Part shown: one piece after another, positions 1 to 64,000 of the stretch
Position numbering within the stretch: position 1 is the first letter of the stretch
How the letters are laid out: each line of letters begins with the position of its first letter
From: Streptomyces halstedii
GTDB taxonomy: Bacteria; Actinomycetota; Actinomycetes; Streptomycetales; Streptomycetaceae
Direction: 5' to 3'
DNA length: 64,000 nucleotides
Assembly: GCA_000720535.1 (NCBI GenBank)
Contig: JOAZ01000003.1
Coordinates: 308,743-372,742, forward strand
Notes under the pieces: model-generated
Told to the model about the DNA's origin: nothing
Seen by the model: the letters and a program-made list of their open reading frames with translations, nothing else
The model's database searches: none
Program-made: the position numbers and the translations under genes

Positions 1-243
1 CCGCCGGCCCTGCTCCTGGAGGAGGACGCAGAGGCCGGCCGTGCCGAGCCCGGCGCCGCCGTCCTGTTCGGGCAGCACGGCCGCGAGCAGCCCGGCCGAG
101 GCGAGGTCGTCCCAAAGGTGTTCGTCGACGCGGGACGGGGAAGTCTCCACCTCGCGCAGCCGCTCGGGGGTGGCGCGGTCGGTGAAGATCTCGCGCGCCA
201 GGTCGCGGACCGCTTCGAGCTCCTCTCCCAGGGAGAAGTCCAT
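1..243 (-). CDS. acyl-CoA dehydrogenase, N-terminal part (ChsE1/FadE28-like), cut by window edge
   Basis: The first 81 codons of a gene that runs off the left edge. The ATG (complement of 241-243) shares one base with the TGA of the MaoC-DUF35 gene, so the two are translationally coupled. The visible residues (start MDFSLGEELEAVRDLAREIF) are typical of the all-alpha N-terminal domain of acyl-CoA dehydrogenases. In mycobacteria ChsE1 and ChsE2 form a heterotetramer that dehydrogenates the 3-carbon side chain of 3-oxo-4-pregnene-20-carboxyl-CoA. Its position next to ChsE2- and ChsH2-like genes makes a ChsE1/FadE28 role the best inference, but no catalytic or flavin-binding residues are visible in this fragment. 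Confidence 0.75.
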   Translation of the reverse strand, partial: MDFSLGEELEAVRDLAREIFTDRATPERLREVETSPSRVDEHLWDDLASAGLLAAVLPEQDGGAGLGTAGLCVLLQEQGRR

Positions 244-1220
244 CAGGGGGCCTCCGTCGGTGCGGGCCGGAACACCGGCAGGGTCGGATCGGGGTCGGCG
301 GTCAGCCAGTCGAGGACGACGGGCATACCGATGGTGACGTCGTCGGGGGCGACACCGGTCAGGTTGGTGACGAGCCGCGTCCCCTCGGCGAGTTCGACGA
401 CGGCGACGAGGTACGGCGACGTGAAGGCGGGGTGCCGTGGGTGGTGGCTCACCACGAAGCTGTACACCCGCCCCTCGCCGGAGGCTTCGACGGTGTCCCA
501 CTCCAGGGAGTTGCACCCGGGGCAGCAGGGGCCGGGGGGATGGCGAAGGGTCTGGCAGCCGGTGCAGCGCTGGATGAGCAGGCGGCGTCGCTCGGCCCCC
601 TCGAAGAAGAAGGCGTTGTCCCGGTTGACGGCGGGACGGGGGCGGGGGGCGGGTGCGGCGTCCGGCGGGGCGGCGGGGGCCGGGCGGAAGCGGAGGGTGC
701 GCCAGCGCTGGGTGGCGACGGTGGCGCCGTGCCGGTCGGTGTAGGTCTTCAGGGTGGTGACGAACCGTCCGGTGCCCAGCGCGGTCCGCTTCTCGGCCGA
801 GACCGACTCGACGGTCTCGCGTACGGCGACGTGGTCGCCGGTCTCCAGCTCCCGCAGGAAGGTGAACGCGGAGTCGGTCGCGACCACGGAGGTGTAGCCG
901 CCCTCGTCGAGCAGGGCGACCAGGGCGTCGAAACCGCCGGGGGCGGACGGCGACGGCGGTGCGACGGTGGCCGCGTAGCCGCGCATCGTCCAGGCCTGGA
1001 CCATCGAGGCGGGCGCCACCACGCCCGTACGCCCGGTGGCGCGGGCCGCCGCCGCGTCCGTGTAGACGGGATTGGTGTCGCCCATGGCCTCCGTCCAGTG
1101 CCGGATCATCGGCTGGTTGACGGGGTCCTGGGCCCGTGTGAGCGGGCGCAGTTCGCGTCCGGTGAAGCCCTGGAGCCGCTCCTCGTACCCCGGCCGGGGC
1201 CGCTCGTCGTGCCCGCTCAC
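243..1220 (-). CDS. chsH2: MaoC-DUF35 fusion enoyl-CoA hydratase subunit (ChsH2-like)
   Basis: 325 aa from the GTG at 1220, which overlaps the stop of the upstream dehydrogenase gene by four bases. The N-terminal half (about 1-170) is a MaoC-type hotdog domain (TNPVYTD, GVVAPASMVQAWTM). The C-terminal third is a DUF35 module with a rubredoxin-like zinc site (CTGCQTLRHPPGPCCPGC) followed by an OB fold (VYSFVVSHHPRHPAF). This architecture is that of ChsH2, which in Mycobacterium pairs with ChsH1 to hydrate the C17 side-chain enoyl-CoA and whose DUF35 part binds the aldolase Ltp2. No separate chsH1 or ltp2 is visible; they may lie left of the window. Family assignment is firm; the exact substrate is inferred from context. 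Confidence 0.85.
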   Translation of the reverse strand: MSGHDERPRPGYEERLQGFTGRELRPLTRAQDPVNQPMIRHWTEAMGDTNPVYTDAAAARATGRTGVVAPASMVQAWTMRGYAATVAPPSPSAPGGFDALVALLDEGGYTSVVATDSAFTFLRELETGDHVAVRETVESVSAEKRTALGTGRFVTTLKTYTDRHGATVATQRWRTLRFRPAPAAPPDAAPAPRPRPAVNRDNAFFFEGAERRRLLIQRCTGCQTLRHPPGPCCPGCNSLEWDTVEASGEGRVYSFVVSHHPRHPAFTSPYLVAVVELAEGTRLVTNLTGVAPDDVTIGMPVVLDWLTADPDPTLPVFRPAPTEAP

Positions 1221-2383
1221 GCGCCACGCCCCTCGCGCGGCAGGCCGAGGCCCTGGGTGGCGACCATGTCGCGGAGCACCTCGTTGACGCCGCCGCCGAA
1301 GGTGTTGACGATGCCCTGCCGGGAGAGCTGTTCGACCTGTCCGGCGAGGACCGCGCCCGGCGACTCGGGCCGGACGCGTCCGGCGGCGCCGAGGATCTGG
1401 GTCAGCCCGCGCTGGACGCCGATGTGGGTCTCGGTGCCGTAGACCTTGGCGGCGCCCGCGTCGGCGCCGGTCAGGGTGTCGCGGGCGACGGCGGCGGTCA
1501 TCTTCCAGTTCATCAGCCGCATCGCCTCCAGCCGGGCGTGCGTACGGGCGAACTCCTGGCGCACCCAGGGGATGTCGGCGGTGCCGTTCTCCCGGGCCCA
1601 GTCCAGGACCCGTTCCCACAGCTGGATCATGCGGCCGCCGAGGGCGGCGAGGCCGATGCGCTCGTGGTTCAGCTGGGCCGTGATCAGCCGCCAGCCGCCG
1701 TTCACCTCACCGACCACGTCGGTGGCGGGGACGCGTACCCCGCTGTAGTACGTCGCGGTGACGACCATGCCGCCGACGGTACGGATGGGACTCCAGGAGA
1801 AGCCGTCGCCCGAGGTCGGCACGATCAGGATGGAGATGCCCCGGTGCCTGGGGGCGTCGGGGTCGGTGCGGGCGGCGAGCCATATGTGGTCGGCGGTGTT
1901 GGCGCCGCTGGTGAAGATCTTGCTCCCGTCCACGACGTAGCTGTCGCCGTCCCGGACCGCCCGGGTGGTCAGCGAGGCGAGGTCGGTGCCGGCGGCGGGT
2001 TCGGTGTAGCCGACGGCGAACACGACGTCCCCGGAGAGGATGCCGGGCAGGTACCGCTTCCGCTGCTCCTCGGAGCCGTACGCCATGAGGGTCGGGCCGA
2101 CCGTGTTGACCGTGACGAACGGGAAGGGCAGGCCCGCGCGTTGCACCTCGTCGAAGAAGACGTACTGGTCCTCGGCCGGACGGCCCTGGCCGCCGTACTC
2201 GGTGGGCCAGCCGATGCCCAGCCAGCCGTCCGAACCGAGCCGTTTGACGACCTCGCGGAAGCGGTCCCCGCCCACGCCCTCCTCACCGACGCGGCGCCGT
2301 TCGTCCTCGGGCATCAGACCCGAGAAGTACGCCCGCAGTTCCCGCCGCAGCTCGTGGTGCGCGGCGCTCTCGCGCAGTTGCAT
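1217..2383 (-). CDS. chsE2: acyl-CoA dehydrogenase (ChsE2/FadE29-like)
   Basis: 388 aa, full-length single-domain acyl-CoA dehydrogenase. The ATG at 2383 is preceded by AAGGAGA on the coding strand. Visible family features are the flavin-contact motif VGYTEPAAGTDLASL, KIFTSGANTADHIWLAARTDP, and the C-terminal VNTFGGGVNEVLRDMVA. The sequence resembles mycobacterial FadE29/ChsE2 along its length as I remember it. ChsE2 works with ChsE1 to introduce the double bond in the propionyl side chain of the steroid CoA thioester. It lies in the leftward side-chain operon, overlapping the MaoC-DUF35 gene by 4 bp. Confidence 0.88.
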   Translation of the reverse strand: MQLRESAAHHELRRELRAYFSGLMPEDERRRVGEEGVGGDRFREVVKRLGSDGWLGIGWPTEYGGQGRPAEDQYVFFDEVQRAGLPFPFVTVNTVGPTLMAYGSEEQRKRYLPGILSGDVVFAVGYTEPAAGTDLASLTTRAVRDGDSYVVDGSKIFTSGANTADHIWLAARTDPDAPRHRGISILIVPTSGDGFSWSPIRTVGGMVVTATYYSGVRVPATDVVGEVNGGWRLITAQLNHERIGLAALGGRMIQLWERVLDWARENGTADIPWVRQEFARTHARLEAMRLMNWKMTAAVARDTLTGADAGAAKVYGTETHIGVQRGLTQILGAAGRVRPESPGAVLAGQVEQLSRQGIVNTFGGGVNEVLRDMVATQGLGLPREGRGA

Positions 2384-2427
2384 GTGGTTCTCCTTGGTTG
2401 TCCGCCGCCTGACGGGCCGGGGCCCGG

Positions 2428-4083
2428 TCAGGGCAGGAAGCGCCCGCGCCCGTTGGCGAGGAACTCGCCGCGCAGCGCGGCCTTGTCGTCGTCGGTCATC
2501 GGCGTGTAGACGGGCCGGCCCCGGCCCGCCCACCGGTACACCGGGTCCCCGGTGCGCCATCCCTCCAGCTGCATCTCCTTCTTGCGCAGCTTGTTGGACC
2601 CGGTGGTGGGCAGGGCGTGCGAGACCCGTACGAAGCGGGGCGCGCCCTTGGTGCCCAGGTCCTCCTGCCCCTCCAGGAAGCCGGGCAGGTCCAGGTCCTC
2701 GAAGCGGGTGCCCTCGGCGACCTCCACGGCGGCCATGACCTGGTCGCCGGAGCGCGGGTCGGGTACGCCGAAGGCCCCGGCGGCGACGACTCCGGGGTGC
2801 CGGCGCAGGACGCGTTCGGTGAGCAGGGCGGAGATGTTCTCGCCGTCGACGCGGATCCAGTCGCCGGAGCGGCCCGCGAAGTAGAAGTAGCCCGCCTCGT
2901 CGACGTATCCGAGGTCGCCGGTCCAGTACCAGCCGTGGCGGACGCGTTCGGCGTTCGCCGCCTCGTTCTTGTAGTAGCCCTCGAAGCGCGCGGCGCCCTC
3001 GGTGTCCACGATCTCGCCGACGGCCTCCTCCGGGTTGAGCACCCGGCCATGGGCGTCGAGGACTGCGGGCGGGCACGTCTCCCGGGTCGCGGGGTGCACG
3101 ATCCGGACGCCCTCCCGGGCGGGTCTGCCGAGGGCGCCCGCGGGGGCGTCGGAGACCCGCTTGAGCATCCCGGCGCCCTCGCTGGAGCCGTAGCCCTCGA
3201 CGAGCCGGCAGCCGAAGCGCTCCAGGAACCGCGTCGCGTCCTCGGGCGACGCCTCGGTGCCGAAGGCGTGGGTGAGCCGGTTGTCCGCGTCCTCCCCGGT
3301 CTCCGGGCGGGCCAGGACGTATCCGATCGCCTTGCCGACGTACGTGAAGTAGGTGGCCCCGAAGTGGCGCACGTCCGGGAGGAAGCCGGAGGCGGAGAAC
3401 TTGCGGGTGAGGGCGATGGAGGCCCCGGCGGTGAGGGCGGGAGCCCAGAGCGCCATCAGCGCGTTGCCGTGGAACAGGGGCATCGGGCAGTAGCAGACGT
3501 CCTCGCGGGTGATGTCGTACTTGGCGCTGTTGGCGGCGCCGAGCCCGGCCAGCCGGCCCTGCGAGCAGATCGCGGCCTTGGAGGTACCGGTGGTGCCCGA
3601 GGTCAGGAGCAGCAGCATCCGGCTGGCGGCGGTGACGTCCGGGGCGGCCGGGCGGCGGCCGGCGTGGGCGGCGAGGCCGGTGGCGTACGCCGGTTCGCCG
3701 GCGACGAGGAAGCGGTCGCGGTCCACACCGGTGTCGAGACCGTCGAGCAGGGCGGCGCCCGCCTTGTCGGTGACGATCATCCGGCAGTCGGTGTGCCGCA
3801 CCTCCTGGGCCAGTTCGGCTCCGCGGCGGGTGGAGTTGATGCCGACGACGGCCGCGCCGGCGAGGGCCGCGGCGCCCAGCCAGAAGACGTACTCGGGTTC
3901 GTTGTCCAGGAGCACGCCGATGTGGAACGGCCCCTCGGCGCGCAGTTCCCGGGCCCAGGCGGCGCGGGCCGCGCTCTCCTTCACCACCTCGTCCCAGGTC
4001 CAGGACCGTTCACGGGTCAGCAGGCCGGGGTGGTCGTCGCCGGCGCGGGCGAGCAGCAGATCGGCAATGGTCTGGTGTGGCAA
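2428..4083 (-). CDS. fadD17: steroid acyl-CoA synthetase (FadD17-like)
   Basis: 551 aa ANL-superfamily enzyme that makes acyl-CoA from acid, ATP and CoA. The P-loop-like signature LLLLTSGTTGTSKA lies near residue 155, with YGSSEGAG and YYWTGDLG-type motifs (GWYWTGDLGYVD) and a C-terminal catalytic lysine region (TTGSNKLRKKEM). The start is a TTG at 4083 with AGAGGGA about 6 nt upstream. The N-terminal part (GVLLDNEPEYVFWLGAAAL, VGINSTRRG) recalls mycobacterial FadD17, which activates C24 steroid side-chain acids. It heads a sub-operon with chsE2/chsH2 and has a candidate operator about 180 bp upstream (4263-4280). Confidence 0.85.
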   Translation of the reverse strand: MPHQTIADLLLARAGDDHPGLLTRERSWTWDEVVKESAARAAWARELRAEGPFHIGVLLDNEPEYVFWLGAAALAGAAVVGINSTRRGAELAQEVRHTDCRMIVTDKAGAALLDGLDTGVDRDRFLVAGEPAYATGLAAHAGRRPAAPDVTAASRMLLLLTSGTTGTSKAAICSQGRLAGLGAANSAKYDITREDVCYCPMPLFHGNALMALWAPALTAGASIALTRKFSASGFLPDVRHFGATYFTYVGKAIGYVLARPETGEDADNRLTHAFGTEASPEDATRFLERFGCRLVEGYGSSEGAGMLKRVSDAPAGALGRPAREGVRIVHPATRETCPPAVLDAHGRVLNPEEAVGEIVDTEGAARFEGYYKNEAANAERVRHGWYWTGDLGYVDEAGYFYFAGRSGDWIRVDGENISALLTERVLRRHPGVVAAGAFGVPDPRSGDQVMAAVEVAEGTRFEDLDLPGFLEGQEDLGTKGAPRFVRVSHALPTTGSNKLRKKEMQLEGWRTGDPVYRWAGRGRPVYTPMTDDDKAALRGEFLANGRGRFLP

Positions 4084-4262
4084 CGTCGGTCCCTCTCACC
4101 CGGTGGCCGGGTCTGCCGGTGTCGGTACGGGGGATGTCGTGCGGCGCGGTGCGGCCGCGCGGTGATCACAGGGTCCGGGGCGGGCGGGCCGTCGCCCCTC
4201 GCGGCCGCCCGTGCCGCACCGGTGGCGACGGTATGCGCGGGCCGGCCGGTCCGGCCCCGTGC

Positions 4263-4280
4263 GGTCCCGCTGACCGGGAG
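4263..4280. promoter_or_regulatory. candidate steroid-regulon operator before fadD17
   Basis: On the minus strand this reads CTCCCGGTCAGCGGGACC. It matches imperfectly palindromic elements before kshA (10607), fadA5 (10088) and hsaB/hsaD (20503, 20573). It sits in the 238-bp gap between the SDR gene and the fadD17-like gene, the only sizeable gap in this operon, so an internal promoter under the shared regulator is plausible. No coding sequence is supported in 4084-4313. Confidence 0.4.
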
Positions 4281-4313
4281 GGGCGGGGCCGGGCGGGCCG
4301 GGTCGCGCGGCGG

Positions 4314-5075
4314 TCAGCCGAAGTTGGCCTGGCCGCCGTCGAGCGGGACGGTGGCGCCCGTCAGATACCGGGCGTCCGGGCCGCACAGCATCACGACGGC
4401 CCGTCCGATGTCCCGCTCGCAGTCACCGACGTACCCCAGCGGGATGGACGCGGCGAACTCGGCGGCCTCCTCGGGGTGGGCGTCCTGCCACCGGGCGTAG
4501 GCCGGTGACACGGCGTGCGGGGCGATCGCGTTGACCCGGATGCCGTCGCGGCCCCACTCGTCGGCGGCGGCCCGGGTCAGCGAGCGCAGTGCGGACTTGG
4601 CGGCCGCGTACGCCCCGTACGTGCTCAGGTCCCAGCGTTCCATGGCGGAGGTGACCAGGTTGATGATCACGCCCCCGCCGTTCTCCCTCAGATACGGGTG
4701 CGCGGCCTTCATGAAGGCGAACGCCGCGAACGGGCCGCTGTCGAAGCCCCTGCGGAACTGTTCGTCGCTCAGCGACAGCAGGGGCCCGTAGCACCCGCTG
4801 TAGGCGTTGTTGACCAGGATGTCGATCCCGCCGAAGCGGGCGGCGACGTCCTCCACGACGGCCGGGACACCCGCCGTGTCGAGCACGTCGAAGACGAACG
4901 GCTCGGCCCGCGCGCCCCGTTCGCGCAGCAGCTCGCAGGTCGCCACGAGTTTCCGCTCGGTACGCCCGAGGACGGCGACGGAGGCACCCTCGGAGGCGAG
5001 GGCCAGGGCGATGCCCTGGCCGACCCCCTGGCCCGCGCCGCTGATGACCGCGGTCCTGCCGTCGAAGTGCCCCAT
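4314..5075 (-). CDS. short-chain dehydrogenase/reductase
   Basis: 253 aa classical SDR, NAD(P)H-dependent, cytosolic. The Rossmann glycine motif is GAGQGVGQG near residue 13, NNAYSG follows strand 4, and the catalytic set is Ser in LVTSAMER plus Y-A-A-A-K in TYGAYAAAKSAL. The ATG at 5075 has AGAGGGA 5 nt upstream. Within the side-chain operon a dehydrogenase is needed between hydration (ChsH3-like) and thiolysis (FadA5), so a beta-hydroxyacyl-CoA dehydrogenase role is possible; oxidation of a ring hydroxyl is an equally open alternative. I do not assign it to a named mycobacterial enzyme. Confidence 0.85.
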   Translation of the reverse strand: MGHFDGRTAVISGAGQGVGQGIALALASEGASVAVLGRTERKLVATCELLRERGARAEPFVFDVLDTAGVPAVVEDVAARFGGIDILVNNAYSGCYGPLLSLSDEQFRRGFDSGPFAAFAFMKAAHPYLRENGGGVIINLVTSAMERWDLSTYGAYAAAKSALRSLTRAAADEWGRDGIRVNAIAPHAVSPAYARWQDAHPEEAAEFAASIPLGYVGDCERDIGRAVVMLCGPDARYLTGATVPLDGGQANFG

Positions 5076-5089
5076 CGAATCCCTCTCCC

Positions 5090-5737
5090 TCAACTCGGCC
5101 TGGGTAGTTGCTTGTTGATGAACAGCCCCGCCGCGGTGACACAGACGCGGTCCCCGGCCCGGATCTCCCCGGCCGTCCGGATCCGGGAACCGTCCACCGA
5201 GACCTGGCGGCCGGTGACGGTCAGCGGTTCGAACAACGGGGTGGGCCGCAGGTAGCGCAGGGTCAGCTCGGCCGTCATCCCGGAGGTTCCGGCCCAGTGG
5301 TTGGCCACGCCCAGGGTGTGGTCGAGGAGCAACGCCGAGACACCGCCGTGCACATGGCCGGGCGGCCCCTGGTAGGGCAGGTCGAGGGTGACCACGCCTT
5401 CGACGGCGCCCTCCTCGGTGCCGTACAGGCGCAGCGGCGGTGCGAGGGCGTTCTCCGGACCGGTGACGGGGTCGTGACGGGTGACGCCCTCGCCGCGCCA
5501 CATCTCGGCCAGGCGTTCGCTCACCGGGGGCGCGCCCTCGGTGAGCCGGACGGCGACGGCGTCGAGCTGTGCGGCGACGGCGTCCAGGTCGGCGCCGGTG
5601 CCGTCACCGGCCCGCAGCAGGGCGGTGACCAGTCGGCGGGCGGCGGCCACGGCCGCGTCGACACCGTCCTTGTGTTCCTCGGCGACCAGGCGGGGGCCCG
5701 CGGGCGCCGGGGTGTTCTCGGGGGCGGGGACGGTCAC
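5090..5737 (-). CDS. PaaI-type hotdog thioesterase
   Basis: 215 aa. The C-terminal two thirds is a single hotdog domain with the PaaI/4HBT pattern GPPGHVHGGVSALLLDHTLG, in which the HGG and following acidic residue form the usual active-site region. The GTG at 5737 overlaps the stop of the chsH3-like gene (GTGA), so the two are coupled. Such thioesterases release CoA from stalled or dead-end intermediates; placement in the side-chain beta-oxidation operon suggests CoA recycling from steroid or short-chain thioesters. The N-terminal 75 residues are helical, Ala-rich and not recognised. Confidence 0.8.
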   Translation of the reverse strand: MTVPAPENTPAPAGPRLVAEEHKDGVDAAVAAARRLVTALLRAGDGTGADLDAVAAQLDAVAVRLTEGAPPVSERLAEMWRGEGVTRHDPVTGPENALAPPLRLYGTEEGAVEGVVTLDLPYQGPPGHVHGGVSALLLDHTLGVANHWAGTSGMTAELTLRYLRPTPLFEPLTVTGRQVSVDGSRIRTAGEIRAGDRVCVTAAGLFINKQLPRPS

Positions 5738-6630
5738 GACGCCACCACCGTCGCCGTCGCGTGGGTGAGCACGGGCGCGCCGTCGCGTTCGGGGCAGGCC
5801 GTGTGCAGCACGAGGCGTTCGGTGCCCTCACCGGCGGGTCCCGTACGCCATACGGAGGTGGTGAGGGACTCACCGGGGACGAGGGGTCCGGCGAAGCGCG
5901 CGTCGAGGCCGGTGAGGCGGGTGACGTCGCCGTCCAGGACGCCGTCGACGAGGGCCTTGCCGACCAGGCCGTACGAAGCCAGCCCGTGCAGGATCGGCCG
6001 GTCGAACCCGGCGGCGCGGGCGAACGCCGGATCGGCGTGCAGCGGGTTCAGATCGCCGTTGAGCCGGTACCACAGGGCCTGTTGGGGTGCGGTGACGGAG
6101 GTGAGGACCGTGTCGGCGGGGCGGTCCGGCGGGGTCACCCGCTCGTCCTCCGGGCCGGGGTCCTGGCTGAAGCCGCCCTCGCCACGCGCCCAGACGCGGG
6201 TGGTGGTGGTCCACAGCGCCTGGCCGTCGGGTCCGGTGGCCGTGGACTCCAGGACGACGAGGGCGGCCCTGCCCTTGTCCCAGACCCCGGCGACGCGGGA
6301 GCGGAGCGTGGCGGTGCCGGACGCCGGGAGGGGCCGGTGGACGCGGAGACCCTGGCCGGCGTGGAGGAGGGCGCGCAGGTCGACGTCGATGCCGGGCAGG
6401 TGGAGACCGGGTTCGGCCGTCTCACCCGAGGAGATCCCGGAGCCGGCCACCAGGGCGAAGGTGGGCAGCACCGTGAGGCCCCGCTCATAGGTCAGGGGCA
6501 GTTCGGGGCCGGTGGCCGGGTCGGCTCCGGCGCCCAGGCTCAGGTGGTAGAGCAGGACGTCGCGCGTGCTCCAGCGGATCTCGCGGACCGACGGGTCCGC
6601 GGTCAGCGCCTTGTCGCGGTCGATGGGCAT
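5734..6630 (-). CDS. chsH3: MaoC-type 2-enoyl-CoA hydratase (ChsH3/Rv3538-like)
   Basis: 298 aa double-hotdog hydratase. The C-terminal domain carries the hydratase-2 motif around YRLNGDLNPLHADPAFARAA (Asp and His catalytic), followed by FDRPILHGLASYGLVGKAL. The N-terminal pseudo-domain begins with IRWSTRDVLLYHLSLGAGAD. The overall pattern fits Rv3538 (ChsH3), which hydrates the enoyl-CoA formed by FadE34 on a five-carbon steroid side chain. The ATG at 6630 lies 2 nt after the stop of the fadE34-like gene, and the next gene overlaps by 4 bp. Confidence 0.87.
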   Translation of the reverse strand: MPIDRDKALTADPSVREIRWSTRDVLLYHLSLGAGADPATGPELPLTYERGLTVLPTFALVAGSGISSGETAEPGLHLPGIDVDLRALLHAGQGLRVHRPLPASGTATLRSRVAGVWDKGRAALVVLESTATGPDGQALWTTTTRVWARGEGGFSQDPGPEDERVTPPDRPADTVLTSVTAPQQALWYRLNGDLNPLHADPAFARAAGFDRPILHGLASYGLVGKALVDGVLDGDVTRLTGLDARFAGPLVPGESLTTSVWRTGPAGEGTERLVLHTACPERDGAPVLTHATATVVAS

Positions 6631-6632
6631 GG

Positions 6633-8828
6633 TCAGCCTCTCTCGGTGGGCTCGGGGTCGCGGGGCAGGCCGAGCATGCGTTCGCCGATGATGTTCAGCT
6701 GGACCTCCGTGGTGCCGCCGGCGATGGACAGGCAACGGGAGTTGAGGAACATCCAGACGGCGTCGTGGCGTGCGCCCTCGCCGGTGAGCGCGGCGGTCCC
6801 CTGCCACTCCACGCAGGTCTCCCAGACGCGTTGCTGGTGTTCGACCCCGAGCAGCTTGGCGACGGAGGCCTCGGCGCCGGGCTGCTGCCCGGAGACGCTC
6901 CGCAGGGTGGTGCGCAGGGCGAGCACGGCACCCGTCTGGGCGTCGCAGAGGTGGCCGCCGAGGGTGGTGAGCCGCTCGTCGTCGAGGGCGCCGCGGGCGG
7001 CGGCGATCTCCAGCAGGGCCTCGGCACCGGAGCCGACCGAGTCGTGCGAGAGGGCGACGCGTTCGTTGGCGAGGGTCGTACGGGCGAGCTTCCAGCCGTC
7101 ACCGGGGGCGGCGACGAGCAGTTCGTCGGGGATGAACACCTCGTCCAGGAAGACCTCGTTGAACTCGGCCTCTCCGGTGATCTGGCGCAGGGGCCGGATC
7201 TCGATGCCGGGGCTGGTCATGTCGAGGAGGAAGTAGGAGATGCCCCGGTGCTTGGGTACGGCGGTGTCGGTGCGGGCGAGCAGGACGCCCCAGTGGGCGT
7301 CGTGGGCCATGGAGGTCCACACCTTCTGCCCGGTGACCAGCCAGCCGCCGTCCGTCTTCACCGCGCGGGTGCTGAGGCCCGCCAGGTCCGATCCGGCGCC
7401 CGGTTCGCTGAACAGCTGGCACCAGACGAGGTCGCCGCGCAGGCTCGGCGCGAGGAACCGCTCCCGCTGGGCGGAGTCCCCGTGGGCGATGAGCGTGGGG
7501 ACCACCCAGCCGCCGATGACCATGTCGACGGGGGTGAGGCCGGCCGCCCCCAGTTCCTCGGCGATGACGAGCTGGGTCACCGGGTCGGCCCCCTTGCCCC
7601 AGGGGCCCGGCAGGTGCGGTGCGGTGTAGCCGTGGTCGGCGAGGTGGGTGCGGCGTTCCGTGCCCTCCAGGGCGGCCGCCTCCCGCAGTTCGCCGCGGAT
7701 CCGCTCGCGTACGGCCTCGGCCTCGGGCGGGAGTTCGACCCCGAGGGTGCGGCGGGTGCCGTCCAGGGCGAGCCGGGCGACGCGGCGGCGCCAGGCACCG
7801 GCCGGTCCGAGGGTGATCCGGAGGGTGTGGGCGCGGCGCAGCGCGAGGTGCGCGTCGTGCTCCCAGGTGAAGCCGATGCCGCCGAGCACCTGGACGCAGT
7901 CCTTCGCCACCGCGAACGCGGCGTCCACGCCGACCGCTCCGGCGACGGCGGCGGCCAGCGAGGCCTCCCGGGGGTCCGTGGCACCGTCCGGGCCGGCCGC
8001 GCGGGCGGCGTCCCAGGCACAGGCACGGGCCTGCTCGGCCTGGGCGAGCATGCGGGCGCAGCGGTGCTTGACGCCCTGGAACTGGCCGATACGGCGGCCG
8101 AACTGCTCCCTGACACGGGCGTAGGCGGCGGCCGTGGCCACGCAGCGGTCGGCGAGGCCGGAGGCTTCGGCGGCGAACAGGACCGCGGCGAGGTCCAGGG
8201 GCGTCCGCGGGTCCAGGTCCAGCAGGCCGGCGGTCGGGACGGGCACCGAGCGGGCGGTGACGTGGGAGGAGCGGCGGGTGAGGTCGTGGCTGCGGACGTC
8301 GGTGGTCTCGACGGCGGCGCGGGGCAGCACCAGCCAGGTGGTGCGGCCGTCGTCGTCGGCGGGAAGGACGAACACGTCCGCGAGGTGCCCGCCGACGACG
8401 AGTTCGCTGGTCCCGGTCACCGTGGCCGTGCCGTCGTCGGCGCGGTCCAGGGTGAGGGTGCCGGGGGCGAGTCCGACCGCGCCGAGGGCGGTGCCCGCGG
8501 CGAGCGCGGCGAGGTGTCCGCGGTGTCCCGCGGTGTGCAGCACCGCGGAGGCGAGCGTCGTCGGCAGGAACGGCCCGGGGGCCACCGCTCGGCCCAGTTC
8601 CTCGGTGACGACGGCGAGTTCGACGAGGCCGTACCCCGCGCCGCCCGCCTCCTCCGGGAGGTGGAGTCCGAGGAGTCCCTGTGCGGCGAGACCGCCCCAG
8701 TGGGCGGGGAGGGTCTCCTTGTCCGCGTCGGCGGCCGCCCGCAGGGTGTCCTCGGTGATGTGCCGGTCGGCGAAGGCGCGCACGGCGTCGCGCAGGTCGC
8801 GGTGTTCCTGGGTGAGTCCGATGGTCAT
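6633..8828 (-). CDS. fadE34: double-length acyl-CoA dehydrogenase (FadE34/ChsE3-like)
   Basis: 731 aa, about twice the usual acyl-CoA dehydrogenase length, with two fused dehydrogenase-like halves. The first (1-370) contains REQFGRRIGQFQGVKHR and QVLGGIGFTWEHDAHL; the second (370-731) contains LFSEPGAGSDLAGLSTRAVK, KVWTSMAHDAHWGVLLAR and the C-terminal IAGGTTEVQLNIIGERML. This arrangement is characteristic of FadE34/ChsE3, which dehydrogenates C24 steroid-CoA in the first side-chain cycle. Gene order fadA5-fadE34-chsH3 supplies three of the four steps of that cycle. The ATG at 8828 is 8 nt after the fadA5 stop. Confidence 0.88.
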   Translation of the reverse strand: MTIGLTQEHRDLRDAVRAFADRHITEDTLRAAADADKETLPAHWGGLAAQGLLGLHLPEEAGGAGYGLVELAVVTEELGRAVAPGPFLPTTLASAVLHTAGHRGHLAALAAGTALGAVGLAPGTLTLDRADDGTATVTGTSELVVGGHLADVFVLPADDDGRTTWLVLPRAAVETTDVRSHDLTRRSSHVTARSVPVPTAGLLDLDPRTPLDLAAVLFAAEASGLADRCVATAAAYARVREQFGRRIGQFQGVKHRCARMLAQAEQARACAWDAARAAGPDGATDPREASLAAAVAGAVGVDAAFAVAKDCVQVLGGIGFTWEHDAHLALRRAHTLRITLGPAGAWRRRVARLALDGTRRTLGVELPPEAEAVRERIRGELREAAALEGTERRTHLADHGYTAPHLPGPWGKGADPVTQLVIAEELGAAGLTPVDMVIGGWVVPTLIAHGDSAQRERFLAPSLRGDLVWCQLFSEPGAGSDLAGLSTRAVKTDGGWLVTGQKVWTSMAHDAHWGVLLARTDTAVPKHRGISYFLLDMTSPGIEIRPLRQITGEAEFNEVFLDEVFIPDELLVAAPGDGWKLARTTLANERVALSHDSVGSGAEALLEIAAARGALDDERLTTLGGHLCDAQTGAVLALRTTLRSVSGQQPGAEASVAKLLGVEHQQRVWETCVEWQGTAALTGEGARHDAVWMFLNSRCLSIAGGTTEVQLNIIGERMLGLPRDPEPTERG

Positions 8829-8836
8829 GGCGCCCT

Positions 8837-10651
<1,815 letters not shown>

Positions 10652-10704
10652 CTACCGTCCACGGACCGTGAGACCACGCGTCCTGACGAGGGGATGAGAG
10701 CAAC

Positions 10705-11862
10705 GTGAGCGCAGTCGAGTCAGCACCCGACGAGGTCAGGGCCATCGAGGCCGGTGCGGCACCCACCCGCTTCGCGCGCGGCTGGCACTGCCTGGGCCTC
10801 GCGGAGAAGTACAAGGACGGCGCACCGCACGCGGTGCGGGCCTTCGGGCAGAAGCTCGTGGTGTTCCAGGCGGGCGACGGCACCCTCAACGTGCTGGACG
10901 CCTACTGCCGGCACATAGGCGGCGACCTCTCCCAGGGCACCGTCAAGGGCGACCAGGTCGCGTGTCCGTTCCACGACTGGCGCTGGGGCGGCGACGGACG
11001 CTGCAAGCAGATCCCGTACTCCAAGCGGGTCCCGCTGCGGGCCCGTACGGCGTCCTGGCCGACGCTGGACCAGGACGGGATGCTCTTCGTCTGGAACGAC
11101 CCGGAGGGCGGTCCCCCGCCCGCCGACGTGACGATCCCCCGCATCGAGGGGGCGACGAGCGAGGAGTGGACCGACTGGCTCTGGTACGAGACGGTCGTGG
11201 ACGCCAACTGCCGCGAAGTCGTGGACAACGTGGTGGACATGGCCCACTTCTTCTACGTCCACTACTCCTTCCCGACGTACTTCAAGAACGTCTTCGAGGG
11301 CCACACCGCCACGCAGTACATGCGCGGCACCGGCCGCCCCGACGCCCGCCCCCAGGAGCAGGACGGCAAGCCCAGGACCTCCGGCAGCGACTCGGTGGCC
11401 TCCTACCACGGGCCGTCCTTCATGATCGACGACCTCACCTACCACTACGACACCGGTGACGTGCAGTCGGTCCTGATCAACTGTCACTATCCCGTGGACG
11501 CGAACCGCTTCGTGCTCCAGTACGGCATCGTCGTCAAGCGCTCACCCACGCTGTCCGGTGAGGCGGCCGAGGAACTCGCGGCGGGCATGGGGCAGTTCAT
11601 CAAGCTGGGTTTCGAGCAGGACATCGAGATCTGGAAGAACAAGTCGCGCATCGACAATCCGCTGCTCTGCGAGGAGGACGGGCCGGTCTACCAACTACGC
11701 CGCTGGTACGAGCAGTTCTACGTGGACGTGGCCGACGTTACACCGGAGATGACCGACCGCTTCGAGTTCGAGCTGGACACCACGCGTCCCGTCGAGGCGT
11801 GGCAGAAGGAGGTCGAGGCGAACCTCGCCCGCAAGGCCGCCGCCGAAGGCCGGCCGGTCTGA
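10705..11862 (+). CDS. kshA: 3-ketosteroid 9-alpha-hydroxylase, oxygenase component KshA
   Basis: 385 aa Rieske non-heme iron oxygenase. The Rieske cluster ligands are C68-x-H70 and C87-x2-H90 (YCRHIG, CPFHDW). The mononuclear iron site is in NVVDMAHFFYVH with H181 and H186; an Asp near FEQDIEIW completes the facial triad. With KshB it 9-alpha-hydroxylates androstadienedione, which together with KstD activity opens ring B. The GTG at 10705 is preceded by a GAGGGGATGAGAG tract. The last base of its stop is the first base of the next ATG, coupling it to the small Cys protein. Confidence 0.95.
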   Translation: MSAVESAPDEVRAIEAGAAPTRFARGWHCLGLAEKYKDGAPHAVRAFGQKLVVFQAGDGTLNVLDAYCRHIGGDLSQGTVKGDQVACPFHDWRWGGDGRCKQIPYSKRVPLRARTASWPTLDQDGMLFVWNDPEGGPPPADVTIPRIEGATSEEWTDWLWYETVVDANCREVVDNVVDMAHFFYVHYSFPTYFKNVFEGHTATQYMRGTGRPDARPQEQDGKPRTSGSDSVASYHGPSFMIDDLTYHYDTGDVQSVLINCHYPVDANRFVLQYGIVVKRSPTLSGEAAEELAAGMGQFIKLGFEQDIEIWKNKSRIDNPLLCEEDGPVYQLRRWYEQFYVDVADVTPEMTDRFEFELDTTRPVEAWQKEVEANLARKAAAEGRPV

Positions 11863-12131
11863 TGCGTCTCGACAACCGGCTGGCCGACGGCCCTCCGATG
11901 CGCCCTCTGGCCTGCGAGCGGTGCGCGGCACAGGTCCTGGTGCGCAAGAGCAGCTGGCAGCAGACGAGCGTGCAGTGGGACGGACGGGCCACGGCGGCGT
12001 GCGCGGAACGCGGCCCGTCCGGCGGTGCCTTCGAGGGGTGCGGGGCGCTGCGCGACACGATCCGGGAGGCGGCGCTGCGGGGCGCGCTCCCCCTCGCGGA
12101 CGGGACGGGGGACGTGGCTCCACCCCCCTGA
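11862..12131 (+). CDS. small four-cysteine protein coupled to KshA
   Basis: 89 aa. The ATG overlaps the kshA TGA by one base (TGATG), so translation depends on kshA. Four cysteines at C18, C21, C47 and C60 (C-x2-C-x25-C-x12-C) suggest a metal site or Fe-S cluster, but the spacing matches no ferredoxin I know. The segment MRPLACERCAAQVLVRKSSWQQ and the helix ALRDTIREAALRGALPL look like a real folded protein. I do not recognise the family. Coupling implies a role in KshA assembly, electron transfer or regulation; this is inference. Confidence 0.7.
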   Translation: MRLDNRLADGPPMRPLACERCAAQVLVRKSSWQQTSVQWDGRATAACAERGPSGGAFEGCGALRDTIREAALRGALPLADGTGDVAPPP

Positions 12132-12178
12132 CGACGGAGCCCGTCCGGACCGTCGGGTTCTCCTGGTCCTGGTCCTGG

Positions 12179-12205
12179 GTCCTGGGTCCGCCCGGGGCCC
12201 AGGAC
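12179..12205. terminator. hairpin between convergent kshA unit and hsaC
   Basis: GTCCTGGGTCC (12179-12189) pairs with GGGCCCAGGAC (12195-12205) across a 5-nt loop, with one G-T wobble. It sits in the 221-bp gap where the rightward kshA unit meets the leftward hsaC end, so a bidirectional terminator is likely. Nothing else is seen in 12132-12352. Confidence 0.5.
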
Positions 12206-12352
12206 CGTCCGCGTTCAGCCGCCGCCCGCCCGGCCCCCCTCGGGCCGGCCGCCGCGAAGGGCCGCGAACGGTCCGCGAGCGGGCCAGAGCGAGCGCGGGT
12301 CCTTGCGGGGGTACGGGCCCCGGCGGAGCTCATCCGGTCCGTCCGGCGGGGC

Positions 12353-13282
12353 TCATCCTGTCTTGTCCGGCGGGGCGAAGGCGGCGAGCGGTTCGGACCC
12401 GGACCAGTCGTGGCCCCAGTAGCTGTCGGCGGTGATCTCCTCGGCGGTGTAGTGCCGTTCGTCCACCCGCATGCCCTCGCAGCCGTACTCGATGTCCCAG
12501 CCACCGGGCGCGCGTACGTAGAAGGAGACCATCTTGTCGTTGGTGTGCCGCCCCAGGGTGGAGGAGAGCGAGAAGCCACGCTCGCCGACGTTGTCGAGGG
12601 CCCGGCCGACCGCGTCCAGGGTGTCCACCTCCACCATCAGGTGCACCAGTCCGGGTTCGCCGGCGTGCGGGGCGGGGCAGACGGCGAGGCTGTGGTGGCG
12701 TTCGTTGACGCCCATGAAGCGGACCCGGCGGGGCGGGGCGTCGGGCGACTGGCCACCGAGCCTGATCCCCCCGCGCGGCAGGAAGCCGAGCACCTCGGTG
12801 TAGAAGGCGACCGTGTCGTCCATGGCGGTGGTGGGCAGGACGACGTGCCCCATGCCCTGACCGCCGGTGACGAACCGCTGGCCGAGCCCGGTCAGGACCG
12901 GGCTGTGGTCGAGGATCGGTGCGAAGAAGACCTCGACGGGCACTCCGGCCGGGTCGAGGAAGGTGATGGCCTCCTCGACGCCCCGGTCGTCCGCCTCCTT
13001 CCGGTCGAGCACCTTCACCACCGTGCCGGACGCCTCGACGGCGCGGCCCACGGCGGCGAGCGCGAACTGGTCGCGTACCTCCCAGCCGACCGAGAGCACC
13101 GTGTCGCTGTCACCGGGCAGGACGACGAGGCGGGCCCGGCGTTCGTCCATGCGCAGATAGAGGCCCTCGGGGTCGGGTCCCGTCCCTTCGGCGAAACCGA
13201 GTGCGTCCACGGTGAGTTCGCGCCAGCGGGAGATGTCCCGGGTCTGGACCCGGAGATATCCGAGTCCGCGGATCTGTGTCAT
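12353..13282 (-). CDS. hsaC: extradiol 3,4-DHSA dioxygenase HsaC
   Basis: 309 aa two-module vicinal-oxygen-chelate extradiol dioxygenase, which cleaves the catechol ring A of 3,4-DHSA to 4,9-DSHA. The iron ligands of the family are present as H146 (GMGHVVL), H214 (GLVHLMVEV) and E265 (WDIEYG). The conserved STLGRHTNDKMVSFYVRAP block precedes the Glu. The ATG at 13282 has AGAGAGGA upstream. It is 129 bp downstream of hsaA, separated by a direct repeat. Confidence 0.95.
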   Translation of the reverse strand: MTQIRGLGYLRVQTRDISRWRELTVDALGFAEGTGPDPEGLYLRMDERRARLVVLPGDSDTVLSVGWEVRDQFALAAVGRAVEASGTVVKVLDRKEADDRGVEEAITFLDPAGVPVEVFFAPILDHSPVLTGLGQRFVTGGQGMGHVVLPTTAMDDTVAFYTEVLGFLPRGGIRLGGQSPDAPPRRVRFMGVNERHHSLAVCPAPHAGEPGLVHLMVEVDTLDAVGRALDNVGERGFSLSSTLGRHTNDKMVSFYVRAPGGWDIEYGCEGMRVDERHYTAEEITADSYWGHDWSGSEPLAAFAPPDKTG

Positions 13283-13324
13283 GACGGTGTTCCTCTCTGG
13301 TCCGGTCGGCTACGTCCGGACGTC

Positions 13325-13386
13325 GGGGTTCCGGGCGTCAGTGGTTCCGGGTGGTGTCTGGGGTTCCGGGCGTCAGTGGTTCCGGG
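13325..13386. repeat. 27-bp direct repeat between hsaA and hsaC
   Basis: Two identical 27-nt copies (13325-13351 and 13360-13386), period 35, containing GGTTCCGGGCGTCAGTGG. They fill much of the 129-bp hsaA-hsaC gap. No hairpin long enough for a terminator is obvious. This looks like a local duplication in a noncoding spacer. Confidence 0.8.
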
Positions 13387-13411
13387 TCTCCGGATGTCCG
13401 GGTGTCCGGGC

Positions 13412-14596
13412 TCAGATCATCGAGCGCATCGGGCCCTGCGGCGGCTCCACGCCGATCTCCGTCAGGGCGGAGGCGTGGAAGACGGCCCCGGGCACATGGA
13501 TGGCATGGGTCAGGCCGGTGTGCGCGTCGCGCCAGAACCGCTGGATCGGGTTGTCCATGCGCATGGCGTTCCCGCCGGAGCGGGCCACGACCTCGTCGAC
13601 CGCGCGGACCGCCCGCCAGGCGGCGGCGGCCTGGGTGCGCCGGCCGACGGCGCGCCGTTCGAAGGTGATCTCCCGGCCGGCGGCGACCATGTCGTACATC
13701 TGGCTGATGTTGTCCAGGAGCGCCGAGCGGGAGGCGGCGATCTCGGCGGCGGCGTCGCTGACGGCGTACAGGACGTACGGGTCGTCCCGCACGGCCTGGC
13801 CGGTGATCTGCACACGGTCGGCCTGGTAGGCGAGGTGATGTGCGAGGGTGCCCTCGCACATGCCGATGACGGCGGCGGTGATGCCGAGCGGGAAGGCGGC
13901 GGAGAACGGCAGCCGGTAGGCGGGGTTGGTCAGGCCGGACTCGGCGGCGAGGGAGCCGTCGACCACCTTGGCGTACTCGATCACCCGGTGGGCGGGCACG
14001 AAGGCGTCCTTGACGACGACGTCCTTGCTGCCGGTGCCACGCAGCCCTACGACGTCCCAGGAATCGTCCACGATCTCGTAGTCGGCGCGGGGCAGGATGA
14101 CGTGGACGGACCGCGGAGGGCTGAGCCGGCTGCCGTCGGCGTCGGTGAGGAATCCGCCGAGGAAGATCCACCGGCAGTGGTCGGTGCCGGAGGAGAACTG
14201 CCAGCGGCCGTTGAAGACGTATCCGCCGTCGACGGGCCTCAGCAGGCCCATCGGCGCGTACGGGGAGGCGATCCAGGTGTCGTGGTCCTCGCCCCAGACC
14301 TCCTCCTGGACCCGGGGATCGGCCATCGCCATCTCCCAGGGGTGGACACCGACGACCCCGGCGACCCAGCCGGTCGCCCCGTCCAGGGAGGCGATCCTCA
14401 TGACGGTCTCGGCGAACTCGCGCGGGTGCAGTTCGAGGCCGCCGTACGCCTTGGGCTGGAGCATGCGGATCGCACCGGCGTCCCGCAGGATCGTGGCGGC
14501 CCGGTCGTCGAGACGGCCGAGCGCCTCGCTGGCCGGGCCGAGAGCGCGGATCTCCTCGGCGTGTGCTTCGACCGCTTCGCGTACCGGATGGGACAT
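13412..14596 (-). CDS. hsaA: 3-HSA hydroxylase, oxygenase component HsaA
   Basis: 394 aa flavin-dependent monooxygenase of the acyl-CoA-dehydrogenase-fold group (HpaH/HsaA). With reduced flavin from HsaB it converts 3-HSA to the catechol 3,4-DHSA. Family segments are LQPKAYGGLELHPREFAE, WQFSSGTDHCRWIFLGG, SWDVVGLRGTGSKDVVVKD and the C-terminal IQRFWRDAHTGLTHAIHVPG. Length and order of motifs match HsaA. The ATG at 14596 follows hsaF by 8 nt with GGGAAGTGAG upstream. Confidence 0.94.
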   Translation of the reverse strand: MSHPVREAVEAHAEEIRALGPASEALGRLDDRAATILRDAGAIRMLQPKAYGGLELHPREFAETVMRIASLDGATGWVAGVVGVHPWEMAMADPRVQEEVWGEDHDTWIASPYAPMGLLRPVDGGYVFNGRWQFSSGTDHCRWIFLGGFLTDADGSRLSPPRSVHVILPRADYEIVDDSWDVVGLRGTGSKDVVVKDAFVPAHRVIEYAKVVDGSLAAESGLTNPAYRLPFSAAFPLGITAAVIGMCEGTLAHHLAYQADRVQITGQAVRDDPYVLYAVSDAAAEIAASRSALLDNISQMYDMVAAGREITFERRAVGRRTQAAAAWRAVRAVDEVVARSGGNAMRMDNPIQRFWRDAHTGLTHAIHVPGAVFHASALTEIGVEPPQGPMRSMI

Positions 14597-14604
14597 GGCT
14601 TCAC

Positions 14605-15666
14605 TCACTTCCCGGCGGGGTTCTGGGTGCTGGCGGACCGGTCCCTCGCCGCGAGGGCGACCGCGATCTCGATGAGCTGGTCCTCCTGGCCGCCGACGAG
14701 CTCGCGGCGGCCGGCCTCCATGAGGATCTCGGCGCCGGACACCTGGTAGGTGGCGGCCTGGCGGGCGGCGTGCTTCAGGAAGCTGGAGTAGACACCGGCG
14801 TACCCCATCGTCAGGGAGAGCCGGTCGAGGAGGCATTCGCCGTCCATGACGGGCCGTACGACGTCCTCGGCCGCGTCGATGATCTTCAGTACGTCGATGC
14901 CGGTGCGGATGCCGAGCTTCTCGGCGACGGCGGCGAATCCCTCGACGGGCGTGTTGCCTGCGCCCGCGCCGAAGCGCCGGGTCGACCCGTCGATCTGCCG
15001 GGCTCCCGCGCGGACCGCGAGGACGGAGTTGGCGACGCCCAGCCCCAGGTTCTCGTGACCGTGGAAGCCCACCTGGGCGTCGTCGCCGAGCTCGGCGACC
15101 AGTGCCCCGACGCGGTCGCTCGTCTGCTCCATGACGAGGGCCCCCGCGGAGTCGACCACGTACACGCACTGGCAGCCGGCGTCGGCCATGACCCGGGCCT
15201 GCCGGGCCAGCTCCTCCGGCGGCCGGCTGTGCGACATCATCAGGAACCCGACGGTCTCCAGGCCGAGTTCGCGGGCGAGCCCGAAGTGCTGGACGGAGAT
15301 GTCGGCCTCGGTGCAGTGGGTGGCGATACGGCAGACCGCGGCACCGTTGTCGGCGGCCTCGCGGATGTCGTCCTGAAGGCCGAGACCGGGCAGCATCAGG
15401 AAGGCGATCTTCGCCCGGCGCGCGGTCTTCACCGCGGCCTTGATGAGTTCCTGTTCCGGGGTGTGGCTGAAGCCGTAGTTGAAGGAGGATCCGCCGAGGC
15501 CGTCACCGTGGGTGACCTCGATGACGGGGACTCCGGCGTCGTCGAGGGCGGCGACGACGGAGGTGACGTGGTCGACGGTGAACTGGTGCTGCTTGGCGTG
15601 CGATCCGTCCCGCAGGGACGAGTCGGTGACGCGGATGTCCAGCTCGGAGCTGTAGGGCGTGGGCAT
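14605..15666 (-). CDS. hsaF: 4-hydroxy-2-oxoacid aldolase HsaF
   Basis: 353 aa DRE-TIM metallolyase. It cleaves 4-hydroxy-2-oxohexanoate to pyruvate and propionaldehyde and channels the aldehyde to HsaG. Signature residues are in [16 protein letters not shown] (catalytic Arg and Asp metal ligand) and [16 protein letters not shown] (metal-binding HxH). The ATG at 15666 follows hsaG by 27 nt. HsaF-HsaG pairs form a channelling complex, consistent with adjacency. Confidence 0.94.
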
Positions 15667-15693
15667 GACTCGTGTACTCCTCGGTGACGGGGG

Positions 15694-16602
15694 TCAGACG
15701 GCCGCGCGACGGGCGGTGATCCGCCGGGCGAAGCCCTCGCCGACCTCGGTGGCGGCGGCGGTCATGATGTCGAGGTTCCCGGAGTACGGCGGCAGGAAGT
15801 CGCCGGCGCCCTCCACCTCGATGAACACCGCGACCCGGGCGAGCCCGCCGCTGACCGCGGTCGGCCCGTCGAACTGCGGTTCGGTGCGCAGCCGGTAGCC
15901 GGGGACGTACGCGGCCACACGGGCGACGGTCTCGTGGACGGAGGCCGTGACCGCGTCCCGGTCGACGTCGGCGGGGACGGCGCAGAAGACGGTGTCCTGC
16001 ATCAGCATCGGCGGCTCGGCCGGGTTGAGGATGATGATGGCCTTGCCCCGGGCGGCGCCGCCGATCGTCTCGATGCCCCGGCCGGTCGTGCGGGTGAACT
16101 CGTCGATGTTGGCGCGGGTTCCGGGCCCCGCGGACGGTGAGGCGACGCTGGCGACGATCTCCGCGTAGGGCACCTCGGTGACCTGCGAGACCGCGTGCAC
16201 GACCGGGATGGTGGCCTGTCCCCCGCAGGTGATGAGGGAGACGTTCGGCGCGTCGAGGTGGTCGCCGAGGTTGACGGCGGGCACGACGGCCGGGCCGATC
16301 GCGGCGGGCGTCAGGTCGATGGTCTGGATGCCGAGCCGGGCGTACTCGGGGGCGTTGGCCCGGTGGACGGAGGCGGAGGTGGCCTCGAAGACCAGGTCCG
16401 GCCGCTCGTCGCCGGCCAGCAGGGCTTCGACACCGTCGGCGCTCGTGAGCAGGCCGTGGTCGGCGGCGCGCTTGAGGCCGGGGCTCTGCTCGTCGATGCC
16501 GATCATCCAGCGTGGTTCGATGGCCTGGGAGCGCAGGAGCTTGTACATCAGGTCGGTGCCGATGTTGCCGGATCCGACGATCGCGGCGGTCGCCTTGGTC
16601 AC
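15694..16602 (-). CDS. hsaG: acylating propionaldehyde/acetaldehyde dehydrogenase HsaG
   Basis: 302 aa. It oxidises the aldehyde from HsaF to propionyl- or acetyl-CoA with NAD+. The Rossmann motif [11 protein letters not shown] is at residues 9-19, and the catalytic Cys is C126 in [11 protein letters not shown]. The conserved [15 protein letters not shown] follows. The start is a GTG at 16602 with GAGG about 10 nt upstream, next to a GGTTCGAACC palindrome (16603-16612). hsaE, the preceding hydratase gene, is not in the window. Confidence 0.94.
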
Positions 16603-16659
16603 GGTTCGAACCTCATCCGGGTCGAGTGGGTACGGGGAAACGGGTGCGGGAGGAACGGG

Positions 16660-16806
16660 TCAGCCGTCGTGGGTGACTTCAGGTGGCCGGCCAGCCGTCG
16701 TGGGTGAGCCTCGGGGCGGCTGATCAGCCGTCACAGGTGACACCCAGGCGGCTGACGTGCCGTCACAGACGGCTCCCCAGGGGCTGGTCAGCCGTCGTAG
16801 GTGACC
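16660..16806. repeat. degenerate copies of the kshB 3' end
   Basis: The last 18 nt of kshB (complement of 16788-16806, reading TCAGCCGTCGTAGGTGAC on the plus strand) recur nearly exactly at 16660-16677, 16692-16708 and 16724-16740, with a partial copy near 16758. Spacing is about 32 bp. The copies all carry the same stop codon context, so it looks as if the gene terminus was duplicated into the 185-bp kshB-hsaG gap. No gene is supported there. Confidence 0.75.
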
Positions 16807-17828
16807 TTCACGCGCTCGCTGAGCGGCCGCGCCTGGCAGGCGAGGATCAGGCCGTCGGCGAGGTCCTGGGCGTCGAGCACCTCGTTGCGCTCCATGTCCA
16901 CCTCGCCCTCGGTGAGCACGCAGGCGCAGGCACTGCAGGCCCCTTCCCGGCAGGAGTACGGGGCGTCCACCCCGGCGGCGAGCAACGCGTCGAGCAGCGG
17001 CGCGTCCCGCGGCCAGTCGACGGTGCGGCTCACCCCGTCCAGCCGCACCTCGACGGTGCTGACCGGCCCGGCGGTTCCGGACCCCGGCTCCGGCGCGGGC
17101 TCGCGCTCGGCGAACGGGTCGCCGGTCAGCGAGGTGAAGCGCTCCACGGTGATCCGGTCCGGAGGCATGCCCAGAGCGGTGAGCGCGCCGGTGGCGAGGT
17201 CCATGAAGGGGCCGGGCCCGCAGACGAAGGCGTCCCGGGCTGTGTACGGCGCCAGAAGGGCCCGCAGCCCGGCTCCGGTGGGCCGGTCCTGGACCGACTC
17301 CAGCCAGTGCACGACGGTCAGCCGTCCGGCGTACTCCCGTGCCAGGGAGGCAAGTTCGTCGCGGAAGATCACCGACTGTTCGTCCCGGTTGGCGTAGAGG
17401 AGGGTGATCGCCCCGGTCCCGGCGTGCAGGGCGGAGGCGAGGATCGACATCACCGGGGTGATGCCGCTGCCCGCGGCCAGGAGCAGGAAGTCGCCGTCCA
17501 GTGAGGCGGGGGTGAACGTGCCGGCGGGCCGCAGCACTTCCAGGGTGTCGCCCTCGGTCACGTGGTCGCAGATCCAGTGGGAGGCGTAACCCCCTCGGAC
17601 GCGTTTGACGGTGACCTTCAGATGCTCGTCGCGCGCCGGGGAACTGCACAGCGAGTAGCAGCGGGCGGCTCCGCCGGGGCGTTCGGAGGGCACCCGGACG
17701 GTGAGGAACTGCCCCGGCCGGTAGGTGAACCGGGTCCGGTCCGCCTCGACGGGCTCCAGGACCAGCGAGTGCGCGTCGTCCGTCTCCCGGATCACTTTGA
17801 CGACGCGTACGGTCAGCGGGCGCGTCAT
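16788..17828 (-). CDS. kshB: 3-ketosteroid 9-alpha-hydroxylase, reductase component KshB
   Basis: 346 aa ferredoxin-NAD reductase. Order: flavin domain (RCYSLCSSPARDEHLKVTVK), NAD domain (LLAAGSGITPVMSI, FVCGPGPFMDLATGAL), then a C-terminal plant-type 2Fe-2S domain with Cys ligands in YSCREGACSACACVL and a final Cys in LILACQARP. It passes electrons from NADH to the Rieske centre of KshA. The ATG at 17828 overlaps the kstD stop (ATGA). A linker rich in Pro/Glu (EREPAPEPGSG) joins the last two domains. Confidence 0.95.
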   Translation of the reverse strand: MTRPLTVRVVKVIRETDDAHSLVLEPVEADRTRFTYRPGQFLTVRVPSERPGGAARCYSLCSSPARDEHLKVTVKRVRGGYASHWICDHVTEGDTLEVLRPAGTFTPASLDGDFLLLAAGSGITPVMSILASALHAGTGAITLLYANRDEQSVIFRDELASLAREYAGRLTVVHWLESVQDRPTGAGLRALLAPYTARDAFVCGPGPFMDLATGALTALGMPPDRITVERFTSLTGDPFAEREPAPEPGSGTAGPVSTVEVRLDGVSRTVDWPRDAPLLDALLAAGVDAPYSCREGACSACACVLTEGEVDMERNEVLDAQDLADGLILACQARPLSERVKVTYDG

Positions 17829-19510
17829 GCCCGGTCCCCCGGGTCCGTACGGGCCGTGGCGGCGTGCCGGGCGGCGATGTGGCCGAAGACGATGGAGGGG
17901 CCGATGGTGGCGCCCGGTCCGGCGTACTCGCCGCCCATCACGGAGGCGGAGGTGTTGCCCGTCGCGTACAGGCCGGCGATGACCGAGCCGTCCTCGCGCA
18001 GCACCCGGCTGTGCTCGTCGCAGACGAGGCCGCCCTTGGTGCCGAGGTCGCCGACCTCGATGCGTACGGCGTAGAAGGGGGCCTTGTCGATCACGTCGAG
18101 GTTGGGGTTCTTCAGGGTCGGGTCGCCGTAGTAGCGGTCGTAGGCGCTGTCCCCCCGGCCGAAGTCCGTGTCCTTGCCGGTCCGGGCGAACCCGTTGAAC
18201 CGTCGTACGGTGTCGCCGAGCGCGTCGGCGGGGACACCGATGGCGCGTGCGAGTTCGCCGATGCTGTCCGCCCGGTGCACGGTGCCGTTCTCGTAGAAGC
18301 CCTCGGGGAACGGCATTCCGGGGAGGACCTGCGCGAACGGGTAGCGGGCGCGGGCCTTGGCGTCCATCACGAACCACGCCGGGACGTGGCCGCCGTCGAG
18401 CTGGTCGTGGACGAAGTTGACGTAGGGCGACGACTCGTTGGTGAAGCGCCTGCCGTTCCCGGAGACGATCACCGAGGGCGGGATGCACCGCTCGGAGACC
18501 AGCGGGATCACCGGTCCGGCGGGGTGGCGCACGGACGGCATCCACCAGGCGTCGTCCATGAAGTCGAGGGCGGCGCCGAGCGCTTGACCGGCGGTGATGC
18601 CGTCGCCGACGTTCTCGACGGCCCCGGCACTGTGGTTGCCCCGGCCGCCCTTCGGCAGATACTTCTCGCGCATCTCCTGGTTGTGGTCGAAGCCGCCGGT
18701 CGCCAGGAGCACCCCGTGCCGGGCGCGGACGCGGACGGTGCGGCCGTCCCGCTCCACGGTGACGCCGCTCACGGTGCCGTCGGCGCCGACGACGAGTCCG
18801 GTCATCGGGCTGCGCAGCCACAGGGGTGTCCCGGCGTCCTTCAGCGCCATGCGCATCCGCGCCACCAGGGCGCGTCCGCCGGTCGCCATGTGGCGGCGGC
18901 GGACCGTGTTGGAAAAGACCCGCCAGGCGGCGACGACCGAGGCCCAGCGTCCGCGCCAGGTCCGCTTGACCATGGCGAGGTCCCGGTAGTCCTTCGCGGT
19001 GATCCACAGTCCGAGCGGGCCCTTGAGGCTGTTGGGCCGCTGGTACTTCTCGTCCTCGCCCAGCTCGCGGGTGTCGAAGGGCAGCGCCTCGACCGAGCGG
19101 CCGAGCGGGCGTCCACCGTCGTACTCGGGGTGGTAGTCGGCGTAGCCCTTGACCCAGAAGAACCGCATCCACCGGCTCCGGCCGAGCAGTTCCATCGCTG
19201 CCGGCCCCTGGGCGATGTACGCGTCCAGCCGGGCGTCCGGCACCCGGCCCTCGGTGAGCCGGTCGAGGTAGCGGCGGACGGAGGCGGGGCTGTCGTCGTG
19301 GCCCGCGGCCCGCAGGGTGGGGTTGTTGGGGATCCAGATGCCGCCGCCGGAGATGGCGGTGGTGCCGCCGTACTTCGCCCCCTTCTCGACCACGAGGGCG
19401 GACAGACCGCTGTCGGCCGCGGTCAGCGCGGCGGTCATCCCGCCACCGCCGCTGCCGACGACGACGAAGTCGAACTCCTCGTCCCAGGTCTCCTGGGCGC
19501 CGGCGCTCAC
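17825..19510 (-). CDS. kstD: 3-ketosteroid delta-1-dehydrogenase KstD
   Basis: 561 aa FAD enzyme that introduces the C1-C2 double bond in ring A. The N-terminal dinucleotide fold is FVVVGSGGGGMTAALTAADS; the second FAD-binding part and active-site loop are LYATGNTSASVMGGEYAGPG with the catalytic Tyr of GGEYAGPG. GGTTAISGGGIWIP near residue 48 is typical of the family. The start is a GTG at 19510 overlapping the hsaD stop (GTGA). Central gene of the hsaD-kstD-kshB run. Confidence 0.94.
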   Translation of the reverse strand: MSAGAQETWDEEFDFVVVGSGGGGMTAALTAADSGLSALVVEKGAKYGGTTAISGGGIWIPNNPTLRAAGHDDSPASVRRYLDRLTEGRVPDARLDAYIAQGPAAMELLGRSRWMRFFWVKGYADYHPEYDGGRPLGRSVEALPFDTRELGEDEKYQRPNSLKGPLGLWITAKDYRDLAMVKRTWRGRWASVVAAWRVFSNTVRRRHMATGGRALVARMRMALKDAGTPLWLRSPMTGLVVGADGTVSGVTVERDGRTVRVRARHGVLLATGGFDHNQEMREKYLPKGGRGNHSAGAVENVGDGITAGQALGAALDFMDDAWWMPSVRHPAGPVIPLVSERCIPPSVIVSGNGRRFTNESSPYVNFVHDQLDGGHVPAWFVMDAKARARYPFAQVLPGMPFPEGFYENGTVHRADSIGELARAIGVPADALGDTVRRFNGFARTGKDTDFGRGDSAYDRYYGDPTLKNPNLDVIDKAPFYAVRIEVGDLGTKGGLVCDEHSRVLREDGSVIAGLYATGNTSASVMGGEYAGPGATIGPSIVFGHIAARHAATARTDPGDRA

Positions 19511-20376
19511 GCCGCGTCCCGGCGGGTGAGGAAGGCGAGGACCGCGCTCTCCCAGGCGGCCTTCCGCTCGATCATCACCCAGTGCCCGCAGTCGGGGAAG
19601 ACGTGCAGTTCCGCGTCCGGGATGGTGCGCATCGGCAGGATCGACATGTCGAGGGGGCTGACCCGGTCGTCGCGCCCCCAGGTGAGCAGCGTCTTCGCCC
19701 GGAGGCGGTGCAGCGTCGCCCAGTACGGTGCCTCGTCGGAGGCGGCCGCGGCGGCGGTACGGGCGGCGAAGGCCTCGCTGCCGTACATCCGGCGGGCGGC
19801 GGCGAGGGTGTCCGGGTCGGTGGCCTGCTCCCACCTCTCCTCGATCAGTTCCTCGGTCACCAGGGACCGGTCGTGGACCATGGAGTTCAGCCAGCGCACC
19901 AGCTTTTCGCGTGAGGGGGCGTCGGTGAACTCGGTGAGCAGGTTGATGCCTTCGCCGGGGCCGGGGCTGAACAGGTTCGTGCCGATGCCGCCGATCGTCA
20001 CGAGCCGGCGGACCCGGTCGGGGTGGGCGAGCGCGAACCGGGTGCCGACGATGCCGCCCATCGAGTTGCCGATGACGTCCACCTGGCGCAGCCCGAGTCC
20101 GTCCAGGAAGCGGGTCACGGCCGAGCCGGCGGTGACCATGGGGTGGCCGTCGGCGGGGTCGCTGACTCCGAACCCCGGGAACTCCAGGACGAGACAGCGG
20201 AAGTGGGCGGCGAACGTGGCGAGGTTGTCACGGTAGTTGCGCCAGCCCGTGACGCCGGGGCCGGATCCGTGCAACAGCAGCAGGGGAGGTCCGTCGCCGG
20301 CCTCGTGGTAGCGCAGTACGCCCTGTTCGGTCGGGAGTTCACGCCGTGTGGAGGCGTGGGTCAGCTCCGTCATCAT
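19507..20376 (-). CDS. hsaD: 4,9-DSHA hydrolase HsaD
   Basis: 289 aa alpha/beta hydrolase (meta-cleavage product hydrolase). It splits 4,9-DSHA to HIP-type indane propionate and 2-hydroxyhexa-2,4-dienoate. Visible features are the oxyanion-hole LLLLHGSGPGVTGW, nucleophile elbow GNSMGG, a WGRDDRVSPLD Asp region, and the catalytic His in CGHWVMIE. Two adjacent ATGs (20376, 20373) follow AGGGCAGGG; the first is chosen. It begins the leftward ring-degradation operon and is divergent from hsaB. Confidence 0.93.
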   Translation of the reverse strand: MMTELTHASTRRELPTEQGVLRYHEAGDGPPLLLLHGSGPGVTGWRNYRDNLATFAAHFRCLVLEFPGFGVSDPADGHPMVTAGSAVTRFLDGLGLRQVDVIGNSMGGIVGTRFALAHPDRVRRLVTIGGIGTNLFSPGPGEGINLLTEFTDAPSREKLVRWLNSMVHDRSLVTEELIEERWEQATDPDTLAAARRMYGSEAFAARTAAAAASDEAPYWATLHRLRAKTLLTWGRDDRVSPLDMSILPMRTIPDAELHVFPDCGHWVMIERKAAWESAVLAFLTRRDAA

Positions 20377-20502
20377 CCCTGCCCTCGATTGAACTCGGTG
20401 GTCCGTGGATCTGGTGTCCGGCGGTCCGGCGGCGGGGTGGCCCCGGGCCCCGCTCGCTCGGTTCCAGGACGGTAGCCACGGCCGTCCGGAGCCCGCGGCG
20501 GG

Positions 20503-20592
20503 TGTCTCGGTCACCGGGACAGGCGCGTTCGCGGGGGTACGGGTGCGGGCCGCCGCCCCGCGCCCCGGCACCGTTCCACTCATCGGGAACGG
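20503..20592. promoter_or_regulatory. two candidate steroid-regulon operators between hsaD and hsaB
   Basis: GTCTCGGTCACCGGGAC (20503-20519) and GTTCCACTCATCGGGAACGG (20573-20592) lie in the 305-bp divergent promoter region. The second has 7-bp arms CCGTTCC/GGAACGG. Spacing suits one site per direction: about 90 bp upstream of hsaB and about 130 bp upstream of hsaD. They share the pattern seen before kshA, fadA5 and fadD17. Confidence 0.45.
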
Positions 20593-20681
20593 CGCGCCCC
20601 GGGCGGCCGGCCGGTGTCCTACCTTCGGCCCCTGCCCGGTCCCGGGCATACCACCGCACCGTCCCCGTCGAGGTGAAACCG

Positions 20682-21251
20682 ATGACCGCAGAGTCGCTGT
20701 CCGCGCCGGAGGCCGTTGAGGAGACCGCCCCGACGCCCCCGCACATGCGGCGCGCCATGGGGACCTTCGCGTCCGGGGTCACCGTGGTGACGGGGGTCGG
20801 CCGGGACGGCGATCCGGTCGGCTTCGCCTGCCAGTCCTTCGCCTCCGTCTCCCTGGACCCGGCGCTCGTCCTGTTCTGCGCCGATCACCGGGGGCGCGCG
20901 TGGCCGAGGATCAGGGAGTCGGGACGGTTCACGGTGAACGTGCTGGCCGCGGAGCAGACGGATCTCTGCGCCCGCTTCGGCTCCGGCAAGGGCCGCAAGT
21001 ACGAGGATCTGCGCTGGGAGTTGTCCCGGTGGGGTACGCCGTCGCTGCCGGGCGTACTGACCCGCGTGCACGCCGATGTGTACGACGTGCACGGCGCGGG
21101 TGACCACGACGTGGTGCTGGGCCGGGTCCTCGCCCTGGAGACGGTGAGCGACCGGGAGCCGATGCTCTTCTTCCGCGGGGGCTTCGGTGTGGACCGCCGG
21201 CCGGCCGCCCCGGCGCCCGACCCGTGGGGCTGGGGCGACCACTGGGGCTGA
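20682..21251 (+). CDS. hsaB: flavin reductase HsaB
   Basis: 189 aa FMN/FAD-binding split-barrel reductase that supplies reduced flavin to HsaA. Recognised by MRRAMGTFASGVTVVT, DPVGFACQSFASVSLDP, LVLFCADHRG, FTVNVLAAEQTDLCARFGSG and GDHDVVLGRV. The ATG at 20682 is preceded by GAGGTGAA at 8 nt. It is divergent from hsaD, separating the reductase from hsaA, unlike mycobacterial hsaACDB operons. Confidence 0.92.
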   Translation: MTAESLSAPEAVEETAPTPPHMRRAMGTFASGVTVVTGVGRDGDPVGFACQSFASVSLDPALVLFCADHRGRAWPRIRESGRFTVNVLAAEQTDLCARFGSGKGRKYEDLRWELSRWGTPSLPGVLTRVHADVYDVHGAGDHDVVLGRVLALETVSDREPMLFFRGGFGVDRRPAAPAPDPWGWGDHWG

Positions 21252-21284
21252 GCCGTGCCCGCCCGGGGCCACCGTCCCGCGCCC

Positions 21285-21302
21285 GCCACCCGTGCGGGTG
21301 GC
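21285..21302. terminator. hairpin between convergent hsaB and iclR
   Basis: GCCACCCG/CGGGTGGC almost back-to-back (effective 7-bp stem, 4-nt loop) in the 153-bp convergent gap. It is followed by three imperfect copies of a roughly 36-bp GC-rich unit (GGTGGCGCC...GTCC) to about 21400. Confidence 0.4.
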
Positions 21303-21404
21303 GCCGGGTGTCGGTCCGTTACGGGCGGGGCGCCTGGTGACGGTCGTGCACGGGTGGCGCCAGGTGCCCGTCCCGTACAGGTGGCTCCTGGTGCCGGTCC
21401 CGGT

Positions 21405-22301
21405 CTACTGCCAGTCCCCGTACTGGCCGACGGCGAGCAGCCGGTCCATGGTCTGCGCGGACCACGTCTCCTCCGGGGCGGGGCCCGCCCGGCGCGACGC
21501 CTTGGCCCGCCTTTCCTCCTGTCCGGGAAACAGTTCCAGGGAGACCTGCCGGGCGGCGTCCACCACCAGCGGGGCGACCTTCTCCAGCGGGGACCAGGCG
21601 TCACCCACCAGGGAGATCGCGGCGACGGGTCCCTCGGGACCACGGACCGCGGTGGCGACGCACGCGATGTCGGGAAAGCACTCACCGCGTTCGAAGGCGA
21701 GGCCGTGGCGGCGCCGGATGCGGTTGAGTTCCTGGTGCAGGGTGCTGAGGTCGGCGATCGTGCGCGGGGTCAGCCGGGTGATGGAGCCGCCGGCCCGGGT
21801 CTCCACGTCCTCCGGGTCGAGCCAGGCCAGCATGGCCTTGCCCAGGGCCGTCGAGTGGGCCGGTGCCCGGCCGCCGACCCGCGAGGGCACGGCGGCGGCG
21901 AAGCGCCCGCCGGCCTTGTCGAGGTAGTGGACCTCCGCCCCGTCCAGAACGGCCAGGTGTACGACCATGCCGGTCCTGATCTGCAACTGGTGCAGACGGG
22001 CGGCGGCGGCCTCGCGGATCCTGCTGTGCGCCCCGTCCCCTCCGCCGAACCCGAGGGCACGGCGCCCGAGTCCGTACCCGAGAGCGGTGTGTTCGAGCCA
22101 GCCCAGCCGTACGAGCTGGTCGAGTATGCGGTGCGCGGTGGAGCGCGGCAGGCGCGTGCACCGGGACACCTCCTCCAGGGAGAGCCGGGACGACCGCCCC
22201 TCGAACACATCCATGATCAACGTCACCCGCTCGACCATCGACGGTGGCAACTCTCGACGGGCCGGCGCGTGCACGGCGGGAACACCATCGACAACCGTCA
22301 T
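21405..22301 (-). CDS. IclR-family transcriptional regulator
   Basis: 298 aa. The N-terminal winged helix is at about 20-80 (MVERVTLIMDVFEG, LSLEEVSRCTRLPRSTAHRI); the effector domain follows (DKAGGRFAAAVPSRVGGRAPAHSTALGKAMLAW in part, and ACVATAVRG). The ATG at 22301 has GGAGGC 4 nt upstream. It is convergent with hsaB and is the only regulator embedded beside the ring-degradation genes, so it is the best candidate for the shared motif before kshA, fadA5, hsaB/hsaD and fadD17. Its own upstream carries TTCCGGAA (22338-22345). Confidence 0.9.
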   Translation of the reverse strand: MTVVDGVPAVHAPARRELPPSMVERVTLIMDVFEGRSSRLSLEEVSRCTRLPRSTAHRILDQLVRLGWLEHTALGYGLGRRALGFGGGDGAHSRIREAAAARLHQLQIRTGMVVHLAVLDGAEVHYLDKAGGRFAAAVPSRVGGRAPAHSTALGKAMLAWLDPEDVETRAGGSITRLTPRTIADLSTLHQELNRIRRRHGLAFERGECFPDIACVATAVRGPEGPVAAISLVGDAWSPLEKVAPLVVDAARQVSLELFPGQEERRAKASRRAGPAPEETWSAQTMDRLLAVGQYGDWQ

Positions 22302-22548
22302 GGGGCCTCCAGTCACAGACTGAAATGAATTCTTGTTTTCCGGAATGTAACAGCGCCCCACGGACCAGGAGAAGACATGTGCACCGGCTCTCTTCCGCCG
22401 CCCGCCCGTGAGGCCGCCCCACTCACCGCCCCACGCGCGCACGTCCGCACCAGGGAGATCCGGAACCGGTACGCACGCGGGCAGGCAGACACGCGGACGA
22501 GCGCACGGCAGAGGGAAGACCCCCGACGCGGTCGCGGTACCAGGCTGC

Positions 22549-23205
22549 TCAGACGCCCCGGGCGGCGTCGAACCCGGCGAGCAGCGCGTCGAGGGCGAAG
22601 TCGAACCGCGATGCCGTACCGGACGGCCGGTCGTCCCGGGCGGCCCGGGAGAGCAGCGGGTGGACGTCGGCGGGGACGCCGGACAGCCGTGCCGCGCTGT
22701 CGGCCCCGCCGTCGGGACCGGCCTCCTCGATCTGCCTCTGGACGGCGACATGGCCCAGGACGAAGCCGGTGAGGGAGTACACCACGTCGAGCGCCCGCCG
22801 GGGCTCGAACCCGGCCGCGCACAGCGCACCCAGCATGGCTTCCATGGCCCGCAGGTTGCGCGGGGTCATGGCGGGCCGGGACATGAACAGGGGCACCAGG
22901 TCGGGGTGGGCTTCGAGCGCCCTCAGGAGCGAGCGCGCGTAGTCGCGGAGCCCTTCGGACCAGGAGGAACCGTCGAAGTCGGGCGGCGACGCCTCGGCGA
23001 CGACGCGTTCGACCATCCCGTCCAGCAGTGCGCTCTTGTTCGGGATGTGGTGGTAGAGGGCCATCGCCTCCACACCGAGCTCGGCGCCCAACTGCCGCAT
23101 CGACAGGGCCGCCAGCCCCTGCCGGTCCACCAGGCGCACGGCGGCCTCCAGGATGGCGTCCCGGGAGAGCCCTGCGTGCTGCCCGCGGGCCCGGCTGACG
23201 ACCAT
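22549..23205 (-). CDS. TetR-family transcriptional regulator
   Basis: 218 aa. The helix-turn-helix is LSRDAILEAAVRLVDRQGL...MRQLGAELGVEAMALYHHI (about 11-50), with a TetR-class C-terminal ligand domain (YSLTGFVLGHVAVQRQIEEA). The ATG at 23205 is chosen because a farther in-frame start would overlap the operator pair. It is divergent from a flavodoxin gene; two TTTACnnnGTAAA sites between them suggest it represses both. It has no obvious link to the KstR-like box. Confidence 0.88.
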   Translation of the reverse strand: MVVSRARGQHAGLSRDAILEAAVRLVDRQGLAALSMRQLGAELGVEAMALYHHIPNKSALLDGMVERVVAEASPPDFDGSSWSEGLRDYARSLLRALEAHPDLVPLFMSRPAMTPRNLRAMEAMLGALCAAGFEPRRALDVVYSLTGFVLGHVAVQRQIEEAGPDGGADSAARLSGVPADVHPLLSRAARDDRPSGTASRFDFALDALLAGFDAARGV

Positions 23206-23230
23206 GGACTCCCCTGCCGGGTTGACGAGT

Positions 23231-23277
23231 TTTACGGCGTAAACATAGCATCGGTCCACCGAGATTTACGATGTAAA
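23231..23277. promoter_or_regulatory. twin TetR operators between tetR and flavodoxin genes
   Basis: TTTACGGCGTAAA (23231-23243) and TTTACGATGTAAA (23265-23277) are 13-bp palindromes 34 bp apart. They are themselves nested in a larger inverted repeat with arms CGAGTTTTAC (23226-23235) and GTAAAACTCG (23273-23282). They lie 26-72 bp upstream of the tetR ATG and about 50-100 bp before the flavodoxin ATG, in a locally AT-rich stretch. Confidence 0.75.
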
Positions 23278-23328
23278 ACTCGGGCCCTGGGCAGGGGCGC
23301 CACACAGCGGCAGGAAAGAGGTTCGCCC

Positions 23329-23838
23329 ATGAGTGTTCTGATCGTCGCCGAGTCCTACTTCGGCAACACCCGCGTCGTCGCCCGGAGCATCGCGTCCGGC
23401 CTCACGAAGGCCCTGGGTCCACAGGCCGTCACCCTGACCCGGCCGGGCGAGGCACCTCGCGAACTCGACTCGGACGTCACCCTGTTACTGGTCGGCGCGC
23501 CCACGCACGACTACTCGCTCCCCAAGGAGCGGACCCGCGAGCAGGCCGCCGCCAAGGGCGCGACCGAGCAGGGCGGCGGGGGCGTCCAGGAGTGGATCGC
23601 CCAGCTCGCCCCTCGGGCGGATCTGCGCGCGGTGACGTTCGACACCTCACTCGAAATGCGCTTCACACTGGGATCCGCCTCCAAGTCCGCGTACAAGGCC
23701 CTGAAGAAGCGCGGCTTCCGGCTGGCCGAGCGCGGGGAGAGTTTCCGCGTGAGCGGCATGGCGGGCCCCCTGATCGCCGACGAAGAGGCGCGCGCCGAGG
23801 CGTGGGGCACCCAACTCGCGGCGTCGCTCCACCCCTGA
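23329..23838 (+). CDS. flavodoxin-family protein
   Basis: 169 aa. The FMN phosphate loop ESYFGNTRVVAR is at residues 8-19, and GAPTHDYSLP is the usual second FMN loop. It probably works as a small redox carrier or quinone/nitro-reductase-like flavoprotein. Codon 53 is TTA (23485-23487), rare in this GC-rich genome; in Streptomyces such genes depend on the bldA tRNA. Expression is likely controlled by the divergent TetR protein. The ATG at 23329 has AAAGAGG upstream. Confidence 0.85.
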   Translation: MSVLIVAESYFGNTRVVARSIASGLTKALGPQAVTLTRPGEAPRELDSDVTLLLVGAPTHDYSLPKERTREQAAAKGATEQGGGGVQEWIAQLAPRADLRAVTFDTSLEMRFTLGSASKSAYKALKKRGFRLAERGESFRVSGMAGPLIADEEARAEAWGTQLAASLHP

Positions 23839-23982
23839 GGCCGCGAGGCACGGGCCGGACGCCGCCGCCGACCGAGCTCGCGTCAGCGAGGTCGCCGCCG
23901 CCGTGCTCGCCGCCTGCGGGGTGCGGGGTGCCTGGTGTGGGGTGCGGGGTGTGGGCGAGGTCCGGTGCACAGGCGGGCGCCA

Positions 23983-24218
23983 GAACAACGATGCCTCCGT
24001 TGACGTAGCGTCAGCGGTGTCAGTCAATACGCCGAACCGGGCCGCGAGCTGGGCAAACGTATCGCTCTCGGTGAGATGGACCAGCACCATTACGGCGTGG
24101 CAGAAGAAGGTCAGCTTCCGTCAGGGGCCGCCGCGTTCACACCTTCGGGTCTCGATGAGGCCCTCCACCCAGGAAAGAGGGCATCAGGCAGGGCGAGGGT
24201 GGCACGATACGTGACCAC
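23983..24218 (-). pseudogene. N-terminal remnant of an IS5-type transposase
   Basis: Starting at a GTG (24218) with AAGGAGCTTC just upstream, the frame reads VVTYRATLALP, then shifts frame and continues as VLVHLTESDTFAQLAARFGV. Both are typical of the N-terminal domain of Streptomyces IS5-family transposases. The DDE catalytic part is missing and the gene ends abruptly near 23983, so this is a dead fragment. GC content here is lower than in the flanking genes. Confidence 0.6.
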
Positions 24219-24273
24219 GAAGCTCCTTGCCCCGTAGCGGATGTTGACATTGGCGCAACGGGCAAGGAGCTTC
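24219..24273. repeat. 14-bp perfect inverted repeat at the IS remnant
   Basis: GAAGCTCCTTGCCC (24219-24232) and GGGCAAGGAGCTTC (24260-24273) flank a 27-nt loop that contains TTGACA on the plus strand. The left arm touches the transposase start. It may be abutting IS ends or a promoter-proximal hairpin. No other structure was seen up to about 25170 apart from unassignable short frames. Confidence 0.6.
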
Positions 24274-25176
24274 CTGCGACACGGCCCTGCCGCCACCCGA
24301 TCCGGGCAAGATCGGAAGAGCTCGACGGGGCCGGTACGTTGAACTTCGCGATATCTCCGATGCCGCCCGGACCTCTCCTTGGCCGCAGATACATCCGGGC
24401 TCCCGAACAGAAATCAGAGGAATCCGCACAGGGCGACAGCCCCAGCATTCCCAAGGTGAGACCGCTGGTCTACCTGCCGTCCGGGAAGCCGCTCCACGGC
24501 AAATGCCCCTGCCGATCGACCACTACGGGCGGGCTGATGTTCCATCAAGTCATGCTGAATGCAGTCCGGTTGGGAATCACCTCCCACCGGACGGCAGACT
24601 CACAAGGGCAATGACTGTCTCATCGGGGCACCGGGCACCGGGCACCGGGCACCATATTGCCCGCAAGGGCGTCGAGCCCTCACGGCGACTGGGCCGACAC
24701 CGTCGCCCCCTGTCAAGGACGCCACCGGAAGAAGGCGCTGCTCCAGCACCTGGCCCGCGACCGGTTCGAACGGATGGCCATGAGCGGAGACGCCGTCGCC
24801 GGGTCGTCACGCTCTTCTACGCCTCCCTCCTCACCGTGGTGGAGGCACCCGGCGAGCAGACGGCCAAGCCTGTCCAGAGCGCCCAGGACGGCGTCCGCCG
24901 AGCAGGTCTGCCGGCACTTCCCGAGGAGGAGACCTGCCGCCGCGTCCGCGACGACCTGACCGTCATGGCCGAACGCCTCCGCCGCCCGGGACGCGCTGTA
25001 TCCGGATGGCCAGCTCCTGCGGGTCAACCTCTCGGAGACCCCGGTCACCTTCCAGCAGGGCCGAGTCCGGTGGGGCCAGCGGTGACGACATCGACGCTAC
25101 GGAAGGCGCTGGTGCGGGCCTCGGCGGCTCACCTGTCGGGCGGTCGAGCGGATCTTTCCGCAACTGCTGAAGGCAC

Positions 25177-25266
25177 GCTTGTGCCACGCACCGCTACGAG
25201 GCGGGGATGTCGCTGTGGGAGGTGCAGAAGTTGCTTGGCCATGATTGGACGACGACCACGGTTCGG
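25177..25266 (+). pseudogene. C-terminal remnant of a tyrosine integrase
   Basis: One frame reads ATHRYEAGMSLWEVQKLLGH followed by DWTTTTVR. This is the last catalytic block of phage-type tyrosine recombinases (AxxLLGH region before the nucleophile Tyr). Frames break on both sides and the rest of the enzyme is absent. It supports the view that 23.84-31.4 kb derives from an integrative element. Confidence 0.6.
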
Positions 25267-25680
25267 CCATTAACCCTCGGGAATTGCAGCAGACGGGCGA
25301 GAAGTCGCAGGTCACCTGGTCGAGGCGGGAAGCGGAACGAGTTCGTAGGCTATGGACTGGCCTCCTGAGCAGGCATGTTGCTCCGAGGCCGGTGATCCTG
25401 CACCGACCCGACCGCGACGGAACAGTCCCGCAACGACGCGGTGAAGTCGACCTCATCGCCGCCCACGGCTGGTCCGGCACCGTGCGCTTCGAGCCCGAGT
25501 ACCACCGCTTCGTCGACCTGCCCAACACCAGACGCCCACGCCGAAGCGGCCGTGTGACCTCGCCGGCCGGAGCTCCTGCCCTTGTCGCTGGCGCTCGCCG
25601 GTCAGGCGCGTCAAGGCGGCGACGTGAGCCGCAGAGTGGCCTCTTCTGTACCTGACACATGCGTGCTCCGCATCAGGCAT

Positions 25681-25844
25681 GCCGACCTCGCCGCCGGACT
25701 CGGCCTGAGTCAGGCTCTGGTCAGCCGCAAACAGTCCGGACCTGCCGGGTGTTCGCTGACAGACGTCGACCGGCTGTCCGTCCACACAAGATGCCCGTCC
25801 CCGGCCTCCTGGCCGGAGTCGACCGCGCCACTCACTGCCTGCCA
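25681..25844 (+). pseudogene. remnant of an XRE-type helix-turn-helix regulator
   Basis: One frame gives ADLAAGLGLSQALVSRKQSG and CSLTDVDRLSVH, then a frame switch near 25785 continues as KMPVPGLLAGVDRATHCLP. This is an XRE-like HTH with the typical start of its C-terminal tail. The frameshift and lack of a proper start mark it as broken. The stretch 25270-25680 holds a further unrecognised fragment (HRPDRDGTVPQRRGEVDLIA). Confidence 0.45.
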
Positions 25845-25893
25845 TCCGCCGTTTCGGGCGTGGCCGGCGGCATGTTCGGCTACCGTCCCGGGC

Positions 25894-27255
25894 ATGTTGT
25901 ACCGCTCGCGGCGCCTGGAGGCGCTCTTCGGCAGCCCGTTGGGCTCTGTCTCCTATGCCCAGCTGGCGGCCCTGGTGGACAACCCGGAGGCTGCTGAAGC
26001 CGAGGACCTGGACTACAAGAGGGAGTTGACGGCCGACGACGACAAGAAGAAGGGAGAGTTCGCAAAGGACCTGGCGGCATTCGCCAACCACATCGGCGGG
26101 GTCCTGATTGTCGGCATGGCTGAGGCGCGGGGGGTCCCCTCGAAGGTGATGGACACGGACGTCTCCGACCAACTGCGGCGTCACCTGCAGCAGGTGGTGG
26201 CGGCCAACACCGCGCCACCGGTCCGGTTTGACATGCGGGCGGTGCCCAATCCCCGTCCTGAGGCCGGCGGGCGCGGCCTGCTTCTCATCGCGGTCCCGCG
26301 CAGTCCGCACAGCCCGCACGCGGTGACCGCCCCGCCGACCATGCCGACGCAGAAGGCGCTGCGGTACCCGCGGCGCGCGGCCAGTAAGACCGACTGGCTC
26401 AGCGAGACCGACGTCGCCACCGCTTACCAGCGGCGCTTCGCCGCCGGCGCGGACCGCTCGGCACGCCTGGAAACAGTAGAGCGCGAACTGCTCTCCGCGT
26501 TGCCGCTGAATGGGCACCCTCATCTGATCGTCGCGCTTACCCCCGAGATCCCCGGCGAGATGGTGATGAACCATGAGTCCTTCGGCCGGTATCGCACGGA
26601 GTTGCAGAGCATCAGCCTGCTGATCCAGAAAGAGGATGCATTCACCACGATTCGCGTGGGGTCTCGGCGGCTGATCGCAACGGACGGCCATCCGGACGAC
26701 ACGTCACACTCTCATTGTGAGCTGCACCGGGACGGGTCCGGGACCTTTGCCCAACGGGTGCCACTGCGGACCAGAGGCGTCGGCGTCGAGACGGTCACCT
26801 GGCTTCCGCCGGACTTGGTGGTGTGGTTGCTGATGTCGGCCCTCAACATCCTGGCGCTACACGCTCGCGACCGAGCGGGCGCAACAGGCACTGCGCTGAT
26901 CAGAGCGGCGCTCGTTCAGTCGTCGCCTTGGCACCCGGCTGACCCGCGCGTGCAGGCGAACCCACTGCCTCTGATCATCGACCACGGAGCCGACGAGGTA
27001 CCGCTCAGCACCCAGAGCTGCGCCTACGCCGATGCCGAAGTCGTCGCCCTCCTGGACGACCTTGCGATCGAGGGGCCGGCCCTCGTACAGGCCACCTCAC
27101 GACTGGCGGACGAGATCGTCCAGGCATTCGGCATCGCGGAAGCGCCCCCCATCACGCCCGCAGGCGAACTCCGCCAAGCCGGGTGGGGAACCCCGCTGCG
27201 CAACGCCATGATGAAGTGGGCCCGTGCACACGGCATCAACGTCGTATCTGCCTGA
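25894..27255 (+). CDS. AlbA_2 (Schlafen-type) putative DNA-binding/nuclease protein
   Basis: 453 aa. Residues about 25-170 form an AlbA_2/SLFN-type domain: EDLDYKRELTADDDKKKGEF, KDLAAFANHIGGVLIVGM and the following PRSPHSPHAV strand. The Glu/Asp-rich DLDYKRE element and the AFANHIGG motif are family hallmarks. The remaining 280 residues are not recognised and contain no transmembrane helix. The ATG at 25894 is the first after the HTH remnant. GC content is lower than that of the chromosome around it. Such proteins occur in mobile elements and in several defence systems; the function here is unknown. Confidence 0.75.
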   Translation: MLYRSRRLEALFGSPLGSVSYAQLAALVDNPEAAEAEDLDYKRELTADDDKKKGEFAKDLAAFANHIGGVLIVGMAEARGVPSKVMDTDVSDQLRRHLQQVVAANTAPPVRFDMRAVPNPRPEAGGRGLLLIAVPRSPHSPHAVTAPPTMPTQKALRYPRRAASKTDWLSETDVATAYQRRFAAGADRSARLETVERELLSALPLNGHPHLIVALTPEIPGEMVMNHESFGRYRTELQSISLLIQKEDAFTTIRVGSRRLIATDGHPDDTSHSHCELHRDGSGTFAQRVPLRTRGVGVETVTWLPPDLVVWLLMSALNILALHARDRAGATGTALIRAALVQSSPWHPADPRVQANPLPLIIDHGADEVPLSTQSCAYADAEVVALLDDLAIEGPALVQATSRLADEIVQAFGIAEAPPITPAGELRQAGWGTPLRNAMMKWARAHGINVVSA

Positions 27256-28038
27256 GGATGCCTGTGAACCCACATGCCGTTTCCGCAGGTAAGTACGTGC
27301 GGGCGGGAGCCTGTGAGCTGGGAGCCCTGGCACCGACGTCCGGGAAGGCCGCACCCACCCAGCGACCGCACTGTTTCCCCCGCAAGGGCCACGCCCCTCA
27401 CGGTGACGTGCCAGGATCGACGGCATGGTGATCCTCGTACCCGCACGTGATGGCCCGTCAGGGCGTAACGGCCGCGTACGGCGTTCGCCGCCAAGGCGTG
27501 GTCGACACCGAGATCGCCGGCATCGCCATGGAGTGCCGCAACGACCTCCTGGAGGCGGCGGTCGTCCTGGACGCGCTCGCCCTGTGCCACGGTCACGGCA
27601 GTTCCCTGCCCCGCCCCTGCCAGGAGACCAGCACCCCCTTCCCAGGGACGTGGAGCTGCGCACCGATGCCTCCGACGTCGCCGGTGAACTCGCCCGCCAC
27701 GACCGGCAGTACGGGAACAGCATGACGGGCGGCATCCCCGCCCCGCTGGAAGGGGGGTGTACCGACTGCGACCGGGACGCCGTCCGCCGCTGTGCGCAGG
27801 GAATGGATCACCCGGCAGGAAGGCCGGCCCGGCATCTGAGGACAAGGCCGGAGGGAGCCGGCCGCGGTCGTACATCGGTCTCCTTGTAACCGTCCTACGC
27901 GCTGCCTGCGCTTTGCTGTGCCGATTCAGCCAAGCGATCTCTTTACGTCATCATCCAGTGACTGCAAGGCGCGGAACGAGGGAGATGGGTACACAGAGAA
28001 GTCGGAACGAGGCCGAGGGTGACCGGGGGTGGAGGAAC
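27256..28038. other. noncoding or degraded stretch
   Basis: About 780 bp with no convincing gene. Short open frames on both strands have poor codon bias. A plus-strand piece near 27500-27620 (ECRNDLLEAAVVLDALALCH) looks protein-like but is framed by stops and frame breaks, so it may be a gene remnant. An alternative start of the next gene lies at 27985. Confidence 0.5.
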
Positions 28039-28248
28039 GTGCTGACAATCAACGTGGGAGTGCTGCTCGCCGTCATCGTGCTGCTGCGGCTGCGCCGGCG
28101 CACCGAGGCCCGAAGCCGGAACGACGAGAAGCTGACCGTGATCATCGTGCTCGCGCTCGGCATCGTCATCGCCCCGACCCCACTGGGCCAGGGCATCGGT
28201 GACTTCCTGGGCCAGCCCGCCTCCGGCGTCACCGACTCCTCCCGCTGA
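28039..28248 (+). CDS. small two-helix membrane protein
   Basis: 69 aa from the GTG at 28039 (GGAGGA just upstream), or 87 aa from an ATG at 27985. Two hydrophobic segments (INVGVLLAVIVLL and LTVIIVLALGIVIA) flank a basic loop (RLRRRTEARSRNDEK). Family not recognised, though similar small membrane proteins are common in actinobacterial mobile elements. Its stop is 16 bp before the membrane-Mrr gene, so the two are probably one operon. Confidence 0.6.
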   Translation: MLTINVGVLLAVIVLLRLRRRTEARSRNDEKLTVIIVLALGIVIAPTPLGQGIGDFLGQPASGVTDSSR

Positions 28249-28264
28249 ATCCGGAGCCCACCCG

Positions 28265-28996
28265 ATGGCCAACCGCCGCCCACCACCCCGCCGCAGGACC
28301 GCAGCACGTCGTCCCGCACGCCGCGGCGCACCGGCGCGCCGTCGCCGCTCGCGCCGGCAGCGGCAGCGCGACACCCAGCTGCTCCTGCTCGGATTCGGTG
28401 CCCTCGCGGGCCTCGCGCTGGTGTGGGCGGTGATCTCCTGGCTGCTGGTGAACTGGTGGGCGCTGGTCGTCCTCGCAGCACTCGCTACCGTGGGCGGGAC
28501 GGTGTGGGTCCACCGGTATCGCCAGCAGCAGACATGGGACCGTGTCCGGCAGCAGACCCTGCGCTACGGGCTCCCGCAGCTGGATGCCCTGCACCACCGC
28601 GACTTCGAGTACGCGATCCGCGATCTGATGCTCCGCGACGGGTGCACCGACGCCCGCCAGATCGGCGGGGCCGGCGACAACGGCGCCGACGTCCTGGCCA
28701 CCGACCCCCTCGGCCGCGCCTGGGTCATCCAGTGCAAACACCGCCGCGACGGCGACCGCGGCTCGGCCGTCGGCACCCCCGACCTCCAACGCGTCAACGG
28801 CACCGCCCGCCAGCTCTACGGCGCCGACATCGTCCTGGTCGTCACGAACGGCCGCTTCTCCACCCGCTGCCAACCCCTCGCCACGCAGTTGCACATGCAC
28901 CTCGCCGACCGGCGCACCCTCGCCACCTGGGCCAGCGGCGGGCGCCCCTTGTGGGAGCTCCTGCCGAGGATCCCGCCGCCACGCAAGGGCCGGTAG
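28265..28996 (+). CDS. membrane-anchored Mrr-like restriction endonuclease
   Basis: 243 aa. A very basic N-terminus (Arg-rich, 1-38) precedes two transmembrane helices (LLLLGFGALAGLALVWAVIS and ALVVLAALATVGGTVWV). The C-terminal half is an Mrr_cat-type PD-(D/E)xK nuclease: DFEYAIRDLMLRDGCTD, GGAGDNGADVLATD and VIQCKHR supply the Glu, Asp and Q-x-K residues. Mrr enzymes cleave modified DNA; the membrane form is widespread in actinobacteria but its target is not established. Likely cotranscribed with the small membrane protein. Confidence 0.8.
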   Translation: MANRRPPPRRRTAARRPARRGAPARRRRSRRQRQRDTQLLLLGFGALAGLALVWAVISWLLVNWWALVVLAALATVGGTVWVHRYRQQQTWDRVRQQTLRYGLPQLDALHHRDFEYAIRDLMLRDGCTDARQIGGAGDNGADVLATDPLGRAWVIQCKHRRDGDRGSAVGTPDLQRVNGTARQLYGADIVLVVTNGRFSTRCQPLATQLHMHLADRRTLATWASGGRPLWELLPRIPPPRKGR

Positions 28997-29030
28997 CCCG
29001 CGTCGAGTCGACCAAGGGGTGATCTCTGAC

Positions 29031-29463
29031 TGCTGGCGTTGAACTCGCCGCGCCTGGTGCTGTCGAAGAAACCCAGGCGCGGGTAGAACGCATGCAGCCG
29101 GTCGACGTCCCCACCGAGCTTGCCACTGGGGCTGAGCCTGATCGGCGTACGCCACGGCGATCGGCCGCTGCGATGAGGTGCTGCATGGCGCGTATGCCGA
29201 ACCCTCTGCCTCGTTCGCTCTCCGGAACGCGGATCCAGAACAGGACGAGGTATGGGCCACGGTCCATACCGACCTGCACACCCACACCCGGGCAGGCGCT
29301 CCGTAACCTCCTCGGCGAAGGCGTCGGCCCACGCACTGTGCTCCTGATCTGTGAAGGCATCCCCAGGATATGGCGCACCGTCCAGCCGGGCTTCGTAGCA
29401 GCAGGGCTTCCGGCCTCCGCTGGGCGCGGGGAGAGCCCCGTACCGTATCCGGATCGCGTGCAC
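29031..29463 (-). pseudogene. frameshifted GNAT acetyltransferase
   Basis: From a GTG at 29463 (HAIRIRYGALPAPSGGRKPC) the frame runs to the acidic helix DAFAEEVTERLPG, then the core VLFWIRVPESERGRGFGIRA with the acetyl-CoA loop RGRGFGIRA appears in a second frame, and a third frame gives GGDVDRLHAFYPRLGFF. At least two frameshifts separate these blocks, so no functional GNAT can be made unless the sequence contains errors. Confidence 0.6.
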
Positions 29464-29994
29464 TCGCCTGACGCCGGACGGTCTGCATGTTCGGCGCGAG
29501 CGGATGCCTCGGTCGCCGGCGGATGGACGAGGCCGACCGCAGTGGTCTCGGGCGCTGCGCCGCTGACACCGGGCGCGGCCCGACCGTCGTCGATACCCCC
29601 CAGCGCGTTCCCCAGGAAGAACGGAGCGACCATCCCTGCGTAGATGAACATGCCCCAGCCAAAGATCAGCGTGAAGACGTTCGCGTCGCTGCGCGGGGAG
29701 CTGTAAGCGACGCCCTGCATGGTTGTGAAACAGCCACGGGAACCAAGCGGGGCGTACGAAGCCCGGGTCGGCGTACCGGCCGCCGCCCCGGCGCCACGCC
29801 ATGAGCGGGACCGACGCGAAGCGCACGCCGGCCAGACGAGCCGCCCCACTACGCCCCGCTGACCGGACGCGTCCGGCTCCGGCCGGCAGCACAGCAGCAG
29901 GCCCGCCCCGCTGCGGCGCCGGGTCTCTGCCGAGCCCAGCAGCCCCCGGCCCGGTCAACGAGGCAAGGGGCGCGATCGGTTCAGGTGGCGTGGG
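29464..29994. other. degraded stretch with membrane-protein fragment
   Basis: No intact gene. On the minus strand, fragments in two frames (GRYADPGFVRPAWFPWLF; DANVFTLIFGWGMFIYAG) could be pieces of a small membrane protein split by a frameshift. Evidence is too weak for a gene call. Confidence 0.35.
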
Positions 29995-30228
29995 TCAGAA
30001 GCTGCACACGACCATGCCGGCGGTGGCTCCGCCGGCCCATCCGATGAGGCCACCGGGGAGCGCTCCGACTCCACCGGCGAAGGCGCCTGCGAAGGCTCCG
30101 GTGATCGCGGTTCCGACGGCCCACTGGGCCACGCACTTGTCCCAGTCACCGTCCTTCTTGCGCTTGTCCTCGTACGCCTTCCGCTCCGCATCCGAGCAGG
30201 TGGGCGCGGGCGGACAGCGGGCGGACAT
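29995..30228 (-). CDS. glycine-zipper hydrophobic peptide coupled to an alcohol dehydrogenase
   Basis: 77 aa. The ATG at 30228 shares a base with the stop of the dehydrogenase gene (TGATG). The N-terminal half is polar and charged with two Cys (CPPAPTC) and DKRKKDGDWDKC; the C-terminal half is a Gly/Ala-rich hydrophobic hairpin (TAITGAFAGAFAGGVGALPG) ending in VVCSF. Length and composition recall small bacteriocin-like or pore-forming peptides and glycine-zipper proteins, but no leader, processing or export gene is adjacent. Function not assigned. Confidence 0.6.
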   Translation of the reverse strand: MSARCPPAPTCSDAERKAYEDKRKKDGDWDKCVAQWAVGTAITGAFAGAFAGGVGALPGGLIGWAGGATAGMVVCSF

Positions 30229-31259
30229 CACCCGGGTACGAGCACGGCGGCCCCGTTCACCTTGTCGGCGGCCAGGTCGGCGAGCGCCCGGTCGGCGTGA
30301 TCCATCGGATAACGGCTCGCCACGACACGGATGCCGACGCGTTCAGCCAATGCCAGGAAGTCCCGTCCGTCCTGACGGGTGTTGGAGGTGACACTGCGCA
30401 GATTCCGTTCCTGAAAAAGGTGGCGCTGGTAGTTCAGGACCGGAATGTCGGAGAGGTGAATGCCGGCCACGGCGAGCGTCCCCGACCGGTCCAGGGACTC
30501 CAGTGCCACCGGCACCAGATCCCCCACCGGAGCGAAGAGGATCGCCGAGTCCAGCAGTTCGGGCGGTCTGTCGTACGCCCCGCCGGCCGACGCCACGCCA
30601 AGTTCCAGGGCGAGTTCACGCGCACGGGCCGACCGTGTGAGCACATGGACCGTGGCGCCCTCCGCGAGTGCTGCCTGAGCGGCCAGATGGGCCGAGGCGC
30701 CGAAACCGTAGATGCCCAGCCGCCCGCCCGGAGGCAGCATGCTGCGTCGAAGCGACCGGTAGCCGATGATGCCGGCGCAGAGGAGAGGCGCGAGCAGCGC
30801 CGGATCCTGGTCGTCCGGCAACCGGTAGGCGAACGCTTCCGGAACCAGTGCCGTCTCCGAGAAGCCGCCGTCCGCGTCCCACCCCGTGTAGGTGGACCTC
30901 GGGCAGAGATTCTCCCGGCCGGCCCGGCAGTACCGACAGCTCCCGCACGTCCCGCGCAGCCACGCCCCGCCTGCTCTGTCACCGGTGCAAAACAGGCTCA
31001 CCCCTTCACCAACGGCCTCGACCCGGCCGACGATCTCATGGCCGGGAATCGTGGACGGGCGGTGCGGTACGAGGTCCCCCTCGGCCAGGTGCAGATCCGT
31101 ACGGCACACACCGCACGCCTCCACACGCAGCAGCAGCTCCCCCGGGCCAGGTGCCGCCGTCTCCCGCCGGACCCGCTCCAACGGTCTGGTAGCGACAGGC
31201 CCCGGTGTTCTCACGGCCCAGCCCCGGTGCGTGGCAGCGGCAGACGGAGAAGTAGTCAT
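30228..31259 (-). CDS. zinc-dependent alcohol dehydrogenase
   Basis: 343 aa medium-chain dehydrogenase/reductase. Catalytic zinc ligands are in [13 protein letters not shown] and [13 protein letters not shown]; the structural zinc lobe is [15 protein letters not shown]. The NAD fold [14 protein letters not shown] has a somewhat irregular glycine motif. The ATG at 31259 is preceded by GGAG at 3-4 nt. The substrate cannot be told. It overlaps at its 5' end the chimeric tail of the LuxR-type frame, whose native part ends near 31430. Confidence 0.88.
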
Positions 31260-34089
31260 AGCTCCAGCCTGAGCCGGATGGACGAACGGGGCAATCGGGC
31301 GGGCGGCGGCAGGACGGACACTCGCCCGACTGGTCCCCAAGAATGATCAAGGGCCGGTTTCGGATTGCTCCGAAACCGGCCCTGATCTGCGACTGTCTCC
31401 AGTCGGGACGACAGGATTTGAACCTGCACTCCGAGGGCCGGATCGACGCCCGTGCCTGCCTGGCGCGGGTCGCCAGTGTCTCGGCGCCGCAGGCCGTGGC
31501 GAGTTTCTGTGCCCGGGTGAGTTCCCTCGGGGAGCGGATCGCCCTGCCGTACTCGAAGCGGGCGAGGGCGTGCTCGTAGGCGGAGGACGAGGACTCCAGG
31601 TGACGTACCGACTCGGCCAGCAGGTGGGCCGCCTCCTCGGCCGGCGCGAACAGGGCGAGGCAGCGCAGGGCTTCGCCGATGGCGGTGTCCGTGCCGAAGT
31701 GTTCGGCGCGGATCCGGGCGTCGGCCGCGATGCGGGCCACCCTGACCGGGTCGGTGTCGGCCAGGGCACGGGCGAGGTCTCCCGCCCAGGGTGCCCAGAC
31801 GCCGTTGAACCTGCCGCGTGGTTTCAGCGCCGCTCCCGCCGCCTCCAGCTCCGCCACGGCCTCCTCGGTACGCCCTTCGGCCAGCAGAAGTCTTCCGTGG
31901 ACGCACGGGGCGTCGGGCAGCACCATGGCGCCGCCCGGGTAGGGCGGGCCGAAGTCGTACCGGTCGGCGATCTTCCGGGCCTCGGCCGTGCGGCCGCGGG
32001 CCAGCAGGGTGTCCACCAGCAGGCAGGTCGCGTCCCAGTGGACCGGCAGGCCGCTGCCCGCGCGGTCGGCCAGCCGCAGTCCTTCGCGCAGGAAGCCCTC
32101 GGCCTCGGCGAGGCGTCCGCGCCGGCGGTGGACCAGGCCCAGCAGGGTGTGGGCGAACGCCAGGTGCGCACCGCTCCAGCCGGAGATCTCGAACGCCCGC
32201 ACCGCCTCGCCGAAGAGCTCCTCGGCCCGGTCGAGACGGTCGGTGAACGCGTAGGTGATGCCGACCATGGCGGGGAGCTCGAAGCCCCACTCCGTGTCGG
32301 TCCAGCCGAGGCCTCGGGCGGGGCGGCCGTCCACCAGGGCGCGTTCGAGGAAGTCGACGACGAGTTCGGCGTTCTCTCCGCGCAGCATCGCGTCGAAGGC
32401 CCGCAGGGTGAGCATGGCGCGCTCCGCGTTGTCGCGGCCCTTGAGGTGGTCGGCGTTGCGCGCGAGCCGCGCCGAGCGCCCCGGTCCGTCCTCCTCGGTG
32501 GCCTGCATGCCCTCCCAGAGGAAGTGGGCCGCCTGGAGGCGCATCAGGCCGGGGCCCGGTGCCGTACGGGAGGCCTCGGCGGCCAGCGACAGGGCGGCGT
32601 CCTTCAGCTGGTTGTTGTGGGACAGCGCGGCCGCCAGCCGGAACGTGGCGTCGATCCGCAGCGGCTCGTCCAGGCCCGGGGTGTCCAGTGCGGCGCGGAG
32701 GTGCTGCACCGTGGTGGAGGGTGAGCTGAGCAGGGTGGCGCAGCCGAGTTCGTAGAGGATGCCCGCCCGGTCGTGCGGCCGGGGCGGTTCCGCCAGGGCG
32801 CGTTCCAGGCAGCGCCGGGCGGCCTCCGGGGCTCCGACGGCGAGGTGCTGGCCCGCCGCCGCGCGGAGCTGGGCGACCACTTCCTGGTCGTCGTCCGGGT
32901 GGACTTCGAGGAGGTGCCGGGAGGCGGCCGCGGGGCCCAGTCCGGCGTCGGAGATGGCCCACGCGGCCCGTCCGTGCATGGCGGTGCGGGTGGCGGGCGG
33001 GATGGAGCGGTAGACGGCGCTGGCGATGAGCGGGTGGACGAACTCCAGCGGGTCGAATCCGCTCACGATACGGGCCTCGCGCAGCCGTGCCGTGCAGTCG
33101 GCCGCCTCCGCCGGGCTCATCCCCGCCAGCCTCGCGGCGAGTTCCTGGGAGATGTCGGTGCCGAGCACGGCAGCCGCCCAGGCGAAGCGGTTGGCGTTGG
33201 TCCCCAGGCGTTCGAGGCGGGTGATCAGGCCGCTGCCCCGTGCGGAGGCGCCGAGTTCACGCAGCAGTCCGGCGGAGTCCTCCACGGGTGCCAGTTCGCC
33301 GTCCTGCGCCTTGGCGACGAGCTCGACCGCCTCGTACGGGTTGCCGCCGGTGACGGCCCACACCTCGCGGCAGAACGGGTCGTCGGCGTGTTCGCCCAGG
33401 GCCGCGCGGACGAGTTCGGCCGTGGCGTCCGGGGTGAGCGGGCGCAGGGCCACCCGTGTCAGTGCCGTCCGGCCGCCGCCGCTGCCCCCGCTCTCCTCGT
33501 CACGGGCCTGCGCCCATTCGGCGTTGCGGTCGGCGAACTCCTGGGGACGGTGGGCCTGGACGACGAGGACCGGCAGTTCCGACAGGCGTGCCGTGAACCC
33601 GGCCAGCCAGGCGAGGGATTCGCCGTCCGCCCAGTGCGCGTCGTCCACTATGAGCAGTAACGGCCGATGGCTGAGCCGGGAGGCGAGCCGGGACACGAGG
33701 AAGTCCAGGCCGTCCCTGACACCCTGGGGGTCGGGCTGTGGGCCGCTGGGGACGGCGAGTCCGAGGGCGGGCGCGGTGATCTCGAACCAGTCGCCGAACA
33801 GCGCCCGGGTCTCGTCCACGGGGAACTGGTCCAGCGCGGGTTGCAGAAGCTGGCGTACGACGTGGAACGGTACGGACGTCACGGTCTCGCCGCCGCGTGC
33901 CGACCACACGGTGCAGCGGTCGGCGGCCAGCGTGCGGATCTCGTCGAGCAGGGCGGTCTTGCCGATCCCCGCCTCGCCGGTGAAGACCAGGAGCCCGCCG
34001 GCTGCCTGTCCGCCACAGAGGGCGTCCACCGCCTCTGCTGCGGCGGCGAGTTCCGGTTCGCGCTCGTACAACGGCCGGGACGGCTTCAT
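31036..34089 (-). CDS. LuxR-type (LAL) ATPase regulator lacking its DNA-binding domain
   Basis: The open frame is 1017 aa, but only about the first 885 residues look native. The AAA-type NTPase carries Walker [12 protein letters not shown] and Walker [11 protein letters not shown], followed by TPR-like helices. LAL regulators normally end in a LuxR HTH; here, at ARASI (near 31430), the frame runs instead into a tRNA-Pro 3' fragment (31403-31427), a hairpin and antisense alcohol dehydrogenase sequence. The HTH is gone, so DNA binding is probably lost. A TTA codon lies at 33658-33660. The ATG at 34089 has GGGAGG upstream. Confidence 0.75.
31351..31382. terminator. strong 14-bp hairpin
   Basis: GGGCCGGTTTCGGA (31351-31364) and TCCGAAACCGGCCC (31369-31382) form a perfect 14-bp stem with a TTGC loop, flanked by AATGATCAA. 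It lies between the tRNA fragment and the alcohol dehydrogenase start and would terminate leftward transcripts from the truncated regulator. Confidence 0.75.
31403..31427 (-). other. 3' fragment of tRNA-Pro, candidate attachment-site scar
   Basis: On the minus strand GCAGGTTCAAATCCTGTCGT followed by CCCGA is a complete T-arm (5-bp stem, TTCAAAT loop) plus the 3' strand of a CGGGACG acceptor stem and discriminator A. This matches my recollection of actinobacterial tRNA-Pro. No anticodon or D-arm is present upstream, so it is not a functional tRNA. Element insertion commonly duplicates just this part of a tRNA gene. Confidence 0.6.
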
Positions 34090-34196
34090 GCCTCCCCTTC
34101 CCAGGGTGGTTGCGGAGGGGTCCGAGCCTAGTCGTGCGCGGGTGCCCACGGACAGGGTTCACACGGTAATCCGCAGGTACGGGGCACAATCGAGGG

Positions 34197-34721
34197 GTGG
34201 ACGAAGCACACAGGGACCGTGACGAGGAAGGGCGGGCGCGCAATGCGCGCCCGCGCGACGGGCTGGGGCGCCCCCTGCCGTACGGCGCTCCGGGGGTGGA
34301 GCGGCAACCGGAGGGGGTCGTGCGCTCCCCGGAGGAGACGGTGCGCGAGGCGCAGCGGCTGCTGGACGCGGGGATGCCCTTCCACGCGCACGAGGTGTTC
34401 GAGGACGCGTGGAAGTCGGGGCCGGACGCGGAGCGGGAGCTGTGGCGGGGCCTCGCGCAGATGGCGGTGGGGCTGACGCACGCCGCCCGGGGCAACACGG
34501 CGGGCGGGGCACGGCTGTTGCGGCGGGGTGCGGGGGCGGTGGAGGCGTTCGCGGGGACGGATCCGCACGGCATCGAGGTGGCGCGGCTGACCGTCTGGGC
34601 CCGCGACCTGGCCGGCCGGGTGGAGGCGGCGCCGCCGGACGCCACGGCGGGTGGTCCGGGCGTCGGAGGTACGGTGGACGCGGCGGCCGAGGCGCCGCGT
34701 CTGCGGGGGGCCGGGCGCTGA
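34197..34721 (+). CDS. DUF309 family protein
   Basis: 174 aa from the GTG at 34197. The DUF309 core is residues 48-90: EAQRLLDAGMPFHAHEVFED and AWKSGPDAERELWRGLAQMA with the conserved HAHEVFE and WRGLAQ motifs; helices continue to about 125. Function unknown. The Arg/Asp-rich N-terminus and Pro/Ala tail are probably disordered. It is divergent from the LuxR-type gene and 74 bp before a membrane protein gene. Confidence 0.8.
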   Translation: MDEAHRDRDEEGRARNARPRDGLGRPLPYGAPGVERQPEGVVRSPEETVREAQRLLDAGMPFHAHEVFEDAWKSGPDAERELWRGLAQMAVGLTHAARGNTAGGARLLRRGAGAVEAFAGTDPHGIEVARLTVWARDLAGRVEAAPPDATAGGPGVGGTVDAAAEAPRLRGAGR

Positions 34722-34795
34722 GGCCCGGCCGCCGGTACCCGGCGATCACCCGGTGCGGCGAACATCCCGGTGCCCAGCGATTACGATCCGGCACC

Positions 34796-35503
34796 ATGAC
34801 CAACTCTGACCACGCCCGAGGCCGCGTCGTCGACGGCGCCATCGACGACGCCACCGACGGCCCCGACCAGGGCCCGCCCGAGGAACGCGGCCGGGACGGG
34901 GAACCGGACCGGGACCACAAGGGGAACCCCGGCCCAGCCGCCGCGACCGATGCCGATGCCGGTGCCGGTGCCGGTGCCGGTGCCGGTGCCGGTGCCGGTG
35001 CCGGTGCCGGTGCCGGTGCCCGTACCGGTAAGACCGCTTCGCCCGCCCTGACCACACCTCTCACGACCGCCCCCGGACCGGAGCGCACGCCGGACACCGC
35101 ACCGGACGAGAAGACCGAAGGGCCCGGGAAGATATCCGGGCCCGAGGACAGAGCCGCTCCCGACGACATCACCGAGACAGCCGAGAGCGCCGAGAACGCC
35201 GATAGCGCCGAAGACACCGAGACGGCCGAAACCGTCGAAGACGGACGTCGGTTGACGCCCCGTCAGGCTCGGCGGTTGCGCATCGTCCTGTCCTCGGTGG
35301 GCATGGTCGTGATGGGCGTCGTCCTGGCACTGCGTATCGCCAGCCGTTCCTCCGTCCTGGTCGTCGGGGTGTACGGCCTCGCACTCATCCTCTGCGGTGT
35401 GGTGATCGAGCTCAGCAGGAACGGCCGCACCCGTCTGGGCAGTTGGCTGCTCGGCATCGGCCTGGTGGCGGCCGTCGCCGCGGATCAGTTGCTGATTCCC
35501 TGA
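34796..35503 (+). CDS. membrane protein with long acidic repeat-rich N-terminus
   Basis: 235 aa. Residues 1-150 are hydrophilic, Asp/Glu/Pro-rich and contain an (Ala-Gly)n tract encoded by ten GGTGCC units, then ETAESAENADSAEDTETAET-like acidic repeats. Residues about 160-235 hold three hydrophobic helices (IVLSSVGMVVMGVVLALRI, VLVVGVYGLALILCGVVIEL, LGSWLLGIGLVAAVAADQLL). Only the membrane part looks conserved in style. No function assigned. ATG at 34796. Confidence 0.75.
   Translation: MTNSDHARGRVVDGAIDDATDGPDQGPPEERGRDGEPDRDHKGNPGPAAATDADAGAGAGAGAGAGAGAGAGAGARTGKTASPALTTPLTTAPGPERTPDTAPDEKTEGPGKISGPEDRAAPDDITETAESAENADSAEDTETAETVEDGRRLTPRQARRLRIVLSSVGMVVMGVVLALRIASRSSVLVVGVYGLALILCGVVIELSRNGRTRLGSWLLGIGLVAAVAADQLLIP
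34961..35020. repeat. (GGTGCC)10 hexanucleotide tandem repeat
   Basis: Ten exact GGTGCC units inside the membrane-protein gene, encoding alternating Gly-Ala. Being a multiple of three, copy changes would keep the frame. Confidence 0.9.
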
Positions 35504-35528
35504 CCTCGGGTCACTGACAGACGATCCG

Positions 35529-36407
35529 TCAGTTCAGCAGCAGTTGGAGGCCGCCCAGCACCGTGGCGCCGATCACGATCCGGTCGAAGAGCGTCTGGTT
35601 GATGCGGCCGGCACAGGCGCGCCCCAGGTAGGCGCCCGGGAGGACGAACAGCACCAGGACGGCGTCCAGCAGGAGCGACCGGGCGTCGATCAGTCCGAGG
35701 CCCACGCTGAACGGCACCTTCGAGGTGTTGACGATCAGGAAGAACCACGCCGACGTGCCCAGGAAGCCGAGTTTGCGGAAGCCGGCGGAGAGCAGATAGA
35801 GCGACAGCACGGGGCCGCCCGCGTTGGCGACCATGGTGGTGAACCCGCCGAGCGCCCCGTAGGCGCGGGCCTTGAGCCGCCCGGTACGCGGCGGCCCCGC
35901 CTCCGTGCCCGGCGGACCCGTCTCCGTGCCGGGCGGCCCCGTCTCCGTAGGCGGTTCGCCGCCGGGCGGGGTGCCGCTCCGGGACGCCCCCGCTCCCGCC
36001 GTCGGTTCACGGTCACGCTCCGCCGCTTCCCCGGTCCGGGCCGTGGCGCGTCGGCGCCAGAGGGTGATCCCCGACATGAACAGCAGGATCGCGCCGATGG
36101 AGGTGCCCACGGCGGCGTCGTCGGCCCACAGCATGAAGACCGTTCCCCCGACCACCCCCGCGGCGACGGCGGGGAAGAGCCGGAGCAGGGTCGGCCAGTG
36201 GGCGTGGCGCCGGTAGACGAGTACGGCGAGGATGTCCCCGGCGATCAGGATCGGGAGCAGCACCCCGGTCGATTCGCGGGCCGGAAGTACGGCCGCGAAC
36301 ACCGCGAGGCTGATCGTGTTGGCACCGCTGACGGCTGTCTTGGAGAAGCCGACGAGGGTCGATGCCGCCGCGAGCGCGGCCAGTGGCCAGAGTGTGATGG
36401 TGTCCAT
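35529..36407 (-). CDS. TauE/SafE-type sulfite/anion exporter family protein
   Basis: 292 aa integral membrane protein. Two sets of helices with the family pattern (STLVGFSKTAVSGANTISLA at the start; FTTMVANAGGPVLSLYLLS in the second half) are joined by a hydrophilic loop of about 50 residues with 8-residue repeats (GPPGTETGPPGTEAGPP). The substrate is unknown; relatives export sulfite or organosulfonates. ATG at 36407. It converges on the preceding membrane protein with only 25 bp between stops and a small ACTGAC/GTCAGT hairpin. Confidence 0.85.
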   Translation of the reverse strand: MDTITLWPLAALAAASTLVGFSKTAVSGANTISLAVFAAVLPARESTGVLLPILIAGDILAVLVYRRHAHWPTLLRLFPAVAAGVVGGTVFMLWADDAAVGTSIGAILLFMSGITLWRRRATARTGEAAERDREPTAGAGASRSGTPPGGEPPTETGPPGTETGPPGTEAGPPRTGRLKARAYGALGGFTTMVANAGGPVLSLYLLSAGFRKLGFLGTSAWFFLIVNTSKVPFSVGLGLIDARSLLLDAVLVLFVLPGAYLGRACAGRINQTLFDRIVIGATVLGGLQLLLN

Positions 36408-36486
36408 TCCGGATCAGATGGTAGACAGATCGTCGCCCGGGCCGATGATGGGACGGTAACAGCGCACTCCTCCCCCGGGGAGCGGC

Positions 36487-36593
36487 GACGTGCGCTCCTC
36501 GCCATGGACGGCAGACGTGCGCTCCTCGCCATCGGCGCCAGACGTGCGCTTCTCGCCACGGACGGCGGGCGTGCGTTCCTCGCACGGACGGCA
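36487..36593. repeat. four-copy 27-bp tandem repeat
   Basis: Units at 36487-36513, 36514-36540, 36541-36567 and 36568-36593, each built on GACGTGCGCTCCTCGCCA and diverging slightly. They fill the divergent promoter gap between the TauE/SafE and 2-hydroxyacid dehydrogenase genes (36408-36674). Whether they bind a regulator is unknown. Confidence 0.85.
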
Positions 36594-36674
36594 CCACCCA
36601 GCCCTCCGCGTACGACTGGTGGGCATGTGCCCACGGGGCGCCGCCCGGAGGACCGATCACCGCACAGGAGGACC

Positions 36675-37703
36675 ATGCCCGGCACCCGCCCCGTACGCCG
36701 ACGGCCGCCCGCCGCGCTCGCGATGAGCTCGGAGGCCGCCGCCGCGGTGCTCTCCCCCGACGTCCTGGACGCCTTGGACGCGGTGTGCGCGCTCGGCCCG
36801 CACCCCGTCGTCCACGACTTCGCCGGCCCGGCCGCCCGTGCCGCGCTCGCCGACGCCGAGGTGCTGGTGACCGGCTGGGGGTGCCCGCCGCTCGACGCGG
36901 GCGTCCTGGCCGCCGCGCCCGCGCTGCGGGCCGTCGTGCACACGGCGGGCAGCGTACGCGGCCATGTCACCGACGCCTGCTGGGAACGGGGCATCGAGGT
37001 CTCCTCGGCGGCGGCGGCCAACGCGCTGCCCGTGGCGGAGTACACCGTCGCGATGATCCTGCTCTCCGGCAAGCGGGTGCTGGAGCGTGCCCGTGACCTG
37101 CGGGCCTCGCGGGCGCCCGACGACTGGCTCGCCACCCCGCCGGACGTGGGCAACTACGGCCGTACGGTGGGCATTCTGTCCGCCTCGCTGATCGGGCGGC
37201 GGGTGATCGAGCTGCTGCGCCCGTACGACCTGCGGGTGCTGCTCCACGACCCGTACGTCTCCGACGCCGAGGCCGCCGCGCTCGGCGTCCGGCCGGTCAC
37301 CCTGGACACCCTGTTCGCCGAGAGCGACGTGGTCAGCGTCCACACCCCGCTGCTGCCCGCGACGACGGGCCTGGTCAGCGGTGAACTCCTCGCCCGCATG
37401 CGGCCGGACGCCGTCCTCGTCAACACCGCCCGGGGCGCGGTCGTCGATCAGGACGCGCTGGTCGGCGCCCTGCGCCGGGGTCGTATCAGAGCAGTCCTTG
37501 ATGTCACCGACCCCGATCCGCTGCCGCCCGCCCACCCGCTGTGGAACTGCGACAACGTCCTCATCACCCCGCATCTGGCCGGGTCGCAGGGCAACGAACT
37601 GCGGCGGCTGGCCGACCTGGCCGTCGAGGAGGTCGCCCGCTGGGCCGCCGGCGACGGTTTCGCCCATCCCGTACAACGCGAGAGGCTGGCGTTCCTCGCA
37701 TGA
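36675..37703 (+). CDS. D-2-hydroxyacid dehydrogenase family protein
   Basis: 342 aa, NAD(P)-dependent. The NAD domain begins YGRTVGILSASLIGRRVIELL, where the usual GxGxxG is replaced by GILSASLIG as in a divergent subfamily. The catalytic Arg is in NTARGAVVDQDAL, the Glu position is held by Asp in DVTDPDPLP, and the catalytic His is in LITPHLAGSQGNE. The substrate is unknown. The ATG at 36675 has AGGAGGA at 3-4 nt, a strong ribosome binding site. Confidence 0.85.
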   Translation: MPGTRPVRRRPPAALAMSSEAAAAVLSPDVLDALDAVCALGPHPVVHDFAGPAARAALADAEVLVTGWGCPPLDAGVLAAAPALRAVVHTAGSVRGHVTDACWERGIEVSSAAAANALPVAEYTVAMILLSGKRVLERARDLRASRAPDDWLATPPDVGNYGRTVGILSASLIGRRVIELLRPYDLRVLLHDPYVSDAEAAALGVRPVTLDTLFAESDVVSVHTPLLPATTGLVSGELLARMRPDAVLVNTARGAVVDQDALVGALRRGRIRAVLDVTDPDPLPPAHPLWNCDNVLITPHLAGSQGNELRRLADLAVEEVARWAAGDGFAHPVQRERLAFLA

Positions 37704-37891
37704 CCAGGTCGGCCGATCGGTCCCCGTACCCGTTCCCGCTTCCCCTGGGCACCGCTCCGGGCCCCGCCCCGCTCGCCTCGGCGGTGAGCGAGGCGGACGT
37801 GGCGACGGACACGGTCCGGGTCGGCCGGGCGGACGACGGTACGACGGCCCGTATCGGCTTCGCTCCGCCGGAGGCCGGTCACAGCCGCTGA
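37700..37891 (+). CDS. possible small coupled ORF
   Basis: 63 aa starting in an ATGA overlap with the dehydrogenase stop. The sequence (MTRSADRSPYPFPLPLGTAP, ending GFAPPEAGHSR) is Pro-rich and unlike any family I know. The overlap and GC-rich codon positions support translation, but the length and composition are weak evidence. Confidence 0.3.
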   Translation: MTRSADRSPYPFPLPLGTAPGPAPLASAVSEADVATDTVRVGRADDGTTARIGFAPPEAGHSR

Positions 37892-37895
37892 GCGG

Positions 37896-38537
37896 TCAGG
37901 CGTCGGTGCGGATCACCACCGCGAGGGTCCGGGGGCCGTGGACGCCCTCCACACGCTCCAGTTCGATGTCGGAGGTGGCCGAGGGCCCGCTGATCAGGGT
38001 CGTCGGCCGCTCCGGCACCAGACGGGCCACCGCCTCCGGGACGCCGACGACGACCGAGGACAGGTCCACGACGCACACGTGCAGATCGGGCACGAGGGAC
38101 AGGGCCCGGCGGCCTTGGTCCGGCGAACCGTCCAGGAAGATCGTGCCGGTCTCCGCGCAGCTGACCGCCGAGGCGGTCACCACGCCGTCCAGCTCACCCA
38201 GGGCCGGTGCCGGGATGTCGCCGGAGTCGGTCAGGACCTCGCCGTCGTAGGCGTCGAGCCATCGCTCGTCCAGTTGGGCGGGCACCCCGACACGGTGGGC
38301 ACCGCGCTCACGCAGCACCCCGGCGATCACCTCGGCGGTGCGCTCGCGGGTGCAGGTGTGGACCTGTGCCTTGTAGTCGGTGAGCCGGTCGGTCAGGAGC
38401 GCCAGGCGTTCGGCGTCGGGCAGGGTGCGGCCGGTGCGATAGGCACGGGGGACGGTGGTGGCGGGCGCGGGCGCGGGCGCGAGGGCCAGGGCGTCCCGGA
38501 TCCTGCCGAGCACCGTGTCACGGGCGGTCGCGGTCAC
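37896..38537 (-). CDS. lutC: lactate utilization protein LutC
   Basis: 213 aa LutC/YkgG-family protein. Family segments are VTASAVSCAETGTIFLDGSP and VCVVDLSSVVVGVPEAVARL followed by LISGPSATSDIELERVEGVH. With LutA and LutB it oxidises L-lactate to pyruvate. The start is a GTG at 38537 overlapping the lutB stop (GTGA). Confidence 0.92.
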   Translation of the reverse strand: MTATARDTVLGRIRDALALAPAPAPATTVPRAYRTGRTLPDAERLALLTDRLTDYKAQVHTCTRERTAEVIAGVLRERGAHRVGVPAQLDERWLDAYDGEVLTDSGDIPAPALGELDGVVTASAVSCAETGTIFLDGSPDQGRRALSLVPDLHVCVVDLSSVVVGVPEAVARLVPERPTTLISGPSATSDIELERVEGVHGPRTLAVVIRTDA

Positions 38538-40234
38538 TGCCCCTCCTGGTGGTCGCCCTCGGTCAGGTCGTCGGCGGTGCGGTCGCCGTCGGTCCGTTCA
38601 GCGTCGGTCCGTTCGCCGCCGGTCCGGTTGTCGGCAGTCCGGTCACCGCTGGTCCAGTCGTCCGCGGTCCGGTTGTCGGCAGTCCGTTCACCGCCGGTCC
38701 GGTCGTCGGCAGTGCGGCGGGCGCCTTCCTCGGCGGCGGCCCGCATGGTGGCCGCGCCCTCGGCCGAGGCCAGCCAGGAGCGGAACGACCGCGTGGGCGG
38801 GGCGGCGGTGTCGCGGCTGTCGCTCCAGCCGTCCAGCGGGGCGGGCAGACGGGAGATGGTCCGGTCACGTCCGCCGACGCCGACCGCCCTACTGAGGGAG
38901 GCGGCCTTCTGGACGGCCGTGTACAGCTTCGGGTTCCTCATCACCGTGGCGGCGGCCTTCATCGCCAGCTTCTCCGCGGTGGTACCGGCCTGTTCGGTGT
39001 TCTGGTGGCGCAGTTCCACGAGCAGCGACGGGATGTCGATCTTGACGGGGCAGGCGTCGAAGCAGGCGCCGCACAGGCTGGAGGCGTACGGCAGCGAGCT
39101 GTTGGGGTCGTCCTTCGCCGCGTGCATCCCGGCGAGCTGCGGAGTGAGGACCGCGCCGATGGGGCCGGGGTAGGTCGATCCGTAGGCGTGGCCGCCGGCC
39201 CGTTCGTACACCGGGCAGACGTTGAGGCAGGCGGAACAGCGGATGCAGTCGAGGGCTTCCCGGCCGATCCGGTCGGCGAGCGCGGCGGTCCGGCCGTTGT
39301 CGAGGAGGACGAGGTGGAAGTCCTGGGGCCCGTCACCGGGTGTCACCCCGGTCCACATCGAGGTGTAGGGGTTCATCCGTTCGCCGGTCGAGGAGCGCGG
39401 CAGCAGTTGGAGGAAGACCTCCAAGTCCTGGTAGCGGGGCAGCACCTTCTCAATGCCCATGACGGTGATGAGGGTGTCGGGCAGGGTGAGGCACATCCGG
39501 CCGTTGCCCTCCGACTCGACGACGGACAGCGTGCCGGTCTCCGCGATACCGAAGTTGGCACCGGAGACGGCCACCCTGGTCGTCATGAACTTCTCGCGCA
39601 GATAGGCACGGGCAGCGGCGGCGAGGTGCGCGGGCACGTTGTCGAGGCCCGGATCGACACCGGGGATGTGGTCGAGGAAGATCTGCCGGATCTCGTCGCG
39701 GTTGCGGTGGATCGCGGGGACCAGGATGTGCGAGGGCCTGTCGTGGGCGAGCTGCACGATCAGTTCGGCGAGGTCGGTCTCGTACGGTGTGATGCCGGCC
39801 GATTCGAGGTGTTCGTTGAGGCCGGTCTCCTGGGTGGCCATCGACTTGACCTTGATGACGTCACTGCTGCCGGTCGCCCGGACGAGCCGGGTGACGATCT
39901 CGTTGGCCTCCACGCCGTCGCGTGCCCAGTGGACGGTTCCGCCGCGTTCGGTGACCTTCCGCTCCAGCCGCTCCAGGAGTTCCGGCAGCCGGTTCATGGT
40001 GTCGGTCTTGATCGCGGCCCCGGCGTCCCGCAGCTCCTCCCAGTCGGGGAGTTCGCCGGTGACGGCGATGCGCTTGGCGCGGATGGTGTGGGTGGCGCGC
40101 CCGAGGTTGCGGCGCAGCTGTTCGTTGCGCAGCTCGTCGTGGGCAGCCTGGGGGAACGTCCGCTCGCCGCGCAGGTTGCCCGTTCCGTACGGGGAACGGG
40201 GCGGGGTGGCGGGCATGCCGAGGAACGTGCTCAT
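38534..40234 (-). CDS. lutB: lactate utilization iron-sulfur protein LutB with repeat tail
   Basis: 566 aa, some 70 residues longer than usual. The core has the LutB N-terminal domain (KVKSMATQETGLNEHLESAG, GIAETGTLSVVESEGNGR) and two 4Fe-4S motifs (CIRCSACLNVCPVY and CGACFDACPVKID). The last 60 residues are a low-complexity tail of five-residue units (RTADN, RTGGE, RTADD) after EGARRTADD. The ATG at 40234 overlaps lutA (ATGA). The tail is encoded by a degenerate 15-bp repeat and is probably dispensable. Confidence 0.92.
   Translation of the reverse strand: MSTFLGMPATPPRSPYGTGNLRGERTFPQAAHDELRNEQLRRNLGRATHTIRAKRIAVTGELPDWEELRDAGAAIKTDTMNRLPELLERLERKVTERGGTVHWARDGVEANEIVTRLVRATGSSDVIKVKSMATQETGLNEHLESAGITPYETDLAELIVQLAHDRPSHILVPAIHRNRDEIRQIFLDHIPGVDPGLDNVPAHLAAAARAYLREKFMTTRVAVSGANFGIAETGTLSVVESEGNGRMCLTLPDTLITVMGIEKVLPRYQDLEVFLQLLPRSSTGERMNPYTSMWTGVTPGDGPQDFHLVLLDNGRTAALADRIGREALDCIRCSACLNVCPVYERAGGHAYGSTYPGPIGAVLTPQLAGMHAAKDDPNSSLPYASSLCGACFDACPVKIDIPSLLVELRHQNTEQAGTTAEKLAMKAAATVMRNPKLYTAVQKAASLSRAVGVGGRDRTISRLPAPLDGWSDSRDTAAPPTRSFRSWLASAEGAATMRAAAEEGARRTADDRTGGERTADNRTADDWTSGDRTADNRTGGERTDAERTDGDRTADDLTEGDHQEGQ
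38567..38716. repeat. degenerate 15-bp repeats encoding the LutB tail
   Basis: Ten or so units related to GTCGGCAGTCCGGTC in tandem at the 3' end of lutB. On the coding strand they give the RTADx/RTGGE pentapeptide series. Confidence 0.75.
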
Positions 40235-40998
40235 CGGGCGGCCTCCGTCAGGGCGAACGGCGCGGTGCGGGTGGATCCGAGGATCTGGGCGAGGTGCAGC
40301 GTGCGCGTGCCGGACCTGATGCGGGAGAGTCCGCCGCCGATGTGCATCAGGCAGGAGGAGTCTCCGGCCGTGCACATCTCGGCTCCGGTGGACAGGACGT
40401 TGCGCATCTTGTCCTGGAGCATCGCGGTGGACGTGTCGGCGTTCTTCACGGCGAAGGTGCCGCCGAATCCGCAGCAGGCGTCCGCCTCGGGCAGCTCGAC
40501 GAGGTCGATCGCCTCGACAGCGCGCAGCAGCCGCAGCGGCTTGTCACCGACCCGGAGCATCCGCAGGGAGTGGCAGGTGGGGTGGTAGGTGACGCGGTGC
40601 GGGAAGTGGGCGCCGACCTCGGTGACGCCGAGGACGTCGACCAGGAGTTCGGAGAGTTCGTACGTCTTGGCCTTGACGGTGGCGACCTGGGCCCGCAGCG
40701 CGGCGTCACCGTACCGCTCGGCGACGATCTCGTGCTGGTGGCGGACCGAACCGGCGCACGAGCCGGACGGCATGACGACGGCGTCGATCGACGCGTCACC
40801 GAACTGCTCCGCGAAGTTGCGCACCAGCGGGACGGGCTCGCGCTGGTAGCCGGTGTTGACGTGCATCTGACCGCAGCAGGTCTGGCCCGGTGGGAACACC
40901 ACGTCGTGGCCCAGACGGGCGAGCAGGACGGCGGTGGATTTCACCGCCTCGGGGAAGAGCGTGTCTCCCAGACAGGTGGCGAAGAGTCCGATGCGCAT
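40231..40998 (-). CDS. lutA: lactate utilization Fe-S protein LutA
   Basis: 255 aa with two CCG (cysteine-rich) domains typical of LutA/GlpC: PGQTCCGQMHVNTG and ADACCGFGGTFAVK, plus FATCLGDTLFPEA and MPSGSCAGSVRH. First gene of lutABC. The ATG at 40998 is chosen over an upstream in-frame start because GGGAGGCC is just upstream; the longer form would read through the operator. Confidence 0.93.
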   Translation of the reverse strand: MRIGLFATCLGDTLFPEAVKSTAVLLARLGHDVVFPPGQTCCGQMHVNTGYQREPVPLVRNFAEQFGDASIDAVVMPSGSCAGSVRHQHEIVAERYGDAALRAQVATVKAKTYELSELLVDVLGVTEVGAHFPHRVTYHPTCHSLRMLRVGDKPLRLLRAVEAIDLVELPEADACCGFGGTFAVKNADTSTAMLQDKMRNVLSTGAEMCTAGDSSCLMHIGGGLSRIRSGTRTLHLAQILGSTRTAPFALTEAAR

Positions 40999-41017
40999 GG
41001 GGCCTCCCCGATGATGA

Positions 41018-41032
41018 TGTGGTCTGACCATA
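41018..41032. promoter_or_regulatory. GntR/FCD operator before lutA
   Basis: TGTGGTCTGACCATA, core TGGTC-N-GACCA, 20-35 bp upstream of the lutA ATG. The same core is at 42132-42146 before the GntR gene. FadR/LldR-type regulators bind TGGTnnnACCA-like palindromes. Repression released by lactate is the likely mode. Confidence 0.75.
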
Positions 41033-41213
41033 CTATCCTCCGTCCATTTCGGGAAGCGTGTGCATGCGTGTCGGAGAGAGAGATGTGCGTGTGTGCCGGA
41101 GAGAGCTGGGCCGGCTTGCCGCAGAAGCGGGACGCGCGGGACGTGCGCGACGTGCGCGATCAGCCTTCCTCACCACCCGGCCCGGTCCGGGTGACACACA
41201 CGCCCGCCCGCAC

Positions 41214-41258
41214 GCGCGAAAGGGGGCCGGCGCTTGTCGCACCGGCCCCCTTTCGCGC
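41214..41258. terminator. bidirectional 17-bp hairpin after the GntR gene
   Basis: GCGCGAAAGGGGGCCGG (41214-41230) pairs perfectly with CCGGCCCCCTTTCGCGC (41242-41258), loop 11 nt. It starts 7 bp beyond the GntR stop. The rest of 41043-41213 shows no gene, only short direct repeats such as GACGTGCGCGA. Confidence 0.85.
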
Positions 41259-41264
41259 GGGGCG

Positions 41265-42077
41265 TCACCGACCCCCGGCCCGCCCGTCGTCGGCTGCGGT
41301 GTCGGAGGTGTCGGAGGTGTCGGCGGGGTCCGTGGTGTCCGTGGTGTCCGTGGGGTGGGTCTCGTCGATCAGGGTGCCGTGGAAGCCGCGGATGTGGACC
41401 TCCACCAGGTCGGCCGCCTCCTCGCCGCGTCCGGCGCGGACCAGGGCGAGCAACTCCGTGTGCTGGGCGTTGAGTGCGGCGGCGGTCGCCGCCCAGTCCT
41501 CCGCCGCTTCGAGCGCCCGCAGGATCAGGGGCCGTACGGACTCGCGCACCGCGGCGGTCAGCGTGGAGGTGAGGGCGTTGCCGGAACTGTGCGCGATCTG
41601 GACGTGGAACCTGGTGTCCAGCTCGTTGAACTCCTCCGGCGGGACGCCCGGTCGCGTCATACGGGCGAGCAGCTCCGCCGCCTCGTCCAGATCGGCCGGT
41701 GCGGCCTGCCGGGCCGCGGCGGCGAAGCTGGAGCGCTCCAGTGCGACCCGCGCCTCCAGCACGTCGTGCAGGCTGTAACTGCCGAGCGCGAAGTGCAGGC
41801 GCAGCAGGCGGCCCAGGGCGTCGTCCGGGTTGCGCACGATCCGCGCCCCGGCGTCCGGGCCCCGGCCGGGCTGCGCGACCAGCACACCGATCGTCTCCAG
41901 CACCCGCAGCGCCTCCCGCAGCGCGGAACGGCTCACGCCGAAGACGGGGGCGAGCTCCCGCTCGGGCGGCAGCCGGTCACCCGCCCTGAGCTTTCCGGCG
42001 AACACCTGCTCCTCGATGCTCTGGAGCACCAGCTCATGGGTCCGCGACTGCCGCACGGGCTGCCACTCGACGGGCAT
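41265..42077 (-). CDS. GntR-family (FCD) regulator of lutABC
   Basis: 270 aa. The winged helix is RLPPERELAPVFGVSRSALR (about 35-60), followed by an FCD domain with metal-ligand-like residues (LHDVLEARVALE, FHVQIAHSSGNALTSTL, HTELLALVRAG, HIRGFH). The C-terminal 30 residues are acidic Thr/Asp/Ser repeats (DTTDTTDPADTSDTSD). It is upstream of and parallel to lutA, and matched operators stand at both promoters, indicating autoregulation and control of lactate oxidation. Confidence 0.9.
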   Translation of the reverse strand: MPVEWQPVRQSRTHELVLQSIEEQVFAGKLRAGDRLPPERELAPVFGVSRSALREALRVLETIGVLVAQPGRGPDAGARIVRNPDDALGRLLRLHFALGSYSLHDVLEARVALERSSFAAAARQAAPADLDEAAELLARMTRPGVPPEEFNELDTRFHVQIAHSSGNALTSTLTAAVRESVRPLILRALEAAEDWAATAAALNAQHTELLALVRAGRGEEAADLVEVHIRGFHGTLIDETHPTDTTDTTDPADTSDTSDTAADDGRAGGR

Positions 42078-42131
42078 CCGCTACTCCCTGGTCCGGCCGA
42101 TACGCATGGGCCGACTATGGCACACATGAGA

Positions 42132-42146
42132 TGTGGTCGGACCACA
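42132..42146. promoter_or_regulatory. GntR/FCD operator before its own gene
   Basis: TGTGGTCGGACCACA, a perfect 15-bp palindrome with a central G, 55 bp upstream of the GntR ATG. It shares TGTGGTC-N-GACCA with the lutA site. The following 42147-42353 has no supported gene. Confidence 0.8.
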
Positions 42147-42353
42147 CAAGGGCCGGCCCCTGCATCCGCCGCCGGAAACGGGACAGCAGGCCGAAGGCGA
42201 CTGCCGGAACCGGACAAGACGGCCGCAAGTCGCCCTCGGAAAGGCGGGGGCGGACAGGGGACGGCCCGGAGCCGCTCCCGTGCGGGAGGGACTCCGGGCC
42301 GTGGGGACGCGCGCCGCGCGGCGGACGGGGGATCCTCGCGAGGGGGCGCGCTC

Positions 42354-42659
42354 TCAGGGTGCGGGCAGATGCCGGGCGCCACCGCCACGACGGCGGGGGC
42401 CACGACGGCGCCGGTCCGGGTCGAACAGCTGGGCGGCCGCTCCGGCCACCACGAGACCCGCGGCGATCAGCAGTCCGTCACCGATGGCGATACCGACCCC
42501 GAGCGCGCCGAGTCCGACGACGAGCCACAGCCAGAGGTGGCCGTTGCGGCGTCGGCGCGGGACGCGGGGGGTCTCCGGGACCGTGGCTCCGGGGCCGGCC
42601 GGGCTCTCCCGGTCGGGCAGGTCCTCGTGAGCGCGCAGCCTCTCGTCCTGGTAGGTCAT
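42354..42659 (-). CDS. small membrane protein
   Basis: 101 aa. A hydrophilic N-terminus (MTYQDERLRAHEDLPDRESP), one or two hydrophobic helices (LWLWLVVGLGALGVGIAIG and LLIAAGLVVAGAAAQLF) and an Arg-rich tail. The ATG at 42659 has GGAGGGAGAGG upstream, a strong ribosome binding site. Family unknown. Divergent from the sensor kinase gene. Confidence 0.65.
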   Translation of the reverse strand: MTYQDERLRAHEDLPDRESPAGPGATVPETPRVPRRRRNGHLWLWLVVGLGALGVGIAIGDGLLIAAGLVVAGAAAQLFDPDRRRRGPRRRGGGARHLPAP

Positions 42660-42889
42660 GTGCCTCTCCCTCCCTCTGGGAAACCGCCGGGGCCACCGGA
42701 CTGTCCATGCTCCTCCGAGGGCCCCGTCCCGGACCATCGGTGCCAACACCCATATACGGGGGTGCCGACCATGCAGACGGGCACACCGGTGGACCCGGCG
42801 GGGCGGAGACGCTCGCACCGGCCATAGTGGAGGCAGCCGTCTGCCCGCACAACCATGAACCGCACAACCATGAAGGAGACACCGCGGCC

Positions 42890-43897
42890 TTGTCCCTGTT
42901 CTGGCGAATCTTCCTGCTCAACGCCGCGGTCCTGGTCGCGGCGGGTGCCCTGCTCCTGCTCGGACCGATCACCGTGTCGGCCCCGGTGGTCCTGACCGAG
43001 GCCCTGATCCTGGCGGGCGGCATCGCCGCGATGCTGGGTGCCAACGCCATGCTGCTCAGGCTCGGGCTCGCCCCGCTCCAGCGGGTCACCCGGGCGATGA
43101 CGACCACCGACCTCCTGAGCCCCCGCCCGCGCCCTGAGGTCGCCGGGCACGGAGAGATCGCGGATCTGATCGAGACGTTCAACAGCATGCTCGACCGGCT
43201 GGAGGCGGAGCGCGCGACCAGCAGCGCCCGCGCGTTGTGGGCGCAGGAGGCCGAACGCCGCCGGGTCGCGCAGGAACTGCACGACGAGGTCGGTCAGACG
43301 CTGACGGCTGTGCTCCTCGAACTGAAGCGCGTGACCCGGCACGCCCCGGACCCGCTGCGGGAGGAACTGGCCCATGTGCAGGAGATCACCCGGGGCAGCC
43401 TGGACGAGATCCGCCGGATCGCCCGCCGGCTGCGTCCCGGGGTGCTGGAGGAACTGGGGCTGGTCAGCGCCCTGACGGCCTTGACCACCGAGACGCCGAC
43501 CCCCAACAGGCTCACGGTCAGGCGGCACATGGAGAAGGACCTCCCCGAACTCGGCCAGGAGGCCGAGCTGGTCGTCTACCGCATCGCCCAGGAATGCCTC
43601 ACCAACACCGTGCGGCACGCCGGGGCGACGCTGCTCGAACTCTCCCTGCGCCGTAGCCCGTGCGGCGTGGAGCTGCGTATCCGTGACAACGGCCGCGGTC
43701 TCGGGGACGCCCCCGAGGGCGCGGGGTTGCGCGGCATGCGTGAACGCGCCCTGCTCATCGGGGCGGGGCTCACCTTCGGCACCGCTCCCGGGGGCGGCAC
43801 GGACGTACGCCTCGACGTGCCCGTACCGGACCTCGACACAGCCGCAGCGGCACCGGCACCGGACCACGACGTGGACGTACAGAACGGAAGCGCCTGA
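42890..43897 (+). CDS. NarL-type sensor histidine kinase
   Basis: 335 aa from the TTG at 42890 with AAGGAG 11 nt upstream; a GTG at 42827 in frame is an alternative. Two N-terminal helices (IFLLNAAVLVAAGALLLL, VVLTEALILAGGIAAMLGAN), a HAMP-like linker, a HisKA_3 domain with phospho-acceptor H131 in VAQELHDEVGQTL, and an HATPase with NTVRHAG and DNGRGLG. It phosphorylates the response regulator encoded 2 bp downstream. The signal is unknown. Confidence 0.88.
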   Translation: MSLFWRIFLLNAAVLVAAGALLLLGPITVSAPVVLTEALILAGGIAAMLGANAMLLRLGLAPLQRVTRAMTTTDLLSPRPRPEVAGHGEIADLIETFNSMLDRLEAERATSSARALWAQEAERRRVAQELHDEVGQTLTAVLLELKRVTRHAPDPLREELAHVQEITRGSLDEIRRIARRLRPGVLEELGLVSALTALTTETPTPNRLTVRRHMEKDLPELGQEAELVVYRIAQECLTNTVRHAGATLLELSLRRSPCGVELRIRDNGRGLGDAPEGAGLRGMRERALLIGAGLTFGTAPGGGTDVRLDVPVPDLDTAAAAPAPDHDVDVQNGSA

Positions 43898-43899
43898 TC

Positions 43900-44577
43900 A
43901 TGCCTCACACCCCGACCACCGAACCCGCCGGGAAGACCCGCATCCTGCTCGCCGACGACCACGCCCTGGTCCGCCGGGGCGTGCGGCTCATCCTCGACGG
44001 CGAGCCGGATCTCCAGGTCGTCGCCGAGGCGGGTGACGGGGCCGAGGCCATCGAGAAGGCCCGCTCCACCCGGCCCGACCTGGCCGTACTCGACATCGCC
44101 ATGCCCCGCCTGACGGGCCTCCAGGCCGCCCGGGAGCTGTCCCGGACGATGCCGGAGCTGCGCATACTGATGCTGACCATGTACGACAACGAGCAGTATT
44201 TCTTCGAGGCGCTGAAGGTGGGCGCCTCGGGGTTCGTCCTGAAGTCGGTGGCCGACCGGGACCTCGTGGAGGCGTGCCGGGCGGCGATGCGCGACGAGCC
44301 GTTCCTCTACCCGGGCGCGGTCACCGCCCTCATCCGGAACTACCTGGACCGGGTCAGGGACGGCGGCGACGTCCCCGCGCGGGCCATCACCGAGCGCGAG
44401 GAGGAGATCCTCAAGCTGGTCGCCGAGGGCCACTCGTCCAAGGAGATCGCGGGCATGCTCGTGATCAGCGTCAAGACGGTGGAGCGGCACCGGGCCAACC
44501 TGCTCCAGAAGCTCGGGCTCAGGGACCGCCTGGAACTGACCCGGTACGCGATCCGGGCCGGGCTGATCGAGCCGTGA
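43900..44577 (+). CDS. NarL-type response regulator
   Basis: 225 aa. Receiver with D19/D20 (LLADDHALVRRG), phospho-acceptor D65 (LAVLDIAMPRLTG) and Lys in FVLKSVADRD; the C-terminal LuxR HTH is ITEREEEILKLVAEGHSSKE and VKTVERHRANLLQKLGL. Cotranscribed with the sensor kinase. Confidence 0.92.
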   Translation: MPHTPTTEPAGKTRILLADDHALVRRGVRLILDGEPDLQVVAEAGDGAEAIEKARSTRPDLAVLDIAMPRLTGLQAARELSRTMPELRILMLTMYDNEQYFFEALKVGASGFVLKSVADRDLVEACRAAMRDEPFLYPGAVTALIRNYLDRVRDGGDVPARAITEREEEILKLVAEGHSSKEIAGMLVISVKTVERHRANLLQKLGLRDRLELTRYAIRAGLIEP

Positions 44578-44723
44578 CGGGCGCGGGACCGAGCGGGGAC
44601 CGGCGTGGGCGGGGCCGTCACGGGCGCGGAATCGGGCCCTGACCGGCGCGGGCGGGGCCGTCCGCGTCATGAAGAGGCTGTGCGTTTCATACGATTCTCA
44701 CCGAGTGCGCTTACGGTTCTCCC

Positions 44724-45626
44724 GTGACCCAGACGACCCCGCCCGGATGGCATCCAGACCCCGGGCACTCAGGAATCGGCCCTGTCCAGGAACGCTGGTG
44801 GGACGGGAGCCGGTGGACGGACCAGCTCCGCATACCGCCCGCGACCGTCCGGCGCCGCCGGATACGCGTCGGCGCGGGCCTCACCGCCGGTGTCGTGCTG
44901 CTCGCCGCCGTCGGCGGCGGCGCGTATCTGCTGGGTGTCGGCAACTCCGGTGACGGACACGGCACTTCGGCAGCGGAATCGACCCCCTCCGACACGCCGG
45001 GCGGCCCGGACGCACCGGACGGCGGCCGGGGCGGCGGTGGCCAGGACGGCGACGGGCGGAGCCGGGAGATGCCGGGGAGCGAGGACGGGTACGCCACCGA
45101 CCTCGCCAGCGGCATCAGCATCCCGGTACCCGACGGCTGGACCGGGCAGTCGGGCGCGATCGGCGCCGGGGTGACGACCGGCGAGTACGCCTGCCCCGGT
45201 GACGAGAGCCAGAGTTGCGTCCTCGGCGGGGTGTTCTCCGCACCGGCCCAGGCCCTTGAGGTCACCGCGACCACCCCCAAGGCCGCGGCCCAGGAGGACA
45301 TCAAGACCAACGCCGAGCAGTCGTACGGCGAGAAGATCTACGGCGGGATCACCTCCCACGAGCAACTGAAGTCCGAGGCGGTCACCGTGGCCGGCCAGGA
45401 GGGCTACCGGGTGCGCTGGAAGGTGGTGACGAAGAACGGCGACGACGGGTACGTCGAGTCGCTCGCCTTCCCCTCCCCCAACTCCCCGGACTCGCTGATC
45501 GTGATCCGCTCCGGGTTCGACATCAACGACAAGGCGCCGAAGCTCTCCGTACTGGACGACATCACCAAGGGCGTCAAGAAGGCGACGGGCCTGGGATCGG
45601 GCTCGGGCTCGGGCCGGGGCGCCTGA
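44724..45626 (+). CDS. DUF2510 membrane-anchored protein
   Basis: 300 aa. The N-terminal DUF2510 motif is PPGWHPDPGHSG and RWWDGSRWTDQ; one transmembrane helix (GAGLTAGVVLLAAVGGGAYL) is followed by a Gly/Asp-rich linker and an extracellular domain (ASGISIPVPDGWTGQSGAIG, VAGQEGYRVRWKVVTKNGDD). Function unknown. The start is a GTG at 44724. The upstream gap (44578-44723) carries direct repeats of GGGCGCGG type and no gene. Confidence 0.8.
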   Translation: MTQTTPPGWHPDPGHSGIGPVQERWWDGSRWTDQLRIPPATVRRRRIRVGAGLTAGVVLLAAVGGGAYLLGVGNSGDGHGTSAAESTPSDTPGGPDAPDGGRGGGGQDGDGRSREMPGSEDGYATDLASGISIPVPDGWTGQSGAIGAGVTTGEYACPGDESQSCVLGGVFSAPAQALEVTATTPKAAAQEDIKTNAEQSYGEKIYGGITSHEQLKSEAVTVAGQEGYRVRWKVVTKNGDDGYVESLAFPSPNSPDSLIVIRSGFDINDKAPKLSVLDDITKGVKKATGLGSGSGSGRGA

Positions 45627-45659
45627 GCCGGGGCGTACGGGCCGGAACACGGACACCGT

Positions 45660-45693
45660 GGCGGCCGTACCGGTCCACTCCGGTACGGCCGCC
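45660..45693. terminator. 14-bp hairpin between convergent genes
   Basis: GGCGGCCGTACCGG (45660-45673) pairs perfectly with CCGGTACGGCCGCC (45680-45693), loop 6 nt. It stands between the DUF2510 gene and the GAPDH gene, which converge. Confidence 0.8.
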
Positions 45694-45831
45694 GGTGCGT
45701 GGCGGCTCCACCGGCCCGCCGGTACGCCGCGGATCACGATCACGGGTGTGCCGGTGCGTCGCCGGCCCGTCGGCCGGAAGCCCGGCCTGCGGTGGAGCGA
45801 GCCGGGCCGGACCGGGCCGGCCCCGAAAGGA

Positions 45832-47277
45832 TCAGGCCACCGGTACCGGGAACGTCGGGTACTCCACGCCCGAGACGTGCTGGACGACCCGGATGACCTG
45901 GCAGGAGTAGCCGAACTCGTTGTCGTACCAGAGGTAGAGGATCGCGTCGTCGCCCTCCACCTTGGTGGCGCCCGCGTCGACGATCGAGGCGTGGCGCGAG
46001 CCGATGAAGTCGCTGGAGACCGCGTCGGGAGCGTTGGTGAAGTCGATCTGCCGCTTGAGCGGCGAGGTCAGCGACACGTTCCGCAGGTACTCCAGGACCT
46101 CTTCGCGGGTGGTCTCGCGCGCGAGCCGCAGGCTGAGGATCGCGATCGAGACGTCCGGCACCGGCACCCGGATCGAGCTGCCGGTGATCCGCGCGTCGAG
46201 GTCGGGCAGCGCCTTGGCGACGGCGGAGGCGGCACCGGTCTCGGTGATGACCATGTTGAGCGGCGCGGAGCGGCCCCGGCGATCGGACTTGTGGTAGTTG
46301 TCCAGCAGGTTCTGGTCGTTGGTGAACGAGTGGACGGTCTCCACGTGGCCGCGCAGCACGCCGTACTCGTCCGCCATCGCCTTCAGCGGCGGGACGATCG
46401 CGTTGGTGGTGCAGGACGCGCAGGAGAGGATCTGCTCGTCCGGCTTGATCGTCTCGTGGTTCACCCCGTGGACGACGTTGAGGACGTCCCCCTTGCCGGG
46501 CGCGGTCAGGACGACCTTGTCGATACCGGGGCGCAGGTGCTGGGAGAGCCCGGCGCGGTCGCGCCAGCGGCCCGTGTTGTCGATGAGGATGGCGTCCTTG
46601 ATGCCGTACGCCGTGTAGTCGATGTCCGCCGGGTCGTCGGCGTAGATCATCTTGATCTCGTTGCCGTTGGCGACGATCAGGCCGCGCTCGTCGTCGACGG
46701 TGATCGTGCCCTGGAACTGGCCGTGGATGGAGTCGCGGCGCAGCAGCGAGGCGCGCTTGACGATGTCCTGGGCCCCGCCCTTGCGGACGACGATGGCGCG
46801 GAGCCGCAGCCCGTTCCCGGAGCCGGCCTTCTCGATGAGCAGGCGGGCCAGGAGGCGGCCGATGCGGCCGAAACCGTACAGCACCACGTCGCGGGCCTCA
46901 CGGCGCTCGATCTTGTTGTCCCCGGTGGCACCCGCGACGGCTTCGGCGGTGAACTCCTCGACCGTCAGGCCGTGTCCGTCACACCGGTAGGTCGCGGCGA
47001 GCATGCCGATGTCGATCTGGGAGGGGCCGAGATCGAGGGCGGTCAGCGCCTTCAGGAAGGGCAGCGTCTCGGTCACCGAGAGCTCTTCCCCGGCTATCTG
47101 CCGGGCGAACCGGTGGGTCTTGAGGATGCTCACCACCGACTTGTTCACCAAGGAGCGGCTGTGCAGCAGGATCGTCACATCCCGCTCGCGGTGGAGGTTC
47201 CCGATGAGGGGAATCATCGACTCCGCGATCTCTTCGCGGTTCTTCCAGTCGGTGAACGAGTCGTCATTGACAGTCAC
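45832..47277 (-). CDS. gap: glyceraldehyde-3-phosphate dehydrogenase, long form
   Basis: 481 aa, about 145 longer than ordinary GAPDH. The first 125 residues are a helical extension (MTVNDDSFTDWKNREEIAES) not found in short GAPDH. The NAD fold starts at VVLYGFGRIGRLLARLL; the catalytic Cys is in LSCASCTTNAIVPPLK. The C-terminal WYDNEFGYSCQV is standard. Long GAPDH homologues occur in actinobacteria beside a normal copy. The start is a GTG at 47277 with GAAAGAGA upstream. Confidence 0.9.
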   Translation of the reverse strand: MTVNDDSFTDWKNREEIAESMIPLIGNLHRERDVTILLHSRSLVNKSVVSILKTHRFARQIAGEELSVTETLPFLKALTALDLGPSQIDIGMLAATYRCDGHGLTVEEFTAEAVAGATGDNKIERREARDVVLYGFGRIGRLLARLLIEKAGSGNGLRLRAIVVRKGGAQDIVKRASLLRRDSIHGQFQGTITVDDERGLIVANGNEIKMIYADDPADIDYTAYGIKDAILIDNTGRWRDRAGLSQHLRPGIDKVVLTAPGKGDVLNVVHGVNHETIKPDEQILSCASCTTNAIVPPLKAMADEYGVLRGHVETVHSFTNDQNLLDNYHKSDRRGRSAPLNMVITETGAASAVAKALPDLDARITGSSIRVPVPDVSIAILSLRLARETTREEVLEYLRNVSLTSPLKRQIDFTNAPDAVSSDFIGSRHASIVDAGATKVEGDDAILYLWYDNEFGYSCQVIRVVQHVSGVEYPTFPVPVA

Positions 47278-47490
47278 AGGAATCTCTTTCGAGCTAGGCG
47301 GCGCTCATATGCTAACCCGCCGAAAATTTGATCGTTCAGAGGGGCGCCATGGGGGCCGGAAGCCGCCCGCCACGGCGGTCCGGGCGTACCGGGACCGGCG
47401 CGGGCCCCGTACTCCGGAGGCGGCTTGACCCTCACCCCACGTCAGGCGCGACCCTGACTCCACGGAAGGAAACGGAGGGGCGGGCGGGAC

Positions 47491-48288
47491 ATGGACTACT
47501 CGGTGGGTCAGGTGGCGGCTTTCGCCGGGGTGAGCGTGCGCACGCTGCACCACTACGACAAGGCGGGGCTGCTCTCCCCCGGCGGCCGCAGTGACAGCGG
47601 CTACCGCCTCTACGGCGACGCGGACCTGGCCCGGCTCCAGCAGATCCTCTTCTACCGCGAGCTGGGCTTCCCCCTCGACGAGATCGCGGCGGTCCTCGAC
47701 GGTCCGCGGCAGGACGCGACGGAGCGTCTGCGGGCACGGCGGCGCGCGCTCCACGAGGAGATCGCCAGACTCCGGCACCTGGCCGATGTGGCGGAACGGG
47801 CCATCGCGATCCAGCGGACCGGTGTGCCCATGACGGCCGAGGAACGCTCCGAGGTCTTCGGGGAGATCACCTTCGACCTCAGTTACGCCACCGAGGCCCA
47901 GCTGAAGTGGGGTCACTCCGAGACGCACGGCGAGGCCATGGCCCGCGCGTCCGGCCACACGAAGGAGGACTGGCGCCGCCTCATGGCCGAGGCCGCCGAC
48001 TGGCGGGCGGACCTGCTCGCGGCCTTCACCGCCGGGGAGCCCGCCGACGGTGAACGCGCCATGGATCTCGCCGAGGCCCACCGCGCCCATCTCGCCCGCT
48101 GGTTCACCCCCTGCCCGCCCGAGGTGCACCGGCGCGTCGCCGACGACTTCGCCGCCGATCCGCGTGCCTTCGCCCTCGTCGTACCGGCGTCCGAGCAGAG
48201 CCCTGGGCTCGCCGTCTATCTGCGTGACGCCGTCCATGCCAACGCGGCCCGCACGGGCCGCGCCCCCGCCGAGAAGGACGAACGATGA
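47491..48288 (+). CDS. MerR-family regulator, TipAL-like
   Basis: 265 aa. The N-terminal MerR HTH is YSVGQVAAFAGVSVRTLHHY with DSGYRLYGDADLARLQQ; a coiled-coil follows, then a TipAS-type domain (LSYATEAQLKWGHSETHGEA, HLARWFTPCPPEVHR, DAVHANAART). TipAL proteins respond to thiopeptide-like ligands and activate transcription. Overlaps the glycosyltransferase gene (ATGA), so the two are an operon. Confidence 0.88.
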   Translation: MDYSVGQVAAFAGVSVRTLHHYDKAGLLSPGGRSDSGYRLYGDADLARLQQILFYRELGFPLDEIAAVLDGPRQDATERLRARRRALHEEIARLRHLADVAERAIAIQRTGVPMTAEERSEVFGEITFDLSYATEAQLKWGHSETHGEAMARASGHTKEDWRRLMAEAADWRADLLAAFTAGEPADGERAMDLAEAHRAHLARWFTPCPPEVHRRVADDFAADPRAFALVVPASEQSPGLAVYLRDAVHANAARTGRAPAEKDER

Positions 48289-49499
48289 GGATCATGATCG
48301 CCACCGCCGGGTCGCGTGGTGACGTCGCGCCCTACACCGGGCTCGGAGTGGCCCTGCGCGGCGCCGGGTACGACGTGGCCCTGGCCACGACGGACACGTT
48401 CGAGCCCCTGGTCCGCCGCGCCGGGCTGGAGTTCCGCGGGCTCCCCGCGGACACCCGGAGCCACTCCGGCGTCCGGGGCAACCGCGAGATGCTGCGGGCG
48501 GCGGCCTCGTTCACCACCGAACTGGGCCAGGGGTTCGCCGACGCGGCGGCGACGGGCACCGATCTGCTGCTGCTGTCCGCCACCACCGCACCGCTCGGCT
48601 GGCACGTCTGCGAGGCCACCGGCACGCCCTCCCTCGGGGTGTACCTCCAGCCCACGGCGCCGACCGGCCACTTCCCGCCGGTGGTCACCGGCACCCGGTC
48701 ACTGGGCAGGCTCGGCAACCGTACGGCCGGACGCCTCGCCCTGCGCATGGCCGACCGGGTCTACGAGGACGCGGTCACCCGGCTGCGCGCACGGCTCTCG
48801 CTGCCTCCGCTGCGCGCTTCCGCGATGCGCGCGCGGCGGGAACGGGCGGGCTGGCCCGTACTGCACGGCTTCAGCACCGCCCTCGCCCCACGCCCCTCCG
48901 ACTGGCGCCCCGGACTGGAGGTCGTGGGCCCGTGGTGGCCGCACCACGACGCCGCCCGGCCGCTGCCGGACCGGCTGGAGGACTTCCTGCGCGCGGGCCC
49001 TCGCCCTGTCCTCATCGGCTTCGGCAGTATGGCGGCCGGAGACGGCGGACGCCTGAGCGACCTCGCCGTACGGGCGCTGCGGCGGGCCGGTCTGCGCGGC
49101 ATCCTCCAGTCCGGGAGCGCCGGACTCACCGCCGCCGGGGACGACGTCCTGACCGTCGGGGACGTACCGCACGCGCTGCTGTTCCCCCGGGTGGCCGCCG
49201 TGGTCCACCACGCGGGGGCGGGCACCACCGCGGCCACCCTGCGCGCCTCGGTGCCCTCGGTCCCCGTGCCGGTGACCGCCGACCAGCCGTTCTGGGCGAG
49301 CCGCCTGGCCCGTATCGGGGCGGCGATGGCGCCGGTCCCGTTCGGATCGCTCACGGCCGAGAATCTCGCGGACGCGCTCCGGCGGGTGGTGACCGGACCG
49401 TCCTACGCGCGGGCGGCGGCCGAAGCGGCGCGGCACATGGCGGCGGAGGACGGAGCGGCCCGGACCGTCGAGGCCGTCCGGCGACTGACGGGGGCCTGA
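48285..49499 (+). CDS. GT1-family glycosyltransferase (UGT type)
   Basis: 404 aa. The N-terminal acceptor domain starts MIATAGSRGDVAPYTGLGVA; the C-terminal nucleotide-sugar signature is VVHHAGAGTTAATLRASVPS followed by PVTADQPFWASRLARIGAA. The family includes macrolide-inactivating and sterol/polyketide glycosyltransferases. Coupling to a TipAL-like regulator suggests inducible modification of a small molecule, possibly an antibiotic; this is inference. Confidence 0.88.
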   Translation: MRIMIATAGSRGDVAPYTGLGVALRGAGYDVALATTDTFEPLVRRAGLEFRGLPADTRSHSGVRGNREMLRAAASFTTELGQGFADAAATGTDLLLLSATTAPLGWHVCEATGTPSLGVYLQPTAPTGHFPPVVTGTRSLGRLGNRTAGRLALRMADRVYEDAVTRLRARLSLPPLRASAMRARRERAGWPVLHGFSTALAPRPSDWRPGLEVVGPWWPHHDAARPLPDRLEDFLRAGPRPVLIGFGSMAAGDGGRLSDLAVRALRRAGLRGILQSGSAGLTAAGDDVLTVGDVPHALLFPRVAAVVHHAGAGTTAATLRASVPSVPVPVTADQPFWASRLARIGAAMAPVPFGSLTAENLADALRRVVTGPSYARAAAEAARHMAAEDGAARTVEAVRRLTGA

Positions 49500-49623
49500 C
49501 ACCGGGCCGGGCCGGACGGACAGGGCGGGACGGAGCCGCCGGGGCGCGTCCGACGGGGCGGCCACCCCACGGCGGGTCCCGCACGACGCGACCGGCGCCC
49601 CGGACCGGCCGTTCGGCGACCGG

Positions 49624-49640
49624 CGCCGCCAAGGGCGGCG
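49624..49640. terminator. short GC hairpin after the glycosyltransferase gene
   Basis: CGCCGCC (49624-49630) and GGCGGCG (49634-49640) with an AAG loop, in the 167-bp convergent gap before the SulP stop. Confidence 0.4.
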
Positions 49641-49666
49641 GTCGATGGCGACCGGTCGGTGCCGGG

Positions 49667-51172
49667 TCAGTGGCCGCCGGTCAGTTCGCCGCTGAGCCGG
49701 TCGTGGATGCGGGCGCTCGGCCCGTTCAGCCCGGTGATCTCGACGGTCTTGCCGCGCTGGGCGTACTTGGCCGCGACCGCGTCGAGGGCGGCGACGGAGG
49801 AGGCGTCCCAGATGTGGGCGGCGCTCAGGTCGATGACGACCGTGTCGGGGTCGGTGGCGTACGCGAACCGGCCGACGAGGTCGTTGGACGACGCGAAGAA
49901 CAGCTCACCCGTGACGGAGTAGACGACCTGCGCGCCGTCGGGATCGATGACGGCGGTGACGTCGGCGAGGTGGGCGACGCGTCTGGCGAAGACGACCATG
50001 GCGGTGACGGAGCCGACGACGACACCGATCGCGAGGTTGTCGGTGGCCACCACGCAGGCGACGGTGACGAGCATGACGGCGGTCTCCCCCACCGGCATCC
50101 GCCTGAGGGTCTTCGGGGCGACGGAGTGCCAGTCGAAGGTGGCGAAGGACACCATCACCATCACGGCGACCAGCGCGGCCATCGGGATGCCGGAGACGAC
50201 CGGCCCGAAGACGATGCACAGCACCATCAGGAACGCGCCCGCCAGGAAGGTGGACAGCCGGGTACGGGCACCGGAGACCTTCACGTTGATCATTGTCTGG
50301 CCGATCATGGCGCAGCCGCCCATCCCGCCGAAGAAGCCGGTGACGATGTTGGCGATGCCCTGCCCGATCGACTCACGGGTCTTCGAGGAGCGCGTGTCGG
50401 TGATCTCGTCGACCAGTTTCGCCGTCATCAGCGACTCCATCAGGCCGACCAGCGCCATGGCGAGCGCGTAGGGGGCCACGATCTTCAGTGTGTCCACGGT
50501 GAAGGGCACGTCGGGCAGTCCCGGCACGGGCAGGGAGGACGGCAGTTCGCCCTTGTCGCCCACGGTCGGCACGGCGATCCCGGCGGCGACGGTGATCACG
50601 GTGAGGACGACGATGGACACGAGTGGGGCGGGTACCACCGTCGTGACCTTCGGGAAGAACACCATGAGGGCGAGGCCCGCGGCGATCAGCGGGTAGACCG
50701 GCCACGGCACGTCGCGCATCTCGGGGACCTGAGCCATGAAGATCAGCACGGCGAGGGCGTTGACGAAGCCGACCATCACACCACGCGGGACGAACCGCAT
50801 GAGTTTCGCGACGCCCAGCGCGCCCAGGACGATCTGGAAGACGCCTGCCAGGATCACGGCGGAGATCAGGTGACCCAGGCCGTGTTCGCGGTTGAGAGGG
50901 CCGATGACCAGGGCGACCGCACCGGTCGCGGCGGAGATCATCGCGCGGCGGCCGCCGACGACCGACAGGGTCACCGCCATGGTGACGGAGGCGAACAGAC
51001 CGATGGCGGGATCCACCCCGGCGATCACCGAGAAGGAGATCGCCTCCGGGATCAGCGCCAGCGCGACCACCAGGCCGGCCAGCACCTCGGTACGCCAGAC
51101 CCTGGGGTCGGACAGCCAGTCGGGGCGCAGACCCCGCAGCAGCGTGGCCGGGGTCGGTGAGGACGTGGACAA
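49667..51172 (-). CDS. SulP-family anion transporter with STAS domain
   Basis: 501 aa. Many transmembrane helices with SulP signatures (ALALIPEAISFSVIAGVDPA, GLFASVTMAVTLSVVGG, FFGGMGGCAMIGQTMINVK), then a C-terminal STAS domain from about 405 (VYSVTGELFFASSNDLVGRF, DLSAAHIWDASSVAALDAV). SulP proteins carry sulfate, bicarbonate or other anions. The start is a TTG at 51172 without a clear Shine-Dalgarno, so the true start is uncertain. A MerR gene with a strong operator lies 465 bp upstream, divergent. Confidence 0.87.
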   Translation of the reverse strand: MSTSSPTPATLLRGLRPDWLSDPRVWRTEVLAGLVVALALIPEAISFSVIAGVDPAIGLFASVTMAVTLSVVGGRRAMISAATGAVALVIGPLNREHGLGHLISAVILAGVFQIVLGALGVAKLMRFVPRGVMVGFVNALAVLIFMAQVPEMRDVPWPVYPLIAAGLALMVFFPKVTTVVPAPLVSIVVLTVITVAAGIAVPTVGDKGELPSSLPVPGLPDVPFTVDTLKIVAPYALAMALVGLMESLMTAKLVDEITDTRSSKTRESIGQGIANIVTGFFGGMGGCAMIGQTMINVKVSGARTRLSTFLAGAFLMVLCIVFGPVVSGIPMAALVAVMVMVSFATFDWHSVAPKTLRRMPVGETAVMLVTVACVVATDNLAIGVVVGSVTAMVVFARRVAHLADVTAVIDPDGAQVVYSVTGELFFASSNDLVGRFAYATDPDTVVIDLSAAHIWDASSVAALDAVAAKYAQRGKTVEITGLNGPSARIHDRLSGELTGGH

Positions 51173-51261
51173 GGGAAGTACCCGTCGTGTTCGGGCACGC
51201 GCCCGGCATCACCCGGGGCGTGCGGAAAGGCGACGGAAGGCCGGGGCGGCCGTCCGCGGAG

Positions 51262-51347
51262 CCCGCGTACCGCACGGGCGCGGGCCGGTCCCGGGCGTCG
51301 TCCGTGACGACGACGCCCGGTGCCCCCGCGTACCGCACGGGCGCGGG
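51262..51347. repeat. two identical 24-bp copies in the SulP-MerR gap
   Basis: A 24-nt sequence containing CCGCGTACCGCACGGGCG occurs at 51262-51285 and 51324-51347, 62 bp apart. Each copy can form a 7-bp hairpin (GCCCGCG/CGCGGGC). The rest of 51173-51567 shows no gene. Confidence 0.8.
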
Positions 51348-51567
51348 CAGACCCCGGGCCGTCCGCGCCGGACGCGGTCCGCCCCGAGGGCAGAGTTCGA
51401 AGACGGGCAGGCCGGGGCGCGGACGTCCTGGCCAGGCGCACGGGTCCTGCTGCGGGCCGCCGTCCCGCCGGGGGCGTCGTCGGCCCCGGCACGGCCGGTG
51501 GTCGCAGCGACGCGTCCGTGCCACGCCGGTGAGCGGCGGGGCGCGCACGGGCCACGAGGACTCCATA

Positions 51568-51591
51568 CTCTACCCTGACGTTAGGGTAGAG
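51568..51591. promoter_or_regulatory. MerR-type operator
   Basis: CTCTACCCT-N6-AGGGTAGAG, a perfect 9-bp inverted repeat with spacer GACGTT, 47 bp upstream of the MerR GTG. Dyads like this usually lie between suboptimally spaced -35 and -10 elements recognised by MerR proteins. It may also serve the divergent SulP gene. Confidence 0.75.
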
Positions 51592-51637
51592 ATGGTGGCG
51601 GCCGATCACGGCCCCGCGACGGAGAGGCAGGCGCCCC

Positions 51638-52042
51638 GTGAGCGGCGAACACATGCAGATCGGCGAGGTCGCGACGCGGACCGAGCTGTCGCTGCGCACC
51701 ATCCGGCATTACGAGGAGACCGGCCTCGTCACCCCCTCCGCGCGCTCACAGGGAGGCTTCCGGCTCTACACCGAGTCCGACGTGGCCCGGCTGATGGTGA
51801 TCCGCCGTATGAAGCCGCTGGGTTTCAGCCTGGACGAGATGCGCGACCTGCTGGAGGTCACCGACCGCCTCGACTCCGGCGAGGAACTGTCCGGGGGCGA
51901 GCTCGAAGCACTGCTGGAACGCGTCCGCGCGTACGAACGGGCCGCCGCCGAGCGGATGGAGAAGCTCCGCGTCCAACTGGCGCGGGCCGAGGAGTTCACC
52001 GCCGCGCTCCGGGCACGCCTCACGCCCGGCACCGCTCCCTGA
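51638..52042 (+). CDS. MerR-family regulator
   Basis: 134 aa from the GTG at 51638 (AGAGG upstream) or 129 aa from an ATG at 51653. The HTH is QIGEVATRTELSLRTIRHYE with GGFRLYTESDVARLMVI; the C-terminal dimerisation helix follows (LLERVRAYERAAAERMEKLR). No metal-binding Cys. Gene pairs of a small MerR regulator and SulP transporter are common in actinobacteria, suggesting control of anion uptake. Confidence 0.88.
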   Translation: MSGEHMQIGEVATRTELSLRTIRHYEETGLVTPSARSQGGFRLYTESDVARLMVIRRMKPLGFSLDEMRDLLEVTDRLDSGEELSGGELEALLERVRAYERAAAERMEKLRVQLARAEEFTAALRARLTPGTAP

Positions 52043-52268
52043 GCCCGCGCGCGACACCGCTCCCAGGGGTCTCACGCGACAGGACCGAACGCCTCCGGCC
52101 GAAACACCCGCCGCCGGACACCTCCGCCTCGCACCCCTTTGTCCGGCCCCGTGGTCAACTGCCCTGCCAACACAGCCGGTTCGGTCACCGACACGCCCTG
52201 CGCCGCGACCGTTCCACCCACGCCGAGAGCCTTGCCAGCCCCATACGGACCGCCCTATCCTCAACTTA

Positions 52269-52282
52269 AGAAAGCGCTTTCT
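52269..52282. promoter_or_regulatory. LacI-type palindromic operator
   Basis: AGAAAGCGCTTTCT, a perfect 14-bp palindrome with a central CG, in an AT-richer patch (CTTAAGAAAGCGCTTTC). This is a typical LacI/GalR-family site. It is 435 bp upstream of the pectate lyase ATG, the next gene. A second dyad GTCATG-CC-CATGAC lies at 52635-52648. No coding sequence is supported in 52043-52716. Confidence 0.6.
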
Positions 52283-52716
52283 GAACGCATCACCCCGTAC
52301 CGGTGAAGGCGAAGTCGCACCACCCCCCGCGACTTCGCGCACGAGCCGCCACCGATCCGGCACGGGGCAGCACCCAGGATGCCGACACGCCATGGAGCCG
52401 AGCGCGAACGCCATGGTGACGAGGCGTCATGCCGTCCCTCGCGGCCACCGCCCGGCAGGGTGACGGCCGGACGGGACGGACGGAACACGGCCACGGCGGC
52501 AACCGCGGCCGGGCGACGGCGAGCCCGCAGGGGTCGAGCCGCAGCCGTACGCCCGACCCGACCGCACCGAGGAGAGCACACCCGCACAGGCCGGAAGCTG
52601 CCCGGCACCACACCGGCAGCCCGTGCCTCTCAATGTCATGCCCATGACTACGTCGCTCCCGCACGCCCCCCACACGTACGGCGGTCCCGTGCGCGACGAC
52701 GGACAAGGAGACGAAC

Positions 52717-54246
52717 ATGAGGAGACCAGTCGCACTGCGACTCAGCGCGGCCGGGGCCACGATGGCCCTCGCCGCCGCCACCGGTGTACTGGTGGCCATG
52801 CCCGAGGCGTCCGCGGCCACCAGCGGCGCCACCGGCTACGCGACCCAGAACGGCGGAACCACCGGCGGCGCCGGCGGGCAGACCGTACGGGCCACCACGG
52901 GCACCGCGATCCACCAGGCCCTGTGCGGACGCGCCAGCAGCAGCACCCCGATCACCATCCAGGTGGAGGGGACGATCAACCACGGCAACACCGAGAAGGT
53001 GTCGGGCGGCAGTTGCAACACCGCCGCCGGAGTCATCGAGCTGAAGCAGATCAGCAACGTCACGATCGTCGGCGTGGGCGGCGGCGCCGTCTTCGACCAA
53101 GTGGGCATCCACGTCCGCGAGTCCAGCAACATCATCATCCAGAACGTCACCGTCAAGAACGTCAAGAAGTCCGGCTCGCCCACCTCCAACGGCGGTGACG
53201 CCATCGGCATGGAGAAGGACGTCCGCAACGTCTGGGTGGACCACACCACCCTGGAGGCCTCGGGCGGCGAGTCGGAGGGCTTCGACGGCCTCTTCGACAT
53301 GAAGAACAACACCCAGTACGTGACCCTGTCCTACAGCGTCCTGCGCAACTCCGGCCGCGGCGGCCTCGTCGGGTCCAGCGAGAGCGATCTGTCGAACACC
53401 TTCATCACCTACCACCACAACCTGTACGAGAACATCGACTCCCGCGCGCCCCTGCTGCGCGGCGGCGTCGCCCACATCTACAACAACCACTACGTGGGGC
53501 TCAGCAAGTCGGGCATCAACTCCCGTGCCGGGGCCCGCGCCAAGGTGGACAACAACTACTTCGAGGACTCCAAGGACGTCCTGGGCACCTTCTACACCGA
53601 CGCGGCCGGCTACTGGCAGGTCAGCGGCAACGTCTTCGACAACGTGACCTGGTCCAGCCCAGGCACGGACAACAAGCCGGCCGGGCCGAACCCGCAGTCC
53701 AACACCTCGGTCAGCGTGCCCTACTCGTACACCCTGGACGGGGCCAACTGCGTTCCCTCCGTGGTGGGTTCGACGGCAGGCGCCGGCAAGGGCCTGAAGG
53801 TGTCGGACGGCAGCTGCTCGCCGCAGACGCCGAACCCGACCGACCCGACACCGGACCCGACCGACCCCAACCCGCCCGGCGGGACCAACCTCAGCATCGG
53901 CGCCGGCTCGGACGGTTCCAGCAAGGCCTCCGGGACGAGCTACGGGGACGTACGCGACGGTGACATGGGCACGTACTGGTCGCCGTCCGGCTCGACCGGG
54001 TCCATCTCGGTCAAGTGGAGCGCCGCCACCAGCGTCTCCAAGATCAACATCCGGGAGGCCGCCGGCTCGGTGGGCGCGATCGGCTCCTGGAAGGTCAGCA
54101 ACGCCGACACCGGCGCGGTCCTGACCTCCGGCAGCGGGGCGGGCGTCATCACGTTCCCCAAGACCTCGCTACGGAAGATCACGTTCGAGATCACCAGCTC
54201 GACGGGCACCCCGAAGGTGGCCGAGTACGAGACGTACGCCGGTTGA
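52717..54246 (+). CDS. secreted PL1 pectate lyase with C-terminal carbohydrate-binding domain
   Basis: 509 aa. Signal peptide residues 1-33 (LRLSAAGATMALAAATGVLV, cleavage near ASA-AT). The catalytic PL1 beta-helix spans about 34-350: HVRESSNIIIQNVTVKN, NVWVDHTTLEA, FDGLFDMKNNTQYVTLSYSV, YHHNLYENIDSRAPLLRGG (with the catalytic RxPxxR Arg). A Thr/Pro/Asp linker (PTDPTPDPTDPNPPGG) precedes a CBM-like jelly roll (about 385-509, GDMGTYWSPSGSTGSISVKW). It cleaves polygalacturonate by beta-elimination with calcium. The ATG has AAGGAG at 7 nt. Confidence 0.92.
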   Translation: MRRPVALRLSAAGATMALAAATGVLVAMPEASAATSGATGYATQNGGTTGGAGGQTVRATTGTAIHQALCGRASSSTPITIQVEGTINHGNTEKVSGGSCNTAAGVIELKQISNVTIVGVGGGAVFDQVGIHVRESSNIIIQNVTVKNVKKSGSPTSNGGDAIGMEKDVRNVWVDHTTLEASGGESEGFDGLFDMKNNTQYVTLSYSVLRNSGRGGLVGSSESDLSNTFITYHHNLYENIDSRAPLLRGGVAHIYNNHYVGLSKSGINSRAGARAKVDNNYFEDSKDVLGTFYTDAAGYWQVSGNVFDNVTWSSPGTDNKPAGPNPQSNTSVSVPYSYTLDGANCVPSVVGSTAGAGKGLKVSDGSCSPQTPNPTDPTPDPTDPNPPGGTNLSIGAGSDGSSKASGTSYGDVRDGDMGTYWSPSGSTGSISVKWSAATSVSKINIREAAGSVGAIGSWKVSNADTGAVLTSGSGAGVITFPKTSLRKITFEITSSTGTPKVAEYETYAG

Positions 54247-54251
54247 TCACA

Positions 54252-54281
54252 CGGTCCCGCCGGCACCCCCCGGCGGGACCG
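54252..54281. terminator. 12-bp hairpin after the pectate lyase gene
   Basis: CGGTCCCGCCGG (54252-54263) pairs perfectly with CCGGCGGGACCG (54270-54281), loop 6 nt, 6 bp after the stop. It lies between convergent genes and can act in both directions. Confidence 0.8.
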
Positions 54282-54318
54282 CACCCGTGGAAGCCGTTCA
54301 CCGCACGGGCGGTCCGGG

Positions 54319-54990
54319 TCAGACCCGGCGCCCCTCGGCAGAGGCGAAGCCCAGCCAGGTGTGCCGGTTGCCCGCCCAACACCAGCCGACCTTGGGGGCG
54401 TCGCGGCGCTCACGGCCGTCCCGCCCGGTGCCGTTGCTGATCCAGACCGCCGGAGTACGGGCGTCCAGGGCGCCGTTGGCCTTGCGCAGCCGCGAACCGA
54501 TGGTCATGAAGCAGTGGTTGCGGTTCAGGACGGCGGGCTGCTGGAGGACCCAGTGCATGCCCTCGGTGAGCAGCAGCGGGGTGCGGGCCCGCGCGATGAG
54601 GGCGGGCAGCGCCTCGTCGGGACTCCAGTTCGCCATCCGGTCGCCGCGCTCCAGGCCGGTGAGGAGGTAGAGGGGCGCGTCGGGCAGCGCGAGCGTGTCG
54701 AGCGGGGCGAAGAGATCGACGTCACGCATGTCGGCGACGACGAAGCCCGGCCTGCCGTCACGGTGGAGCAGCGGCGCGAGGGCGGAGGCCGGGGCCCGGT
54801 CCGGGTGGACGGCGAGCAGGGCACCCTCGGCGCCACCGGCGGCCTCGGCGGCCTCGGTGAAGGCGCGCAGTTCGGCGGCGGCCAGCCCCGCGATCTGGTG
54901 CACGCCCCGCTCGATCAGACGCTCGGCCTGCGCGACCAGGGGCGGGGCCGACGGAAGAACGGCGGGGGTGACGGGCTCGGTTGTGGTCAC
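54319..54990 (-). CDS. DUF5701-like protein
   Basis: 223 aa. Recognisable blocks are AQAERLIERGVHQIAGLAAA, GFVVADMRDVDLFAPL, LTGLERGDRMANWSPDEALP, LTEGMHWVLQQPAVLNRNHC and KVGWCWAGNRHTWLGFASAE. I believe this is the DUF5701 family; function unknown. The GTG at 54990 has GGGAG 4 nt upstream and is preferred over a start 96 bp farther. It is divergent from the siderophore ABC operon and shares the iron box, so it is probably iron-regulated. Confidence 0.7.
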   Translation of the reverse strand: MTTTEPVTPAVLPSAPPLVAQAERLIERGVHQIAGLAAAELRAFTEAAEAAGGAEGALLAVHPDRAPASALAPLLHRDGRPGFVVADMRDVDLFAPLDTLALPDAPLYLLTGLERGDRMANWSPDEALPALIARARTPLLLTEGMHWVLQQPAVLNRNHCFMTIGSRLRKANGALDARTPAVWISNGTGRDGRERRDAPKVGWCWAGNRHTWLGFASAEGRRV

Positions 54991-55098
54991 GACGCTCCCA
55001 GGGCAGCTACGGAGACGGACCCCGGGTGAACGAGCCCGCCCGCCGCGTTGTTCCCCGCCCATAGCGGTACCCCCGGTAAAAACCACCTCAGGATGGAC

Positions 55099-55117
55099 TT
55101 AGGGTAGGCATACCTAA
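55099..55117. promoter_or_regulatory. IdeR/DmdR iron box
   Basis: TTAGGGTAGGCATACCTAA, a 19-bp near-palindrome close to the actinobacterial iron box TTAGGTTAGGCTAACCTAA. It lies 24 bp before the binding-protein ATG and about 110 bp before the divergent DUF5701-like gene. Repression by iron-loaded DmdR is expected. Confidence 0.88.
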
Positions 55118-55140
55118 CCAGCCCTTACCCGGAGGTGGCC

Positions 55141-56304
55141 ATGTCCCCTGCCGTCCTTCCCCCGCACCCGGCGTCCCCGCCCAGCCGACGGACCGTGCTG
55201 CGCGGCCTCGGTGCCGGCTCCCTCGCCCTCGGCGGGGCCGGCCTGCTGGGCGCCTGCTCCTCCCGGGACGCCCAGGACACCGGGGCGAAGTCCCCGGAGG
55301 CCGGGTTCACCATCACCGACCAGCGCGGCAAGAAGGTCTCCTTCGACGGACCGGTCACACGCATCGCGACCGCCATCATCCCCTCCCCCTCGATGCTCGC
55401 CGCCGTCGACGGCGGCTACGACCGCATCGTCGGCATCAACGAGTCCACGCTCACCGCCAACCGCCAGGGCGTCTTCGGCACCCTCTTCCCCGCCTCGAAG
55501 ACGACCACGACCATCGCGGGCGCGGACTTCGTCCCCAACGTCGAGACGATCATGAAGCTCGCCCCCGATGTGGTCCTGCAGTGAGGCGACATGGGGGACG
55601 AGGTGATCGCCCCGCTGGAGAGCGCGGGCCTGAAGGTCATCGGTCTCACCTACGGCACCCAGGAGATGATGGAGACCTGGATCACGATCTTCGGAACCCT
55701 CCTCGGCAAGGGCGAGCGCGCCACCGCGCTGCTGGACCGGATGCACGACGAGGACGCGAAGGTGCGCGCGCTGGTCGACCCGTACCGCAAGGCCGCCGCG
55801 CAGAAGGTCCTGTACCTCAAGGCCGCCTCCGACGGCTACACGACCGCGACCGGCTCCGACTACATGACCCACTGGACCGAACTCGCCGGTGGCGTCAACG
55901 TAGCCCATGACATAGCGGCCGACTCCCCGCAGGTCTCCACCGAGCAGATCCTCTCCTGGGACCCGGACGTGATCCTGCTGTCCGCCTTCGACGAGAAGGC
56001 ACCCGCCGACCTCTTCGGGGACAAGGCCCTCTCCCCCGTACGCGCCGTACGCGACCGCCGCGTCTACAAGGTGCCGCTCGGCGGCTACCGCTGGGACCCG
56101 CCCTGCTGCGAGTCCCCGCTGATGTGGCGCTGGACGGCCCAGATCCTCCACCCGGAGATCGCCTCGCGCAACGGACTGCGCGCCCAGATCAAGGACACCT
56201 TCGATCTGCTCTACGGCTACGGCATCTCGGCGGCGCAGACCGACGCGGTGCTGCGTCTCGACCTCAACTCGAAGAGCGCGGGCTATGACGGCTTCCGCGC
56301 CTGA
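55141..56304 (+). pseudogene. siderophore ABC transporter binding protein interrupted by an in-frame TGA
   Basis: The full frame is 387 codons plus stop. A Tat/lipoprotein signal is present (SRRTVLRGLGAGSLALGGAG then LLGAC). The N-terminal lobe (TITDQRGKKVSFDGPVTRIA, VPNVETIMKLAPDVVLQ) ends at TGA 55582-55584; the same frame resumes as GDMGDEVIAPLESAGLKVIG and runs to the end (YRWDPPCCESPLMWRW). A Trp (TGG) is the likely ancestral codon. As written, only a 147-aa secreted stub is made, or the C-terminal part restarts at an ATG (55591). A sequencing error must be excluded. First gene of the operon. Confidence 0.85.
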
Positions 56305-57535
56305 GGCGGGCCCGGCGGGACCGGACTCCGCACCCGGGACGACAGAGGCACCGCCCGGCACGGAGAGCGCCCCCGGGACGGACGCTCCGCACAGGACGGA
56401 GAGCGCACCCGGCGCGGGAACACCACCCGGGACGCATGACACACCCAGGACACACACACCACCCGGGACGCATGACACACCCAGGACGCACGCAACGCCC
56501 GGTCCGGCGGGCGCGCTCCCTTCCCCGCATCGCGTCCCCCGGCTCGCGGTACTGCTCCTGATCACCGTCGGAACCGCCCTCGCCGCACTGGCCCTGGGCC
56601 GCTACGTCGTACCGCCCAACGAGGTGCTGCGGCTGCTCGCCGGCCAGGTGCTCCCGCTCGACCGCACCTGGACGCCCGCCGAGGAGAGTGTCGTCCTGGA
56701 CGTACGCCTCCCGCGTGTGCTGCTGTCCCTCCTGGTCGGCGGCGGACTCGCGCTCGGTGGCGCGGCGTTGCAGGGCGTCTTCCGCAATCCGCTGGTCAGT
56801 CCGGACGTCATCGGGGTCTCCTCGGGCGCCTCCTTCGGCGGGGTGCTGGGCCTGCTGCTGGGCCTCGGCTCCGCCGCGGTGGTCGGCGGGGCCTTCGCCT
56901 TCGGCCTCGTCGCGCTGGTCACCGTCCTGTTGATCGGGCGGCTGAACAGTGGCAGCCCGATCCTCATGATCGTGCTCGGGGGTACCGTGACCGGGGCGTT
57001 CTTCACCGCACTCGTCTCCTTCGTGAAGTACCTCGCCGACCCCGAATCGCAACTCCCGTCCATCGTCTTCTGGCTGTTGGGCTCCCTGGCCACGGCCACC
57101 TACGCCAAGGCGCTCACCGCCGCCGTGCCGGTCCTGGTGGGCGCGACCGTCGTCCTCGCCCTGCGCTGGCGGCTCAACGTGCTCTCCCTCGGTGACGAGG
57201 ACGCGACCGCGCTCGGGGTCCCGCCCCGTTCCACCCGGGTCCTGCTGCTGACCGCCGTCGCCCTGATGACCGCGGGCGCGGTGGCGGTGGCGGGGCTCGT
57301 CGGCTGGGTCGGTCTCGTGGTCCCGCACCTGGCACGCCTGTGGACCGGCAGCGACCACCGGGTGCAACTGCCCGCCGCCTTCCTCATCGGGGGCGCGTAC
57401 CTCACCGCGATCGACACGCTCTCGCGGACCGTCACGGCCGCCGAGATGCCCCTCGGCATCCTGACCGCGGTGATCGGCGCGCCCTTCTTCGTCTTCCTGC
57501 TCGCCAGGTCCCGTAACAGGATGTGGTCCCAGTGA
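56285..57535 (+). CDS. FecCD-family siderophore ABC permease
   Basis: 416 aa. Overlaps the binding-protein stop by 20 bp. Residues 1-75 are a Pro/Thr/His/Gly-rich, probably disordered cytoplasmic segment with a 12-residue repeat (TPPGTHDTPRTH) encoded by a 36-bp direct repeat (56421 and 56457). The rest is a normal FecCD permease: RLPRVLLSLLVGGGLALGGA, NPLVSPDVIGVSSGASFGG, GWVGLVVPHLARL. It forms the channel of a ferric-siderophore importer. Confidence 0.9.
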   Translation: MTASAPEAGPAGPDSAPGTTEAPPGTESAPGTDAPHRTESAPGAGTPPGTHDTPRTHTPPGTHDTPRTHATPGPAGALPSPHRVPRLAVLLLITVGTALAALALGRYVVPPNEVLRLLAGQVLPLDRTWTPAEESVVLDVRLPRVLLSLLVGGGLALGGAALQGVFRNPLVSPDVIGVSSGASFGGVLGLLLGLGSAAVVGGAFAFGLVALVTVLLIGRLNSGSPILMIVLGGTVTGAFFTALVSFVKYLADPESQLPSIVFWLLGSLATATYAKALTAAVPVLVGATVVLALRWRLNVLSLGDEDATALGVPPRSTRVLLLTAVALMTAGAVAVAGLVGWVGLVVPHLARLWTGSDHRVQLPAAFLIGGAYLTAIDTLSRTVTAAEMPLGILTAVIGAPFFVFLLARSRNRMWSQ

Positions 57536-58311
57536 TCCAGGCCCGTTCCCTCGGCCACCGCTACACCCGGGACACCTGGGTCTTCCGGGGCGTGGACGTG
57601 ACCGCCCGCGAGGGAAGGGTCCTCGCCGTGCTCGGCCCCAACGGGCGCGGCAAGACGACCCTGCTGCGCTGTCTCGCCGGACTGCTGGCGCCCACCGAAG
57701 GCACCGTCACCACGACCACGCCCGTCGCGTACGTCCCGCAGTCGCACAGCGCGTCCTTCGGCTACTCGGTGGCCGACATGGTCCTCATGGGCCGCTCCCG
57801 GCACCTGAAGGCGTACGCCACCCCCGGCCGCCGCGACCACGAACTGACCGCCCAGGCACTCGACCGGGTCGGCATCACGCACATGGCGCGGCGCTCGTAC
57901 GCCGAACTCTCCGGTGGCGAGCAGCAGATGGTGCTCATCGCCCGCGCCCTGGCGTCGCAGTGCCGGGTCATGGTGCTCGACGAGCCGGTGTCCGCCCTGG
58001 ACCTGCGCAACCAGGCCCGGGTGCTGACCCTGCTCCAGGAACTGACCGCGTCCGGCATGGGCATCGCGCTGACGACCCATCACCCGGACCACGCCCTGCA
58101 CCTGGCCGACGACGCCGTGCTCGTCCTGGGTCCCGACGACGTCCGTACCGGACCCGCGGCCGAACTGCTCGACGCCGACGCGCTCGGCGAGCTGTACGGC
58201 CTGCCGGTCACCACCTGCTCCGTACGGGGGCCGCGCGGGCCGCGCACGGTCGTCGTCCCCGACCTGGGGCCCACCCGAGATGCCCCGCGACCGGCCGAGG
58301 AGGCCGCCTGA
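57532..58311 (+). CDS. FecE-type siderophore ABC ATPase
   Basis: 259 aa from the GTG overlapping the permease stop (GTGA); a GTG 9 nt upstream is possible. Walker A GPNGRGKTTLLR (Arg replaces the usual Ser of GxSGKT), signature YAELSGGEQQMVLIARAL, Walker B VMVLDEPVSALD, and the H-loop in LTTHHPD. Powers the FecCD permease. Confidence 0.9.
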   Translation: MIQARSLGHRYTRDTWVFRGVDVTAREGRVLAVLGPNGRGKTTLLRCLAGLLAPTEGTVTTTTPVAYVPQSHSASFGYSVADMVLMGRSRHLKAYATPGRRDHELTAQALDRVGITHMARRSYAELSGGEQQMVLIARALASQCRVMVLDEPVSALDLRNQARVLTLLQELTASGMGIALTTHHPDHALHLADDAVLVLGPDDVRTGPAAELLDADALGELYGLPVTTCSVRGPRGPRTVVVPDLGPTRDAPRPAEEAA

Positions 58312-58991
58312 TGTCCGACATCCCCGCCGAGGGCCGTGCGGCCGACGCCCTGGCTGCGGGCCCGGTCCGTTACGTGACCATGGGCCCCTCCCCCACGGTG
58401 GACACCGTCCCGGGGCGCCCGGTGCCCACGGTCGATCTGTACGACCTGGACCGGGCGCTCGACGAAGGCGTCAGGGGGCTGATGTTCTCCCTCAACTGCG
58501 ACCAGGTCCACCTGGAGCGGCGACGGGCGGCCCTGGAGGACTTCGTACGCTGCGGCGGCCGGGTCCTCGTCAACGGCCATGTGCACCTGCCCTTCCTGCC
58601 CGGCCTCGCTCCCTGGCGTGCCATCGACCACCACGGCCCCGAGGACCTGCGGATCACTCCGGTGACGGCGCATCACATCTGGGAAGGGGTGGACTTCCAC
58701 GAACTGCTCTTCCGTACGGGCGTCCCCGGCACCCCCGTGGGCGACGAACTCGCCCGGGTCGGTGTCGCCGGCTTCTACGGGCGCGGCTATCACGCGCACG
58801 TCCCCGCAGGGGGCACCGTCCTCAACGGCATCGGCCCGCACCTGCTCCCGCTGGACATCGTCTTCCCGCTGGGCGAGGGGGCGGTACTCGCCCACGCGGG
58901 CAACGACCTGCTCGGTTTCAGCGACCCGGGGCGCTCCACGCGGAGCCTCGGTCCCCGTCTCCTCGACTGGCTGGAGGGCTCGGCCTCATGA
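58311..58991 (+). CDS. uncharacterised protein of the iron operon (A)
   Basis: 226 aa; its ATG shares a base with the ATPase stop (TGATG). Not recognised. It begins PVRYVTMGPSPTVDTVPGRP and has a Rossmann-like middle (RGLMFSLNCDQVHLERRRAA, FVRCGGRVLVNGHVHLPFLP). His-rich stretches (NGHVHLPF, IDHHGPEDL, TAHHIWEGVDFHELLF) could bind metal. The pattern resembles class-I glutamine-amidotransferase-like or ThuA-like folds, but no catalytic Cys is evident. Its coupling indicates a role with ferric siderophore import, perhaps in processing. Confidence 0.75.
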   Translation: MSDIPAEGRAADALAAGPVRYVTMGPSPTVDTVPGRPVPTVDLYDLDRALDEGVRGLMFSLNCDQVHLERRRAALEDFVRCGGRVLVNGHVHLPFLPGLAPWRAIDHHGPEDLRITPVTAHHIWEGVDFHELLFRTGVPGTPVGDELARVGVAGFYGRGYHAHVPAGGTVLNGIGPHLLPLDIVFPLGEGAVLAHAGNDLLGFSDPGRSTRSLGPRLLDWLEGSAS

Positions 58992-59671
58992 ACCTCGGAT
59001 TCCTGCACGGCGGCTCCTTCCATCAGCTCGCCGCCCTCCGCGACCCGGCGGTCCGGGCCTGGCGTCCCCGGGAGATCTACCTCCCCGAGGCGCGGGAGGC
59101 CGATTTCGACGGCCTGGACACCCTGGTGGTGTCCGACCGGCTCCATCCGGTCCTGCTCGCGCGGGCGGCCCCCGCGCTGCTGCGCGTCGCGCACGCGGGC
59201 GGCACCGTCGTGGTGCTCGGCGAGAACACACTCACCGGCTGGCTGCCCGGCCTGCGCGGTTCGCTGCCCGCCGAGACGAACTTCTGGTGGTGGCGCACCG
59301 GTGAGGACAGCGGCGTACGCCAAAACCACGAGGACCACGAGGCGTGGGAGTTCCTCTCCACCCGGTCGGTGCGCTGGCACTACCACGGGCTCCTGGAGCC
59401 CCCGGAGGGCGCGACGGCCCTCGTCCACACGGTCAGGGAGCGTGAGGGCGACCCGGAGCGCGCGCAGGTGCTTCTCTACGAGGACCGGGTGTCGACCGCG
59501 GGCAGGCTGATCGTGACCACGATGGATCCGGTCTACCACCACGGCTCACGCTTCATGCCCGGCGCCACCGAACTGCTGTACGGGCTGCTGCGGTGGACCG
59601 GTACGGCGGTCGGCCGCGGCCCGGGACGCGGGCCCGCGCTGTCGGGCTCGGAGCGCGGACCGGCGCGGTGA
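58988..59671 (+). CDS. uncharacterised protein of the iron operon (B)
   Basis: 227 aa; ATGA overlap with the previous gene. Similar size and architecture to its neighbour: LDTLVVSDRLHPVLLARAAP, AGGTVVVLGENTLTGWLPG, NFWWWRTGEDSG and the C-terminal TTMDPVYHHGSRFMPGATEL. The Rossmann-type core again suggests a glutamine-amidotransferase-like fold without a clear nucleophile. The two proteins may be distant paralogues forming a heterodimer. No function assigned. Confidence 0.75.
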   Translation: MNLGFLHGGSFHQLAALRDPAVRAWRPREIYLPEAREADFDGLDTLVVSDRLHPVLLARAAPALLRVAHAGGTVVVLGENTLTGWLPGLRGSLPAETNFWWWRTGEDSGVRQNHEDHEAWEFLSTRSVRWHYHGLLEPPEGATALVHTVREREGDPERAQVLLYEDRVSTAGRLIVTTMDPVYHHGSRFMPGATELLYGLLRWTGTAVGRGPGRGPALSGSERGPAR

Positions 59672-59788
59672 GCACGGCGGCTCGTCCCGGCGCGGCGGCG
59701 GTCGTCGCACTCCCTCCGCACACGTCCACCGGGGCCCGGACGGGGTACGGGCACGGGTGGCGGTGCGGGGGTGCGGCAGCTGGCCGTG

Positions 59789-62434
59789 TCAGCGTGCGGT
59801 GACCACGGCCGGCAGTGCCGCGAGGGCTCCGGCGATTTGGCCGGGGCCGAGTCCGCCGCCCTGGGCGACCTCGGCTGAGCCACCGCCGCGGCCGCCGAGG
59901 AGCCGCTTCACCAACTGTGAGGCGTTCAGCCCCGCTTCTCGTGCCGCGTCGTTGAGGGCGAGGACGAGAGCGCCGTCCTCCGTGCCCACCGCGACCGTGC
60001 CGGGGACGCCGCCGGGCAGTCGGTCGCGGACGGCCAGGGCCAGTGCGCGAGCCTCCGGGGCGCCGCCGTCCAGGGTGGTGGTGACGATCCGGACTCCGTT
60101 CGCGTCGCCTGCCGTGTCGGCGAGCTCGACGGCGCGTGCGGTGGTGGCCCGCTGCCTGAGGCGCGCGTTCTCCCGGTCGGCGGCCTTGAGCCGGTCCAGG
60201 AGACCGGCGACGCGGTCGGGCAGTTCGGCACGCGGGGCACCCAGTTGCTCGGCGATCCGGGACACCAGGTCCCGTTCGCGGGCCAGGTAGCCGAAGCCCT
60301 CGATGCCTACGGCCGCTTCGAGGCGGCGCATGCCCGCGCCGACCGAGCCCTCGGAGGTGAGCGCGACCGTTCCGATCTGCGCGGAGTGTTCCACGTGGGT
60401 GCCGCCGCACAGTTCCCGGGACCAGGCCCCGCCGATCTCGACGACGCGCACCTTCTCCCCGTACGTCTCGTCGAAGAGGGCGAGCGCACCGAGTTCCCTC
60501 GCCTCGGGCAGGGTCATCCACCGCACGCCGACCGGCAGGTCGCGGCGCAGGGCACGGTTGGCGGCCTCCTCGATCTCGCCGCGGACGGTCGCGGACAGGG
60601 CGCCGCGCCAGGGGAAGTCGAGGCGCAGGTAGCCGGGTCGGTTGTAGGAGCCGGCCTGCAGGGCGGTGGGGCCGAGGACCTGGCGCAGGGCGGCGTGCAG
60701 CACGTGGGTGCCGGAGTGGGCCTGGCGGGCGCCGAGCCGCCACTCGGCGTCGACGGCGGCGTGCACGGTGTCGCCCGGGGCGAGTTCACCGGCGGTGACA
60801 CGGACCTGGTGGGCGACGAGGCCGGGCAGCGGGCGCTGGACGTCGAGCACCTCGGCCTCGACCGAGCTGCCGGACAGGAGCCCCGCGTCGCTGTCCTGAC
60901 CGCCGGACTCCGCGTAGAACGGCGTGCGGTCCAGGACGACGGTGACGACGTCGCCGGTACCGGCCACCGGCACCGGCCCGGCCGGGCCGAGCAGCGCGAG
61001 GACGCGGGACGTGGTCTCCAGGGTGTCCCAGGCCCGCCAGTCGGTGGGCCCGTGCGCGTCGAGGACCGTGCGCAGGGCGGTGGTGTCCACCGCGCCGCCG
61101 GCCTTGCGGGCGCGGGCGTCGGCACGGGCCCGCTCCCGCTGTTCGTTCATCAAAGCGGTGAAGCCTTCACGGTCCACCTCGACGCCCTGCTCGGCGGCCA
61201 TCTCCAGGGTGAGGTCGATGGGGAAGCCGTAGGTGTCGTGCAGCAGGAACGCCTGCGTGCCGGGCAGCGACCGGCCCCCGTCGGCCCTGATCCGGGCCAC
61301 CGCGGTGTCGAGGACGGTGGTGCCCTGTCGGAGGGTGGAACGGAAGGCGTCCTCCTCGGCTTTGGCCTGACCGGCGATCCGCGTGAACGCTTCGGCGACC
61401 TCCGGATAGCTCGGCGCCATGCGGTCGCGCGCCACCGGCAGCAGTTCGGCCAGCACCGGGTCCTCGTAGCCCAGCAGCCTCATGGAGCGGACGGCGCGGC
61501 GCAGGATCCGGCGGAGCACGTAACCGCGGCCCTCGTTGCCCGGGGCGGTGCCGTCGGCGAGGAGCATCAGGGCGGTGCGCACATGGTCCGCGACGACCCG
61601 CAGCCGTACGTCGGCCTCCGGGTCCGTGCCGTAGCGGACCTGGGCCAGGTCGGCGGCACGCTGGAGGACGGGGCGGGTCTCGTCGGTCTCGTAAAGGTTG
61701 TCCACGCCCTGGAGGAGGGTCGCCATACGCTCCAGGCCCATGCCGGTGTCGATGTTGCGCCGGGGCAGCTCGCCGAGGATCGGGTATCCGCTCTTGCCGG
61801 GGCCCTCTCCGCGCTCGTACTGCATGAAGACCAGGTTCCAGAACTCCATGTACCGGTCCTCGTCGACCGCCGGGCCGCCTTCCCGGCCGAGAGCCGGACC
61901 GCGGTCGTAGTACAGCTCGGAGCAGGGACCGCACGGGCCGGGGACGCCCATGGACCAGAAGTTGTCCTCGTCACCGCGGGCCACGATCCGCTCGTCGGGC
62001 AGGCCCGCGACCCGACGCCAGATTCCGCGCGATTCGGTGTCGGAGTGGTGGACGGTCACCCAGATCCTGTCCGGGTCCAGCCCGTACCCGCCGTCGGTCT
62101 GTGGCCTGGTGGAGAGATCCCAGGCGTAGGTGACGGCCTCTTCCTTGAAGTAGTCGCCGAAGGAGAAGTTGCCGTTCATCTGGAAGAAGGAACCGTGCCG
62201 GGTGGTACGGCCGACCTCCTCGATGTCCAGGGTGCGTACGCACTTCTGCACGCTGGTGGCCCGCTCCCAGGGGGCCGGCACCTCGCCGGTCAGGTACGGC
62301 TTGAAGGGGACCATGCCCGCGTTGACGAACAGCAGTGTCGGGTCCGGGGTGGGCAGCGGGGCGCTGGGGACGACGGTGTGGCCCCGTTCGGCGAAGTGCT
62401 CCAGGAAACGCTGGCGGATGTCGGCGGTACGCAC
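59789..62434 (-). CDS. alaS: alanyl-tRNA synthetase
   Basis: 881 aa, complete. Catalytic domain motifs include LLFVNAGMVPFKPYL, VGRTTRHGSFFQMNGNFSFG and GMGLERMATLLQG; the editing domain zinc/active-site motifs are HSGTHVLHAAL and CGGTHV; the C-terminal DHHA1 domain is present (GGRGGGSAEVAQGGG). It charges tRNA-Ala. The start is a GTG at 62434 with AAGGA upstream. The usual streptomycete alaS context (ruvX, mltG, aroE genes) is missing, so this may be a second copy. A 320-bp leader (62435-62754) has no identified RNA element. Confidence 0.93.
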   Translation of the reverse strand: MRTADIRQRFLEHFAERGHTVVPSAPLPTPDPTLLFVNAGMVPFKPYLTGEVPAPWERATSVQKCVRTLDIEEVGRTTRHGSFFQMNGNFSFGDYFKEEAVTYAWDLSTRPQTDGGYGLDPDRIWVTVHHSDTESRGIWRRVAGLPDERIVARGDEDNFWSMGVPGPCGPCSELYYDRGPALGREGGPAVDEDRYMEFWNLVFMQYERGEGPGKSGYPILGELPRRNIDTGMGLERMATLLQGVDNLYETDETRPVLQRAADLAQVRYGTDPEADVRLRVVADHVRTALMLLADGTAPGNEGRGYVLRRILRRAVRSMRLLGYEDPVLAELLPVARDRMAPSYPEVAEAFTRIAGQAKAEEDAFRSTLRQGTTVLDTAVARIRADGGRSLPGTQAFLLHDTYGFPIDLTLEMAAEQGVEVDREGFTALMNEQRERARADARARKAGGAVDTTALRTVLDAHGPTDWRAWDTLETTSRVLALLGPAGPVPVAGTGDVVTVVLDRTPFYAESGGQDSDAGLLSGSSVEAEVLDVQRPLPGLVAHQVRVTAGELAPGDTVHAAVDAEWRLGARQAHSGTHVLHAALRQVLGPTALQAGSYNRPGYLRLDFPWRGALSATVRGEIEEAANRALRRDLPVGVRWMTLPEARELGALALFDETYGEKVRVVEIGGAWSRELCGGTHVEHSAQIGTVALTSEGSVGAGMRRLEAAVGIEGFGYLARERDLVSRIAEQLGAPRAELPDRVAGLLDRLKAADRENARLRQRATTARAVELADTAGDANGVRIVTTTLDGGAPEARALALAVRDRLPGGVPGTVAVGTEDGALVLALNDAAREAGLNASQLVKRLLGGRGGGSAEVAQGGGLGPGQIAGALAALPAVVTAR

Positions 62435-62743
62435 ACGTGGTCCTTCGGTCGGTCGGAGCGGGCGGACGAACGCGGCAGTGCGCGCCGGGGCCGGGCCGAG
62501 GACCACGATGCCGGTCCCCTCGGGCGTCGGCCGGATCGACCGGGATCCGGTCCGGGCGCGGCTGGAAGACGTCCGCCCCGCGGGCCCCCACGGAGGCCAG
62601 CGGCCGACACCCGCAGCCAGGCGCGTCCGAGGTGACCGCGTCGAGGAGGACGGCGCCCACTGCCGGTCCGCGACTGTCGTGGCGAGGGCGAGCGCGTCGC
62701 TGCCCGGCCCCGCACAGCCGGCCCCGCCTGTCGCACATGAGTT

Positions 62744-62768
62744 GTTACTGCATCCTATAGGCAATAAC
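62744..62768. promoter_or_regulatory. AT-rich imperfect dyad upstream of alaS
   Basis: GTTACTGC (62744-62751) and GCAATAAC (62761-62768) form a near-palindrome around ATCCTATAG; on the minus strand TATAGGAT is a good -10-like element. It stands about 310 bp before the alaS GTG and may be its promoter/operator. Confidence 0.45.
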
Positions 62769-62943
62769 GCGTTCGCCCGGCGACCGCCGTCTCACCGATC
62801 TCCGCGAGCCGTTCGTACAGGACGACGAGACCCAGGGGCACGAAACACTCCTGTGCGCGTACGCGCAGAAGCGCCCTCGCGGGGACGGCCAGCAGCTTGG
62901 GCGCCAGGGCGTCATGAGTCCGCACGAGTCGGCGGGCACCCAC
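62755..62943 (-). CDS. possible small protein upstream of alaS
   Basis: 62 aa from a GTG at 62943 with a strong GGAGGAA ribosome binding site 2 nt away. The sequence (RLVRTHDALAPKLLAVPARA, FVPLGLVVLYERLAEIGE) has helical, Leu/Ala-rich character. Its stop overlaps the AT-rich dyad. It is not recognised; the ribosome binding site is the main support. Confidence 0.35.
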   Translation of the reverse strand: MGARRLVRTHDALAPKLLAVPARALLRVRAQECFVPLGLVVLYERLAEIGETAVAGRTRYCL

Positions 62944-63073
62944 GATTCCTCCATGCGGGGCATGGGACGGCTCCTCAGGTGGAAGGGGTGACCGGCCGAT
63001 CGGGCGGAAAGCAGCCGGGGGCCGCTCGCCTTGTCGCGCGAGTGGCCCCCGGCCGGTCCTGCCGCAGGTGTGC

Positions 63074-63918
63074 TCAGTTGGTGTTGAGCGTCAGCCCGTA
63101 GTAGCGCAGGGCATCGTCGAGCGGCTGGAAGTAGGAGGAGCCGCGGGAGTTGACCCCGCCGGAGCACCGCTGGTTGGTCGGGCACCGGAGGTCATGCCCT
63201 GGGCCTGCGTGCCAGAGATGCAGGCGCCGCCGCTGTCACCGCCCTCGACACAGACGCTGGAGGTCACCAGGCCCGACACGACCGTGTCAGGGCCACCGTT
63301 GAGGTCGGTGTAGGTGACGGTGTTGTTGTAGGAACCGATCGCGCCGCAGGTCCAGCCGGTGGTGGCGCCGGACTTGCAGATCGCGGCACCGGAGGAGGCC
63401 CGGCTGCTCCCCTGGACGGCGATCGGGTTGGTGTTGCCCCAGGTGCCGACGCTGGTGGTGATGGAGTGGCCGGAGTTGACGATCGCGATGCCCATGTCGA
63501 CACTGCGGGTGCCGAGCGCGTAGCGGGTCTTGTAGCCCCGGGCGAAGGCCGTCCCGTCGTAGCGCAGGGTGTTCACGATGCAGTGCCCGGCGCTCACCAG
63601 GTACTGCCGGCCGGAACTGTCACGGGCGCCGTAGCCGACCGAACACCACTGGCTGGTGTTGTTGAAGGTCATCTTGCTGCCTGGGTAGATCGCGGCCTTG
63701 GGCTCAAGCTTCTCCTGGCCACGCCCGATGTCGACGGCGGCACCGTGCTTGGCGGCCTGGGCCAGGAACGCCTTGGCGGCGGCTGCCCGGTCGTTGTTGA
63801 CGGTAGCGGGACACGGACGGGGAGTCCTGTGCCTGCGCCATGGTCTGGGCCCCCAGGACCACGGAGGCCGAGAGTCCGATGGCCACCGCGGCCAGGCGGT
63901 ACTTAGAGCTCGTAACAC
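63074..63918 (-). pseudogene. frameshifted streptogrisin/chymotrypsin-type secreted protease
   Basis: Trypsin-fold protease of the actinobacterial S1 type. Start GTG at 63918 (LRAL), then a lost base near 63903 moves to YRLAAVAIGLSASVVLGAQT (signal peptide), an extra C near 63812 returns to ATVNNDRAAAAKAFLAQAAK, and a third indel near 63190 breaks the end before PTNQRCSGGVNSRGSSYF. Catalytic residues remain: His in VSAGHCIV, Asp in RSVDMGIAIVNSG, Ser in GGDSGGACISG. As written it cannot give a full preproprotein. Three single-base indels in one otherwise conserved gene may also mean sequence errors. Confidence 0.8.
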
Positions 63919-64000
63919 GATCTTGGTGACGTTGGCTGGTGGGGCGTAACCGGTGTGACGATTCGACTGTTCGTGAGGGTGTGGGTACTCGACCGTGGAT

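Follow-up and report, generated by a model that had tools for sequence, protein, structure and literature searches.

The window, the whole stretch of 64,000 nucleotides analysed here, contains steroid degradation operons whose promoters share one palindrome that, judged by its consensus, is the published Lcin1 motif TCCCGGT[C/G]ACCGGGA and is therefore already in print. The IclR-family regulator encoded in the window probably activates transcription from Lcin1, with the TetR protein KstR3 repressing iclR and the side-chain operon through a second motif, TAGAATNNATTCTA (AGAAT box). That this amounts to a conserved crossed circuit, in which KstR3 represses iclR and side-chain genes and IclR activates ring genes, uptake and kstR3, we favour by a small degree.

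All five palindrome copies named in the first-pass annotation could be confirmed and their 17-bp cores located, and a sixth copy, overlooked there, was found at 10562-10578 (GTCCCACCGACCGGGAC; Table 1). The copy at 20573, which had been singled out as the best, scores 16.6 bits, as compared to 21.2 bits for the copy at 10607, the top score in the window with a matrix built from other genomes. The window sites have a consensus that matches that of Lcin1, and the motif stands before bile-acid catabolism operons, namely casI, kshA, hsaB/hsaD, kstD/kstR3 and casG/SBP. The gene previously labelled fadD17 turned out to be casI, its NF052587 score being above the cut-off; since, in addition, casG is found in the same cluster to the left of the window, the pathway is, by its gene content, of the bile-acid type. 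Knowledge on the regulation of bile-acid degradation is limited according to the available part of a review (PMC8399759).

Table 1. Genes, motif copies and −10 hexamers discussed in the text (coordinates of the window, unless prefixed C3)
Feature	Position	Strand	Details
casI, steroid-22-oyl-CoA synthetase	2428..4083	-	NF052587 979.2 bits, cut-off 900
Lcin1 palindrome, casI promoter	4264..4280	-	-10 TACCGT at 4233-4228, minus strand
fadA5-type steroid thiolase, first gene of side-chain operon	8837..9997	-	NF005889 673.8 bits, cut-off 515
AGAAT box AGAACCAATTCTAGT, overlapping fadA5 -10	10055..10069	-	one of two genome matches (<=1 mismatch)
Lcin1 palindrome, fadA5 promoter, one arm degenerate	10088..10104	-	-10 TAGTTT at 10058-10053, 38 bp from centre
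Lcin1 palindrome facing left, toward partial SDR frame	10562..10578	-	-10 TACGGT at 10532-10527
Lcin1 palindrome, kshA promoter	10607..10623	+	-10 TACCGT at 10653-10658
kshA, 3-ketosteroid 9-alpha-hydroxylase oxygenase	10705..11862	+	PF19298; no NCBIfam match at 1e-60
hsaD	19507..20373	-	NF045632 284.4 bits, under cut-off 400
Lcin1 palindrome, hsaD promoter	20504..20520	-	-10 TACCGT at 20474-20469
Lcin1 palindrome, hsaB promoter (17/18 bp; 17-bp core 20573-20589)	20573..20590	+	-10 TACCTT at 20620-20625
hsaB-type flavin reductase	20682..21251	+	PF01613; no NCBIfam match at 1e-60; name from Pfam and context
IclR-family regulator gene, 298 aa	21405..22301	-	recognition helix PRSTAHR
AGAAT box AAGAATTCATTTCAGT, directly before iclR start codon	22319..22334	-	downstream of TACATT hexamer
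KstR3, KstR-like TetR with PF17925, beside kstD	C3:302751-303362		6 kb left of window

How specific is the palindrome? A 143-kb part of the contig holds 11 sites of at least 14 bits, where 50 approximate shuffles gave 0.52 on average, although one of these shuffles contained a 21.7-bit site. In the window 19 matches are found when two mismatches are allowed, against a shuffle mean of 10.35, and 2 of 100 shuffles reached 19. Genome-wide, the exact pattern GTYCCRSYNRSYGGRAC is concentrated in the cluster, with three of its four occurrences in 7.74 Mb. With one mismatch there are 94 matches in the genome against 51 for the reversed control, and the loose pattern therefore lacks genome-wide specificity. 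When the window was aligned with 10 close relatives, the two sites at the kshA promoter (10562 and 10607) were both kept amid divergent flanks, and the fadA5 site at 10088 was kept with small changes in the same 11 sequences; of 8 sequences aligned at the casI site (4264), 5, the window among them, have retained it and 3 have lost it. Lcin1 at 14 bits precedes no more than 26 of 56 kshA and 26 of 68 hsaA genes, which counts against the model put forward below. Moreover, a motif found de novo, gTcCCgCTcAGcGGgAc, stands upstream of kstR3 in 78 of 80 loci, and Lcin1 is found there in 21 of the 23 loci that have no divergent kstD.

The position of Lcin1 relative to the promoter is fixed, which is a new observation here. 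Twelve of the 14 matches in the cluster itself that score at least 12 bits have a TANNNT −10 hexamer 37-40 bp from the centre, the exceptions being C3:267181, by casG, and C3:270747. Among 237 non-redundant sites from relatives (out of 371), 159 show TANNNT at 37-42 bp, as compared to 2-14 in six other 6-bp bins, and 78 are without it at that distance. At the kstD–kstR3 site, a properly spaced −10 is present toward kstR3 only. In the 73 promoters whose offset is 38, all columns at offsets 9-34 stay at or below 0.3 bit, and a conserved −35 element was not detected. Because of the fixed distance of about 38 bp to the −10 and the lack of a conserved −35, this arrangement is probably that of an activator site with its centre roughly at −50.

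Which regulators could act at these promoters? The first-pass annotation proposed a steroid regulon under IclR as the only regulator; the shared motif unlike the KstR/KstR2 boxes was upheld, but the IclR protein is not alone, as KstR3 is encoded nearby to the left and a second TetR gene is located within the window at 22549-23259. The latter was set aside as the Lcin1 factor; by eye, TTTACG/GTAAA repeats of its own are seen upstream. KstR3 (recognition helix AGVAIGTLYRYFPSK) scores 107.2 bits with NF033703 and thus falls below the curated cut-off of 280 for KstR orthologues, as does another TetR of the genome (C21) with 189.8 bits. IclR and KstR3 are co-inherited with the cluster. All KstR3-bearing genomes, 12 of 394 genomes of the class, also have IclR, and every kstR3 genome that was searched gave an IclR match (49/49 and 30/30, the search over the 80 kstR3 loci having left out locus L048). 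No genome clearly containing one regulator alone was found, the sole candidate (G502) having a 45% KstR3-like match. Of 13 IclR-paralogue loci that lack a KstR3 nearby, 7 showed neither motif, a point against IclR as the binder of Lcin1; GTYCC-7/8-GGRAC occurs 6 times at paralogue loci against a shuffled mean of 2.5 and maximum of 5. Co-variation of His32 of IclR with the DNA was considered and dropped: G472, where His32 is replaced by Tyr, carries T as the fourth base of 4 of its 8 half-sites (82 of 650 in the whole set), yet ratios close to this are seen in G411 (4/10) and G461 (5/12), which do not have the Tyr.

The second motif is found mainly at the iclR promoter and in front of side-chain thiolase/SDR operons. 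It precedes 60 of 60 IclR orthologues, with a matrix trained on these same regions, 31 of 59 thiolase and 30 of 48 SDR_L4 genes, and was found before none of 68 hsaA, 56 kshA and 58 kstD_L4 genes and before 1 of 84 KstR3 genes; the two motifs thus mark largely different operons. Compared to the KstR box TAGAAC(N2)GTTCTA, its length and outer arms are equal and the inner C/G is changed to T/A. The likeness to KstR-type operators is drawn because KstR-like proteins with the helix AGVALGTLYRYFPSK, nearly that of KstR3, carry such boxes: in 18 of the 20 regions fetched, TAGAACNNATTCYA lies upstream of the gene for the protein itself, and Lcin1 is not present there. Against this likeness, the search found no box in the regions closest to true KstR (L254, L255), and none for 20 more distant homologues. 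Three Geodermatophilus genomes in which KstR3 is the sole KstR-family match retain the second motif at iclR, and therefore it is not the site of canonical KstR there. Changes of the motif in Geodermatophilus iclR promoters were discarded as a signal; they are not repeated at a thiolase promoter (L109). Read otherwise, the motif would be an IclR group-2-type box, GAAATGAATTC resembling TGGAAATNATTTCCA of E. coli IclR as given in the available part of the source.

In the circuit proposed here, IclR would dock at Lcin1, upstream of the predicted transcription start sites, as activator of kshA, hsaB, hsaD, casI, a FadD3-type ligase, a peptide-type ABC uptake operon and kstR3; kstD and casG, judged by position, would probably be under IclR as well. 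KstR3 would bind TAGAATNNATTCTA over the −10 of the side-chain thiolase operon and just downstream of the iclR −10, repressing both. A bile-acid metabolite would release KstR3 and the IclR level would rise, whereupon IclR would switch on the ring genes and kstR3, closing a negative feedback loop. IclR is preferred as binder of Lcin1, as the earlier annotation had plausibly guessed, because of the resemblance of Lcin1 to IclR group-1 sites (PMC8222616), the activator-like spacing and the use of another box by KstR-type proteins. If the model is true, the likely factor of Lcin1 is named and the motif is an activator site, two short DNA boxes predict the pairing of genes and regulators in actinobacterial bile-acid clusters, and the control of bile-acid pathways and of steroid-making strains becomes directly testable.

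The arrangement of the motifs at the regulator genes themselves runs counter to this model. With Lcin1 in front of kstR3 and the second motif in front of iclR, plain autoregulation would lead to the opposite pairing: KstR3 would be a TetR repressor that acts from Lcin1 on the ring genes and on kstR3, and IclR would repress itself and the side-chain operon via the AGAAT box. The model thus has to assume that KstR3 almost never controls its own gene. We regard the opposite assignment as unlikely, albeit the two regulator promoters speak for it. A fixed operator position near −50 is unusual for TetR repressors, KstR-type helices accompany TAGAAC-type boxes, and Lcin1 resembles the IclR group-1 consensus. 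KstR3 as binder of Lcin1 was demoted because IclR is found in every kstR3 genome searched and the boxes of the KstR family differ. The Nocardioides authors, in the available part of their account, suggested a KstR3 orthologue as the Lcin1 factor (PMC7593942), and a TetR named KstR3, known here by the shared name only, acts in Mycolicibacterium neoaurum as repressor of the operon that encodes it, according to the part available (PMC10398937). Very improbable is action of IclR alone on both motifs by two dimerisation modes (group 1 and group 2 sites), with KstR3 having another target; the available part of PMC8222616 lists 32 IclR groups with three-box sites, and the paralogue loci L218 and L232 have GTTCCAGTGACATGGAAC beside GAATC-NN-GTTCC, but the AGAAT box is nearest to KstR-family boxes and the two motifs are divided between operons. 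Equally hard to credit is binding of Lcin1 by another regulator encoded away from the cluster, as Lcin1 accompanies the kstR3 cluster in records named Streptomyces, Microbispora, Actinomadura, Rhodococcus, Geodermatophilus and others, and exact GTYCCRSTSASYGGRAC occurs at 43 sites in 31 KstR3 genomes (19 in their ten Streptomyces; reversed control 2), as compared to 9 sites (control 0) in 31 genomes of the same genera that lack a close KstR3.

How does the preferred model, IclR on Lcin1 and KstR3 on the AGAAT box, compare with known systems? Mohn et al. reportedly described in 2012 the cholate (cas) cluster of R. jostii RHA1 with kstR3; that cluster and the present one have CasG, CasI, a ro05818-type thioesterase (PF20859) and a KstR3-type TetR in common, and the closest solved chain to KstR3 is 3bjb, which we take to be from the same strain. 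The present cluster differs in lying in a genome that, judged by its relatives, is that of a Streptomyces. A search for literature joining IclR, KstR, steroid and Streptomyces found none. In Nocardioides simplex VKM Ac-2033D, where Lcin1 was predicted as a candidate motif for bile-acid catabolism, the same palindrome stands upstream of genes of the bile-acid cluster, among them kshA and an hsaEGF-type operon, and KstR-type sites are present in that cluster too; the available part of that account gives no −10 spacing, which is given here, and the word IclR is absent from its main text (PMC7593942). For IclR proteins, the available part of PMC8222616 gives the 17-bp group-1 consensus GTTYCRYW3RYGRAAC with preferences of Arg28 for G and, weakly, of His32 for C10; the word steroid is absent from that paper. 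By eye, these GTT-11-AAC operators and Lcin1 are alike in length, odd centre and GTYC/GRAC arms, and the A/T centre is matched in part, Lcin1 having T-S-A where the consensus has A/T only. Arg28 and His32 (numbering via alignment to TtgV) are present in the helix P-R-S-T-A-H-R of the present IclR as well. The mycobacterial KstR and KstR2 regulons, as far as the available parts of their accounts go, likewise concern steroid catabolism under TetR repressors (PMC1995591, PMC3068626), and the M. tuberculosis KstR box, which resembles the second motif, is bound in a probe where it partly overlaps a −10 (PMC1995591). Unlike in these regulons, the Lcin1 palindrome has 17 bp and an odd centre and lies about 38 bp upstream of the −10, and the conserved module includes an IclR; if the crossed wiring is true, the cluster would represent an activator-driven steroid regulon with negative feedback, unlike the repressor-only logic of KstR/KstR2.

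The five palindrome copies that the first-pass annotation reported are all present in the window, a mismatch scan of the window yields a sixth (table), and the form common to the copies is a 17-bp palindrome, approximately GTYCCRSTSASYGGRAC. That observation holds, and the palindrome is already published, as Lcin1: excerpts of a study on Nocardioides simplex place TCCCGGT[C/G]ACCGGGA upstream of lithocholate-induced genes and propose a KstR3 orthologue as its factor, which 'requires further research' (PMC7593942). Searched without mismatches, the degenerate pattern GTYCCRSYNRSYGGRAC occurs four times in the 7.74-Mb genome, three times inside the cluster; with one mismatch it is unspecific genome-wide (94 matches, vs 51 when the pattern is reversed). 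When 143 kb of the contig were scanned with a matrix trained on other genomes, 11 sites scored 14 bits or higher, compared with 0.52 in approximate shuffles. Across 1.56 Mb of related loci the exact palindrome matches 33 times (0–5 for 20 permuted palindromes), and the matrix detects 240 sites (mean 8.8, maximum 36, for 50 column-permuted matrices).

The cluster reaches about 42 kb or more leftward beyond the window. The gene read as fadD17 turned out to encode CasI, above the curated cut-off, and since CasG also exceeds its cut-off, the cluster is of the bile-acid type. Enoyl-CoA hydratases of the PRK07938 type and FadD3-type ligases are under KstR2 in mycobacteria; here both are preceded by Lcin1 sites. 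The open frame between fadA5 and kshA is perhaps a gene remnant.

Features of the cluster and its surroundings (C3, contig coordinates left of the window, which itself spans C3:308743-372742; otherwise window coordinates)
Feature	Position	Strand	Remark
Lcin1 sites	C3:267099, 267181		between peptide-type ABC operon and casG
casG	C3:267284		
Lcin1 site	C3:273455		before enoyl-CoA hydratase (PRK07938 type)
HsaA	C3:297080-298246		
Lcin1 site	C3:300986		before FadD3-type ligase
Lcin1 site	C3:302659		between kstD and TetR gene
Open frame	10204-10677	-	partial short-chain dehydrogenase match
Sixth palindrome copy	10562-10578		points toward the open frame; -10 at 38 bp
Second HsaA-like oxygenase	13412-15169	-	380 bits, under cut-off 450
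TetR gene (TetR_C_1) and divergent flavodoxin-looking frame (by eye)	22549-23839		TTTACG/GTAAA repeats between them
Mrr-type restriction endonuclease domain	28199-28996		right of cluster

Is IclR the only regulator, as had been proposed? Control by IclR is plausible, but it leaves out two parts of the system: another regulator and a second motif. The TetR protein beside kstD (P0003, here KstR3) contains PF17925, scores 107 bits against the KstR model (cut-off 280) and has 3bjb as best match among solved chains. KstR3 occurs in 12 of 394 genomes of the class (E<=1e-45), all of which also carry IclR, itself found in 13 of 394 (E<=1e-75). The IclR query matched in every searched genome, covering 79 of 80 KstR3 loci (best E <=1e-88), and 49 of the 60 stretches surrounding IclR have an HsaD match. 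One KstR3 orthologue (L007, genome G012) appears frameshifted within the DNA-binding domain.

De novo search upstream of kstR3 genes returned Lcin1, which scores at least 10 bits in 78 of the 80 loci, and upstream of iclR genes a distinct box, AAGAATTCATTTCAGT, refined from a seed. This second box accompanies all 60 IclR orthologues, 19 of which also have Lcin1; in the genome under study it has only two matches, in the iclR and fadA5 promoters. Counts at kstR3 and kstD for Lcin1, and at iclR for the second box, overlap the training sets. At 14 bits Lcin1 precedes 54/58 kstD_L4, 12/13 casG, 34/48 SDR_L4, 26/56 kshA, 26/68 hsaA, 18/59 thiolase and 7/18 casI genes; the 46 thioesterase and 34 MaoC genes all lack it. 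With up to two mismatches TAGAATNNATTCTA matches 90 times across the 80 loci (0 for one control palindrome), upstream of 31/59 thiolases and 30/48 SDR_L4 genes and of no hsaA, kshA or kstD_L4.

In the own cluster a TANNNT lies 37–40 bp from the Lcin1 centre in 12 of 14 matches, the exceptions being C3:267181 and C3:270747. Among relatives it lies at 37–42 bp in 159 of 237 sites, with a peak (81) at 38, and is absent from this range in 78; Lcin1 promoters have no conserved -35. This fixed spacing is activator-like; the start sites at these promoters are inferred. At kstR3 promoters the offset from Lcin1 to the hexamer is 40, 41 or 43 in 25 of 56. The second motif overlaps the -10 of fadA5, and at iclR the hexamer starts 8–15 bases upstream of it in 31 of 39 promoters. 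Our search of the IclR/steroid/bile-acid, Lcin1 and KstR3 literature found no publication on this spacing or on the split between two motifs.

Which regulator binds which motif? Probably IclR binds Lcin1 and the second motif is the site of KstR3; we favour this assignment because of operator likeness, helix residues and the boxes of KstR-family proteins. The IclR helix PRSTAHR contains the residues associated with an outer-position G and, weakly, with a third-position C (TtgV numbering, aligned by eye). KstR-family proteins with a helix nearly as in KstR3 have TAGAAC-type boxes upstream of their own genes in 18 of 20 regions, the two without being nearest to true KstR; more distant homologues have them in 0 of another 20. 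A further TAGAAC-type box, TAGAACAAGTTTCA, lies upstream of the gene for the C21 protein, another KstR-family TetR of this genome. What speaks most against it is that either regulator gene would carry the box of the other regulator and KstR3 would lack autoregulation. The reverse, KstR3 on Lcin1 and IclR on the second motif, seems rather unlikely. In other genomes (L224, L227, L230) an IclR paralogue is paired with a following KstR3-like gene (46–48% identity), with CAGAATTCACTTCAGT upstream and no Lcin1 site adjoining. The M. tuberculosis KstR box is given, in an excerpt, as TAGAAC(N2)GTTCTA (PMC1995591), and Lcin1 resembles the IclR group-1 operator as excerpted from PMC8222616. At L218 and L232 the gap separating an SBP-type gene from a kshA paralogue holds GTTCCAGTGACATGGAAC adjoining GAATC-NN-GTTCC, a three-box arrangement of the kind that PMC8222616 describes for IclR proteins.
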